Part shown: positions 1 to 49,502 of the stretch, piece by piece
Numbering within the stretch: position 1 is the first letter of the stretch
How the letters are laid out: each line of letters begins with the position of its first letter
Assembly (NCBI GenBank): GCA_022822625.1
Contig: JAJEAV010000034.1
Span: 1-49,502 of the forward strand
DNA: 49,502 nucleotides
Direction of reading: 5' to 3'
Source of the DNA: Gammaproteobacteria bacterium
Lineage (GTDB): Bacteria; Pseudomonadota; Gammaproteobacteria; Arenicellales; Poriferihabitantaceae
The notes under the pieces: model-generated
The model's input: the letters and a program-made list of their open reading frames with translations, nothing else
Told to the model about the DNA's origin: nothing
The model's database searches: none
Made by a program: the position numbers and the translations under genes

Positions 1-423
1 GAACTTTTCTGAATATCTGTTCAATACTCGCTTCGCAACTTCCTCCGTCACCCGAATAATTGCCTCAAGCAGGCTCTCATCAATGTCGGCAGCACCCTCA
101 TATTCCATGATGTTTCTTTTTCGATGTGCTTGATCCAGTACCCGCCATTGGCTGTCTGGAAAATTCAATGTATGGCGCAGACACTGGAAGAACAAATAAC
201 GATTGCCAGAGCGATATCCTGCAATCCGCAACGCTGCAAGAGACAGAACGTGTGCCGAGTTGTAAGCCAGATCAAATCGAGATTCAGGACTGAGGGTATC
301 CTTTCCTGCATCTGCAAGTCGCGCTGCCCCGGAGCGAATCAGCCCGGAAATTTCCTGAGCTGTTGCCTCTTCAATCTTGAGAGCACCAGCTCTGGCCAGA
401 CTTTCCATATGATCATGCAACAT
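1..423 (-). CDS. HEPN-domain protein, toxin-like partner of MNT (partial, runs off left edge)
   Basis: The reading frame starts with ATG at 423 and stays open for 141 codons to the window edge, so the C-terminus is missing. The helical sequence contains the motif DQAHRKRNIMEYEG near residues 98-111, an R..RN...Y pattern seen in HEPN domains of the HepT and MNT-associated class. The start overlaps the end of the upstream nucleotidyltransferase gene by 11 bp, the usual arrangement of MNT-HEPN pairs. In characterised pairs (type VII toxin-antitoxin, HepT/MntA) the HEPN protein is an RNase toxin that is AMPylated by the MNT partner. I see the pairing and the motif; toxicity is inference. A simple HEPN accessory protein without RNase activity is possible. 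Confidence 0.75.
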   Translation of the reverse strand, partial: MLHDHMESLARAGALKIEEATAQEISGLIRSGAARLADAGKDTLSPESRFDLAYNSAHVLSLAALRIAGYRSGNRYLFFQCLRHTLNFPDSQWRVLDQAHRKRNIMEYEGAADIDESLLEAIIRVTEEVAKRVLNRYSEKF

Positions 424-1054
424 CAGAATTGCCCACCAGAATAGAATGTGGTTTCTCAAGCACTCGGGGCACAAATCCCGACTTGTCTCCGTGTCTGATA
501 TGAAACTCGTCCAGTGTAAAGAGTACTGGATTGATGCGCCGACCCAGTAATTCTTCGGCCACCGAAAGGGCGCGGTATACCGTCTCCAATGTCAGATCGT
601 CTGAAACCAGTAACAGGTCAATGTCACTCGTTGCAGTTTCAGTCCCCTGGGCAACCGACCCGAAGAGCACGGCCAATACCAATCGGTCTACAAGCGGAAC
701 AAGTGCTTTCTGGATGGATGCCTCTACGCCAATCGTCTTGCGCACGATACCACATATTTCTTCGAACAGGGGAGACTCGGGATTTGCGCGATAATATTTC
801 CGGTTTCCGACTTTGGATGCTGACACGAGCCCACTCTCGGCCAGCCTGACAAGCTCACGTTGTACTGCACCCCGTCCACAACCAGCCAACTCGATGATTT
901 CGGTCACGAAGAATTCTCGGTTCGATTGCCCGAACAACAGCGCCAGAACCTTTTGTTGAGACGCAGTGAAAAGTGCATCCGCAAATGCCGAGGAAGTCCA
1001 GACATTCCTATTGTCCGGCTCGTCGGAGATATTTGTCAAATCTTTTGTACCCAT
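413..1054 (-). CDS. wHTH-MNT nucleotidyltransferase antitoxin-like protein
   Basis: An N-terminal winged helix-turn-helix (about residues 20-90 from the preferred start) is followed by a minimal nucleotidyltransferase domain. The catalytic pattern GSX10DXD is intact (G132, S133, D144, D146), as in MntA antitoxins that AMPylate HEPN toxins. The frame is open up to 1153, but the ATG at 1054 is preferred: a good promoter (-35 TTGATA, -10 TATAAT) lies inside the longer version and would start transcription almost at this ATG. No ribosome binding site precedes it, so the mRNA may be leaderless. The fused DNA-binding domain suggests that it represses its own promoter. The HEPN gene overlaps its 3' end by 11 bp. 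Confidence in the domains is high; in the start, moderate. Confidence 0.8.
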   Translation of the reverse strand: MGTKDLTNISDEPDNRNVWTSSAFADALFTASQQKVLALLFGQSNREFFVTEIIELAGCGRGAVQRELVRLAESGLVSASKVGNRKYYRANPESPLFEEICGIVRKTIGVEASIQKALVPLVDRLVLAVLFGSVAQGTETATSDIDLLLVSDDLTLETVYRALSVAEELLGRRINPVLFTLDEFHIRHGDKSGFVPRVLEKPHSILVGNSDVA

Positions 1055-1089
1055 ATTGAGTATTATAGTACCCAAATTGGGGATATCAA
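1047..1089 (-). promoter_or_regulatory. Promoter of the MNT-HEPN operon with repeated GGGTAC operator candidate
   Basis: On the minus strand, TTGATA (1089-1084) and TATAAT (1067-1062) are separated by 16 bp, a near-consensus sigma-70 promoter. The predicted start of transcription falls at or beside the ATG at 1054. Two GGGTAC copies (1073-1068 and 1052-1047) are spaced 21 bp start to start, two helical turns, on either side of the -10 box. The second copy overlaps the start codon. They are good candidates for binding sites of the winged-helix domain encoded by the gene itself. Confidence 0.55.
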
Positions 1090-1149
1090 CTCTTGTGTTG
1101 CGATCTGTTGCGGTCACATGAACTGTCCGCTTTTTTCCCGGTTCATTTC

Positions 1150-1638
1150 TCATTGGACAAGATAATCACTAGAATATTGACATTGCGATGATTTTTTTTC
1201 ATACTGCTTCTGGAAATTCCGGACTACCGACCCGCATGAGCGGTGACTACGGCTTTTTTCTGGAGGCAGTTGCAACCTTGTTTTATTGATGAAGCCAGAG
1301 ACCTTGGCTCCTCGAATGACCCGCCCCCGGGGGAACACCAACCTGGCCTGGCCGTCGGAGAGGTCTTTATTGATTCGGCAAAATTGCCCGGTTTCACCGA
1401 CAATTTCCTTCTCCTGAAACATCAATACTTCCCCAACCTGCTCTATCCTTCCAGAAACTATCTGAACAGAATTCTTTCGAAAATCAAGGAGAAAGATACA
1501 TGCAGAAACATAACGCAGGGCAAGGCAACAAAGAAACAAGGGAATTGCGCCATAGGTTGGAGGCTGTAAGGGAATCCCGATGAGAATTCCTGGAATTGAA
1601 TTCCCAATTGGGATAGTTGATGCGATTTCATTCACCAA
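1150..1638 (-). CDS. Hypothetical protein, doubtful
   Basis: An open frame of 162 codons with a hydrophobic stretch around residues 30-52 and no motif that I recognise. It ends just upstream of the MNT promoter, so it does not conflict with it, and it fills most of the 1055-1671 gap. There is no convincing ribosome binding site or homology signal, and part of the frame is also open on the other strand. It may be chance or a decayed gene. Confidence 0.2.
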   Translation of the reverse strand: MVNEIASTIPIGNSIPGILIGIPLQPPTYGAIPLFLCCLALRYVSACIFLLDFRKNSVQIVSGRIEQVGEVLMFQEKEIVGETGQFCRINKDLSDGQARLVFPRGRVIRGAKVSGFINKTRLQLPPEKSRSHRSCGSVVRNFQKQYEKKSSQCQYSSDYLVQ

Positions 1639-1671
1639 AAGTAGTTTGATTGAATCCCGAATACATCAACA

Positions 1672-2421
1672 GTGATTACGCTGTCCAAACACATATTCAT
1701 GCTTCTCGCAGCATATGCCATCAGTGCATTGCCTGTTGGCAGTGATAGCACTCATGCTGAACTGAAATACCGGGGTGTCAAGATTGCACCCGAGCATCGT
1801 TGCGCCCCCTATGATCGTGATGACTATCCCTACCCTCAATCCATCAGGCTGGAACTGATCGAGAGTCTCGGAGGATTGATTTATGGACCCTATTCGGGAA
1901 CCTGTTTTCACAGCCGACATGAGGTTGATATTGAACATGTCATCTCCTTGTCCGAAGCCCACGATAGCGGCCTTTGTGCAATGGGGCCCGATGCCAAGAA
2001 ACAGTTTGCGAGCGATCTGTTGAATTTGACGCTTGCCAGCCCCAAAATCAATCGATACCAGAAATCATCAAAAGATCTGAGCGAGTGGCTACCTGCCATG
2101 AATGCCTGCTGGTACGCCGAACGAACACTGCAGGTTCGCCGAAAATACGGACTGACCATAGACTACAACGAAGCAGATGCCATTGAACGCAAATTGTCGA
2201 CATGCGCATCGACAAGCATGGTTGTACAGTGCAAAACCCGCACCGCACCAAGACCGAAAACCGACCCCAACAACGCTGTCCTTGCGAAATACGATGACGA
2301 TGGAAATGGCAGGATAACCTGTCGCGAAGCTATCCGACATGATATAGCACCTGTCGATAAATCACACCCTGCCTATGAATTCATGCAAGACGGTGATGGC
2401 GATGGCACGGTTTGCGAATAG
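1672..2421 (+). CDS. Secreted HNH endonuclease (DUF1524-type) with C-terminal excalibur Ca-binding domain
   Basis: A hydrophobic signal peptide occupies about residues 1-28, so the protein should be exported. The middle contains DIEHVISLSEAH near residue 85 followed by an N-rich stretch (DLLNLTLAS...N), the His and Asn pattern of DUF1524/HNH nucleases such as secreted DNases. The C-terminus carries two acidic Ca-binding loops: DDDGNGRITC near residues 205-214 and DGDGDGTVCE at the very end. The second is the hallmark of excalibur domains, whose two Cys residues form a disulfide. Predicted role: extracellular or periplasmic nuclease for DNA scavenging or defence. It has no coupled neighbours, and the cleavage specificity is not visible. 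The nuclease fold is confident; the biological role is inference. Confidence 0.8.
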   Translation: MITLSKHIFMLLAAYAISALPVGSDSTHAELKYRGVKIAPEHRCAPYDRDDYPYPQSIRLELIESLGGLIYGPYSGTCFHSRHEVDIEHVISLSEAHDSGLCAMGPDAKKQFASDLLNLTLASPKINRYQKSSKDLSEWLPAMNACWYAERTLQVRRKYGLTIDYNEADAIERKLSTCASTSMVVQCKTRTAPRPKTDPNNAVLAKYDDDGNGRITCREAIRHDIAPVDKSHPAYEFMQDGDGDGTVCE

Positions 2422-2580
2422 GATTGACCGCTGTCCGGATGCGTGGAATCTCTCCCCGATGAAGACGTCCGTTCCACAGGAGTATGTTGCAGACACAATG
2501 ACCTTCAGAATCTATACTGTCTTCCGGATACGATACGGCAGATTGTCGGCAGACTGAATTGCCCGAACTGGACAGCACGA

Positions 2581-3549
2581 TTACTCCCCTTTTGGCCGGA
2601 CTTCATAGCCCGGTTCTTCCGGCTCATCGTCAATCATTTCAGCGGGAAAACCGGGGGCGGTAATATCGAGCCGGGCAACCTCTTCGAGTCTCCGTATGAT
2701 GTTGGGAGAATGCTCTCGGGCCCCGTATTTCTCCATCGCCTCCCTGAAGATTTTGACCATAAGCGGAGAAAAATCGAGAGGCACTCCGGCACCTTTTGCA
2801 ACCTCGTCAAACAGCGTGATGTCCTTGCAGACAAGATCCATCGTGAAATTAATGTCACGGCTTCCATTCAGTATCACCTGACTTTCGGTTTCGTGGACAA
2901 ATGAATTGCCGGAAGAGATGCGTATGGCCTCATAGGCTGTACTGAGGTCCACGTCAACGGCCTTGCAGGTAGCAAGCGCCTCACAAAGCGTCATCAGGTT
3001 CGCGGTTGCCAGATAGTTGGTCACGACCTTGAGAATCGAGGCGGAACCAAGCGGGCCAGTATGCAGTATTCTCCGACCCATGGCAGTCAGAACGGGTAGC
3101 ATATGCTCAAAGACCTGTCTTTCGCATCCTGCAAATATGGAAATATTTCCGGTTGCCGCTCGATGGCAGCCGCCTGAAACAGGACAGTCGACAGGCTCGC
3201 CACCCCGTGCCTTGACTAGGGCACCAAGACGAAGTACCTCGCCCTCATCAGTGGTGCTCATCTCAGCCCATGTCTTGCCCTGCCGCATCGCGGACAGAGC
3301 ACCATCCTGGCCTTCCAGTACCGTAGCACTGGCGGCTGGGTTGGGCAGACATGTGATCAGGAGGTCGGCAGCCCGGGCCATTTGAAGCGGGCTCTCACCG
3401 AAGGCTGCTCCGGCATCCAGTAATGGCTGGGTAGCCTGGTGATTCAGATCCCGTACGATCAGATTGAAACCGTTTCTTAACAGACTGCCGGCGAGCTTTG
3501 AACCCGCATTTCCAAGGCCGATAAATGCGATGGTTTGGATGGATTTCAT
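2581..3549 (-). CDS. Beta-hydroxyacid dehydrogenase (3-hydroxyisobutyrate / tartronate semialdehyde reductase family)
   Basis: The N-terminal Rossmann motif FIGLGNAGSKLAG (about residues 8-20) binds NAD(P). The family substrate motif DCPVSGG and the catalytic-lysine region KVVTNYL (about residues 176-182, with the conserved Lys and Asn) are both present. At 322 residues it is slightly longer than typical members because of a proline- and glutamate-rich tail. The ATG at 3549 is preferred over the upstream ATG at 3579 because an AGGAG lies 8 nt before it. Members reversibly oxidise short beta-hydroxyacids; the exact substrate cannot be told from sequence. It has no operon partners, since flanking genes point away or are distant. 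Confidence 0.85.
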   Translation of the reverse strand: MKSIQTIAFIGLGNAGSKLAGSLLRNGFNLIVRDLNHQATQPLLDAGAAFGESPLQMARAADLLITCLPNPAASATVLEGQDGALSAMRQGKTWAEMSTTDEGEVLRLGALVKARGGEPVDCPVSGGCHRAATGNISIFAGCERQVFEHMLPVLTAMGRRILHTGPLGSASILKVVTNYLATANLMTLCEALATCKAVDVDLSTAYEAIRISSGNSFVHETESQVILNGSRDINFTMDLVCKDITLFDEVAKGAGVPLDFSPLMVKIFREAMEKYGAREHSPNIIRRLEEVARLDITAPGFPAEMIDDEPEEPGYEVRPKGE

Positions 3550-3968
3550 GACTTGCGCTCCTGTAAATGGAAGGGTCAATTTTAACGGTACTCGTGAAGA
3601 GGAGAGAAGTGACAGAAATTCCGTTGCCTGAAATTGGACAAGCAGGACTGTCTGGCCAGAACGTTCAGGGGCTGAATGAATGCAGATTGCAACTGCTGAC
3701 TTATTTCCAGGTCATATGCAGGAGTGAATGGACTCAACGAGTTTCCGGAAACTACCGTCATCAGTCGCTTCCTGAAATCACATGGCATAACCTGACCACC
3801 TTGAGTTCAACCTGAAACGCCACATGTCACAATCTATCAGGTCTGGTTCTTGAATCGAGATCTTGCATGACATCATCTGTCTTATAATCCATTGAGTGAC
3901 GCTTTTTCATCCCATGCCATACCGACACGGTTGAAGATCCGATTCAAATTGACGAGTTTTTCTAGAAT
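3550..3968. other. Gene-free stretch
   Basis: Only short overlapping open frames are present, with no recognisable domain, no strong ribosome binding site and no clear terminator hairpin. It should contain the promoters of the divergent dehydrogenase and LOG-family genes, but I cannot place them reliably. Confidence 0.4.
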
Positions 3969-4550
3969 ATGACCAACCCCCCCACTGTAAAACAACTTTG
4001 TGTGTTTTGCGGGTCCAGACCCGGCAATAGCCCTGCATACATCGAAGCCGCAACTGCGCTCGGTCATGCCATCGGAAAACGAGGGATGAACCTGACGTAT
4101 GGAGGTTCCAGCATGGGGCTGATGGGAGCAGTCGCAGATGCGGTTCTGGAAACAGGAGGAAAAGTAACCGGCGTAATCCCCGAAATACTGTTTGACCATG
4201 AACATGATCATCCAGGAATCACCAGACTGGTCAGGGTCAAGAACATGCATCAGCGAAAAGAGGCCATGTCTTCCCTTTCAGATGGATTCATTGCACTGCC
4301 GGGTGGGTTCGGAACATTCGAGGAATTACTCGAGACCATCACATGGTCTCAACTCAGGATCCATGACAAGCCAATCGGAATTCTGGATGTCGAGGGATAC
4401 TACGGATTTCTGACTGCATTCATTGAACATGCCATTGAAACAGGATTCATCAATCCCAGGCATCGCAACCTGTTTTGTATTGATGATTCCCCTGACAGCC
4501 TGCTGGACCAGCTCGAAAACCGGAGACCAGCAAGTCCAAACAAAACCTGA
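3969..4550 (+). CDS. LOG-family nucleoside 5'-monophosphate phosphoribohydrolase (TIGR00730)
   Basis: The Rossmann-like fold begins with CVFCGSRPGNSPAY (about residues 11-24), the family start motif. GGSSMGLMG follows near residue 46 and the active-site motif PGGFGTFEE near residue 108. Its 193 residues match LOG / YvdD-type proteins. Plant and bacterial members release cytokinin free bases from the riboside monophosphates. Many bacterial ones simply hydrolyse AMP-like nucleotides, and older annotation as lysine decarboxylase is wrong. It is convergent with the aminotransferase gene (64 bp between stop codons) and has no operon partner. Family confidence is high; cytokinin production is unproven. 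Confidence 0.9.
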   Translation: MTNPPTVKQLCVFCGSRPGNSPAYIEAATALGHAIGKRGMNLTYGGSSMGLMGAVADAVLETGGKVTGVIPEILFDHEHDHPGITRLVRVKNMHQRKEAMSSLSDGFIALPGGFGTFEELLETITWSQLRIHDKPIGILDVEGYYGFLTAFIEHAIETGFINPRHRNLFCIDDSPDSLLDQLENRRPASPNKT

Positions 4551-4614
4551 AACCAGCCAGGCAGACCATTCTTGAATACCCGTACCAAAACCCTTCCACA
4601 TCCTGGTTTCCAGC

Positions 4615-5796
4615 TCAGGTTTCGGACAGACTCAGCACAAATGCCCCAATCCTCCGGCATGCCTCCTCAAACAATTTGTCCTTAACTGCCAGACTGATGC
4701 GAACCAGTCCTTCGCCAGAGTCACCAAATCCGTCACACGGCAACAAGCTCACCTGATGCTGATCCAGGAGCCGGCGCGTGAACTCCATACTGCCTATACC
4801 CAGGCTTCTGACATCCAGCACCGCAAACATGCCTCCAGATGCTTCAAGTATAGAGACCTCGGGAAGATCCGATAGAAGATCGGTCGCAATTTTGCGTCGA
4901 CGATTCATGCTTTCACGCACAGTCTCGGTAATGTTCGAATCCATCTGCAGCGCAAGGGTTGCAGCATCCATAATGAATGGCGGCAAGCCATAAATCATGC
5001 ACAACGACAAATTGTAGAGGTGTTCCATCAACTCTCTGGGACCGACTGCCCACCCAACACGCCATCCGGTCATCCGATGGGATTTCGACAGGCTTGAGAC
5101 GGTTACGCATATCTCGTCGGTTCCCGGGAGTCCGGCAGGGCTTACCCGGTCTTTCGGAGCGAGCATTTCCAGATAGACTTCGTCGCTGATCAGCCATATC
5201 TTCCTGTCGCTACAGGCCTTGACGAGGGGCTCGTACTGCTCCCTGGTATAGACCGATCCAACTGGATTATTGGGGGAATTGACAATGATGGCACGAGTCT
5301 TGTCAGTGATTGCACTGATTACGGCTTCAGGATCCATCTGCATATTGCTACCGGGACGGACAGGCACCAGCCTCGCACCACTACATGAGAAAGTCGCTGG
5401 ATATGTTGAATAATATGGCTCGACAAGTATCACTTCGTCGCCATGCTCGAGAACACATTGGGATACCGCAAACAGGGCATTTTGCGCTCCTGAAAAGACC
5501 GCACACTGATCTTCGTTGACACGCTGTCCCGTCAACTCGGAATGCCGCACAGCAATTGCCTTGCGAAGATCGAACTCTCCCTGGACCGGGGTGTAGTGAT
5601 GGCGGCCTGACCGCAAGCTCTGAATCGCTTGTTCAACAATCCTGCCATCGGTCAGTTGATCCGATTCCTGCCCGACAGACAGCATGATGATGTCTTCACC
5701 GGACTGGAATCTGGCAAGAGCTTCGTAATGAATTTCCCAGGAATCGGTGCTTTTTCCTGCAATGCGACTGGTCAGCCCTGAAAATCTCATTGTCAC
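4615..5796 (-). CDS. aruH: PLP-dependent aminotransferase, AruH-like (arginine:pyruvate transaminase)
   Basis: A fold-type I class I/II aminotransferase of 393 residues, the same length as Pseudomonas AruH. The N-terminus (RIAG....WEIHYEALAR..) and the core (SVGQES..., HYTPVQGEFDLRKAIA, GAQNALFAVSQ) resemble AruH as I remember it. The PLP lysine lies in SSLSKSHRMTGWRVGW near residue 237, and the phosphate-binding and Asn/Asp residues are in VNSPNNPVG and LISDEVY. AruH transfers the amino group of L-arginine to pyruvate, giving 2-ketoarginine and alanine. No other arginine transaminase pathway genes such as aruI are in the window, so the substrate could be another amino acid. Confidence in the enzyme class is very high; in aruH it is moderate. 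Confidence 0.85.
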   Translation of the reverse strand: MTMRFSGLTSRIAGKSTDSWEIHYEALARFQSGEDIIMLSVGQESDQLTDGRIVEQAIQSLRSGRHHYTPVQGEFDLRKAIAVRHSELTGQRVNEDQCAVFSGAQNALFAVSQCVLEHGDEVILVEPYYSTYPATFSCSGARLVPVRPGSNMQMDPEAVISAITDKTRAIIVNSPNNPVGSVYTREQYEPLVKACSDRKIWLISDEVYLEMLAPKDRVSPAGLPGTDEICVTVSSLSKSHRMTGWRVGWAVGPRELMEHLYNLSLCMIYGLPPFIMDAATLALQMDSNITETVRESMNRRRKIATDLLSDLPEVSILEASGGMFAVLDVRSLGIGSMEFTRRLLDQHQVSLLPCDGFGDSGEGLVRISLAVKDKLFEEACRRIGAFVLSLSET

Positions 5797-6369
5797 ACCT
5801 CGAACGATTCGGACAAACGATCGGCTTCATTGAGTGAATACCGATCCTAGTATGGGAAATGAATCTTGGTTCACCGAAAGCCTGAAGATGTTGATACTGC
5901 GGAACCTCCGATGATTCCAGCTGCCAAGCCAGCTGTTGACTGAATCCACAGCATGGAAGTTATATCCCTGTTTTGGCGATATTGGCTGACATTCTCGAAA
6001 TCAGCCACAAATATCGACAGCCCTGCCACGAAAAAACCGATGGTAGCATGAATCAACTTTCCGAAAAAAATATATATAGGGTACAATTCGGTTAATGGAG
6101 ACTGAATCGGAGATACATGTGACATGAACTCTCGGATTAATAGTCTGCCCTCGCGCCCTGGGTTTGCCGGGACCGACCAGAACCCAATGCCAGAGCCATA
6201 TACCGTTCCCATGACCGTACGAAACAGGATTCAGAACGGCTGAAGAGCCGCTTCGTAACCAGCAGGATCACCCTTGACCATGAACTTGGTTCTCCCCCCA
6301 AAACAGTACCATCAACTCATCGATACGGCACCAATGCCTATTAGCCGTCCCATGACAGGATAACATGAC
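5797..6369. other. Intergenic region upstream of the sensor operon
   Basis: This holds one doubtful small membrane ORF (listed separately) and the leader of the operon starting at 6370. An AGGA at 6357-6360 sits 9 nt before that start. No convincing promoter could be assigned. Confidence 0.35.
5871..6212 (-). CDS. Small membrane protein, doubtful
   Basis: The frame encodes 113 residues, or about 84 from an internal Met beginning MSHVSP. Two hydrophobic stretches are visible: one including IFFGKLIHATIGFFVAGLS and one including STAGLAAGIIGG near the C-terminus. No family is recognised. It lies alone between two divergent transcription units, and coding quality cannot be judged by eye. Confidence 0.25.
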   Translation of the reverse strand: MGTVYGSGIGFWSVPANPGREGRLLIREFMSHVSPIQSPLTELYPIYIFFGKLIHATIGFFVAGLSIFVADFENVSQYRQNRDITSMLWIQSTAGLAAGIIGGSAVSTSSGFR

Positions 6370-7161
6370 ATGTTTTTTGGCTTTGCATTTCGAACTGCGC
6401 TGGTTCTGATACCTATTCTGGTTGTCGGCATTACCATCACCAGTGCCCTTAGCCTCCATAAATTCAGCCAGACATTCTCGACACTCATAAATTCGGGATT
6501 TGAATTCGTAACCGGAGAGGTCAGAAACGGCATCCAGGTCCAACTGGACCTCGGGCTGCTTCTGAAAAATCTGGAAATCGCCCAGACGCTGGAAGAATAT
6601 CAGATTTCAGATAACCAGATTCTCTCCATCGAGGTTTTTGATAACCATGGCGTGGTCCTGCATAGCTCGGATTCGAGCTCCGTATCCGATCTGGTCCCGG
6701 AGGAGTGGGTCAATAGCTGGAGACTGAATTCCACAAACTCCTCCTGGGCACTTCAGGAAAGAAATGCCGGGGTCGTGGGCGTACCGATCAAGAATAACCT
6801 GGGACAGGATGTCGGTGCAGTAGTGCTTCGATATTCCCGCAATTTGCTGGATCAGAACATATGGAATCAGACCCGGCACCTGATTACCGTCAACTCAATT
6901 GCAGCCCTGATCACAATTCTTGTAGCATTCTTCAGCGCCATGTTCATTCTCAGTCGGCTATGCAGTGAGTACAGATCAATGGGAAAAATCATGGATATCG
7001 TAAGAACCAACAAGAAAACGGACACCGAGGAAGTACAACAGGACAAGAACATACGGACTCCGGTTTTTCATCAGTTCATATCCATGGTTCTAGCCACAAA
7101 CAGGGAAATGGACCTGACGATTATGAAAGCCCGGTCTCTGGATGAGGGCAAGGAAAATTGA
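6370..7161 (+). CDS. Two-TM membrane sensor protein with extracytoplasmic CACHE-like domain
   Basis: TM1 (about residues 7-28) and TM2 (about 174-196) bracket a periplasmic domain of roughly 145 residues. That domain contains ILSIEVFDNHGVVLHSS (84-100), typical of a PAS/CACHE beta-sheet. The cytoplasmic tail (197-263) is short and charged, with no kinase, GGDEF or methyl-accepting domain. It therefore probably passes a ligand signal by protein contact. An AGGA lies 9 nt upstream of the ATG, and the stop overlaps the TTG start of the next gene (TTGA), so the two are translationally coupled. It opens a six-gene operon whose products all look membrane-, sensing- or partner-switch-related. The ligand and partner are unknown. 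It is probably a truncated or split paralogue of the sensor module in the next gene. Confidence 0.75.
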   Translation: MFFGFAFRTALVLIPILVVGITITSALSLHKFSQTFSTLINSGFEFVTGEVRNGIQVQLDLGLLLKNLEIAQTLEEYQISDNQILSIEVFDNHGVVLHSSDSSSVSDLVPEEWVNSWRLNSTNSSWALQERNAGVVGVPIKNNLGQDVGAVVLRYSRNLLDQNIWNQTRHLITVNSIAALITILVAFFSAMFILSRLCSEYRSMGKIMDIVRTNKKTDTEEVQQDKNIRTPVFHQFISMVLATNREMDLTIMKARSLDEGKEN

Positions 7162-9302
7162 TCCAGAATAGCGAAACAGCCAGAGCCATCAACCAGGACA
7201 GGTCGCCAGCACCGACTCCACAAAAGGGATTTTATATTCGCCTTCTGCTACTCGGAAGTGCGATCATGCTGCTCAGTCAGGTCATAATCTCATGGTTCGC
7301 CCTAGATCGATTTGAGCAGGCATTGATCCCGCAGTTGAATCAAAAAGCCGTTGCCGTAGGCACGGCACTGGGATCACAAATCACCTATGCCAGCCAGGAA
7401 CTCGGTATTCCGATCAATGAACTGATCGGTGTCAACGACTTCTTTCAATCCACCCTTGACTCAAACCCTGATCTGCAGTACCTGGCTATTGTAGACCTTA
7501 ACGAAGGAGTGCTGTTCCAGTACAATACTCCGCAGGGCGTCATCAATTCACTGATGGGGGAAATGCAGAAACAACCGTATGGGAGCCAGGGTTCGCATTT
7601 TACGGAAGAAATTGCCGAATACCTGGACAGTCGCTTCCCAATCTATGTCAATGGCAATCCGGTTGCCGACCTGCATGTAGGGGTCAGTACGGAAAATATA
7701 CGCCGGCAGCTTTTCACTATCGTATTCGAGATTATTGCAGTCATAATGGTTTCAATGGTGGTAACCATTGAAATTCTGAACCTGTTCATGAGCCGTAACA
7801 TCCTGGCTCCAACGGCACATATCCACAGGGTTTTCGAATCCGGCTCCAGAGGAAAATTCACGTCCCGACTGGCGATGCGTGTCCGCAATGAATTCGGGAT
7901 CATGGTCTCCAGTCTTAACCGTCTTCTCTATGAACTGGAACAACGATATCAGGATTTTCATTTTGAATTGCGTGAATTGAGGGATGCACAGATTGATCCC
8001 AGAATCAGCCAGAAAATCTCGATCATCATTGACCAGACAAACAACCGCTTCGGGTTTTCTGACCGGTTTTCCATACTGGAGAAAACAGCTACGCAAATTC
8101 GCATGCCGTTTTTTCTGTTCATTTTCTCGGAAGAGATGTCGAGATCCTTCTTCCCGCTGTTCGTGGTCGGGTTTATTCCACCCAATCCCGCCCTTTCTTA
8201 CGAATTGATGATATCCATGCCCATTACCCTGTTCATGGTTGCAACCTTTCTGGCGACACTGGTTGCAGGCAAATGGACCTGCCGAGTGGGCTGCTCGCGG
8301 CTGTTCATTCTTGGTATCGCTTTTGCATTCGTTGGATATTGTGGAACCTTTCTGGCCGACAGCTATGCCGAGCTGATTCTCTGGCGGTGCTTGAATGGGG
8401 TAGGTTACGGGCTTATTTTTAACGCCTGCGAGACCTGGATTGCATTACATTCCAAGGAGTCCAATCGTGGTCATGGAGCATCCGCATATGTTGGAGCAAT
8501 TTTCGCAGGGTATATTTGCGGGCCGTCCCTGGGGGGCATGCTGGCAGAATATGTGGGACAGGATACCACCTTCCTGATATCAGCCGGCCTGGCTATCGTT
8601 TCGGGATTTGCGGCTTACCGATTGCTGGCTTCCGATCCCCCTTTCCATCAGGATCTATCCCCCAGTCTGACAGGATTGGAGCCTTGGAAGGTGCTGTTTG
8701 GAAACTCCCGTTTTGTCAGTATCGTATTTACTGCGATTGCGACCAGGACCACGCTCTCTGCATTTCTGTTTTTCCTGATACCCCTGTATCTCAACGAACT
8801 CGGTCACACCACCATCGAAATCGGACAGATGATGATGCTCTATGGCGGGATTATCGTAATTGGCACGCCCGGGATATCGAGACTCTGCGACCGAATCAGG
8901 CGTTACTTTCCAGCAACTGTTGCCGGAGCCATAATCAGTGGGGTAGGGTTGCTGTTCGTCCTGACGAGTGGGCTAATCGGAGAATCAAGAGCAGTGCTCG
9001 TCTCGATTGTTGCAGTCGGACTTGGACATTGCCTGATCCTGGCGCCACAATACGCCATCATGCAGAAAATCGTCTACGAACACCGTGAACAAATCGAACG
9101 ATCAGTTTCCATCAGTATCTATCGGTTTGTTGATCGGATTGGCCTAATTATCGGGCCGATACTGGCCGCCCTGTTGATTCAGACAACATCCTATACAAAT
9201 GCGATTGCGGCCATCGGGCTGATTGTGCTGGTTGCCATGGCCTTTTCGGTGACATTCGCCAACAGGCAGCGTAGTCCAGTCAAGTCAGCCGTAAAGGCAT
9301 GA
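7158..9302 (+). CDS. Sensor module (TM-periplasmic-TM-HAMP-like) fused to an MFS transporter
   Basis: This 714-residue protein joins two modules. Residues 1-300 hold TM1 (about 27-48), a periplasmic CACHE-like domain (49-185, with LQYLAIVDLNEGVLFQY at 106-122), TM2 (187-210) and a HAMP-like region plus coiled segment (211-300). Residues about 316-705 form a 12-helix major facilitator, with the degenerate motif-A loop GKWTCRVGCSRL after the second helix and a second basic loop CDRIRRYF between the halves. The start is TTG at 7158, overlapping the previous stop, and its own stop overlaps the next ATG (ATGA). A ligand-sensing module on a secondary transporter suggests gated transport or a transporter-derived sensor. 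The substrate is not evident. There is no frameshift or stop at the junction, so the fusion looks genuine. Confidence 0.85.
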   Translation: MIQNSETARAINQDRSPAPTPQKGFYIRLLLLGSAIMLLSQVIISWFALDRFEQALIPQLNQKAVAVGTALGSQITYASQELGIPINELIGVNDFFQSTLDSNPDLQYLAIVDLNEGVLFQYNTPQGVINSLMGEMQKQPYGSQGSHFTEEIAEYLDSRFPIYVNGNPVADLHVGVSTENIRRQLFTIVFEIIAVIMVSMVVTIEILNLFMSRNILAPTAHIHRVFESGSRGKFTSRLAMRVRNEFGIMVSSLNRLLYELEQRYQDFHFELRELRDAQIDPRISQKISIIIDQTNNRFGFSDRFSILEKTATQIRMPFFLFIFSEEMSRSFFPLFVVGFIPPNPALSYELMISMPITLFMVATFLATLVAGKWTCRVGCSRLFILGIAFAFVGYCGTFLADSYAELILWRCLNGVGYGLIFNACETWIALHSKESNRGHGASAYVGAIFAGYICGPSLGGMLAEYVGQDTTFLISAGLAIVSGFAAYRLLASDPPFHQDLSPSLTGLEPWKVLFGNSRFVSIVFTAIATRTTLSAFLFFLIPLYLNELGHTTIEIGQMMMLYGGIIVIGTPGISRLCDRIRRYFPATVAGAIISGVGLLFVLTSGLIGESRAVLVSIVAVGLGHCLILAPQYAIMQKIVYEHREQIERSVSISIYRFVDRIGLIIGPILAALLIQTTSYTNAIAAIGLIVLVAMAFSVTFANRQRSPVKSAVKA

Positions 9303-10327
9303 GAATCATGAAGTACCTGCACCATATCCTGCTCACCCTGCTACTGGGTCCACTGCTTGTGCCTCTTGCCGTCAATGCACAGTCCGAACAGGAACCATTC
9401 GAGATATTTGCAGTACTCTGGCGTGGCGAGACAGCTGTTGAAGAAGGATTCCGGGATTACCTTGATCAGAACAATATCCCCTATAACATGACCATTCGCA
9501 GCCTCAACCTGAATCGGGACAATGCCCCTGCACTGGTTGAGGAAATCCGGTTCACAAAACCGGACCTGGTTTATACCTGGGGCACCGGATCAACACTTGG
9601 CATTGTCGGAAGTCACGATTCCGATACCCCCGAAAAGTACATCCGTGATATCCCAACCATATTCGTGCTGGTCGCCTATCCCAAAATGGCAGGGATTGTC
9701 GAATCTTATGAAAGCACGGGGCGCGCTGTTTCAGGCGTAGTGTTTCTAACGCCACTTGATGCACAGATGAATGCAATCCGGGCCTATCGACCATTCAGGA
9801 AACTGGCCTCGATCTACGACAGCACTTCCAGCAATGTGCGAATCAATGTTGAACTTCTCAAGGAGGCCGTGCCAAATGGCGGTATGGAATTTGTTCCAAT
9901 CCCCATTGATCTCGATGAAAATGGAAAATCAGACCCAAACTCGCTGCAGCGGCTAGTCCGCGAAGCAAAGTCCCAGGGAGTGGATGTACTGTATATTGGC
10001 CCGGACTCGTTTTTTGCCCGACATGGTGACTTGTTCAACAAAATCGCAATTGAGGAGGGCATGCCAACCTTTGCTTCCACCGAATTCCCGGTCAAGCAGT
10101 CACATAGCCTGTTTGGTTTGATCTCGGATTACTATACTGTTGGCAAATTGGCCGGCCTTCAGGCTGAAAAAATTCTGGTTGAAGGCATTCCCCCAGAGAA
10201 CCTTCCGCTCGCCCAGCTGGAACGCCATAAATTGTGGATCAATGTGGATGTAGCGCGCGCGCTGAATTTATATCCTCCAATGAACATGGTCTCAATCGCC
10301 GATTTCAACGATAGCGGTTATGAATAA
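9299..10327 (+). CDS. ABC-type periplasmic substrate-binding protein (PF04392 / TrpX-like), no cognate permease
   Basis: A signal peptide (about residues 1-27, ending VNAQS) exports the protein. The mature part is a type 1 periplasmic binding fold: YTWGTGSTLG, IPTIFVLVAYPK, SGVVFLTPLDAQ and the second lobe with YIGPDSFFARHG are typical of the PF04392 family, which includes TrpX proteins for aromatic amino acids. Neither an ABC permease nor an ATPase gene is nearby. The gene sits between a sensor-MFS fusion and an RsbU-like sensor phosphatase and overlaps the former by 4 bp. A role as ligand-presenting co-receptor for those periplasmic domains is therefore more likely than import. The ligand is unknown. 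Confidence 0.85.
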   Translation: MRIMKYLHHILLTLLLGPLLVPLAVNAQSEQEPFEIFAVLWRGETAVEEGFRDYLDQNNIPYNMTIRSLNLNRDNAPALVEEIRFTKPDLVYTWGTGSTLGIVGSHDSDTPEKYIRDIPTIFVLVAYPKMAGIVESYESTGRAVSGVVFLTPLDAQMNAIRAYRPFRKLASIYDSTSSNVRINVELLKEAVPNGGMEFVPIPIDLDENGKSDPNSLQRLVREAKSQGVDVLYIGPDSFFARHGDLFNKIAIEEGMPTFASTEFPVKQSHSLFGLISDYYTVGKLAGLQAEKILVEGIPPENLPLAQLERHKLWINVDVARALNLYPPMNMVSIADFNDSGYE

Positions 10328-10360
10328 GCGGTTGTTCTACCCGAATCGGGTGATTTAATC

Positions 10361-12478
10361 ATGTTGCTCCGTACGAGAATAAGCTTCATCGTAACCCTGA
10401 CTATCGCCTTTATCTGCGCGAGTATCATTTTTGTCGGGCTGGAGCGGGAACGATTAATCAAGAATCAGTACGCACATGAGTCCGCCAACGACCAGTCCTC
10501 GCTCTGGTCCAAGGTCTCGCTGGGTATCATTAAAGAAATGGAAGACAGTACATCACTGATTCTGGATAATACTGCCTTGATCAGGGCGGTTGAAGCGCAG
10601 GATTCCATGCGCATTCAGGAATTGGGACGAGAGGTCGCTACTTCATTAACCCGCACTCCAACTGTCGATCGCCTGGATATTGTTTATTCGGATGGTTCGA
10701 TTGCCTTTTCATCATTGCCCAGTGTATTTCAAAGGGCACCAATCTCGCCCGCCATAGCTGCGGCCTTCATCCGGGACGGTTCGATCGCAACCGGGGTTGG
10801 CAATGACACGAACCAAAATACCTATCTAGCCTATGGATTTCCAATCGGGACTGACGGTAATCGACCTGTTGGCATGGCCATTCTTTCAATCGATATTCTG
10901 ACAGCGATCACCGAAATGGAAAACATCACCGATTCCCTGGTGATTCTTGTCAATCGGCGGGGACGCCTGATTTCGGCGACGGACGGCAGTCTATGGAGGG
11001 GCCTGTACAACCAGATTGATCTGGACGATCTGAAAACGGTCCAGAACGCCAACATTGATGACCGGTACTTCTCAATTACCGTACTGGAACAGAAGGCCGA
11101 GCTGTCCGGACTGATCGGCCGCATCATTTTCGCCAAGGACATTTCACAGCTGATTTCCAGCCAGCAAGCGATCAGTCGACCGTCTGCCATTTTCATTTCC
11201 TGCCTGATTATGCTATTTCTGGCTGGTTTGTACATATACATGTCGCGGGCCTTTGCTCCGCTTTCCGAAAGCGTCAACGTGCTTGATTCCCTTTCCAAGG
11301 GAGACTTGCAGGCACAGACCGAGGAAACCGATACTGACAATGAAATAGGAAAGATATCGGAAGCCATCAATGTGTTTCGAGACAACCTACTGGCACTCAA
11401 CCGATACAGGAGACTCCGTGAACGGCAACAGGCCCGGCAGAAGCGTTTCATCATTAAGGAAATGACCAGTCTCTCGGACACCCTTGAAGGTGATGAGCGA
11501 GAGGAGATCATTGAACAGCTTGAAAAAATCCGGACCATTGTCCATGAAAGTCCGGAGGATACGGACCAGCATGAGCAAATCATCCGAAAAATCAAGAATA
11601 CGGATGATCAGGATACCCAGAAAGGGCCAGACAGTCTGGCCATGATGGCACTCGCTTTTCAGCATATGTCGGGACGCGTGCAGGATGCAATGCACACCAA
11701 GGAAGAACTGTCATCTATCCAGAAAGAGCTGGATATTGCAACCCGGGTACAGCAGTCCCTGGTACCGGAAAATCTCGACATTTCAAGACATTTCAATGCA
11801 ACAGGCTTTATGACACCGGCCAAGGAAGTGGGCGGGGACTTCTATGACATGTTCCGGCTTGATGAACATCGAATCGGGGTTGCAATTGCTGATGTATCGG
11901 GTAAAGGGGTTCCTGCAGCACTGTTTATGGTAATGGCCAGAACGCTACTTCGAAGCAAGGTGTTTCATATCGACTCACCGGCAACCGTACTCGAGCACAT
12001 GAACGATTATCTCGAACAGAACAATAACGAACAATTGTTTGTCACCCTGTTCTACGGCATACTCGATGAAAAGCAGGGCACCTTGACCTATTCAACGGGC
12101 GGACACAACCCACCGATTGTCTCGGATAACAATGGAACGCGGGTACTGGAACAGACTGAAGGTGCTGTTCTGGCCTTGATCAATGATATTGTGTTCAAGG
12201 AAAAGTGTGTTGCTCTTGAAGATAATTCTCGTATCGTGTTTATGACTGACGGGGTTCCGGAATCCTTTAACAAGAACGGTGAGGCATATGGAGATGACAG
12301 GACTCTCCAGACCATAGAAAACCTGGAGCCCGGACAAACACCGGAAGAAGATATGAAACAGTTAATCGATAGTGTAGAATCTTTTGTTGAGGAAGCGCCT
12401 CAATTTGATGATATTACCTGCGTCATCCTCCACTACAAGAAAGATAGACATGAATTGACTGGTAATCGTGATGACTGA
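10361..12478 (+). CDS. Membrane-bound RsbU/SpoIIE-type PP2C serine phosphatase with sensor and HAMP domains
   Basis: Domain order: TM1 (7-27), a periplasmic double-CACHE-like sensor (about 28-270), TM2 (274-294), HAMP (295-348), a long charged coiled coil (350-465) and a SpoIIE/PP2C phosphatase (about 466-705). The metal-binding motifs GGDFYD (491-496), DVSGKG (511-516), MTDGVPE and FDDITCV are all present, so the phosphatase should be active. Such proteins dephosphorylate STAS anti-sigma-antagonists. The next gene encodes the matching RsbW-like kinase and overlaps this one by 11 bp. It follows the binding-protein gene after 33 bp. A short inverted repeat ACCCGA/TCGGGT lies just before the ATG and includes the likely ribosome binding site. 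The STAS substrate is not in the operon; the only candidate in the window is at 32966-33298. Confidence 0.92.
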   Translation: MLLRTRISFIVTLTIAFICASIIFVGLERERLIKNQYAHESANDQSSLWSKVSLGIIKEMEDSTSLILDNTALIRAVEAQDSMRIQELGREVATSLTRTPTVDRLDIVYSDGSIAFSSLPSVFQRAPISPAIAAAFIRDGSIATGVGNDTNQNTYLAYGFPIGTDGNRPVGMAILSIDILTAITEMENITDSLVILVNRRGRLISATDGSLWRGLYNQIDLDDLKTVQNANIDDRYFSITVLEQKAELSGLIGRIIFAKDISQLISSQQAISRPSAIFISCLIMLFLAGLYIYMSRAFAPLSESVNVLDSLSKGDLQAQTEETDTDNEIGKISEAINVFRDNLLALNRYRRLRERQQARQKRFIIKEMTSLSDTLEGDEREEIIEQLEKIRTIVHESPEDTDQHEQIIRKIKNTDDQDTQKGPDSLAMMALAFQHMSGRVQDAMHTKEELSSIQKELDIATRVQQSLVPENLDISRHFNATGFMTPAKEVGGDFYDMFRLDEHRIGVAIADVSGKGVPAALFMVMARTLLRSKVFHIDSPATVLEHMNDYLEQNNNEQLFVTLFYGILDEKQGTLTYSTGGHNPPIVSDNNGTRVLEQTEGAVLALINDIVFKEKCVALEDNSRIVFMTDGVPESFNKNGEAYGDDRTLQTIENLEPGQTPEEDMKQLIDSVESFVEEAPQFDDITCVILHYKKDRHELTGNRDD

Positions 12479-12902
12479 AGAAAATAAACTGAGTTTCACC
12501 ATCAAGAATGAATTATCTGAAATACCGCGTATAGCCGAGGTAATCGCGCAACACGGGCAAAACGTCAATTGGCCATCCATGTGGATATCGAACGCTAATC
12601 TGGTGCTTGACGAATTAATCTCCAATACCGTTTCATACGGCAATCTGAATAGTTCGGAAGCAACAATCCAGATCGACCTGATTGCCGAAAAAAATCAGTT
12701 GATGATTGTCATGGAAGATGACGGCATAGAGTTCAATCCTTTTGAAGAGGCCATTGAACCCGATCTGGAAGCGGATATTGGAGACCGCCTGATTGGTGGG
12801 TTGGGAGTCTATTTTGTAAAGATCCTCACCAGTGATTATTCCTATGAGCGAGTTGACAACGTCAATCGAATTCGACTTGTGCTGGAAGCCACTGAAGAGT
12901 GA
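12468..12902 (+). CDS. RsbW-like anti-sigma factor serine kinase (HATPase_c)
   Basis: A GHKL ATPase domain of about 145 residues, the full length for RsbW/SpoIIAB proteins. The N box LVLDELISNTVSYG (ExxxN), the G1 box EDDGIEFNP and the G2 box GGLGVYFVK are all present. GTG at 12468 is followed at once by ATG at 12471; either may start translation, both inside the 3' end of the phosphatase gene. These kinases bind a sigma factor or other target and phosphorylate a STAS antagonist. No sigma factor gene is in the window, so the output may be a protein or enzyme instead. Its stop overlaps the hydrolase start (GTGA). Confidence 0.9.
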   Translation: MMTEENKLSFTIKNELSEIPRIAEVIAQHGQNVNWPSMWISNANLVLDELISNTVSYGNLNSSEATIQIDLIAEKNQLMIVMEDDGIEFNPFEEAIEPDLEADIGDRLIGGLGVYFVKILTSDYSYERVDNVNRIRLVLEATEE

Positions 12903-14020
12903 AGCGACTTGTGCATGGCCTTGAGCGAGATATAGGGTTGGGACGGTATTCTGTACGAATTGCTGATGCGGCCTTACGAGAATGGTTTAGACAATCCAAC
13001 AAGCCTAAACTCGGCAAGCTGACATGGGATGATTATCATGTCATGCTCAATACGATAACGCAGAGTTTTGAGCATATGCCCGAAAAGATGAACTTTCGGT
13101 ATCTCCACCCGGTTCGACTGCAGGATCCTGAACTAGGTCGGGGCAAGCCCTATAGTGTCCCCGTTTCCTATTCCGACACGCAAAATGGAGCTGAACCTGT
13201 CATTGCCATTGGCGGGTTAATCAACACCAAGCATCGTTTCGACTTTCTAGCCAATGATATCCATCAGGATCTGCGAATCATTGCCCTGGACCTGTGTGGT
13301 CGGGGGGGTAGCGGCTGGCTGGCTGAACAAACGGATTATTCGATCAATACGCATGTTGAGCTATTGCGACAATTCATGGACCACCTTGAATTGCCGTCCT
13401 GCACCTTGCTCGGTTCCTCCCTTGGTGGTTCGATTGCCATCCGGTTTGCCGGTCATTTTCCGACTCGGGTCAAACAGATTATCCTGAATGACAGCGGCCC
13501 CTATATTTCAAGGGTAAGAAGGCGCCAGCGCTCAATTACGATTGCCCGGCATTATGCCTTTACGACCCCGGAGGAAATGTTCAGAAAAACCGCCATTTCC
13601 ATGAAGCATTCAGGGACAGCTCCGGATGCGTGCCTGTTCTATAACCAGCATTACAAGACGCGTTGGTCTGAAGAGGAGAGTGGCCGAATCTACCGTCACG
13701 ACATTCGGGCGATGCTGGCCTATCGAGCCGCAGCGACCCAGAACCTTGATCAATGGGAGTATTGGGATCAGATAAAGTGTCCGGTTCTGCTATTGCATGG
13801 ACTTTCAAGTAATACACTGTCAAACAAGACCATTACTCGTATGCGAATCAACCCGTTGTTATCAGTGATTCATATTCATGGGGCCGGTCATACACCAAGC
13901 TTGAGTGATGGAGAACTGAATCAGTGGATAGCAGACTGGGTGCGGGACGACAAGCCCTATGAGACAGATCGGTACTATCATAACCCGGAACACTACGAAA
14001 GCATATTCTATAATGCCTGA
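12899..14020 (+). CDS. Alpha/beta hydrolase
   Basis: The alpha/beta hydrolase core lies at about residues 98-350 behind a ~95-residue N-terminal extension. The nucleophile elbow is GSSLGG (Ser174) and the oxyanion region precedes it (IGGLINTKHRF). The likely catalytic His is in HIHGAGHTPS near residue 320. The start is GTG overlapping the previous stop (GTGA), so it is produced with the partner-switch kinase. Its N-terminal extension has no recognised domain and could be a contact surface. This is an unusual companion for an RsbU/RsbW pair, although RsbQ-type hydrolases activate RsbP phosphatases in Bacillus by a signalling role. That precedent makes a ligand-processing or signal-carrying role plausible. 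The substrate is unknown. Confidence 0.85.
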   Translation: MKRLVHGLERDIGLGRYSVRIADAALREWFRQSNKPKLGKLTWDDYHVMLNTITQSFEHMPEKMNFRYLHPVRLQDPELGRGKPYSVPVSYSDTQNGAEPVIAIGGLINTKHRFDFLANDIHQDLRIIALDLCGRGGSGWLAEQTDYSINTHVELLRQFMDHLELPSCTLLGSSLGGSIAIRFAGHFPTRVKQIILNDSGPYISRVRRRQRSITIARHYAFTTPEEMFRKTAISMKHSGTAPDACLFYNQHYKTRWSEEESGRIYRHDIRAMLAYRAAATQNLDQWEYWDQIKCPVLLLHGLSSNTLSNKTITRMRINPLLSVIHIHGAGHTPSLSDGELNQWIADWVRDDKPYETDRYYHNPEHYESIFYNA

Positions 14021-14199
14021 AGGATATCCAGGTCGAACCTGCTTGTCGAACAAGCACTTTTACCTGTCGGCAAATGTGAGGTATCGGTAATAGAGGGGCA
14101 TTATTCTCCCGGATTTTCATCAATGACCAATCCGGGAATGATTCCTGAATGAGCACAACACTAATGCAGGTTGTGTCAGACAACACAAGTTAAGGTTCC

Positions 14200-14784
14200 A
14201 TGGATACTGCCCAATTTGAACCCGCTCCGTGCGGATTTTATTTTGCTCGCCATGGCGAATCCACATACAACCGGCAGGGTATCACCTCCGGTGGTGACTG
14301 CAATCCGGGACTGACACGATTCGGTATCGGGCAGGCCAAAGGCATCGCCAGGACTCTTGGGGACTGTGAGGTATTACCGGGCATGATAATTACTTCACCA
14401 TCAATGCGCAATGTCGAGACCGCACGGATTATCTCTCAGGCGCTTGATCTGGATGTACGTATCGAAAGCACACTGATGGAACGGTTTCTGGGCGAATGGA
14501 ATGGACAATCACGCGAACTCACCGCTTCCTTGCTGAAACAGGGAGTCATGCCTCCAAACGGTGAGAACGCTCAACATTTCAGCAAGCGGATACTCGATGC
14601 ATTTCAGTTGTTGTCGAGGTTTTTCGATCGGTGGCCATTGATTATCGGCAGTCGCGGTTCCTCACGAATTCTACTTCAGGAATTAGCAGGGAGCACGCAG
14701 GCCTATCTGGACAATGGTGAAATTGTGCTGGTTCAAATGTCTACGCCTATGGAATTTCACAACCTGGACCTGCACAGACTTTAA
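14200..14784 (+). CDS. Histidine phosphatase superfamily protein lacking the second catalytic histidine
   Basis: The phosphoglycerate-mutase-like RHG motif is intact (ARHGES, R17 H18 G19), as are SPSMRNVETA (R70) and the acid region MERFLGEW (about 93-100). In active members a late motif with the second catalytic His (usually SHGG) follows. Here the aligned position reads GSRGSSR (151-157), with Arg152 in place of His. The protein may therefore be a poor enzyme, a pseudoenzyme, or one using a variant mechanism. It lies 179 bp after the hydrolase gene, the same direction, and could be the last gene of the sensor operon or separate. I see the substitution directly; loss of activity is inference. 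Confidence 0.8.
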   Translation: MDTAQFEPAPCGFYFARHGESTYNRQGITSGGDCNPGLTRFGIGQAKGIARTLGDCEVLPGMIITSPSMRNVETARIISQALDLDVRIESTLMERFLGEWNGQSRELTASLLKQGVMPPNGENAQHFSKRILDAFQLLSRFFDRWPLIIGSRGSSRILLQELAGSTQAYLDNGEIVLVQMSTPMEFHNLDLHRL

Positions 14785-15237
14785 TCGAATTCACGACAAT
14801 TCCGGATAGTCCGACTGCCTATCCACAGTGAGGTTCTGGTTCATTGAACAATTGTGCGAAAAGCCAGCCACAAATAGGATGGAAAGAGATTGGTCCAAAC
14901 CTCCTTTAGTCCAAAAGGGACTGTTCTAAAGAGGATGATACAAGGCTGGCAGTCAAAATTCTCCGGGGAAACATGGAATGCAATCGGACAGTTTATTTGC
15001 TCCCGACTCTGTAAAAGTTCAGTTTATCGTTTCCCTATATACATCTCAAATGGGTTCTGGGAGTGCATCATGACTGTCCGAAGGGAACAGCAAGCTGTCA
15101 CACGACTCTTGGCGCCCCGCTCCTGTGCGCAACTGCTGTACCTAACCGGACTTTCGAAATTATGGGGATGTTCACATAATCCGTATTGTGAAGCATGTAG
15201 CTCTGTTATGTTCTAGACCGAAGAATGAAAACCGGCA
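14785..15237. other. Gene-free stretch between the phosphatase-like gene and znuA
   Basis: An open frame of 108 codons (14890-15216) is present but resembles nothing I know and has atypical composition. No terminator hairpin with a T-run was found, though two converging genes end here. It may contain decayed mobile DNA. Confidence 0.35.
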
Positions 15238-16293
15238 TCAAGAGTCGAGACAGCCTGCGAACGAGTCAGCCAGACGCTGCATGATCATGAACCAGGCATC
15301 AGGTCCTTGATCCAGGCCGGCACCAAGCGGATCCAGAACACCCGTTCTCGCATTCGTTTGCTCAATCACGGTTTCAACCAAGTCAGGCTTGAATTGTGGT
15401 TCAGAGAATACGCATACCACATTGTGTTCGGTGATGGCTTCCCTGAGTGCCGATAATCGCTTGGCACTGGGCAGACGGGTTGGCTCAACAGTGAACGAAC
15501 CAAACGATTCCAGTTCAAACGCATCTTCAAAATATCGATAGGCGTCATGGAACACGATAAACCGACTCTTCCGCACCGAAGAGAGCTGTTCCCGGATTGA
15601 TGCTTCGGTTTCATTGATTCGCTTGATTGTTGCATTGGCATTGTTGCGGTAAGCATCGGCATGCTCCGGACTCAGGGTGGAGAGTTCATCTGCCACAACT
15701 TCAACGATCCGACGGGCATTGCCCGGATCAAGCCAGATGTGTGGATCGAATTCTCCATGGTCATGGTCATCATGGTTGTCTTCATGCCCGTGCTCATCGT
15801 GTTCTTTCGCGGCATGTTCGTGTTCGTGCTCATCTGAATCGTGAGCATGGTCATGATCATGATGTGCTTCAGAGTGATGTTCATCTTCATGTTCCGGATG
15901 CTCATGGTGTCCCTCTTCGATTCCCCAGATACCGCCTTCACGAAAGGCAACCCTGTGGATTTCCGAAGCCTCTTCCAAGGTCATTACGACAGCATCAGTA
16001 CTCAGGTTCTCAACAGCCCGTGCCATGAAATTCTCCATGTACTTTCCAACCCAAATCACCAAATCTGCATCTTGCAGTGCCCTGGCCTGAGACGGTCGCA
16101 TTTGATAGGAGTGAGGGGATGCATTCGCCTGTAGCAACAATTGCGGTGTTCCCGTGTTGCCCGTGACTCCGGCAACCAGGGAATGAATGGGTTTGATGCT
16201 GACGACAATGGATGTTGACTGGTCAGCCCACAACGTATTGACCAAGGGAATCATCATTAGCAGGAGAAGGGTGGACTGTTTCAAATATTTCAT
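15238..16293 (-). CDS. znuA: Periplasmic zinc-binding protein of the ZnuABC importer
   Basis: A signal peptide covers about residues 1-23. The fold is that of cluster A-I metal-binding proteins: KPIHSLVAGVTG, the zinc ligand His in ANASPHSYQMRPSQ (residue about 61), DPHIWLDPGNA and HDAYRYFEDAFEL all match ZnuA. A His/Asp/Glu-rich loop (about residues 127-185, over 20 His) is the usual zinc-scavenging insertion. It delivers Zn2+ to ZnuB/ZnuC, which are encoded divergently at 16954-18543. Its ATG overlaps the stop of a truncated transposase gene (ATGA), so transcription and translation may now come through that fragment. Manganese or other metals are less likely given the His-rich loop. Confidence 0.95.
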   Translation of the reverse strand: MKYLKQSTLLLLMMIPLVNTLWADQSTSIVVSIKPIHSLVAGVTGNTGTPQLLLQANASPHSYQMRPSQARALQDADLVIWVGKYMENFMARAVENLSTDAVVMTLEEASEIHRVAFREGGIWGIEEGHHEHPEHEDEHHSEAHHDHDHAHDSDEHEHEHAAKEHDEHGHEDNHDDHDHGEFDPHIWLDPGNARRIVEVVADELSTLSPEHADAYRNNANATIKRINETEASIREQLSSVRKSRFIVFHDAYRYFEDAFELESFGSFTVEPTRLPSAKRLSALREAITEHNVVCVFSEPQFKPDLVETVIEQTNARTGVLDPLGAGLDQGPDAWFMIMQRLADSFAGCLDS

Positions 16294-16730
16294 GGTTCAG
16301 GTAGTTTTGTTTTTTTCGAAATGGTGGAATCATTAGGCATTGCCTTTCGAATCCGTCGACCCAGAAGCCATGCGGATTTTACGGTAATACCCAGTTTTTG
16401 ATGAAGCTGGACAGCACTGATTTTCCTGTTGCTGGTACACAACAGGAAAATGGCACGCAACCATAAATGAAGTTCAATATGGCTTGACTCGAACATCGTG
16501 CCAATACGAACAGTAAACTGTTTCCCGCAATCCCTGCACTTCTTCAGGCCATGACGGATTTTGCCCTCGGGGCATTTCTTTGACGGCTTCGTGCGAACAC
16601 CCTGCAAGGCGTAGGCATTATCCGTAACACCACAATTCGGGCAAACCGGGCCGGAAGGCCAAATTATGTCTTCCAGGTAGGAAAATGCTGCATTTTCATC
16701 CTGCATATATTTGGCGTTCAATTGAGACAT
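16290..16730 (-). pseudogene. IS1595-family transposase, N-terminal half only (zinc ribbon + HTH), coupled to znuA
   Basis: The protein begins MSQLNAKYMQDENAAF with the IS1595 pattern and has a zinc ribbon (CPNC near residue 30 and CRDCGKQF near 70) followed by a helix-turn-helix-like segment (residues about 100-135). Full transposases continue with a DDE/ISXO2-type domain of roughly 150 or more residues, which is absent: the frame stops at 16290 in an ATGA overlap with znuA. A longer start at 16766 is possible; the ATG at 16730 fits the family. Without the DDE domain it cannot transpose. It may be dead, or kept as a zinc-binding DNA-binding peptide beside a zinc uptake gene, which is only speculation. 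Confidence 0.8.
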
Positions 16731-16782
16731 TGTGAAATCTTTTTCATTTATACTGGTGTTTTCCATAAATCATTTTGGTTTG

Positions 16783-16801
16783 TCAAGTATAATAATATTG
16801 A
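16783..16801. promoter_or_regulatory. AT-rich imperfect palindrome in the divergent znu control region
   Basis: TCAAGTATAATAATATTGA has inverted ends (TCAA/TTGA) and an internal TATAAT (16788-16793) readable as a -10 box toward znuC. A TTGACA (reverse strand, 16786-16781) is a possible -35 element toward the transposase/znuA unit. It is placed where a Zur operator would be expected, but it does not match the usual gammaproteobacterial Zur box well. Confidence 0.25.
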
Positions 16802-16953
16802 TTGTTAAGAGCAAATGGAACTGTCCGTTTGGTAGCACTGTTGGACATACCGCCATATTCAGCCACCGTAATCCATTTGACAGGCTGTGAGGCTGTGAAC
16901 CCGTACCCTCTATCCGCCGCGAATCATGTTCAGGCAAGTCAACGAAATCAACT

Positions 16954-17742
16954 ATGTCAATCATCAATAATGCCTATGCACAGCCTTCGGATGATGTAGA
17001 CCAACGCGAACTACTGGTTGAAGCCAGATCCGTGAGTTATCGGATCGAAAATCGCCAGATTCTCGACTCTGTTGACATTTCGGTTCACCGGGGCGAGATA
17101 GTGACCCTGATCGGTACCAACGGTGCTGGTAAATCGACTCTCATTCGAGTTCTGCTTCAGTTGATCAAGCCCGATCAGGGCAAAGTTACCCAGTGCCCGG
17201 GTTTGCGGGTTGGTTATTCACCCCAGCATGTTCATCGTGACCCGATACTCCCACTGACAGTCAGGCATTTCCTGGCTTTGGGAGAATCAGCCTCTCTTGA
17301 ACGGATCCGGGAACTGCTCGAAGAAGTAGGGGTTGGGAACATACTTGACTACCCCATAACCGGGATTTCGGGGGGTGAGCTGCATCGGGTCATGCTGGCT
17401 CGGGCGCTACTCCGCAAACCTGACCTGCTCGTTCTTGATGAGCCAATGGCCGGCGTTGATGCTGCCAGTCAAAGCGAGCTTTACAATCTGATCGGAGATA
17501 TCCGAGATCGATATGATTGTGGAATATTGCTGGTCTCGCATGATCTGTATATGGTCATGGCTGATACCAATACAGTGGTGTGTCTGAATCATCATGTCTG
17601 CTGTACCGGTCATCCACAAAACGTGGTCACACATCCGGGTTTTATTTCGGTTTTTGGTCAGGACTTGTCGGATACCCTCGCAATCTACTCGCACAGCCAC
17701 GATCATGACCATTCAACCCACCACCATGAGTCAGAAATCTGA
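16954..17742 (+). CDS. znuC: Zinc ABC transporter ATP-binding protein
   Basis: An ABC ATPase of 262 residues. Walker A is GTNGAGKST (about 53-61), the Q-loop is in YSPQHVH, the signature is ISGGE (canonical LSGGQ), Walker B is LLVLDEPMAG and the H-loop is LVSHDL. The C-terminal tail carries a His-rich stretch (SHSHDHDHSTHHH), which is often seen in zinc-linked ATPases. It powers Zn2+ uptake with ZnuB, whose GTG start lies 12 bp downstream. Its N-terminal ~20 residues look dispensable, so the true start could be internal. It is divergent from znuA. Confidence 0.93.
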   Translation: MSIINNAYAQPSDDVDQRELLVEARSVSYRIENRQILDSVDISVHRGEIVTLIGTNGAGKSTLIRVLLQLIKPDQGKVTQCPGLRVGYSPQHVHRDPILPLTVRHFLALGESASLERIRELLEEVGVGNILDYPITGISGGELHRVMLARALLRKPDLLVLDEPMAGVDAASQSELYNLIGDIRDRYDCGILLVSHDLYMVMADTNTVVCLNHHVCCTGHPQNVVTHPGFISVFGQDLSDTLAIYSHSHDHDHSTHHHESEI

Positions 17743-17754
17743 CAGGCCCTTATA

Positions 17755-18543
17755 GTGGAAGATTTTTTTCTGCGCGCAATTCTCGGCGGCCTCGGGTTTG
17801 CGATAGCAGCTGGCCCAGTTGGCTGCTTTGTTGTATGGCGACGCATGGCGTATCTGGGTGAAGCCATTGCGCATGCAATCCTGCTTGGCATTGCCCTGGG
17901 GTTCCTGCTGGAGATTCAGCCCGTAATCACTGTGCTCGTGACCTGTTTTCTCTTTGCATATATGCTTGCCGGAATCGAGCAGGACAGGATGATTTCCAAC
18001 GATGCACTGCTTGGATCAATATCCCATCTTGCCCTGGCACTCGGTCTTGTAGCCCTGTCATTCATGGAACAGATACGCGTTGATCTCATCTCATTCCTGT
18101 TTGGCGATATTCTGGCCATCAGTTCATTCGAACTGGTAACCATCTATACCATAGCAGCAATCGCCTGTATGTTGGTCAAATGGCAATGGCGCAATCTATT
18201 GTCGATAACCGTGAATCAGGATCTGGCGGCGGTCGAAGGAGTACCAGTGGAGAAAACCCGTTTGCTGCTGATTATGGTGCTCGCCATGGTAATTGCCATA
18301 GGTATGACAATTGTGGGCATACTGTTGGTGATTGCAATGGTGATTATCCCGGCTGCCGCTGCTCGGTGTCTCGCCAGAACCCCGGGACAGATGGTTGTCG
18401 TCGCTGCGATGATTGGCTGTCTTGCAGTGTTTTCGGGGTTGTATGGCTCTCTGACCTGGGATATTCCCGCTGGCCCTTCTATTATAGTGGTGGCCGGGGT
18501 GATATTTTTTCTGGTCAACCTGCTCCCTTTCAGGGGAAAGTAG
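17755..18543 (+). CDS. znuB: Zinc ABC transporter permease
   Basis: A polytopic membrane protein of 262 residues with about eight hydrophobic helices. It matches the ABC-3 permease family of zinc and manganese importers: RMAYLGEAIAHAILLGIALG near residue 30, a conserved SFLFGDILAIS segment, and a C-terminal helix pair containing IPAAAARCLARTPGQM. The start is GTG at 17755. It follows znuC closely, and the two are surely co-transcribed. With ZnuA and ZnuC the importer is complete. Confidence 0.93.
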   Translation: MEDFFLRAILGGLGFAIAAGPVGCFVVWRRMAYLGEAIAHAILLGIALGFLLEIQPVITVLVTCFLFAYMLAGIEQDRMISNDALLGSISHLALALGLVALSFMEQIRVDLISFLFGDILAISSFELVTIYTIAAIACMLVKWQWRNLLSITVNQDLAAVEGVPVEKTRLLLIMVLAMVIAIGMTIVGILLVIAMVIIPAAAARCLARTPGQMVVVAAMIGCLAVFSGLYGSLTWDIPAGPSIIVVAGVIFFLVNLLPFRGK

Positions 18544-19006
18544 CCAGACCTATTTCACAGGTGTATCACCTACCCTGTCATGGTCAACTGGGTTGTCCTG
18601 TTCCCGGTTATTGTACGATTTCGGCACAGGTAGATATCACGCAAATGGCAACGGCTATCTGAAGGGTCGTAAGTGGAAATCGAATCTGTGGATAGCAGGT
18701 GGAGCTACGTTCATTCTTGCTGCGGCTGTTTTTCTGCCCCGAATATCGGCACAGAATCGAGACAGCCAAAAGATTCAGAAGAATATCTCGGCACTCCACC
18801 TTTAGTGCCGGATAATGGGAATAAAACGGGACCTGAAAATCAGCCCGATTTGCTTATGCGGCCGAGAAGATTCGAAACGCCTCCGATAGTCTTTTAACTA
18901 CAATACCTTAGAAGATTTTGCAAGCAGTTTTGTTACACAGTCTTTGGTGCGGAAATAGCATTCCTTCTCAAGCTCAGAGCAAATGGTCGGGTCGTCTCTA
19001 TCTCAT
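18544..19006. other. Gene-free stretch between znuB and the defence island
   Basis: Two short frames (18593-18805 and 18673-18897) together look like a possible decayed small membrane or secreted protein: one has a TM stretch around WIAGGATFILAAAVFLP, and the other continues in proline-rich sequence in a different frame. No family is recognised. Near its end, at 18900-18913, is ACAATACCTTAGAA, partner of a similar sequence beyond the island. Confidence 0.3.
18900..18913 (+). repeat. Left copy of an imperfect 14-bp direct repeat bracketing the island
   Basis: ACAATACCTTAGAA here and ACAATGTCTTAGAA at 32836-32849 agree at 12 of 14 positions in the same orientation. They lie outside herA on the left and outside the broken ardC on the right, so they may mark an integration or duplication boundary. 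No integrase is present, and the match could be chance. Confidence 0.25.
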
Positions 19007-21073
19007 CTAAAAAGGTACCTCATCATCTAGGTCTGGTCCGCTATCGTTTTGCTGTTCTTGGTTTTCCGGTCCAGCAATCCCCCAACTTTCGACGACATCT
19101 GCCAATGGAAAAACTGTGTCTTTGGACCAATCCACATAAGGCGCGGCGGTAGCGCTCCAAGGTTCTTTTGAAGGCAATCGCACCTGGGCACGAGCAGGAA
19201 CGTGAAAAGCACTCCCAAACAAAATAGCTTCTCCGGCTGCGAGAACTGTGACTTGATCCAGTAATCTCTGGGCCTGTTTGGGAATAATTCGCCGGAAGTG
19301 GTCAATGTCATCTGGGTTTTGAAGGCGATGTGAGAAGAAATTTGCACACTGGCTAATTATTGTCGGGCTAATTTCACTGGGTCTCTGGCTGGCTACGATA
19401 AGCGAGAGTCCGAACTTACGCCCCTCTTTTGCGACACGCTCGAACGATCTACGGGAAAGGCTTTCTCCACGGTCTTCATGGGTGCGAGGCGGTCTCGCAT
19501 AGTTATGGGCTTCTTCCAGAATAAGAAGCCACGGATACTCGCTCCGAATATCTGGCTTTAGCATTTCCCGCGTTTCCAGAAACAAACGCCCTAGCAAAGC
19601 GCAGGCAAAAGGTAAAACCTCTGACGCCAACATTGACATATCAAGCACAGAAACCCGTGACGCAGATTTTTGACCGACACCTAGCTTATTCATCCATTCC
19701 TGAAATGAGTGGATATTCTGGTCTTCAAAACTGAAAAAAGACTGCCACCTGCGGTCATCAAGCCGAGTGCGCATTCTTAATTTAAGCGTCAGCAAATACT
19801 GATCAATTTTCTTGCTGCTATCCTGATCTGTGGAACGGTCTACCAGGTTTGGATCACGAAACTCATGAACTGGAACGAACCTAGGGGCATCTGCCGACTT
19901 AGCAAAATTCACACCTTCATTTTGTCGTTCTGATATATTCGCGAGTAACGTAGTCCTAATCTGTTCAAGGAAATCACGAACTTCTCTGTCATTGCCAACT
20001 CGCCGCCATTTGCAATCCCCATTCGGTGTCCAGTTTAGCTGTCGGTCAAATTCACCCCAGTCAATAATATCATCTGGCGCATATTGTTTCGCATGATTTA
20101 TTGCGAGGTCAAAATTGCTCGCAGGCGTATTACCATCAAGCCAACTGATTGCTGAATCGATTTTGCCAATAGCGGTCTGAACTGGATCATAGGGACCTGC
20201 ATCAGTCGGATTTGCCTTTGCGATTGCCCACCAGTCTTTCAATACAGGTTCCTGCGTCGCCTCAGATGCCTGAAGCCAATCGCAGATTTCCTCGCCATTC
20301 ATCAACCAGGCGGGCAATCCAAACTCTTCTCCATTCAAGTAAAGTTTGTTCGGTTCTCTCTGATAGTTTGCTTGATCGTCGCTCAGAAATGCGTTTGCAT
20401 ACTCGCCGTTAATATCGAGAATAAAGATGTGGGGGTCCGCACCATTATCACGCTGCATTCTGTCATTCTCAAGAATGACTCGGACAAGACTTGCAACAGT
20501 GTATGACTTCCCCGAACCTGTATTTCCTACAACCGCCAATGGCCTCGAAAACATGTCATTAAAGGATGCCTTTATTTTTGTATTTTCGTCGCCCGTATGA
20601 TGTCCAATCTCCAGTGGAAAATCGAAATCGCCTTCATTCCAGTCTTTTGGCTTATTTCTCAAAGGGGGATGTTCAAAAATCCAGGAAAGGACTTCGGGGT
20701 TGGCAACCTCAGCAGGGGTATCAAGAGTCGGAAGAATAGTTATGCCCGCATCAAACTTCCATTCTCCTTGTCCAAATTGCTTGACAGTTCCAAGCAATTG
20801 AACCGCCGCAATCCTTCTAGGCTTTATCAACTCTAATGATAGTTCTTCATTTGTTGACGGATCATAGCTTTCTCTTGCTTCAAGATCGCTCAAAATTCCA
20901 ATCGCATGGGTGCCGGCGCCTAGGTCGAAGGTCAAAAAAGAATTGATTGCGACCGCGCGTTGCACGCCATCAGGTGTAGCCCGGGATGAGGATTTTGCTT
21001 CAGTTGATAGTTCGACTTTCAAACGAAAACCGTTGACAGAGACAACATGGCCTATGACGCGTGGCTGCTCCAT
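19007..21073 (-). CDS. herA: HerA-family hexameric ATPase, partner of SIR2-like protein
   Basis: The N-terminal HAS-barrel-like region (residues 1-120) is followed by the HerA/FtsK-type ATPase core. Walker A is GNTGSGKS (183-190), and FILDINGEYANAF is the conserved strand after it. Walker B is LLILEEAHNYA, and the arginine-containing sensor is VASQRPSEIS. The acidic C-terminus resembles other defence HerA proteins. Its ATG overlaps the SIR2 stop codon (TAATG), so the two are made together. In the known SIR2-HerA anti-phage pairs the two proteins form a large complex in which SIR2 depletes NAD+ on infection and HerA contributes ATPase/DNA translocation activity. It is the last gene of the island operon. 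Confidence 0.92.
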   Translation of the reverse strand: MEQPRVIGHVVSVNGFRLKVELSTEAKSSSRATPDGVQRAVAINSFLTFDLGAGTHAIGILSDLEARESYDPSTNEELSLELIKPRRIAAVQLLGTVKQFGQGEWKFDAGITILPTLDTPAEVANPEVLSWIFEHPPLRNKPKDWNEGDFDFPLEIGHHTGDENTKIKASFNDMFSRPLAVVGNTGSGKSYTVASLVRVILENDRMQRDNGADPHIFILDINGEYANAFLSDDQANYQREPNKLYLNGEEFGLPAWLMNGEEICDWLQASEATQEPVLKDWWAIAKANPTDAGPYDPVQTAIGKIDSAISWLDGNTPASNFDLAINHAKQYAPDDIIDWGEFDRQLNWTPNGDCKWRRVGNDREVRDFLEQIRTTLLANISERQNEGVNFAKSADAPRFVPVHEFRDPNLVDRSTDQDSSKKIDQYLLTLKLRMRTRLDDRRWQSFFSFEDQNIHSFQEWMNKLGVGQKSASRVSVLDMSMLASEVLPFACALLGRLFLETREMLKPDIRSEYPWLLILEEAHNYARPPRTHEDRGESLSRRSFERVAKEGRKFGLSLIVASQRPSEISPTIISQCANFFSHRLQNPDDIDHFRRIIPKQAQRLLDQVTVLAAGEAILFGSAFHVPARAQVRLPSKEPWSATAAPYVDWSKDTVFPLADVVESWGIAGPENQEQQNDSGPDLDDEVPF

Positions 21074-22494
21074 TAGGTGTCACCCGTTGGTCCACACGAC
21101 GACGTATCCTCAACCTCTCTTATTTGTTCCTCAAACCTACGTAACTGTTTGAAATCCTCTAACCATTGCACATCGGGCATTACGTTTTGGGCAAAATCTG
21201 CAAACGTGGCATTCTGATATGTGCAATCCTGACCATCTTCAAGTCGCTCTGTAAGAACGAACGCCCTTTGGCCAAGATTTTGGTATCGGCTAATTCGTTC
21301 AATAATCTGGCTGTTTGGATTAGGTTCAACGACCAGCATCACAAGCGAGGGATTCATCAATGCGGTCTCTATGATGCGATTCACATGGTCATCGCCAAAT
21401 CCATACCCAAGAACCAACAGGAATGTTTGCGGCTGGTTTAGGCGGGCATGAAACAGCCTGAATAAATGTGCATACGGTATACCAAGCGTCTGCATAAATT
21501 TTTGTGACGTCGGCAGGATGCCAAATGGCCCGATATGTTTATACTCATCAGATTGAAGTTTTGTCGCTTTTGTAGCGGGATCACTCGCGCGATATTCATT
21601 GGCAAAAGCTAAATCTTTATGTTGCGCCCGATAGATTCCACTATCATCAACATACCAATGCAACGAGCCGTGAAGCTTATAATACTGAACAAACTTATCG
21701 AACCGGCGGACCCGTCCCTCGGCAATGTCACCAGGATAGTAAATGTCCAACCCATAAACAGCCGGATCGAACCGCGCTGATGCCTTCCCTGAGAACCCGT
21801 CAAAATACTGGATTCCTAATTCTTCAAAAGCCTGCTCAAACAAAGTGTCGTAGTTGAGGGTGAATAAATGTGTGCGCCCAAGGTTTGTGTCACGCGCAAT
21901 AAGTTTTGCCAAAAATGGGATATGACCCGATGAGCCGCCTGACGAGCCTCGCGACAACTCTCTTCGATCTAATTGAAGCGCGCATTCCGCGTAAATTGCC
22001 TTTTCAAGATATTTGCAAAGATTCTGCTCATCTTCTTTGCTTAAAGTTAGCGGCTTCAAACCTTCTTCTTCAGCATTCTCATCTTCGATGCGCCTTTTCC
22101 AAGCAATTGTATCTATTGGGGAGTTTTCCGAGCTTGCAAGGCCAGATGCGTTAAATATATAGCTAAGCCAATCTTCAAAATTACCTTGTCCGAAATCGTT
22201 AGACTTCTTCCATTCTATGATCGCTCTGGCACCATCGGATTGCTGACATTGTTCCACAGCATCTAGCACCAAACATTCAAGATTATTCTGCGCGGGTCCA
22301 GCCATGAGACGCCCACCTGTACCCACTGAACAACCGGCCGCCGTTAACACAACAACGCTCTCCATACGGAGCCAATCCGCTAACAGTGCTTGGATACGGC
22401 GCAGACCTTCTTCCTGATTTTTTCCCGCTAGTAAATCCTGGCTACCGCTCACAGAATCTGGGGAAAGAAGCTTGTAGTTGCTAAAATCGCTCAC
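21073..22494 (-). CDS. SIR2-like NADase effector of a SIR2-HerA defence pair
   Basis: A SIR2-fold protein of 473 residues. The nucleotide-binding loop is [12 protein letters not shown] (51-62), the catalytic-site Asn motif is [13 protein letters not shown] (Asn214), and the general-base His is in YKLHGSLHW (His275). The late motif [16 protein letters not shown] fits SIR2_2-type defence proteins, not deacetylases. Such proteins hydrolyse NAD+ and stop growth of infected cells. The start is GTG, and it overlaps the stop of the type III Res gene (GTGA); the stop overlaps herA. Translational coupling to a restriction enzyme gene is unusual for this effector. The active-site residues look intact. 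Confidence 0.92.
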
Positions 22495-25400
22495 ATCGCC
22501 ACCTCGCTCACCAAGTCCATCAATTTGGCATAGTCTGTGACTACATCGTGTTTAACCTTCTCTGATAAAATTTTTTCATTTAGCTCGGTGAAGAACTTTC
22601 GCGCGCACTCAATTTTGGTTTTTTCTATTTCCCGCAACTTCATTGAGGACATAGATCCCTTTGTCTCTGCTACAAAATAGACGTGTCTAACGCTGCCATG
22701 CTTAAAAGAAATCGCCCAGTCGGGATTGTAATCGCCGACTGGTGTAGGAATAAGGAACCCTCCCGGCAGTTTTGCGTAGACAACGACCTCCGCACTAGTG
22801 TCGAGATCTTCCACGAAACGGCGCTCGACATCGGAATCTGTCACGCAATAGTCATAAACGTGATTATTGAGCTTACTGCTCGCACGAGAGAAATCTTGGC
22901 CTGTCTGAGCCGCCGTAAAAATATCGGTATCAAAACGATTCTGGACCTCATCGTAGGAGAGTTTCTCGATAATTACTGTCGCTTTCTGTTCGTTTATCAA
23001 ACGTGATGCTTCGGCGATGAAGTGCTCCGGATTCATTCGGAACTGCCCAAATATCCCTGGCTCTATGCCAGACAATATCTCCGCTATCGTTTTACGTGTC
23101 AGATGGGCATTCTCAGCGATTTTACCTATAAGGTCATAAGTTACATCGGAATGGACAGTGCCACCCGTTTCCGTGGTGGTGTCAGTTAGTTTGAAGCTGT
23201 CACCCGTTTTCAATTGATCGTCAGTCACCGCTGCATTTTGCTCGCCAGTCTGCACGATATATTGAAGTGGTGTCACACGTAATTGGCTATCCAACGCGCT
23301 AATTGCTTTCTTAATCAACTCGCTTGATTCAAAGTCCACGCGATATACTGCTTTGCGGTTAATCCGGGACCAGAGTTCTTGAAATTCTTTTTTCTCAAAA
23401 TTGTCGTTGAGTGGATTGGTTTTCGGTTTCCGCCCATCGTCAATTTTTGGCAATTTGCTGTCGTCGAAGACGCTATCTATCAGATCAACGATTTGATCGG
23501 TATAAGCTTTCAGCTCATCTGGAAGCTCAGCCAACTGACCAGAATCCTTGGCCGTGTGATAGGCATCCGTAATGCTGTCATCGTCGTCCGTGTAATCGTT
23601 CTTCAACAGATATCTGTATATCTGCTTCGCCATTTGGGGCGTAACTTCAATCGGACCCTCAGGCGTATCCAGCATCTTGCCCGTAAAATATTCCTCATTT
23701 GCTTTACGTGGTCGGGCAGATAATGTTTCGGAAATCTCCGTCTGCAAACCCTTTACAAAATCCCGATAGCTCTCACTTGCCACAACAGTCAGCACATTTA
23801 TGTCATGCACAATAGCTGGAAGGTCCATGCGCTCACCGTTCTGGTCAACAGACAACCGCAGGCCTCGCCCGACCTCCTGACGACGAGAAATAGTATTGTC
23901 GCTATACTTCAACATGCACATGACAAAAACATTGGGATTGTCCCACCCTTCGCGCAAGGCTGAGTGAGAGAAAATAAAACGGACTTTGCGCTTGGAATTA
24001 TCCTCTGCGCTTGATGACTCGCCGTGAAAAGCCAAAAGACTTTCCTTGTCCTTTAAGATTAAGTCATATGCATCCACATCATCAGAATGTCCGGCATTCT
24101 CTCCCTTTGTCTTCGCTTTCGGATCTTTCAGGCGCTTGGTCTTTTTATCAATCGCGAAGTAGCCTTTGTGGGTTTCTTCAGGGCTAATACCTGCCAAATA
24201 TTTACGGTATGCTTCATTATCAATTGCAAGCTCGGTAAAATATTCATCTTTAAGCAAATTATACTCACGTTCAAAAATACGGGCATATTCGCCTTTCTCA
24301 TCTTGCCTATCATAATCACGGTATTTCACCACCTCGTCGATGAAGAAGAGCGACAACACCTTAATACCTTGGGCAAAAAGCTGTTTTTCCTTGTCAAAGT
24401 GGGCCTTAATGGTTTCGCGGATTTGGATGCGGCGAATATCTTTTTCGTTCACGTCGCCAGTTGCTTCACCTGCCCGCAAAGTGATGCCATTGGTGAATTC
24501 TACCGTGTCATGATTATAGTCGATTTGGGAAATGACAAAATCATCGCGGTATTGATCCAGCTCACCTGATTTTATGAAGAGATTATCCTTAAACTCTAAT
24601 CGCCTAATCTCACGCTTGATTTCGCCAGATTTCATTTTTACTTCCATCTCGACCCGTGCAACTGGAGCCTTCTTTGAGATGTCGATACCTTCGAGATAAA
24701 GATAAGCATTGGTACCAGCTAGGCCGCGCGTTTGTATGCCGCGTACCGCGATTTTCTTCACCAACTTCTGATTATAGGCGTCGAGCGCATCTAGGCGGTG
24801 AACCTTATTGTGTTGGCTGCGGTGTGTGGCTGAATAGCGCAAGATCATCAGCGGATTAAACTTTGGCAAGGCCTCAAGCGTTGCCTTACCTTCCATCTTT
24901 TGCGGTTCGTCAAGTATCAGGATAGGCCGGTTGCTGCTAATCACATCAATGGGGCGGCGTGACTGAAAGTCATCCAGCTTGTCATAGATACGGCGGTTAT
25001 CAGCACCTTTGGAGTTAAACGCCTGAATGTTGATAATCATGACATTGATACCAGCATCCGACGAAAAGCCTTCCAGATCATGCAGTTTTTTTGAGTTATA
25101 AATGAAGAAGCGAGCTTTCTTGTGATAGCTTTCCGAAAAATGGTCCGCCGTTATCTTGAATGACTGATAAACCCCTTCACGGATTGCAATACTGGGCACC
25201 ATGATGATAAACTTTGACCAGCCATAGCGCTTGTTCATTTCAAAAATGGATTTGATATAGCAATAGGTCTTGCCCGTGCCGGTTTCCATCTCGATATCAA
25301 GATTGATCAGCGCACCCGGCTTATAGCTTTTCGGTTTGGGCTTCAGCTTGCCCGATTTGTCCACCTCGTAATAATCATCAAGCGCTTTTGAAGCAGGCAG

Positions 25401-25622
25401 GTTTTGTCGTTTCTGCACTGCCTGAATATTGGCCTGCAACTGGACACTGGTTAGTTTGATATCCTCATTTTTGAACCCAGACTCATCAAGTGAAGCCTGT
25501 TTTGTCGTGCCGGGATCCATGCGATATGAAATACCGCTATGAAAAGGTTGCCCCGCAAAACAATCCACCGCCGCATCAACAGCATTGGTCTGATAATCCT
25601 GAACCTTAAACTTTAACTTCAT
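22491..25622 (-). CDS. Type III restriction enzyme Res subunit (helicase + nuclease)
   Basis: A superfamily 2 translocase of 1043 residues. Walker A is METGTGKT (112-119), the DExx box is LDEPQ (motif II), motif III is SATH and motif VI is QEVGRGLRL. The C-terminal PD-(D/E)XK nuclease is visible as D968, E986 and K988 (PDW...AETKG). It cleaves DNA after ATP-driven travel from unmethylated recognition sites in complex with Mod, encoded 18 bp upstream. All motifs are intact and the length is typical of Res. The downstream SIR2 gene starts inside its stop codon. Confidence 0.93.
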
Positions 25623-25640
25623 GACTTACCCCAATCCGCC

Positions 25641-27527
25641 TTAAATTGACTTCACATCGGTTGCGGGGGATAGCTGGCGGAAAATCTGTTCAGCATTGAT
25701 TTTCACAGCGTCAGAGACAAAGCCATTGTCACGGAACACGACGCGCATGGGCTGGTGGCTGGCAAGCTCTTTTACCAACTCCTCGGTCACATCCTTATCA
25801 AAGCAGGCGATCAAGTCATAAGATTCTTCATTGACGAAAAAGACGGACTTGCCCTGAATGTCACGCTTTTCAATCGGCAAGGTCAGGTCAACACCCCAGT
25901 CCAAAAGCACCTGAAACAGTAGGTCTTCGGGGTTATCACGGCCAGGCTTGATATTTTCAACACTGGCCAGCAGGTCTTTTTGATCAACAGCGCCCGGCGT
26001 GTAATACACATCTGCCATATTGCTGGTATCAATTTTCAGAACACGGAAACCAACGTCCTTATTCCAGTTTTCGTGACATTCACCTTCGAGAGTTTTTCTG
26101 CCGGCGCGGCGAATCCGTTCTTTGGTTATTTCAGCAATATTAGGATAACCAGCCGAATATGCATCTGATTTTTCATCAGTCTCTTCCGGCAACTGCACAG
26201 TTATGAATTGTCGATTTACACCATCGTTTTTGCTGATATTGAGTACTGAATGTGCAGTTGTTCCAGAACCTGCAAAGAAATCCATTACTATGTCATTAGG
26301 CTCAAATGCGACCTGCTCAATTAGCTTTTTAAGAAGAATTGTAGGTTTGGGAAAATCAAAGTATTTCCCACCCAACAAATCGCGCAGTTCCCTTGACCCG
26401 TTAAGAGTATACCCGACCTCCTCTCCCAAAACGGATGAGAAGCCCGTGAAATTATTTTTAAGTTCTGAGCGGAACTTCTTCTCGCGAGGCCTACCGTCAT
26501 CCTTTTTAGGGAAAATAATTCTTTCATCAGCAATTTTCTCGGCCATAGGAGTTTTCGAATATCGCCAACCGCTGTCTGGCGGGCACATAAATTCTCGACC
26601 GGTCACCGGATCAGTAATGGGAAAATGCAAGTTAGGACGCTGAGATGCGCTGGCCAATCCCAGAATGCTATTACTCATCCAAGGCCCACGCGGATCACTA
26701 TCCGGATTAGAATACTTAGTTGCATCAATCTCTTTACCGCGAAGGCTAAACTGTTCAATTGATCTAGCGTAAATAAGAATATATTCGTGATCTGTTGATG
26801 AGTTTGTCTTGTTTCTGCTGTCAATGATTTGACGCGATTTCCAAATTAAACTGCAAACGAAATTTTCTTGGCCGAATAACTCATCGCAAACGCCTTTAAG
26901 GTTTTTAAGCTCTTTGTCATCGATACTGATTAATAAAGCACCGTCAGGCCTCAACAAGTCTATTGAACGGCGAATCCTCGGATACAAAAAAGATAGCCAA
27001 TCCGAGTGAAACCTACCATTTGAAGAAGTGTTTGCGACTAATTTATTACCCTCAATATCCTGTGAATTTGATTTCAGAAGGTAATTCTGATTATCCTCAG
27101 AAAAATCATCCTCGTACACGAAGTCATTGCCCGTGTTATAGGGCGGGTCGATATAGATCATCTTGACTTTGCCGAGGTAGGTCTCTCGAAGCAGTTTCAG
27201 TGCTTCCAAGTTATCGCCTTCGATAAACAGGTTTCTGGTTGTATCAAAATCTACGCTTTCCTCACGGCACGGGCGCAAAGTTTTGGCAATAGGCACATTG
27301 GCGGTCAGTAGTGCTTCGCTCTTGCCTGGCCAGTTGAGGTGATAGCGCTCTTGCGGGCCTTCAACGATATGGTCGCTTAATTCTTGTTTGAGCTGGTCAA
27401 AATCTACAGCCAGGTGCAGCTTGCCATTTTCACCTTCTGCTTCGGTCACACAGCCTGGGAACAGGTCACGAATCTTAGCGATATTCTCATCTGTCAAATT
27501 GGGGCTGTGCATTTTAAGTTTTTTCAT
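25641..27527 (-). CDS. Type III DNA methyltransferase Mod subunit (beta-class m6A)
   Basis: The catalytic motif DPPYNTG lies at 127-133 and the AdoMet motif DFFAGSGTT near residue 405. This order, with a target-recognition region between, marks a beta-class adenine methyltransferase of type III Mod type. ATG at 27527 is preferred over the frame's first Met at 27569: it begins right after the stop of the 92-aa gene (1-nt gap) and gives the usual 628-residue length. It modifies host DNA and gives sequence specificity to the Res partner. The recognition sequence cannot be read from the protein. Confidence 0.93.
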   Translation of the reverse strand: MKKLKMHSPNLTDENIAKIRDLFPGCVTEAEGENGKLHLAVDFDQLKQELSDHIVEGPQERYHLNWPGKSEALLTANVPIAKTLRPCREESVDFDTTRNLFIEGDNLEALKLLRETYLGKVKMIYIDPPYNTGNDFVYEDDFSEDNQNYLLKSNSQDIEGNKLVANTSSNGRFHSDWLSFLYPRIRRSIDLLRPDGALLISIDDKELKNLKGVCDELFGQENFVCSLIWKSRQIIDSRNKTNSSTDHEYILIYARSIEQFSLRGKEIDATKYSNPDSDPRGPWMSNSILGLASASQRPNLHFPITDPVTGREFMCPPDSGWRYSKTPMAEKIADERIIFPKKDDGRPREKKFRSELKNNFTGFSSVLGEEVGYTLNGSRELRDLLGGKYFDFPKPTILLKKLIEQVAFEPNDIVMDFFAGSGTTAHSVLNISKNDGVNRQFITVQLPEETDEKSDAYSAGYPNIAEITKERIRRAGRKTLEGECHENWNKDVGFRVLKIDTSNMADVYYTPGAVDQKDLLASVENIKPGRDNPEDLLFQVLLDWGVDLTLPIEKRDIQGKSVFFVNEESYDLIACFDKDVTEELVKELASHQPMRVVFRDNGFVSDAVKINAEQIFRQLSPATDVKSI

Positions 27528-27528
27528 T

Positions 27529-27807
27529 TTATTCTTTACCCTTCGACAAGACTTCAAATTTCCATCCAAAATAGCTGTATAAAAATTCGCCTCCGCCTTC
27601 GCGGTCGGTCAACTTTGCCCTGATACGGAACTTTGCCCCAACAGGATATTCCCATGAGAGTTTCTTGGAACATTCTACATGCAAATTTTCGGTGAATCCT
27701 TGGCCTACACATGGGCGGATATGAATTTTCCCATGCAGTCCGGTTATTTTTTCGGGTCGATAGCTCTCAACCTTGACCAGTTGATATGGTTCATTCAGTT
27801 TTGCCAT
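27529..27807 (-). CDS. Conserved-context 92-aa protein of unknown function
   Basis: A small, probably all-beta, basic protein (PYQLVKVESYRPEKITG near the N-terminus; a Trp- and Tyr-rich C-terminal segment ending FGWKFEVLSKGKE). No family is recognised. Its start overlaps the DUF4391 gene by 17 bp and its stop is 1 nt from the mod start, so it is clearly translated as part of the operon. The size and composition would fit a nucleic-acid-binding or complex-assembly subunit, for example a small beta-barrel. That is inference only. Confidence 0.7.
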   Translation of the reverse strand: MAKLNEPYQLVKVESYRPEKITGLHGKIHIRPCVGQGFTENLHVECSKKLSWEYPVGAKFRIRAKLTDREGGGEFLYSYFGWKFEVLSKGKE

Positions 27808-28474
27808 CTATCCCCCCGCTTAACACTTCAAGCTCTTTTGTTACCCCTCGCAGCTCCGCATTTATCTCAACACGCTTGTTGAATTGCTTTTCACGTGTAA
27901 GGCGGGTCTTGATGCGTTCCGCCTCGCGTTGCTTTGCCCGGATCGCTTCTATACGTTCAACGCGTTTGGCAATGGACTCTTCCTTTCCGGATGTGGCGGG
28001 CACCAATGCACTTAAAAATTTTTCATAGAGCACACCAAGATTCAGGACTGAAGGAAGTGGTTGGCGTGCCCCATCACCTGCTTCCCAATCTGTCGCGAAA
28101 TACTCGCTCACCACCCGTTTCGCACTATCAGCTTCGCTCGGGCGTTTATATGACGCTATTGCCTTCCGCTTACCCGCATATGTGAGTTCAAAAATGATTG
28201 GGAACGCTATCGCCTTGTCAATTGCTCGCAGAACATCTTCATCCAACTCCGCTCCCCGGAGCCTGATACGGAATATCTGTATCTCCGGAGTCGATTTTGT
28301 GGCGCCAAAATTGATAGTTTCAGGCGCAAGTTTATATTGCCAAACGATCTGATCAACTTGATCGACAAACAACTGCTTTAGCTTGGCCCCCGCTTTCGCG
28401 TGTTCGTAAATCTTGGTCTTGGGTAGCACTCTGCCGAACGAAGCGGCTTCCGGGTATTCGAAGAAAGCTGTCAT
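27791..28474 (-). CDS. DUF4391 domain protein
   Basis: The 227-residue protein fits the DUF4391 family (N-terminal FGRVLPKTKIYEHAKAGAKLKQLFVDQVDQIVWQYKL..., then ELTYAGKRKAIASYKRP). A C-terminal charged coiled coil follows (residues about 165-225, KRVERIEAIRAKQREAERIK). DUF4391 genes recur next to SNF2 helicases and type III-like methylases, but I know of no established activity. Its ATG overlaps the SNF2 stop (ATGA), and its end overlaps the 92-aa gene. The coiled coil suggests an adaptor joining helicase and methylase or nuclease components. Confidence 0.8.
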   Translation of the reverse strand: MTAFFEYPEAASFGRVLPKTKIYEHAKAGAKLKQLFVDQVDQIVWQYKLAPETINFGATKSTPEIQIFRIRLRGAELDEDVLRAIDKAIAFPIIFELTYAGKRKAIASYKRPSEADSAKRVVSEYFATDWEAGDGARQPLPSVLNLGVLYEKFLSALVPATSGKEESIAKRVERIEAIRAKQREAERIKTRLTREKQFNKRVEINAELRGVTKELEVLSGGIDGKTE

Positions 28475-31400
28475 GCATCGCCCCCCTCAATCACCAAGAA
28501 GGCAATCAGCTCGAAATCATCGAGGCCGGCAATCGTGTTCACAAGCGCCGTTGTACGGCCACCTGTGAACAAGCTGTCCAAATCTTTCTCTTCCTTTACA
28601 TCAATCATTGACCGGATGGCGGAACTCAAAAGCTCCGATTGCTGACCCATCTTACGCCCATCATCGGTCCGCTCATTGAACAAACGGCATGGCTCCGGAA
28701 CAGGTTCAGCGCGCCCTTTGCAACTCGTACGAACCAAATCGAGCAGACATTTTACTTCGGTGTGGTCAACGACAATCTCGCCATCATTGGAAATGTAAAC
28801 CAGATAATAGGGATGCAATCGGTTTTGCTGATTGATATTCACGCTGTCATGAATGTTTCGTAGCGTGAAGATAGCACCCGGCGGGAGGCCAATATCATGG
28901 TCAGCAGGCACCACGGCATGCAGACCATTTGGCATATGCTTAAGGTCGCCATTTTCCTTCACGTAATTCAGAAGATCCATACGGAAGTCATTCAAACCAA
29001 GATCAGTGATAGAGATGCCGGTCTTCACGTCCTCAAGTTCAATCACTTCGTCCTGAAGGCGTTTCAATTGTTCTTTACGGTAAGCAATCTCGCTGCTTTT
29101 GGCAGTAAGAACATTGTCGTCTCCCGTAGCCGTCACGTCGGCAATCATCATCCGGTTTTCGACACGCTCTTTTAGATCTATGTATTCATCTAGCGTGATG
29201 TCCGGCCAGTAATTGACGAGCTGAACTTGATCGTTCGGCGAACCGATACGGTCAATCCGGCCAAAACGCTGAATTATCCTGACCGGATTCCAGTGGATGT
29301 CGTAGTTGATGAGATAGTCGCAATCCTGAAGATTCTGACCTTCGGATATGCAGTCAGTGCCGATGAGAATGTCGAGCTCGTTGTCGTCATCGGACATTAT
29401 GAGGTGCTTTTCTTTCGCACGCGGTGAGAACAACGTCAGGATTGATTGGAAATCATAAGCTTTCTTCAGCGTCGTTTTTGGTGCGTCTGAACCTGTAACT
29501 ATAGCCGTATGTAATGCTTTTCTATCGCGGAGATCGGCGGCGATATTGTTGTAGAGGTAGTTGGCCGTATCTGCGAAAGCGGTGAAGATCAGTACTTTCC
29601 GGTTATCACCGTTGATTGGGCTTTCGATCTTTTTCCGGATTTGGGTTTTTAAGTGCTGAAGCTTGGCGTCATCTTCTGGCCGGATCATATCCATTGAGGC
29701 AAGAAGCGCGTCGATAAGTTCAAGATCGGCTTTCAAATCATGCTGCCATGATTGAACATCCATATCCGCTAGGCTGATTTGAATTTTCTTACCCACGGTA
29801 AAGTCGCCAAGACCGCCTAAATCATCATCAGGATCGAAATCAGAGGCATTTGCCGTGTAGTCAGAAATTTCGATTGCGCCGCCTGAGCGTTCAAAATCAG
29901 CTATCGCATCCAGGGTTCCGGTAAGGTTCTCTTTAAGCGCACCTAAGGTAAGCCTGAATGCTTCGACAGAACTCTCCAGCCGCTTCAGGAGATTGGTAGT
30001 CATCAATGCTTGAAGGCTGCGTTCCCGGTCAACTTGCTTAAGCCGTCCCTTGCCGCCACCAACCTCGGTGTCATAGAGCGTTTCATATTTTGCAATGCGG
30101 CTAGGCAAAATGTAGCTCAGCGGCACATATACCGCGAGTTTCAGCATTGTTAGCTGCGCTACGATTTCGTTCAGACTCATAACATCTGTACGGGTAGTCA
30201 GCGGGCAATGAAATGAAAGTGGCTTTCTTCGTTCAGGGAACTTGCCGATATCGGAGGTATCATAGAAAGTTTCGATATGTTTACGCGAACGAGCGATTGT
30301 TACGCTATCCAAGAGCTCGAAGAAGTCGAAATCCAGCATCTTTAAGATGGCAGGAGCTGTTCTTTCTTCCGGTGGTAATTTGGACCAAACGTTGAATGCA
30401 GTCTGCGCCCGACGGAATATCTCTTCAACACTAGAAGTGGTCTTCAGCTTTTCGCTTAGAGCTTCAGATTCACCCTCATATGCGAGGGCAAGTTGGTTCC
30501 TCAGATCTGTGAACCTGTTATTCACAGGAGTCGCAGACAACATGAGAACTTTGGTCTTCACGCCTTCGCGTATGACCTGGTTCATGAGCTTCTGATATCG
30601 GGTTTCCTTATCCTTGTAGATATCATTGTTGCGGAAATTATGAGACTCGTCGATTACGACGAGATCGTAGTTTCCCCAATTTACCCGATTTAGAGGAATA
30701 CCGAATGAGTCACCGCTTACGCGCGACAAATCCGTATGACATAGAACATCGTAATTAAAACGATCTTTGGCAAATAGATTGGTCTTGAGGTTACTGTTAA
30801 AATTTAACCAGTTATCAGCGAGCTTCTTGGGGCAAAGTAACAGAACGGCTCGGTTCCTGAGTTCATAGTATTTGATGACAGCAAGCGCAGTGAAGGTTTT
30901 CCCCAAGCCAACGCTATCCGCCAATATGCAGCCATTGTAAGTTTCTAGCTTATTTATGATTCCGGTGGCCGCGTCCCGCTGATAATTGAACAGTTTGTTC
31001 CATACGGCCGTGTCGAGATAACCTGTGTGGCCATTTGGAAGAACATCTTCATCTATCTCTTCAAGGAACTCGTTGAAAAGGTTGTATAAGATCAGGAAGT
31101 AAATCCTCTCTGGAGAGTTCTCCTGATAAACCGATTCTATATGCTCGCAAATCGCCTCAGTTACATCTTCCAGTTTGTCAGGGTCGGCCCAGATTTGATT
31201 AAAAAGGTCAAGATAGGTATTAGTATACGGAACGCCATCCAAACGATTGACGATATTTGATACAGCGTTTCCCTTTTGCAAACCAAGATCAACGGCTGTA
31301 AAGCCGTTCACAGGCATATAAGCAATCTGGTCGGAAATATTCTCAACACAAACAAACTGTTGCATAGGCGCTTGGGTTTTGTTTGAGCGAAATACTACCT

Positions 31401-31743
31401 TTTTGTGTATCCAATCAGCGCATTCCCTAGCAACCGCGCGCTGCGTCAACTTGTTGTGAAACTGTATCTCAAACTCTGATCCATACAGACTACGCTCGCG
31501 CTGAACTTTGGGAATGAAAAATTCTCTTCGTTCTTTCCTGAATTTATCGGTCGCACCTTCTGGAACAAAAGTCGGAGCTGTGAAGATAAACTCGAGACCA
31601 TCAATCTTTTCTAACTCATTTTTTAAAGCCTCGAACGCATATATCGAAAAGCAAGAGGCTGCGATTTTGAGCTTCGACCCTTGATTTAGTTTGGAACGCA
31701 GGTCTTCTCCTAGCAAATTGTTTATGTTGTCAATAATTTGCAT
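28471..31743 (-). CDS. SNF2-family helicase with N-terminal PLD-like domain
   Basis: At 1090 residues, it begins with a phospholipase-D-like region (about 1-150, KLKIAASCFSIYAFEAL...). The SNF2 ATPase follows: Walker A ADSVGLGKT (275-283), DEAH-like box VIDESHNF, SATPVNNR, and the C-terminal lobe with EGQNLQDCDYLINYDIHWNP and QRFGRIDRIGS. The PLD HKD signature is not evident, so the N-terminal domain may be structural. Such enzymes remodel or translocate on double-stranded DNA, and in phage-defence loci they supply motor activity. It is the first large gene of the operon after the HTH regulator. It differs from DISARM DrmD in having no DrmA, DrmB or DrmC neighbours. Confidence 0.9.
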   Translation of the reverse strand: MQIIDNINNLLGEDLRSKLNQGSKLKIAASCFSIYAFEALKNELEKIDGLEFIFTAPTFVPEGATDKFRKERREFFIPKVQRERSLYGSEFEIQFHNKLTQRAVARECADWIHKKVVFRSNKTQAPMQQFVCVENISDQIAYMPVNGFTAVDLGLQKGNAVSNIVNRLDGVPYTNTYLDLFNQIWADPDKLEDVTEAICEHIESVYQENSPERIYFLILYNLFNEFLEEIDEDVLPNGHTGYLDTAVWNKLFNYQRDAATGIINKLETYNGCILADSVGLGKTFTALAVIKYYELRNRAVLLLCPKKLADNWLNFNSNLKTNLFAKDRFNYDVLCHTDLSRVSGDSFGIPLNRVNWGNYDLVVIDESHNFRNNDIYKDKETRYQKLMNQVIREGVKTKVLMLSATPVNNRFTDLRNQLALAYEGESEALSEKLKTTSSVEEIFRRAQTAFNVWSKLPPEERTAPAILKMLDFDFFELLDSVTIARSRKHIETFYDTSDIGKFPERRKPLSFHCPLTTRTDVMSLNEIVAQLTMLKLAVYVPLSYILPSRIAKYETLYDTEVGGGKGRLKQVDRERSLQALMTTNLLKRLESSVEAFRLTLGALKENLTGTLDAIADFERSGGAIEISDYTANASDFDPDDDLGGLGDFTVGKKIQISLADMDVQSWQHDLKADLELIDALLASMDMIRPEDDAKLQHLKTQIRKKIESPINGDNRKVLIFTAFADTANYLYNNIAADLRDRKALHTAIVTGSDAPKTTLKKAYDFQSILTLFSPRAKEKHLIMSDDDNELDILIGTDCISEGQNLQDCDYLINYDIHWNPVRIIQRFGRIDRIGSPNDQVQLVNYWPDITLDEYIDLKERVENRMMIADVTATGDDNVLTAKSSEIAYRKEQLKRLQDEVIELEDVKTGISITDLGLNDFRMDLLNYVKENGDLKHMPNGLHAVVPADHDIGLPPGAIFTLRNIHDSVNINQQNRLHPYYLVYISNDGEIVVDHTEVKCLLDLVRTSCKGRAEPVPEPCRLFNERTDDGRKMGQQSELLSSAIRSMIDVKEEKDLDSLFTGGRTTALVNTIAGLDDFELIAFLVIEGGDA

Positions 31744-31848
31744 TCCTACACCCCATCAGTCGAGCTATTACGAGTGCTGGCGAGTTCTTCTGAGTCGCCA
31801 ACGGAATGCTGACGACTCAGTTCATGCGCAAACAGCTTTGCGTGATAC

Positions 31849-32031
31849 TCAGTCGTCATGTCTTTTCGCTCCCTTATCTATCCACTTATCAATGTCTGCC
31901 TGTCGAAAACGCCAACTTCCTCCCACTTTGAACCCTGGCAATTCACCTTCTGCCGCAAGGCGATAGGCCGTCTTCTCCGCGATATTGAGATACTCAGCGA
32001 CTTCGCGGATCGTCATGATGTCGGTTGTCAT
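31849..32031 (-). CDS. Excisionase-family HTH regulator (MerR-like/AlpA-like, 60 aa)
   Basis: The protein is essentially one winged-helix excisionase-type domain: MTIREVAEYLNIAEKTAYRL is the HTH, followed by GELPGFKVGGSWRFRQADID, the wing. This is the TIGR01764 pattern. A purine-rich GGGG precedes the ATG by about 6 nt. It lies 105 bp before the SNF2 gene, same strand, so it heads the island operon. Proteins of this type control defence islands and mobile elements or assist excision. No integrase is in the window. Confidence 0.85.
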   Translation of the reverse strand: MTTDIMTIREVAEYLNIAEKTAYRLAAEGELPGFKVGGSWRFRQADIDKWIDKGAKRHDD

Positions 32032-32057
32032 GAATCACCCCTATAAAGGTCGTTGAG

Positions 32058-32086
32058 AAAATACGGGAAAATTGACCAAGCTACAA
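32058..32086 (-). promoter_or_regulatory. Candidate promoter of the defence operon
   Basis: On the minus strand, TTGTAG (32086-32081) and TATTTT (32063-32058) are separated by exactly 17 bp, about 30 bp upstream of the HTH regulator ATG. The match to sigma-70 consensus is only moderate. Confidence 0.3.
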
Positions 32087-32226
32087 GTTTGAATTGTTTT
32101 ACTGACTGCGTGAGTGTGCGTGTCCTGCTTTGTACACTGGCGACATCCACGAGCTTAAATACCCACAGATAGCCAATAATACCTGATTTGGGCATTTGGG
32201 CGCATCGCGGCAGGCCGCAACCGACC

Positions 32227-32740
32227 TTTTTTGCCCAAATCAATTATTATCGCACCTGTTTTCACGAATTAGGCCACTGGACAGGCCACCAATCCCGCCT
32301 CGACCGGAACCTGGCCACCAGCAAAAGCACCAAGGATTACGCCCGCGAGGAGCTTGTCGCGGAAATGGCAAGCGCCTTAATCTGCGCCGCGCAAAACATT
32401 CAGCCAACCCGTTAGGCAGACGGATTATATCGCCAAATGGCCGCAAGTGCTGCGCAATGACAAGCGGGCGATTTTCAAAGCGGCATCCCTTGCCAGCAAA
32501 GCCGCTGACTTCATTCTGGACTTTGAAAATAGCGCACCGGCCCAGCCCAAGCATTCGCGGCATGACGCGGGCATCGGAACCGACCGGCTAACCGTGTTGG
32601 CTAGGCCTCCATGCGAGCCAAAGCGCAACCCCAACGCCCAACAAAAATCTCGCGATCACGGCTTATTCGATGAAGTCAGCCGTTCGCAACTGGACCTTTG
32701 CGACCTCATTACCCAATCCATGAAGGAGACAGTAAAATGA
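32227..32740 (+). pseudogene. ardC-type antirestriction protein remnant (truncated, frameshifted)
   Basis: Starting near 32227 the sequence reads NYYRTCFHELGHWTGHQSRL, which contains the zinc-protease motif HExxH of the ArdC C-terminal domain. It continues AREELVAEMASALICAA. At about 32410 the reading frame breaks: the first frame stops, and the family match goes on in another frame (DYIAKWPQVLRNDKRAIFKA, residues of the usual C-terminus) to the TGA at 32738. The whole N-terminal DNA-binding part is missing. ArdC proteins protect incoming plasmids from restriction, so a dead copy beside a restriction island suggests past plasmid or ICE DNA. Confidence 0.8.
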
Positions 32741-32847
32741 CCAAATCAACCGTAAAACCGAAACGCGATGTAAATACACAAAATCGAAGGCAATTTGAGG
32801 TTTCCGTGACCTACAGGGAAATAAACTCAGAAATTACAATGTCTTAG
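32737..32847 (+). pseudogene. Short ORF after the ardC remnant, probably a truncated gene
   Basis: ATG at 32737 overlaps the ardC remnant stop (ATGA), so this was probably the next gene in the donor operon. It encodes only 36 basic residues (MTKSTVKPKRDVNTQNRRQF...) before a stop at 32847. No family can be assigned, and the frame runs into the inverted repeat at 32821-32869. Confidence 0.4.
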
Positions 32848-32869
32848 AAAGTTCGTTTTCTGAGTTTAT
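32821..32869. repeat. Perfect 13-bp inverted repeat at the right island boundary
   Basis: ATAAACTCAGAAA (32821-32833) and TTTCTGAGTTTAT (32857-32869) are exact reverse complements around a 23-nt loop. The right copy of the candidate att-like repeat (32836-32849) lies in the loop. It could be a transcription-stopping hairpin, a recombination site or an end of a vanished element. Confidence 0.55.
32836..32849 (+). repeat. Right copy of the imperfect 14-bp direct repeat bracketing the island
   Basis: ACAATGTCTTAGAA matches 18900-18913 at 12 of 14 positions. It is inside the loop of the 13-bp inverted repeat, which strengthens the idea of a recombination site a little. Confidence 0.25.
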
Positions 32870-32965
32870 GGTGTGGCTGAGAGCAATCGAACCCAACCCT
32901 TCATGAAAATCGGGGTAGATGTCTACCTTGTCAAGAATTCAATCTCCCAAATACGGGAGAGCGAG

Positions 32966-33298
32966 TTAATCGTTGGCGCTCAGGGCACTTGCCCGATTGT
33001 CATAGGTGGGAATGATTGCGCTAAATCCACTGATCGTGAATACATCCTTGACCGGACCTGAAACCGAGCACATCGAAAGTTTGCCCTTTTTTCCTTTCAG
33101 GTTTTTCGCCAGTAGCAGAACAACGCGCAATCCAGCACTGCTGATATAGTCAAGATCGTCCAGGTCAAGAATCACGACACTCGCGTCCTCAGGCAGCGAG
33201 TCCTGAATCTTGGACTGAAACTCTCCCGCATTGCTTCCGTCAATTCGTCCAGAAACCTTCAGTATGTAAGCATTCTGCTCTTGTTCCAATTCCAACAT
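32966..33298 (-). CDS. STAS-domain anti-sigma factor antagonist (RsbV/SpoIIAA-like)
   Basis: The 110-residue protein is a single STAS domain. The conserved phosphorylation loop is LDYISSAGLRVVL near residues 53-65, with the target Ser intact, and NAGEFQ and the GPVKDVFTISGF helix are typical. RsbW-like kinases phosphorylate this Ser, and RsbU-like phosphatases reverse it. Neither is adjacent: the gene is 71 bp downstream of an ammonium channel gene. The RsbU/RsbW pair at 10-13 kb lacks a STAS partner, so this protein is its only visible candidate in the window. A role in another partner-switch pathway is equally possible. Confidence 0.9.
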   Translation of the reverse strand: MLELEQEQNAYILKVSGRIDGSNAGEFQSKIQDSLPEDASVVILDLDDLDYISSAGLRVVLLLAKNLKGKKGKLSMCSVSGPVKDVFTISGFSAIIPTYDNRASALSAND

Positions 33299-33369
33299 GA
33301 TTGTTTTTTCTCTAAGATGTTCTCGTATTACGATGTTCAGGATTACCCTGCCGAAACCGAAAATTAAAA

Positions 33370-34722
33370 TTATTTGAATTCTTCATTGTCCGGCATGATC
33401 ATAAATTCCGGATAAGCCTCAATGCCCAACTCTACCAAATCCTGGCCCAGTTCTTCAACATTTTTCGAGACTCGACAACCCATGGCCTTCTCCAAAATCA
33501 TCCACACAATATATGAACTGACAAATACAAATGCACCAACAGCCAGAATACCGATTAACTGAATCAGAATATCTGCACCGGATGCGATACAAGTTGCTAT
33601 TGTACCCCAAATTCCGGCAAATAAATGTGCCGGTACTGCACCGACCACATCATCAATTTTCAACTTCTCCAGCGCACGTATACCCAGCGAACATACCAGT
33701 CCACCAATGCCACCGATCAGGATTGCCCAGCCATGCGCGATCATATCCGGCCCAGCCGTGATCGCAACAAGTCCACCAATCGCCCCGTTCAATACACTCA
33801 TGAGATCAACCCGACCAAAGAGTGGACGGGAAACGATGAGTGCGACCAGTACACCCGCTGCTGCGGCCAGATTCGTGTTCACCAATATGATGCTCATGGC
33901 TATTACATCAATGGCACTGCCTAGTGCCAGCTGGGAACCTCCGTTAAAACCGAACCATCCCAACCACAAAATAAAAACCCCAAGTGTTACTACAGGAACA
34001 TTGGAGGGCGGGGTGTATTTTACGGTACCATCTTCACGAAACTTGCCCGTTCTTGCTCCAACCACCAAGGCACCAGCCAAAGCCGCCCAACCACCTGTCG
34101 AGTGAACAATGGTTGATCCGGCGAAATCCTGAAACCCCATATTGCCCAACCAGCCACCTCCCCAGGTCCAAGCACCAACAACCGGATAGATAATGGCGGT
34201 CAGCACGACAATAAATAGAAAGAAGGCCCATAATTTCACTCGCTCAGCCAAGGCCCCGGACACAATTGATGCCGTTGTCGCCACAAATACCATCTGGAAA
34301 AACCAGTCGGACATCGTGGAATATCCGGTTTCCACAACAGTCTCTGCCAGCCCATCCTGCCCCCCCAACCACAGGGATTCTTCGGGAGTTGAACCATAAA
34401 ACAGCGTAAAGGTGCCAATAAAGCCATTTACGTCAACATACATCAGGTTATAGCCAACCACGAAAAACATGATACTGGCTATCGAATAAAGCCCGATATT
34501 CTTGAGACAGATAACCGATGCATTGCGGGTACGTACGGACCCCGACTCAAGCATGGTAAAACCCGCACACATCCACATTACCAGGGCTCCCCAGATTAGG
34601 AACGAAAAGGTATTGAAGACAAATTGGGACTCTTTACCTACCTCTGCAAAGGCTATATTAGGAAGCAGGGCCATACCCGAGAGGGCAATAAACAAGAGAC
34701 AGGTGTTTTTTCTGGATTTCAT
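33370..34722 (-). CDS. amt: Ammonium transporter, Amt family
   Basis: A signal sequence (about 1-26) and 11 predicted TM helices make this a standard Amt channel of 450 residues. The twin-His pore residues are visible in STIVHSTGGW and VGAVPAHLFAGIWG. Other conserved stretches are FGFNGGS and the GAIGGLVAITAG segment. It moves ammonium/ammonia across the inner membrane. No glnK gene is adjacent; instead a STAS protein gene follows at 71 bp, an unusual neighbour. The C-terminal tail (about 30 residues) is intact and could contact a PII protein. Confidence 0.93.
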   Translation of the reverse strand: MKSRKNTCLLFIALSGMALLPNIAFAEVGKESQFVFNTFSFLIWGALVMWMCAGFTMLESGSVRTRNASVICLKNIGLYSIASIMFFVVGYNLMYVDVNGFIGTFTLFYGSTPEESLWLGGQDGLAETVVETGYSTMSDWFFQMVFVATTASIVSGALAERVKLWAFFLFIVVLTAIIYPVVGAWTWGGGWLGNMGFQDFAGSTIVHSTGGWAALAGALVVGARTGKFREDGTVKYTPPSNVPVVTLGVFILWLGWFGFNGGSQLALGSAIDVIAMSIILVNTNLAAAAGVLVALIVSRPLFGRVDLMSVLNGAIGGLVAITAGPDMIAHGWAILIGGIGGLVCSLGIRALEKLKIDDVVGAVPAHLFAGIWGTIATCIASGADILIQLIGILAVGAFVFVSSYIVWMILEKAMGCRVSKNVEELGQDLVELGIEAYPEFMIMPDNEEFK

Positions 34723-34761
34723 GAGTCTGTATATCTATATCAAGTCAGGTTTGGGTAAGTA

Positions 34762-34773
34762 TTGATGTATCAA
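34762..34773. promoter_or_regulatory. Palindrome upstream of amt
   Basis: TTGATGTATCAA has 5-bp inverted arms (TTGAT/ATCAA) with a 2-bp spacer, so it is not an FNR box (which needs 4 bp). It lies about 40 bp before the amt start and could be an operator. A TATAAT for the amt direction is at 34847-34842. No sigma-54 promoter was found. Confidence 0.25.
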
Positions 34774-34928
34774 GCAAGTTCAGTAAGGTGCGATGAGCCC
34801 CAAATGAAAATATGCGAGAAATGTTTCGAACTTTTCAGGGCATTATAGCACTGAATTCTTGCATCTTGATAAAATATTTTTCTTCTCAGGAAAATTCCTG
34901 AAGATATCCGGGCCAGGAAGCCAGGATA

Positions 34929-36113
34929 TCAAGACGAGTCATCAAGATAATCCAGAATAGCCACCCGGTCTCCGTCACACTTTGGAATGGCACCACGAGT
35001 ATCGTAATCCGGGTAACCCGAAAACTTGACTGGATTTCCAGACATCCGAAACACCAGACCTTGTTCGCCCTCTGCCGTAACAATCATGTTTCTGGAAAGC
35101 ACCTGAGGATCTTCGACCACTTCCTTGACGTTGTTAATCGGTCCGCATGGAATACCATTTTGGTTGAATAATTCTAGCCACTCAGACACCGGCTTTCCTT
35201 CGAGGGCATGCTCAAGTTCACGATATAGACTTTCATGGTGCTCGGTTCGATTGCTATTTGTGACATAGCGTTCATCCGTGATCAGGTCCTTTCGACCCAG
35301 TAGTTCACAAAGACGTGCAAACAGGCTGTCATTACCGACAGCCAGTACCAGATACTCGCCATGTTGCGTCTGCAAGCCGGAAAAGGGCGTGATTGATGGA
35401 TGTCGCATTCCAATAGGACCGGGTATCTGGCCATCGGCAAAAAACCGTCCGATCGCATTTTCCAGAATTGCAACCTGGCAATCCAGCATGGCCACATCCA
35501 CTTTTGTCCCACGCCCGGTGATTTCACGATCATACAGGGCCGCCAATACTCCCGAGAGGCCAAACAGTGCAGCCGTAATGTCTCCCAGGGAAGTACCTAC
35601 CCGTACCGGGCTGTCTCCGGCATGTCCGGTCAGACTCATGATTCCGCCCATCGCCTGTGCTACAAGATCATAGGCCGGACGGTCCCGGTAGGGACCGGTA
35701 TGGCCGAATCCCGAGACCGCGGCATAGATCAGCCGGGTGTTCTCTTCGCCAAGACGCTCCCAGCCAAAATCAAGTTTCTCCATGGTACCCGGTTTGTAGT
35801 TTTCGACCAGGACATCTGCCTTTTGCACCAGTTTCAGGAAAATCTCCCGGTCTTCCAGAGCCTTGAGGTCCAGGGCAATACTCTCCTTGCCTCGATTGAT
35901 GCCTGCAAAATAAGCCGATTGTCCTTCGATAAACGGACCGAAATGGCGTGCATCATCACCCAGGTCGGGTCTTTCGACCTTGATCACCCTAGCCCCCATT
36001 TCAGCCAGCATCATGGTCAGGTAGGGGCCTGCCAGAACCCGGGTCAGGTCAACCACAACCACCCCCTGCAAAGGAGCTTCACGCACCGGGTTTTTCAAGG
36101 AGAATTCACCCAT
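34929..36113 (-). CDS. CaiB/BaiF family CoA transferase
   Basis: From the ATG at 36113 the protein has 394 residues, typical for family III CoA transferases. GVVVVDLTRVLAGPYLTMMLAEMGARVIKVERP is the family start, and the catalytic Asp is likely in RPAYDLVAQAMGGIMSLTG (YD region). NRGKESIALDLK and the FSGLQTQHGEYLVLAVGND segment also match. The frame is open much further upstream, but that part is the Rieske gene in another frame. The start overlaps the Rieske stop by 8 bp, so they are one operon. Such enzymes move CoA between organic acids, for example carnitine/crotonobetaine or succinate donors. The acceptor here is unknown. Confidence 0.9.
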   Translation of the reverse strand: MGEFSLKNPVREAPLQGVVVVDLTRVLAGPYLTMMLAEMGARVIKVERPDLGDDARHFGPFIEGQSAYFAGINRGKESIALDLKALEDREIFLKLVQKADVLVENYKPGTMEKLDFGWERLGEENTRLIYAAVSGFGHTGPYRDRPAYDLVAQAMGGIMSLTGHAGDSPVRVGTSLGDITAALFGLSGVLAALYDREITGRGTKVDVAMLDCQVAILENAIGRFFADGQIPGPIGMRHPSITPFSGLQTQHGEYLVLAVGNDSLFARLCELLGRKDLITDERYVTNSNRTEHHESLYRELEHALEGKPVSEWLELFNQNGIPCGPINNVKEVVEDPQVLSRNMIVTAEGEQGLVFRMSGNPVKFSGYPDYDTRGAIPKCDGDRVAILDYLDDSS

Positions 36114-37119
36114 CTTCCAGTGCCTGTCGTACGCAAGACTGAAAGAACACCGTTCCAGGTTCACGCTCAGGGGACAGTATACCTCGATCATAATGACCAG
36201 CCTGCAAATTCTCCTGAACCCGAGTACAGATATCAATGTCTTCCTGCATGACCTGATTTGAGAATCGGACCGTCTCGGCCCGTTCCCTGTCATCAATTTC
36301 CGGACGAAACCAGAACCACCTATCGGTTCTGGATTGGCTGACCTCCAGTGGCTGAATACGCTCCACGTTGAAACTGCCTTCTCCAAAATGCATGAGCAGG
36401 CCGGGAAATTTATAGACCCAGTATCCAGGACTTCCATTCTCACGATCAACCACTTCAAATCCCACGTATTGTCCATCCTCATGGGGAGTGATTCGAATCT
36501 CCGGCATCAATGAACGACTCAAATCACGGTGTATCGTAGCCAGATGATACCCTTCAGCCGAATTGTCGCTGTAATTTTTCCAGTTCGCCGCGAATGTATT
36601 GGAAAGCCTGACATAAAACTCCATGTCTGCAATGACCGGGAATTGCCCTGTCAGATTGACGATTCCCCCCAACCACTCGTCTAGCCCCTGACACTTGGTA
36701 TCCATACAGACAAAAATCAGGGAATTCCATGTTTCAACCCGGATCGGAAACAAACGGTATCCGGTCTTGTCCAAATCCCGGTCAAAACCGGGTGCATTCA
36801 GGAGTTGTCCGTCCAGATCATAACTCCACGCATGGTAGGGACAGGTAAAGCGCGTCAGCTTTCCAGTTGGCTTGATACATACAGGTGACGCCCGATGCCG
36901 GCAAACGTTCAGATAGCCCCGGAGCTGATGGGATTGATCTCGACAGAGCACAACCGATTGACCGGAAACATCCGAGGTCACATATTGACCGGGTGCGCCG
37001 AGTTCGGATTCGGGACAGATAAAGCACCAGTTGCGTCTGAATATCCGGTCTCTCTCCTTGCGAAAAATTTCGGGCTCAGAGTACCAGTCAGCGGGCAGTG
37101 ATTCAATCAGGTTCGACAC
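36106..37119 (-). CDS. Rieske non-heme iron oxygenase, alpha subunit, quaternary-amine/carnitine-like type
   Basis: The [2Fe-2S] Rieske motif is CRHRASPVC...CPYHAWSYD (about residues 73-104). The mononuclear iron site lies in NWKNYSDNSAEGYHLATIH (about 182-200), with its third ligand expected in the EDIDICTRVQ region. The residue three before the first iron His is Glu (EGYH), as in carnitine-type CntA oxygenases, while classical aromatic dioxygenases have Asp. At 337 residues it is a little short. The start is GTG at 37119 with AAGG 7 nt before it. A reductase partner is not encoded in the window; EtfAB lie upstream and a CoA transferase downstream. The substrate is probably a quaternary amine or similar, by inference. 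Confidence 0.88.
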   Translation of the reverse strand: MSNLIESLPADWYSEPEIFRKERDRIFRRNWCFICPESELGAPGQYVTSDVSGQSVVLCRDQSHQLRGYLNVCRHRASPVCIKPTGKLTRFTCPYHAWSYDLDGQLLNAPGFDRDLDKTGYRLFPIRVETWNSLIFVCMDTKCQGLDEWLGGIVNLTGQFPVIADMEFYVRLSNTFAANWKNYSDNSAEGYHLATIHRDLSRSLMPEIRITPHEDGQYVGFEVVDRENGSPGYWVYKFPGLLMHFGEGSFNVERIQPLEVSQSRTDRWFWFRPEIDDRERAETVRFSNQVMQEDIDICTRVQENLQAGHYDRGILSPEREPGTVFFQSCVRQALEDG

Positions 37120-37255
37120 GTTCCAGCCTTGGATTGATCGGCAATAAGCTCCCTGACAAGTGTGACATGAAATTCGAGAGGTGCCATATAATGCCCAGAC
37201 AAAACACGGAGGGCAATCGACAAGCCAAAATGCAAGTCAGAACCTGTGTGGCATT

Positions 37256-38197
37256 CTACATTGCGGATTCAAATTCATCATTCAGTTCTGGAACAGCGGC
37301 AAACAAATCCTCATTCCAGCCATAGTCCGAGACCTGAAAAATCGGTGCATCTTCATCAGTATTTATGGCTACGATAATCTTGGAGTCCTTCATTCCGGCC
37401 AGATGCTGGATTGCACCTGAAATACCCACCGCAACATACAAATCGGGTGCAACCACCTTGCCGGTTTGGCCGACCTGATAGTCATTCGGCACAAATCCGG
37501 CATCAACGGCTGCTCTCGATGCCCCTACTGCACCGCCCAGCCTGTCAGCCAGTTTCTCGAGCATTTCGAAATTCTTGCCGTCCTTCATGCCACGTCCACC
37601 AGAAATCACGACTTTCGCCGAAGTCAGTTCCGGGCGCTCGCTTGAACTCAGCATTTGCTCAATGAACTGAACATTCCGGTTCGTGCCGGTTGATTCAACA
37701 TCCTCCACTGCAGCATTTCCACCCTCCGTTGATGCAGATTCAAACGATGTCGCGCGTATTGTAATCATCTTGATCGAATCGCTGGATTTCACGGTAGCCA
37801 GTGCATTGCCGGCATAGATGGGTCGTACGAAAGTGTCTGCATCTACAACATCGCTGATATCGGAAATGGCCTGAACATCGCAAAGCGCAGCCACATAAGG
37901 AATCAAGGCCTTGCCAAACGTGGTGGCCGCGGCCATGACATGGGTATAGTTTTTCGATAACGACTCAGCCAGACCGGCAAGATTTTCCGTGACATGGTTT
38001 TCGAAGTCCGCGTTTTCACAACGGAGAACCCTGGCTACACCAGAAACTCTGGACATTGATTCGGCGACCCCGGAGCAGTCATGCCCGGCGACCAGAACAT
38101 CGACTTCACCGCCGATCTGCCGGGCTGCAGTTATGGTGTTGAGGGTCGCCGGGACCAATACACCCTTTTCGCATTCTGTAATAACGAGAACCCGCAT
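37256..38197 (-). CDS. etfA: Electron transfer flavoprotein alpha subunit
   Basis: An N-terminal ETF domain ([19 protein letters not shown]...) is followed by the C-terminal FAD domain with [37 protein letters not shown] (about residues 198-234) and the FAD loop [25 protein letters not shown]. Its 313 residues match EtfA. It starts one base after etfB ends. Together they carry electrons from flavin dehydrogenases to the quinone pool by ETF:quinone oxidoreductase, which is not in the window. The Rieske gene follows after 136 bp. Confidence 0.95.
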
Positions 38198-38947
38198 CTA
38201 AATCACCTTCGCTTCATTCTTCAGTTTATCAACCAACTCGGATGCTCCTGAGACCATGACTCCTGCTTTTCGGGCAGGTGGTTCATGAACTTCGAGTATT
38301 TGTACACGAGGAGTTACATCAACCCCCAGGTCACCGGGAGTCAACTCTTCGACTGGCTTCCTTTTCGCCTGCATGATATTTGGCAGGGAAGCATATCGAG
38401 GCTCATTGAGCCGGAGGTCTGCGGTCATTACGGCCGGTGCAGTCAATTGCAGCTTCTCCAGACCCGAATCAATTTCCCGGACAATTTCAAATCCGACATC
38501 GTTGACGGCAATGCTCGATATATAGCTCCCCAGAGGCCAGCCCAGCAGTGCTGCCAGCATCTGACCAGTCTGGTTATTGTCATCATCAATGGACTGTTTG
38601 CCCAAAAGCACCAGACCTGCCGACTCCCTTTCTACGATCTGTTTGAGGATCTTTGCCAGGGCCAGAGGTTCTGGCGAGACATCACAAAGCACGTGTATAC
38701 CTCGATCCGCTCCCATGGCGAGTCCATTTCGAATGGTCTCGACACATTTTGTCGGGCCGACCGAGGCAACAATAATCTCTTCAGCATTACCGGCTTCCTT
38801 TAGTCGCAATGCTTCTTCGACGGCAATCTCGCAAAACGGGTTAATTGCCATCTTGATGTTGGCTGTTTCGACTCCCGAGTGGTCATCTTTGACACGAACT
38901 CGAATATTCGCATCAATAACCCGTTTGACTGGCACAAGAATTTTCAT
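38198..38947 (-). CDS. etfB: Electron transfer flavoprotein beta subunit
   Basis: The protein begins MKILVPVKRVIDANIRVRVK and has the family signature VDDNNQTGQMLAALLGWPLGSY-like stretch (IDDDNNQTGQMLA near residue 120), the AMP-binding half of ETF. At 249 residues it is full length. It abuts etfA directly and is the first gene of the etfB-etfA-Rieske-CoA transferase run. Confidence 0.95.
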   Translation of the reverse strand: MKILVPVKRVIDANIRVRVKDDHSGVETANIKMAINPFCEIAVEEALRLKEAGNAEEIIVASVGPTKCVETIRNGLAMGADRGIHVLCDVSPEPLALAKILKQIVERESAGLVLLGKQSIDDDNNQTGQMLAALLGWPLGSYISSIAVNDVGFEIVREIDSGLEKLQLTAPAVMTADLRLNEPRYASLPNIMQAKRKPVEELTPGDLGVDVTPRVQILEVHEPPARKAGVMVSGASELVDKLKNEAKVI

Positions 38948-39119
38948 AGTCAGAGCTGGATGGATATCAGTTAAAAGTAGATTAATATTAGGAGGAGCGG
39001 ATTCTACATGAAACCGTAACAGGAATATACAACCCTGATCGAAAAACAGGAATCAGTAAAACAACAAATATTGAATAAAAACCTTGTTAAATTATATTGT
39101 TACTGGTGAAATAGCGTTT

Positions 39120-39529
39120 TCAGAACTTCACCCCGTGGGTGAACACCCTACCGCCCCAAAATCACGGGGTTCCATGAAGGAGCGAAGTGTCTGGAGGACG
39201 TGCGTAATCTTCGCAAGGAGTGGCCGCTTGTCGAACTGATGGGATTGCGGGTGTACCCTGTGCTGTCACGCTGGGCAACTGGCTATACCGGGTCAGCAGG
39301 CACAGGACATCGAGAAACGCCCTGCAGGACCGGGATCATGTGACCCTGGACATTGACGCCTCGGTGCTTAATGCGAAAAAGAAGACGCAAGACGTACCTG
39401 CAAGGCAAACAGGGATACATGCCGATGTTCGGATACATCGCCGAGACCCGTCAGGTCGTGCATCAGGAGATCTACAAGGGCTATGTGCCACCGGCCGCGA
39501 AGAACACAAAAACCTTTATTTAGGATTAG
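39120..39529 (+). pseudogene. IS1380-type transposase remnant (frameshifted, truncated)
   Basis: Three pieces in different frames fit one IS1380-family transposase: FHEGAKCLEDVRNLRKEWPLV (from about 39170), then LGNWLYRV and DHVTLDIDASVLNAKKK, then KQGYMPMFGYIAETRQVVHQE. At least two frameshifts and the missing N- and C-terminal parts show that it is dead. It ends with AAAAACCTTTATTTAGGATTAG (39508-39529), nearly the same as the sequence next to the second remnant at 41130-41152, so this is probably the element's end. Confidence 0.8.
39508..39529 (+). repeat. IS end sequence, copy 1
   Basis: AAAAACCTTTATTTAGGATTAG matches the reverse complement of 41130-41152 (AAAAACCTCTATTTAAGGATTAG) with one substitution and one missing A. 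The two copies face each other around the AAA ATPase gene. Confidence 0.6.
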
Positions 39530-39531
39530 AA

Positions 39532-39575
39532 CATCCTTGTATTTATGACATCATTATGATATAAATACAAGGATG
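39532..39575. promoter_or_regulatory. Perfect 15-bp inverted repeat covering the AAA ATPase start codon
   Basis: CATCCTTGTATTTAT (39532-39546) and ATAAATACAAGGATG (39561-39575) are exact reverse complements with a 14-bp spacer. The right arm ends in the gene's ATG and contains its only candidate ribosome binding bases (AAGG, too close to the ATG for normal use). In DNA it could be an operator; in RNA a hairpin hiding the start. Confidence 0.65.
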
Positions 39576-40739
39576 ATACCTCGTCAAGTATACGAAACTG
39601 TGCGGGAAAGACTCGACCTTTTCCCAGCTGTGGCTTTGCTTGGACCGCGTCAAGTCGGAAAAACAACCTTGGCAGAAATTATTGCCGAGGAACATTCCAG
39701 CATCTATCTTGACCTTGAAAAATTCGAAGACCTCGAAAAACTGTCCGATCCCGGCTATTTCCTGAATACGCATGAACACAAGTTAATCATCATGGACGAA
39801 ATCCAGCGCATTCCAAACCTGTTTCCCATACTGCGTGGCATTATTGACAAGGGTCGCAAAAAAGGAATTCGAACCGGCAGATTCCTGTTACTGGGTTCAG
39901 CATCCGGGGACCTGCTCAGACAATCCGGAGAAACTCTGGCTGGTCGTATAGCTTATGTCGAAATGTCCCCGTTACATCTGCTTGAGACCGGCGGAAAGTC
40001 GGTCGAAATGCTTTGGATTCGGGGAGGATTCCCGGACAGCTTTCTCGCAAAAAGCAATCGGAAAAGCATCATCTGGCGAGATAGTTTTATTCTCACGTAT
40101 CTTGAACGGGACCTTCCCCAGCTAGGAGCTCGAGTTCCAGTAACGACTTTGCGCCGCCTGTGGACGATGTTGTCACATCTTCAAGGTGAAACACTCAATA
40201 TCGCTCGGATCGCTCGTGGCTTGGGACTTGACGTGCGGACAGTGAGCCAGTATCTCGACTTTCTGGTTGACCTGCTGTTGGTCAGGCTTCTGCCGCCCTA
40301 TTACATAAATGTCGGCAAGCGTCTGGTGAAGTCTCCGAAAGTCTATGTGCGTGATAGCGGAATTCTCCATTCACTACTCGGCTTGGACGACCTGAACGCT
40401 GTTCTGGGACATCCAGTGGTCGGCGGTAGCTGGGAAGGTTTTGTCATTGAAACTCTGGTGTCTGCCGCTCCAGAGAGGGCAAATGCATGGTTTTACAGAA
40501 CTGCCGCCGGTGCTGAAATCGATCTGGTAATGGAATTGCCGGGCGGTGAACTGTGGGCGATCGAAATCAAGCGCTCCTCGGCGCCGAAGATAGAAAAGGG
40601 GTTTCATCATGCTCTTCAGGATTTGTGCCCAGCCCGTGCATTTCTTGTAGGCGCCAATACTGACCGTTATCCGAAAACAAGCGAAATCGAAGTCATTGGT
40701 TTGGCCGACTTGACCAAGGCTCTCCATGAAGCAGCATGA
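39573..40739 (+). CDS. AAA+ ATPase with DUF4143 (AAA_14) C-terminal nuclease-like domain
   Basis: The 388-residue protein opens with MIPRQVYETVRERLDLFPAVALLGPRQVGKTT, the family pattern with Walker A GPRQVGKT (24-31). Walker B is LIIMDEIQRIP (near 72-82). The DUF4143 region (about 200-388) contains a winged helix and a C-terminal PD-(D/E)XK-like fold: EGFVIETLV, FYRTAAGAEIDLVMELPGGELWAIEIKRS with D and E-x-K residues. Such proteins are common orphan genes on mobile DNA; some are suspected toxins or defence factors, but the function is not settled. It is intact while its surroundings are decayed IS pieces, which suggests selection or recent arrival. It is not in an operon. Confidence 0.88.
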   Translation: MIPRQVYETVRERLDLFPAVALLGPRQVGKTTLAEIIAEEHSSIYLDLEKFEDLEKLSDPGYFLNTHEHKLIIMDEIQRIPNLFPILRGIIDKGRKKGIRTGRFLLLGSASGDLLRQSGETLAGRIAYVEMSPLHLLETGGKSVEMLWIRGGFPDSFLAKSNRKSIIWRDSFILTYLERDLPQLGARVPVTTLRRLWTMLSHLQGETLNIARIARGLGLDVRTVSQYLDFLVDLLLVRLLPPYYINVGKRLVKSPKVYVRDSGILHSLLGLDDLNAVLGHPVVGGSWEGFVIETLVSAAPERANAWFYRTAAGAEIDLVMELPGGELWAIEIKRSSAPKIEKGFHHALQDLCPARAFLVGANTDRYPKTSEIEVIGLADLTKALHEAA

Positions 40740-40933
40740 AGTTCTCGTACTTGCTCGCCTATTATGTCGAATTGCATATGCATAAACAGCTTGCTTCCCT
40801 GCTATTTAGAGGACAGCGGAAATCTACTACCCGAGGCGAAACCTCAGTGGAGTGCCCGAAAAGTATCACGCCAGTCTAACCCCACACGATTTGGACTTCT
40901 TACCGATGCGCTGATCTGGTTACACCGATAATT
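40736..40933 (+). pseudogene. IS1634-type transposase C-terminal remnant
   Basis: Directly after the AAA gene (overlapping its stop) the frame reads FSYLLAYYVELHMHKQLASL, a stretch that I recognise as near the C-terminus of IS1634-family (COG5421) transposases. It soon shifts frame and continues as ARKVSRQSNPTRFGLLTDAL with a stop at about 40933. No catalytic part remains. Confidence 0.6.
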
Positions 40934-41129
40934 CGTATCGAATACTGTCTCACATATCTACCATTACGACATCAGAAACAAGACAGTTCGCAAAAAGACC
41001 ATAACTTCGTTCAAAACTCCACTATCTGCAGGTACACAACTATCCTTCACTATTTCGTTTTCTCGAGCAATTTCCTTAACTGACCAACTGACTTACTCGA
41101 CTTTTTGCCTTTATGATTCTTTCATATCC

Positions 41130-41152
41130 CTAATCCTTAAATAGAGGTTTTT
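41130..41152 (-). repeat. IS end sequence, copy 2
   Basis: On the minus strand this reads AAAAACCTCTATTTAAGGATTAG, nearly identical to copy 1 at 39508-39529. It follows the second transposase remnant in that remnant's reading direction, as copy 1 does for the first. Confidence 0.6.
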
Positions 41153-41349
41153 CCACCCGTTGCGGTCCGGGATTTGGGCGGCTGGGGTGTCGGAATGGTC
41201 GAGGGCTGCCCGGAAGGGCCGAATTCGGGGCACCAACGGGGTACATTTCCATGCCGGATCACGGTAGCGAAGCGTATTTCCGGTTTCGGGCCGGATTCCG
41301 GGCGAGCGGACCCGTTGCCGTTGTGGATGGGTTCGGAAGGTCGGAGAGG

Positions 41350-41691
41350 TCAGGACAGTCTGCAGTTCCGCAGGGTCCACAGGGTCTCGTCGAGCAGTGC
41401 CAGGTCGTCGGGCCGGACCTTCAGGATTCGTTGCTGGGCATGGTGGACGACCTGGCCGGCCATTGCATAGAGCCGGTGTCGGAAGGTGATGGCTCGCTTC
41501 CCGTACCATGCGGCAGGCAGCAGCAGGCGCATCAGGCAGAGCAGGTTGTAGGCAATGGCGCTCAGCATCAGGTATACCGCATTGGCCCGGAATCCGCAGT
41601 GTTGTCCAATGACAAATGAGCCTGAGCGAAAAGCGGTATTCGCTGTGATGTCCGAGGTTGATGGGCCGGTGAAAGGCGCTTGCGCGGGCAC
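41350..41691 (-). pseudogene. IS1380-type transposase C-terminal remnant
   Basis: The minus-strand frame contains ANAVYLMLSAIAYNLLCLMR and GQVVHHAQQRILKVRP, the closing helices of IS1380-type transposases (after the last catalytic Glu). The catalytic core is missing. The DNA here is distinctly more GC-rich than its surroundings, in keeping with foreign origin. About 200 bp of non-coding 3' sequence leads to the shared IS end at 41130. Confidence 0.75.
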
Positions 41692-42051
41692 TGGGGGTCC
41701 GGATATTCAGTCGGACCTAGCGGTTTGCCCCAGCCCCGTGACGGCTCCCGGCTCTTCTTAAATGAGGAGAATCAGGACAGGCTGATCGAACTACCCCGTG
41801 GCCCACTCCGGATGACACCGCCATCCGCCGCAAAACTGAACCGGCCTGAAGGCAGGTGAACCTTTCTCCGTAATTTTTCGGGCATTTGGTGAACACCGGA
41901 AATCTTGAAATTCCGGACCGATGGAAACCGACAAGGCGAATGGACAAGACACTGAAATATCAAATTCATCGCTTATAATCCGAATCGATTCAAGCCCTTC
42001 TACCACCATCATTCATAACTCAACCAGTTCGTTCTGATTCACTTGTCGCCG
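41692..42051. other. Gene-free stretch
   Basis: Short frames on both strands only; probably more mobile-element debris at the left, with the leader of the HisN-like gene at the right. No terminator or promoter could be assigned. Confidence 0.35.
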
Positions 42052-42825
42052 ATGACTGACTCCTATCTCAAATGCCTAGATACAGCAACTCTCGTTGCTG
42101 ACAGATCCCGAGAGATCATTAGACAGGGATTTCGCAACCACCCTGAAATTGAAATCAAGCCGGACGGCTCGCCGGTCACCCCCGCCGATCTCGAAGTGGA
42201 AAACATCGCCCGGAACATGATTCTGAGAGATCATCCCGAGCATGAATTCTTTGGTGAGGAAACCGGGCATACCGGACATTCCAGTGAATGGTTATGGGTA
42301 ATCGACCCAATTGATGGAACCCGAAGCTATGCCACGGGCAGACCCACTTTTGGAACCTTGATCGCACTGCTACATCAGGGTGTTCCGGTAATTGGCATTC
42401 TTGATCAACCCATCATGGCAGAGCGCTGGATCGGGGTTGCCGGTCGTAAAACAACCCTTAATGGCAGACCCTGCACCGCAAGCTCCGTTCAGGAAATTAC
42501 CAGAACCCGCCTCTCCATTACCTCACCCGACATGTTCAACGATACGCAAAGGGTCAAGGTCGATGCCTTGACTGGACAGTGTGGTTTTCGCTCGTTCGGA
42601 GGTGACTGCTATAATTATGGCCTGCTTGCTTCGGGCCACTGTGAACTGGTCTGTGAGGCAAGCCTGAAACCTTACGATTACTGTGCCCTGATTCCGATTG
42701 TCGAAGGAGCAGGCGGTGCGATCAGCGACTGGCATGGAAACACGCTGGACATCAATTCGTGCGGTGAAGTTCTGGCTGCCGCCAACCCCAGACTTCTTGA
42801 ACAGGGGCTTCTGTCCTTGCAGTAG
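42052..42825 (+). CDS. hisN: Inositol-monophosphatase family phosphatase, HisN-like (histidinol-phosphatase type)
   Basis: The metal-binding motifs of the IMPase superfamily are complete: FFGEETG (near 68), WVIDPIDGTRSYATG (near 83-97) and LKPYDYCALIPIVEGAGG near 210-227. The specific forms (EETG, GTRSYATGRPTFGTLIAL) are those of HisN-type histidinol-phosphate phosphatases. The preferred ATG is at 42052; a TTG at 42043 is in frame. If HisN, it makes L-histidinol in histidine synthesis. No other his gene is nearby, so inositol phosphate or another sugar phosphate remains possible. ettA follows after 57 bp. Confidence 0.85.
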   Translation: MTDSYLKCLDTATLVADRSREIIRQGFRNHPEIEIKPDGSPVTPADLEVENIARNMILRDHPEHEFFGEETGHTGHSSEWLWVIDPIDGTRSYATGRPTFGTLIALLHQGVPVIGILDQPIMAERWIGVAGRKTTLNGRPCTASSVQEITRTRLSITSPDMFNDTQRVKVDALTGQCGFRSFGGDCYNYGLLASGHCELVCEASLKPYDYCALIPIVEGAGGAISDWHGNTLDINSCGEVLAAANPRLLEQGLLSLQ

Positions 42826-42882
42826 ACACTCTTTCGACCACACCGGATTCCTGCAGGCATACCATCATCAAGGAGATAATAA

Positions 42883-44547
42883 TTGTCTGAATATGTTTTT
42901 ACCTTGAACGGAGTTGGCAAGTCGGTCCCTCCCAATCGCTGGATCCTCAAGGACATTTACCTGAGCTTTTTTCCCGGGGCGAAAATCGGGGTGCTGGGCT
43001 ATAACGGCGCCGGGAAATCTACGCTACTGAAAATCATGGCCGGAACCGAGAAGGATATTGTTGGAGAGGCAAGACCGCAACCTGGTCTCAAAATCGGCTA
43101 TCTGGCGCAAGAGCCGGAACTCGACGACCAAAAAAACATTCGTGAAACCGTCGAAGAAGGACTGGCCGATATCAAGTCAGCCCAGAACAGGCTACAGGAA
43201 GTCTACGCAGCCTATGCCGATCCCGATGCAGACTTTGAAGCTCTGGCCAATGAACAGGCTCGACTTGAAGGAATCGTTCAGGCAGCAGATGCCCATAACC
43301 TCGATCACCGCTTTGAGATTGCGGCAGAGGCACTCAGACTACCTCCATGGGAAACCCGGATTTCGACCCTATCAGGCGGTGAACGACGGAGGGTTGCACT
43401 TTGCCGACTGCTACTCTCCAATCCGGACATGCTAATCCTGGATGAGCCTACCAACCACCTGGATGCCGAATCGGTAGCCTGGCTTGAACATTTCCTGCAT
43501 GGCTTTGCCGGAACTGTGGTTGCAGTAACCCATGATCGCTATTTTCTGGATAACGTTGCAGGCTGGATACTCGAACTGGATCGAGGCCGGGGTATTCCAT
43601 GGAAAGGCAACTACTCCTCCTGGCTGGAACAAAAGGAGAAGAGGCTTGAACAGGAACAAAAGGCCGAATCAGCACGCATCAAGAGCATGCAAAGTGAACT
43701 TGAGTGGGTGAGGGCCAACCCGAAGGGACGTCAGAGCAAAAGCAAGGCACGCATCAAGCGATTTGAGGAATTGAACTCAAGTGACTACCAGAAACGTGCA
43801 CAAACCAACGAAATCTACATCCCGCCCGGTCCCCGTCTTGGGGATGTGGTCATTGAAGCCAGGGATATATCCATGTCGTTCGATGGCAAACTGCTTTATG
43901 AAAACCTCAGCTTCAACCTGCCCAAAGGCGGGATTGTTGGCATCATCGGGCCGAACGGTGCTGGTAAAACCACCCTCCTGAACCTGATGACCGGCAAAAT
44001 CCAGCCTACATCAGGCGCCTTTCAGATCGGCGATACCGTAATCACAGGCCATGTCGATCAATCGCGGGAATTACTCAACGACAATAACACTGTCTTTGAG
44101 GAAATTACCGGTGGGCAGGATGTAATGATGGTTAACGGGTTTGAGGTGCAGTCACGCCGGTATGTCGGACGCTTCAACTTCAAGGGAGCCGATCAGCAGA
44201 AAATGGTCGGCACTCTCTCGGGAGGCGAGCGAAATCGTGTTCACCTAGCAAAACTCCTGGCCAGCGGAGCAAACCTGTTGATGCTTGATGAACCGACCAA
44301 TGACCTTGACGTTGAAACGCTCCGGGCTCTGGAAGAGGCAATTCTGGACTTTCCCGGCTGTGTTGTCGTAGTCTCTCACGATCGGTGGTTTCTGGATCGA
44401 ATTGCCACGCACATGCTGGCTTTCGAGGGCAATTCGGAGATCGTCTGGTTTGATGGAAACTACTCCGAATACGAGCAGGATTACAAGCGACGCCATGGTG
44501 AGGAAATCAAGCCTACCCGCATTCGTTACAGACCGCTCAAGACATAG
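42883..44547 (+). CDS. ettA: Energy-dependent translational throttle protein EttA (ABC-F)
   Basis: Two ABC cassettes in one soluble protein of 554 residues. The first has GYNGAGKST, LSGGERRR and LDEPTNHLDAESVAWLE; the second has GPNGAGKTT, LSGGERNR and LDEPTNDLDVETLRALE. The arm and P-site tRNA-interaction linker are present between them, and the ending RYRPLKT is EttA-like. The start is TTG with AAGGAG 7 nt before it. It binds the ribosomal E site and gates translation by energy charge. Confidence 0.96.
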   Translation: MSEYVFTLNGVGKSVPPNRWILKDIYLSFFPGAKIGVLGYNGAGKSTLLKIMAGTEKDIVGEARPQPGLKIGYLAQEPELDDQKNIRETVEEGLADIKSAQNRLQEVYAAYADPDADFEALANEQARLEGIVQAADAHNLDHRFEIAAEALRLPPWETRISTLSGGERRRVALCRLLLSNPDMLILDEPTNHLDAESVAWLEHFLHGFAGTVVAVTHDRYFLDNVAGWILELDRGRGIPWKGNYSSWLEQKEKRLEQEQKAESARIKSMQSELEWVRANPKGRQSKSKARIKRFEELNSSDYQKRAQTNEIYIPPGPRLGDVVIEARDISMSFDGKLLYENLSFNLPKGGIVGIIGPNGAGKTTLLNLMTGKIQPTSGAFQIGDTVITGHVDQSRELLNDNNTVFEEITGGQDVMMVNGFEVQSRRYVGRFNFKGADQQKMVGTLSGGERNRVHLAKLLASGANLLMLDEPTNDLDVETLRALEEAILDFPGCVVVVSHDRWFLDRIATHMLAFEGNSEIVWFDGNYSEYEQDYKRRHGEEIKPTRIRYRPLKT

Positions 44548-44586
44548 CCTCGACTCCTGGAATCCCGTTCTGGATTGGAACTTCGT

Positions 44587-46032
44587 TCAAGGTAATTTCA
44601 GCCAGGCTCGCCTGACCTCCTGATAACGATCCAGAGCCTTTCGCCGGGTTTGCTTGAGATTGATAACCGGTAGTGGGTAGTCCAGCTTTTTCGACGAATT
44701 CTTCCAGTCCGGCCATGTCCATGGCTCATGAATATATTGAGTCGGTACGGCAGACAATTCCGGTACCCATCGCCGGATATACTCGCCGTCGGGATCAAAT
44801 CTCTGTCCCTGACTTTTTGGCGAAAATATCCTGAAATAAGGAGCCGCATCGGGACCGCAACCTGCGACCCATTGCCAACCCATGGAATTATTGGCGAGAT
44901 CGGCATCAACCAAAGTATCCCAAAACCAGCGTGCCCCCTCAAGCCAGTGCACCAGCCCGTTCTTGCTGAGTACCGAAGCTACGATCATACGTACACGATT
45001 GTGCATCCATCCGGTTTGCCATAATTGGCGCATGCCTGCATCAACCAGTGGAATTCCGGTCTGCCCGGCTTGCCATTTCTCAAGCAACTTCTGGTTATCA
45101 TCCCAGATAAAGGTCTCGTACATGGGATTGAGAGGGCCATTACTCATTCCAGGATGATGATGAAGGAGGTGATGGGCAAAATCTCGCCAAATCAATTGAC
45201 GAAAATACGGCCAAAATGGACTCTCATCGGGAGGATCGTGCTTCCGGTTATCATCACTTCGAATATGCAGCCAGACCTGTCTGGGCGATACTTCTCCAAA
45301 ATGCAGATGTGGAGAGAGTCTGGATACCCCTTCATGATTCGGGATGTCCCGATCATGTCCATAATTGAGTGCTGCATGCCCGGAAAACAACTGTAGTCGC
45401 TGCTGAGCACCTTTTTCTCCCGGTTGCCAATCCACGGGGAATTGTGAATACCATTGAATACTGTCCAAGAGCCCGAGATCCTTTATCTTCAGTGATTTTG
45501 GGGCTGGATTAAGCGTAGGCATGTGCCCGGGTTCACCAAGTGGCATTTCAGGGGGCGGCAGTGAAGCATGTCGCTTGCTAAAGGGGGTATATATCTGGTA
45601 TACCCCTCCATCTTCCTTGAGAACTTCATCTGGCTCTCGTAACAGGGATCCCGCAAAATCGATAGCCCTGATCCCGCACTTCTCCAGTTCTTCCCTGATT
45701 TTTCGATCGCGTTTGACAACTATAGGTTCATAGAGCCGATTCCAGCACACGGTTGTTGAGCCGGTTTCTGTACAGACTTCAATCAGGGATTTCAGACTGT
45801 CTCCCTGTCGAATAATCAAGTCACCCTGTTTTTCCCGCACTTGCTCACTGAATGCAGACAGACTCTGGTGTAACCACCAATTACTCGCTACTCCGGGTTG
45901 CCAAGGGTATTCTTCATGTGGCGCATGAATATACAGCAGGGTTACCTGATCCGAGTGATCAATGGCATAGCGGATCGCTGGGTTATCGCAAAACCTGAAA
46001 TCCCGACGCAACCAGACTACAATCATTGTCAT
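44587..46032 (-). CDS. phrB: Class I deoxyribodipyrimidine photolyase
   Basis: The 481-residue protein (ATG 46032, preceded by GGGGGA 8 nt away) begins IVVWLRRDFRFCDNPAI, the antenna-binding alpha/beta domain. The FAD domain contains FLRQLIWRDFAHHLLHHHP-like, GIPLVDAGMRQLWQTGWMHNR and DADLANNSMGWQWVAGCGPD, and ends DPDGEYIRRWVPEL. These are standard CPD photolyase motifs. It repairs UV-induced cyclobutane dimers with blue light. The longer frame to 46137 has no ribosome binding site. It converges with ettA (39-bp gap). Confidence 0.95.
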   Translation of the reverse strand: MTMIVVWLRRDFRFCDNPAIRYAIDHSDQVTLLYIHAPHEEYPWQPGVASNWWLHQSLSAFSEQVREKQGDLIIRQGDSLKSLIEVCTETGSTTVCWNRLYEPIVVKRDRKIREELEKCGIRAIDFAGSLLREPDEVLKEDGGVYQIYTPFSKRHASLPPPEMPLGEPGHMPTLNPAPKSLKIKDLGLLDSIQWYSQFPVDWQPGEKGAQQRLQLFSGHAALNYGHDRDIPNHEGVSRLSPHLHFGEVSPRQVWLHIRSDDNRKHDPPDESPFWPYFRQLIWRDFAHHLLHHHPGMSNGPLNPMYETFIWDDNQKLLEKWQAGQTGIPLVDAGMRQLWQTGWMHNRVRMIVASVLSKNGLVHWLEGARWFWDTLVDADLANNSMGWQWVAGCGPDAAPYFRIFSPKSQGQRFDPDGEYIRRWVPELSAVPTQYIHEPWTWPDWKNSSKKLDYPLPVINLKQTRRKALDRYQEVRRAWLKLP

Positions 46033-46147
46033 GTTGATGTTCCCCCTTGACCATAGACTTAAACAGAAATTGAAAAACATTGGTCCTACATAATCATGCT
46101 GAAGCCCAAAACATGACCACGTCACTTTGCCAATCATAGTGTGTAGT

Positions 46148-46437
46148 ATGAACGAAAAAGTCCAGACAGAACACCGTCAGTTGCCGATCGACTACCAGTC
46201 ATTTGCCAATCTTCGAAACAGGAACTGCTACTATGTCGATAAGACCCCCTGATTCGGGAGATGGTCAGGCAGGGTCAGTTTCAAGCCATGGGCGTTCGGA
46301 CATGGTACTGCTGCATGAAGATCAGGTGTTCGTGCTTGAGTTTAAGGTGGTGGAAGATGGCACGGAAGTGGGACAAACTCTCGACAGTGCAATCCGGCAG
46401 ATTCGGGAACGGAGATATGCAGGGAAGTATCGGAACC
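46148..46437 (+). pseudogene. AAA-ATPase-like / PD-(D/E)XK (DUF1703-type) gene remnant with internal deletion and frameshift
   Basis: The ATG at 46148 starts the family N-terminus (RQLPIDYQSFANLRNRNCYY, then VDKTP). The frame then shifts: the expected next residues LIREMVRQGQF appear in another frame at about 46250-46285. After that the sequence jumps to the family's far C-terminus, GRSDMVLLHEDQVFVLEFKV with its nuclease-like E-x-K, and RQIRERRYAGKY. Most of the ATPase is missing. The full-length parents are common repeated genes of unknown role. Confidence 0.7.
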
Positions 46438-46548
46438 ATGAAGAACCAGGTCCACCAGACCCTGCAAGTAACACCGGCAATGGAAGCAGGGGTAACCGGA
46501 CGACTTTGGGATGTCAGAGATATTGTCAAGATGGTTGAAGATGCATAG
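46438..46548 (+). pseudogene. Transposase C-terminal fragment
   Basis: The short frame MKNQVHQTLQVTPAMEAGVT...WDVRDIVKM ends with the pattern TPAM.AG(L/V)T..(V/L)W...(E/D)(L/I)V, which I know as the C-terminal tail of several transposases. It begins exactly where the previous remnant ends. Family assignment is tentative. Confidence 0.45.
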
Positions 46549-46589
46549 CCCACACCAAGCCGGCCCAAAATCTACAAAAAGAAATCAGA

Positions 46590-46867
46590 TATTTCAAACT
46601 GAGCCACTACCGGGTTTTGCGGCACATGAAATACTAAGCTCACTGCAACCGCATTTGGCAGCTTCAACCGGGTCTGCTTGTACCTCTGGCATAGAAGAAC
46701 TATCGCATGTATTACAGGCAATTGGGCTTGATCACGATGACGCTATGGCAACGATAAGATTCAGCGTAGGTTTTGATACCACAGAAAATGACGTTCATGA
46801 AGCTATCGACTTGATTGATCGAACACTGCTTAAGTTGTCGAATATTGGATTGATGCATTCCGCCTAA
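46590..46867 (+). pseudogene. Cysteine desulfurase C-terminal remnant
   Basis: GFAAHEILSSLQPHLAASTG leads into SACTSGIEELSHVL, the loop bearing the catalytic Cys of IscS/NifS/DndA-type desulfurases. It then reads QAIGLDHDDAMATIRFSVGF, the usual C-terminal helix region. The PLP-binding two thirds is absent. Because the last ORF start lies inside the neighbouring transposase fragment, it is a joined remnant. Its source could be a housekeeping iscS/sufS paralogue or a DndA gene; the sequence does not decide. Confidence 0.75.
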
Positions 46868-47005
46868 ATTAGTCAATAAGACTGGTATCCTTACATCGTT
46901 CTAATTCGCTAACCATCAGGACCATGTCTGTCATGCAATAGCGGCTCCCTCTCGAACAGAATGATGTACATCATCCACCATTAACTTCCATAAACTTATA
47001 TATCA

Positions 47006-47019
47006 TTGATTGACATCAA
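47006..47019. promoter_or_regulatory. FNR/ANR-type box
   Basis: TTGATTGACATCAA fits TTGAT-N4-ATCAA exactly, the consensus for FNR-family oxygen-responsive regulators. It lies about 150 bp before the DUF4149 ATG, the only gene facing it. A -10 box could not be fixed, so activation versus repression is undecided. Confidence 0.6.
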
Positions 47020-47123
47020 TTACTTGTTGAATATCTTGTACAGCAAACAACCAGCAACCCGGTAAAATGCTTCAATTGCCGAAAATGTTCGGAAATCTGG
47101 AATATAATTGACCTATCTCATTC

Positions 47124-47155
47124 GGGGAGACGCTTGGCCGGGGAGACGCTTGGCG
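47124..47155 (+). repeat. Tandem 16-bp duplication in the DUF4149 leader
   Basis: GGGGAGACGCTTGGCC is followed at once by GGGGAGACGCTTGGCG: two head-to-tail copies differing only in the last base. They end 12 bp before the ATG at 47168, and each has a GGGGAG that could serve as a ribosome binding site. Confidence 0.8.
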
Positions 47156-47167
47156 ATTTGCATTGAT

Positions 47168-47605
47168 ATGTTATTAGACCTGATCATTTTCCTGTCATCT
47201 CTACTGTTTGGCTCAATGGTATTTTTCAGTGCCATAGTAATGCCAGCAGTCTTTCGATCACTGGACACACAACCCGCCCGGCTTCTTGCGCATCGATTAT
47301 TGCCTCGCTATTACTTGTGGTGTATAGTGCTCAGTGTTTTACTAACGATGATTGCAGCGTTTCAGTTTCAGTCCATAACAGTGCTCATGCTGGTTATTCT
47401 GGCTGGATTTGTGTACGCCCGACAATATCTCCTCAACAAGTACAATCAGGCCAAGGAGAAATGGCTTGAGACCGACTCCCCTCAGGACAAGTCCCGATAT
47501 AAGTCACTTCATCGACAGACTGTCATCATCAATGTCTTTCAGATGATTGCACTGCTATCGATCGCAGTTGCGAACGGGCTTTTCTATCCAGTTATCGCAC
47601 CATAG
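47168..47605 (+). CDS. DUF4149 (TMEM205-like) membrane protein
   Basis: From the ATG at 47168 the product has 145 residues with four hydrophobic helices: LLDLIIFLSSLLFGSMVFFS at the start, then YYLWCIVLSVLLTMIAAF, VLMLVILAGFVYA and IINVFQMIALLSIAVANG. This pattern fits DUF4149. The frame upstream of the ATG runs through the tandem repeat and is not protein-like. The function of the family is not known. The DUF1289 gene follows 3 bp later, so both may answer to the FNR-like box. Confidence 0.8.
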   Translation: MLLDLIIFLSSLLFGSMVFFSAIVMPAVFRSLDTQPARLLAHRLLPRYYLWCIVLSVLLTMIAAFQFQSITVLMLVILAGFVYARQYLLNKYNQAKEKWLETDSPQDKSRYKSLHRQTVIINVFQMIALLSIAVANGLFYPVIAP

Positions 47606-47608
47606 AGC

Positions 47609-47875
47609 ATGTCCAGGGTAGCTCGAGTCCGGCGCGTGAATCGTCGAAGAGGTCCGAGGTCATCAAGCCGTTTTGACACAACGGTACCCTCTCCCTGCCT
47701 TTCCATATGCACCTTTGATGGTCATCCATACTGCAGGGGATGCTATCGCAATGCCGATGAAATCCGTGACTGGATGATCATGTCCAGAGAGCGGAAACTG
47801 CGCGTGCTTGAACAACTCGACATCAGACGCAAGCAGGACATCGCCCCAATCTGCCTTGATTCCCGAACCAAATGA
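47609..47875 (+). CDS. DUF1289 small cysteine-containing protein
   Basis: After a basic 27-residue leader the sequence SPCLSICTFDGHPYCRGCYR (about 28-47) is the DUF1289 motif, with four Cys that probably bind a metal, followed by the usual TxxEIxxW-like stretch ADEIRDWMIMS. It is 88 residues long, typical for the family. The role is unknown. It is coupled to the DUF4149 gene and converges with the ligase gene (36-bp gap). Confidence 0.85.
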   Translation: MSRVARVRRVNRRRGPRSSSRFDTTVPSPCLSICTFDGHPYCRGCYRNADEIRDWMIMSRERKLRVLEQLDIRRKQDIAPICLDSRTK

Positions 47876-47911
47876 CTGGCAAATGCCGGACTCCCGGCGA
47901 TTGCGGTGCTG

Positions 47912-49075
47912 TTACTGATAGCCAAGACCGGACCGGGTATCTTCCATGATCATCTCGATCACCCTGGCAAGCGCTTCCTGATGGGTACTGCCGTTTAATT
48001 TCTCCAATCGATACAGATCAACCTGTCGATCGGCACAGGTGCCTTCACGAATAATCGTCGTGCAACGATATAGCTCTTCAACACAGTTCAGGACATGGGC
48101 ATCGTCGATCAATTGATCAAGTAGCGCCTTGGCACAATCATCAATGTCGACACGCCCGCTCTCATCGTTTTGATCACCGAAGAATGAGAACACGCCATAA
48201 CGCTGGGCAATCCAGCGATTTTCCATGATGATTTCAGTCATTGGCTCAGGCGGGAGTTCGCCTTTTTGTTCCTTGCGCATCAACCAGCGAATCAGGCAGG
48301 CGTAGAGGGCGACGATACACATCGCATCTTCAATACGGGTGCAAACATCGCAGATACGTAACTCAATCGTCGGAAAACTGTGAGAGGGTCGGATGTCCCA
48401 CCATAATTCGCTACCATCCGTGATAAAGTTCATGGCCCGGTAGGCCTGCAGCAATTCATCATAGTCAGCATGGGAATATAACGGACCGGGTATGCCAGTC
48501 CGTGGCAGGTCTCCAACCAGTGTCAATCGATATGACTTGAATCCGGTTTCGTTGCCGGCCGCAAACGGGGATGATGTCGATAACGCGTGGAGTAACGGAA
48601 GGTAGCGGCGCAGGGCGGTCATTACCCTAATCCGGATATCCCGATCTCCAAAACCGGCATGGATATGCATTCCACTGATAAAAAAACGCCTGACGCTGGC
48701 CTGATATATTTCAGCAAAGCGGTCATAGCGTTCCATCGGAGTGGTTATTTGTGATTTCCATGATCCGGTAGGGTGAGTGGAAGCGGCCATAATCGTCGCT
48801 CCGTATTTGTCGGCAAGTTCGATCAATGTATTTCGGCTCTCAACGAGGAACCGATGAACCCCATCTATTGAATTGCAAACGCGGCTGTTGCTTTCAATTT
48901 GGGACCGAAACAATTCGTGAACATACTTGTGTGGTCCCCCGACATTCCTGCAATCGTCGAAAAATCCGGGATCGGGGTCGGTGACCAGATCGTAAGTCTC
49001 GGGTTCAACCAGAAATAGTTCTTCCTCAACTCCCAGGGTAATCGGAAATTCGTCTCGGGTCGTTTTGGTATTCAT
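47912..49075 (-). CDS. ybdK: YbdK-type glutamate-cysteine ligase homologue (GCS2 carboxylate-amine ligase)
   Basis: The 387-residue protein starts ITLGVEEELFLVEPETYDLV and has HELFRSQIESNS, GMHIHAGFGDRD, SSPFAAGNETGFKSYR and WWDIRPSHSFPTIELRICDV, the active-site series of the GCS2/YbdK family. These enzymes ligate glutamate to cysteine, usually weakly, or other amine acceptors. The length and motifs are normal. It stands alone, convergent with the DUF1289 gene. Confidence 0.92.
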   Translation of the reverse strand: MNTKTTRDEFPITLGVEEELFLVEPETYDLVTDPDPGFFDDCRNVGGPHKYVHELFRSQIESNSRVCNSIDGVHRFLVESRNTLIELADKYGATIMAASTHPTGSWKSQITTPMERYDRFAEIYQASVRRFFISGMHIHAGFGDRDIRIRVMTALRRYLPLLHALSTSSPFAAGNETGFKSYRLTLVGDLPRTGIPGPLYSHADYDELLQAYRAMNFITDGSELWWDIRPSHSFPTIELRICDVCTRIEDAMCIVALYACLIRWLMRKEQKGELPPEPMTEIIMENRWIAQRYGVFSFFGDQNDESGRVDIDDCAKALLDQLIDDAHVLNCVEELYRCTTIIREGTCADRQVDLYRLEKLNGSTHQEALARVIEMIMEDTRSGLGYQ

Positions 49076-49466
49076 TGTTGTCTTTATTGCCAGATGAGAT
49101 AAGCGTGGACCTGCATATCAAGAGAGTTTTGTCAAGACTGTCGAAAGCCGATCAGCGGTTTTCAGGGATTCTGGCTCTTGTCCCTTGTCGATTTCGCAAT
49201 GAACAAATTCAGTACGACTTTCACCATCAATCAACCAACCGGGGTGAATGAGAACAGGCGCACCGGGCAGCCAAACCCTTCCTATCGAAAACTCTTGGAA
49301 TCCAGTTTTAAGTGTACCACTTCCACTGTTAATGAGGATATGGATATCAGGGAAAACCGGAGAGCTATGGCTAAAAGTAGTGCGTGGGAGAGACGGGGTT
49401 GAAAAAAGTGGCGTAACCGGATTAACTATTCAACTCTAAAAAACATTAACCATGAGGTACGCCACC
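49076..49466. other. Gene-free stretch at the right end
   Basis: Two overlapping short frames (from 49178 and 49248) have no recognisable features. The last 60 bp hold a near-perfect inverted repeat: GTGGCGTAACC (49408-49418) and GGTACGCCAC (49456-49465), differing by one T. It sits just before the ORF at 49467. Confidence 0.4.
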
Positions 49467-49502
49467 ATGAACAATGATACCATTATTGACCTTTCAGGAA
49501 TC
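49467..49502 (+). CDS. Start of an unidentified ORF (partial, cut by window end)
   Basis: ATG at 49467 opens 12 codons (MNNDTIIDLSGI) before the window ends. The inverted repeat in its leader and the IS-rich neighbourhood would fit a transposase, but nothing in 12 residues proves it. Confidence 0.25.
   Translation, partial: MNNDTIIDLSGI

Follow-up and report, generated by a model that had tools for sequence, protein, structure and literature searches.

Genes and features of the window

The window, the whole 49,502-nucleotide stretch of a gammaproteobacterial contig (JAJEAV010000034.1) that was analysed, carries a sensing operon of seven genes, here called A to G, on the plus strand, and a companion amt-stas operon on the minus strand. 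Its features are:

6370..7161, plus strand: gene A, two-TM periplasmic Cache-type sensor without an enzymatic output domain (263 aa, two hydrophobic segments, weak Pfam Cache match)
7158..9302, plus strand: gene B, Cache-like sensor, HAMP, signalling helix and complete 12-TM MFS domain of DHA1-type fold (714 aa; Pfam HAMP and MFS_1)
9299..10327, plus strand: gene C, periplasmic binding protein PF04392 (342 aa, ATGA overlap, E 1.6e-17)
10361..12478, plus strand: gene D, sensor-HAMP-PP2C (SpoIIE) phosphatase (705 aa; HAMP E 5.5e-8, SpoIIE E 1.5e-47)
12471..12902, plus strand: gene E, RsbW/SpoIIAB-type HATPase_c_2 kinase (143 aa; E-value 2.5e-15)
12899..14020, plus strand: gene F, alpha/beta hydrolase (373 aa, GTGA overlap, Abhydrolase_1 E 1.1e-17)
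14200..14784, plus strand: gene G, histidine phosphatase superfamily, seventh operon gene, after F in most relatives
18548..32939, no strand assigned: inserted defence island, outside the system (site without the island in G006, locus L116)
32966..33298, minus strand: STAS, stand-alone protein of the anti-sigma-antagonist type, on which D and E are predicted to act as a substrate (110 aa; Pfam STAS)
33370..34722, minus strand: Amt-S, TIGR03644-like paralogue of the ammonium transporters that shares an operon with STAS (450 aa, no domain besides Amt)

The six plus-strand reading frames A to F that an earlier note had described all lie where it placed them, and the Pfam matches agree with its assignments. 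Its set of six was right as far as it went, but it lacked G as well as the genes for STAS and the dedicated Amt, and did not take in that A-B-C is re-used as a module; the operon is counted here as seven genes because G follows F and is conserved. The TTGA, ATGA and GTGA junctions are present at A/B, B/C and E/F, respectively, and the start codon of B is a TTG within the overlap with A. The "33 bp" overlap proved to be a gap of that length between C and D. Genes D and E share 8-11 bp; a GTG at 12468 is a possible alternative start of E, giving 144 aa.

The operon and the amt-stas pair are far apart in the window because of the defence-island insertion, together with the znu genes. The alignment of the window to G006 breaks off after 18547 and resumes at 32940, with ~300 bp between these points in G006, and 14.4 kb of defence genes between znuB and stas in the window. 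The island encodes a HerA and SIR2 pair (19007-22494), a type III restriction-modification system (22491-27569), and DUF4391 with an SNF2-type helicase (27791-31743). No 12-bp direct repeat was found at its ends. Elsewhere in the window are a nucleotidyltransferase matching the PADLOC candidate family PDC-M05A (413-1153, minus strand) and a GmrSD_C plus Excalibur protein (1672-2421, plus strand). A zinc-ribbon, transposase-like ORF (16290-16766, minus strand) has a 4-bp overlap with znuA and is at the same place in L063, L061 and L116; it may be domesticated.

Conserved order and recurrence in other lineages

One hundred related genomes were compared, and orthologous loci were fetched and read by tblastn; these came from two families (f1 and f11) of one order. 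The earlier note had proposed a conserved functional unit, a claim that turned on the gene order being kept. The unit survived this test: A-B-C-D-E keep one order in each of the 12 loci that are assembled far enough (the window, G001, G004, G005, G010, G013, G033, G041, G046, G051, G055 and G059), usually followed by F and G. F follows E in most relatives; it is absent in G010, not found in G013 and broken in G002. G010 has STAS and lacks F, G and Amt-S.

The amt-stas pair is convergent to the operon and close to it in the f11 genomes and in G013; in G033 it lies ~140 bp from G. In G001 and G005 the pair is a few kb from the operon, with znu-type genes between. In G004, amt has been relocated to a place immediately upstream of A, on A's strand, and STAS is still convergent; since the relocated amt remains beside the operon, the amt/stas linkage survived the rearrangement. 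Chance adjacency of STAS and Amt is ruled out by the convergent f11 pairs, the rearranged but linked G004 and the island-free G006 site. Over the 100 relatives, B was found in 14, the STAS orthologue in 15 and Amt-S in 14, with overlaps of 13-14; hypergeometric values for this match are not true probabilities because the genomes are related and few independent events are involved. The rearranged cases and the unrelated lineages are stronger evidence than the phyletic profiles.

Three kinds of gene fusion link the sensors with the kinase and the phosphatase. D and E form one protein of 856-865 aa in five f11 genomes (G033, G041, G051, G055 and G059; Pfam was run on G033). At L061 (7959-9119) an HATPase_c_2 kinase carries a C-terminal TM-Cache-TM sensor, that is, an E-A fusion, an architecture that is, to our knowledge, not described in the literature. 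L151 and L152 each carry a fusion of A with B. In G002, A-D have been replaced by the set [HATPase + TM-Cache-TM fused] - B' - C' - GNAT-like - D', and of the original genes only E (83% identical) and a broken F are left.

In a phylum-wide search the B family was found in 9 of 398 genomes. G769, from another class, has E-STAS-A-B-C-A-D in one stretch, and in G662 a single locus contains E, D, B, C and STAS. In G702 (L149), D-B-A-C, with E divergent, adjoin a gene for an export-apparatus protein of the FlhB/YscU family, and further neighbours, by the N-termini of their ORFs, read like other T3SS export proteins. This set beside T3SS export genes recalls BtrU/V/W, which controls the T3SS in Bordetella. 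On a Nitratidesulfovibrio plasmid (L090), a binding protein, a large MFS protein and a 578-aa protein are encoded near a CesT-type T3SS chaperone.

Many A-B-C triads have no PP2C, kinase or STAS gene that could be found nearby. Triads with no D/E found nearby adjoin T6SS-type genes in Vibrio records and several other genomes, some of the T6SS calls being readings of ORF N-termini, and adjoin GNAT-like and ATP-grasp genes in Azospirillum. A-B-C or B-C stand by GNAT/ATP-grasp genes (Azospirillum) or apparently within T6SS clusters at L087, L088, L091, L147, L148, L151, L152 and L099. A HAMP-MFS protein with a binding protein is a possible T6SS regulator. From the fusions and the other lineages, STAS, D, E and A-B-C appear as a recurrent set, A-B-C as a module with several outputs, and Amt as an addition in the order to which the window belongs.

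The partner switch and the ammonium transporter

RsbU/RsbW pairs control a STAS protein and a target. The earlier note had assigned D and E to such a pair with a STAS substrate, and the stand-alone STAS gene was located in the same window, 71 bp downstream of amt-S. A Pfam search of the genome found STAS domains in three places: a SulP transporter, an MlaB in an mlaDCB-like run, and the stand-alone protein. A STAS partner from another locus was rejected, the other two domains being those of the SulP protein and of MlaB. One SpoIIE protein (D) and one HATPase_c_2 protein over the cut-off (E) were found in the genome. The assembly surveyed (2.56 Mb, 92 contigs) is 94% complete, so these single-gene counts, and the count of zero for GGDEF proteins, could miss a gene. 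As the phosphatase (SpoIIE), the kinase (RsbW-type) and the stand-alone antagonist-type STAS were found once each, the partnership of D, E and STAS is nearly forced.

The motifs are in keeping with this. In the translation of D, GGDFYD, DVSGKG, TDG and DDIT are intact. E has the N-box (E48, N52), G1 (D83, G85) and GGLG (109-112) and is closest to RsbW/SpoIIAB anti-sigma kinases; the closest solved structure to STAS is SpoIIAA. STAS has a conserved phospho-serine region, in which S53 and S54 are invariant. A complete D/E/STAS partner switch is well supported by this analysis, and the phosphorylation itself would follow from what is known of the families.

The ordinary Amt proteins of the order fall outside the clade (100/99) that Amt-S forms. 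The gene downstream of it is stas, at 54-358 bp across loci with the exception of G004, and glnK is absent there; a glnK-type ORF adjoins most ordinary Amt genes sampled (L102, L103, L105, L106, L112, L113, L114, L119 and L120). Residues F146, W187, D199, H207, F257, S263 and H366 are invariant in Amt-S and the ordinary Amt and presumably correspond to the AmtB pore residues (Phe gate, twin His, Asp and Trp). An intact pore fits both a transporter and a sensor and does not tell which of them Amt-S would be. No output domain is fused to it. Amt domains with long C-terminal extensions, probable sensory Amts, were seen in relatives at L108, L109 and L115 (ORFs of 630 to over 1300 aa).

Amt proteins are controlled by GlnK, and the C-terminal tail of AmtB takes part in this control. 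The cytosolic tail of Amt-S mostly reads LGQDxAELGIEAYPEFxxMPD followed by an acidic end, and that of the ordinary Amt xGMDxADCGMEAYPEF, ending within a few residues. The changed tail, and stas standing where glnK would stand, suggest, but do not prove, that STAS is the partner of Amt-S in place of GlnK.

Input, output and meaning

No PF04392 protein other than C was found in the 2.56-Mb assembly. The model of C (pLDDT 90; folding alignments were made without plasmid-derived rows) is closest in fold to CD0873, VC_1101 and SP1069, whose ligands are tyrosine, phenylalanine and tryptophan, respectively (PMC6816091). Tyr278 of C occupies the position of CD0873 Tyr-279 and VC_1101 Tyr-262, which makes the pocket of the Phe/Tyr type as opposed to the Trp type. 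However, C has Thr at the CD0873 Glu-263 position, and Tyr127 lies in a VAYP motif, which all orthologues of the lineage have in place of V(S/T)DP, Asp being the usual residue there in other triads; the ligand may therefore be another one. An amino-acid-like ligand is plausible from the model. C resembles TrpX, CD0873 and VC_1101 in fold, overall pocket and Tyr278 but, unlike them, has no gene for an ABC permease or ATPase next to it in the window operon, and the A-B-C-D-E order leaves no such genes in the orthologous loci. A TrpXYZ-type ABC importer was rejected on this ground. C scores 63.4 bits, below the NCBIfam TrpX equivalog cut-off of 390.

The AlphaFold model of B (mean pLDDT 78) combines a Cache-like domain in the periplasm and a HAMP/signalling helix with a complete MFS domain of 12 helices, whose closest folds are VMAT, NorA and MdfA, i.e., a predicted exporter-type fold for amine-like or amphipathic compounds. 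The earlier proposal that the MFS protein and the hydrolase handle one compound, to which the histidine phosphatase is added here, is supported in part: in Azospirillum ramasamyi a sensor-less MFS gene is followed by F and G homologues.

Taken together, the locus probably encodes a membrane-sensing partner switch that has its substrate, and its likely target, in the companion amt-stas operon. In such a switch, C and the periplasmic sensor domains of A, B and D would read an extracellular small molecule, and C, from its location, would feed the ligand to the periplasmic domains. Sensor A would set the activity of kinase E, as the E-A fusion in a related system suggests, and the sensor/HAMP part of D would set its own PP2C phosphatase. 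The D-E fusions suggest that D and E work side by side. E would phosphorylate, and D dephosphorylate, STAS in the region of the invariant Ser53/Ser54. The MFS domain of B, with F and G, would probably transport and process the same or a related compound. As the most likely of the outputs considered, unphosphorylated STAS would then control the adjacent Amt-S, in the place that GlnK has on an ordinary Amt. This last step, the weakest of them and drawn from adjacency, co-inheritance and tail divergence, is put forward tentatively, with the chances somewhat against it. Amt cannot be a universal target of the switch because the same switch occurs with no Amt nearby in G769, G662 and G010. More doubtful is the fullest form of the proposal, in which the switch would gate a membrane channel directly. 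An extracellular ligand, sensed through the binding protein and the Cache/HAMP sensors, would set the phosphorylation of STAS, and STAS, in place of GlnK, would turn a dedicated ammonium channel on or off; A-B-C would be a general plug-in sensor coupled elsewhere to T6SS/T3SS.

The kinship of E to anti-sigma kinases and of STAS to SpoIIAA would also suit a transcriptional output: unphosphorylated STAS would sequester E, which would otherwise hold a sigma factor or another transcriptional regulator, and amt-stas would be one target of the regulon. The occurrence of the switch elsewhere with no Amt nearby fits this as well. However, neither the operon nor its conserved neighbourhood showed a sigma-factor gene, and the amt-S linkage was kept through the G004 rearrangement, whereas regulon membership needs no adjacency; we consider such an output possible, if on the unlikely side. 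Amt-S might instead be the input, an ammonium receptor signalling to STAS as Ks-Amt5, an Amt-histidine kinase described as an ammonium sensor (PMC5764959), signals to its fused kinase. This is improbable, as ordinary marine Amts (~50%) are nearer to Amt-S than are the Amt fusions of the same order, and Amt-S has intact pore residues and no fused output domain. Its best solved relatives do include Amt chains of 644-661 aa and 6eu6, which we take to be the Amt domain of Ks-Amt5.

It is very unlikely that C, B, F and G form a transport or metabolic operon merely lying beside an unrelated phosphatase/kinase pair. The A-B-C genes of Azospirillum, Vibrio and others, near which no D/E was found, and the sensor-less MFS-F-G run of A. 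ramasamyi, would agree with it, but the A-E order is kept, an E-A fusion exists, and D/E accompany A-B-C in differing order in G769, G662, G702 and G002. Least probable by far is an output in which STAS activates a diguanylate cyclase, as in the Sia system. The layout of D (HAMP + PP2C) resembles SiaA, but D scores 62.3 bits against an NCBIfam SiaA cut-off of 700, and E, an HATPase_c_2 protein, differs from the SiaB kinase family, which is distinct from HATPase_c_2. A SiaD-type, c-di-GMP output was excluded because no GGDEF protein was detected in the 94%-complete assembly.

The preferred reading, a membrane-sensing partner switch with a companion amt-stas operon, shares its parts with several known systems. 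Like RsbU/RsbW/RsbV, BtrU/V/W, SypE/A and HmpU/V/W, it has a PP2C phosphatase, an HATPase_c_2 kinase and a single-domain STAS with an invariant Ser-Ser-Ala-Gly-Leu. In Rsb-type switches, reviewed in PMC8256260, the kinase phosphorylates STAS and the phosphatase reverses this. Unlike them, the input here is a PF04392 binding protein with a separate Cache sensor and a sensor-HAMP-MFS protein, D and E are fused in some genomes, the companion is an ammonium transporter, and the conserved neighbourhood showed no sigma gene. In SiaABCD of Pseudomonas aeruginosa a membrane sensor-HAMP-PP2C phosphatase likewise opposes a dedicated kinase on a STAS-like protein (PMC7647112), but the kinase is of another family and the system has no SBP/MFS input. 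Amt-S shares with AmtB-GlnK and Ks-Amt5 the Amt fold, the intact pore residues and a cytosolic partner encoded next door; it differs from AmtB-GlnK in that the partner gene is stas and the conserved tail is another one, and from Ks-Amt5 in having no fused kinase. As in RsbQ-RsbP, an alpha/beta hydrolase gene is co-inherited with a partner-switch phosphatase, but D senses in the periplasm and RsbP through a cytosolic PAS domain. F was rejected as an RsbQ: its best solved relative is 4ose, and no RsbQ-named chain is among the 60 matches listed.

The open-licence literature contained no description of the A-to-G set or the Amt-STAS pair that we could find; subscription papers may hold one. This variant of the partner switch is real, conserved and apparently undescribed; its input module is unusual, and an ammonium channel accompanies it. 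With STAS encoded near the operon and beside an ammonium channel gene of its own, the arrangement suggests a novel route by which an external signal could be coupled to ammonium traffic. If this is true, STAS would provide a second route, through serine phosphorylation, that links external chemical cues to ammonium exchange. The host is a marine bacterium, probably sponge-associated to judge from isolate names, and if these bacteria do live in sponges, such a link would matter for the sponge animal-microbe symbiosis. A-B-C is a seemingly portable sensory module found by T6SS/T3SS genes, and the identity of its ligand could open the way to the cue that those systems answer to.
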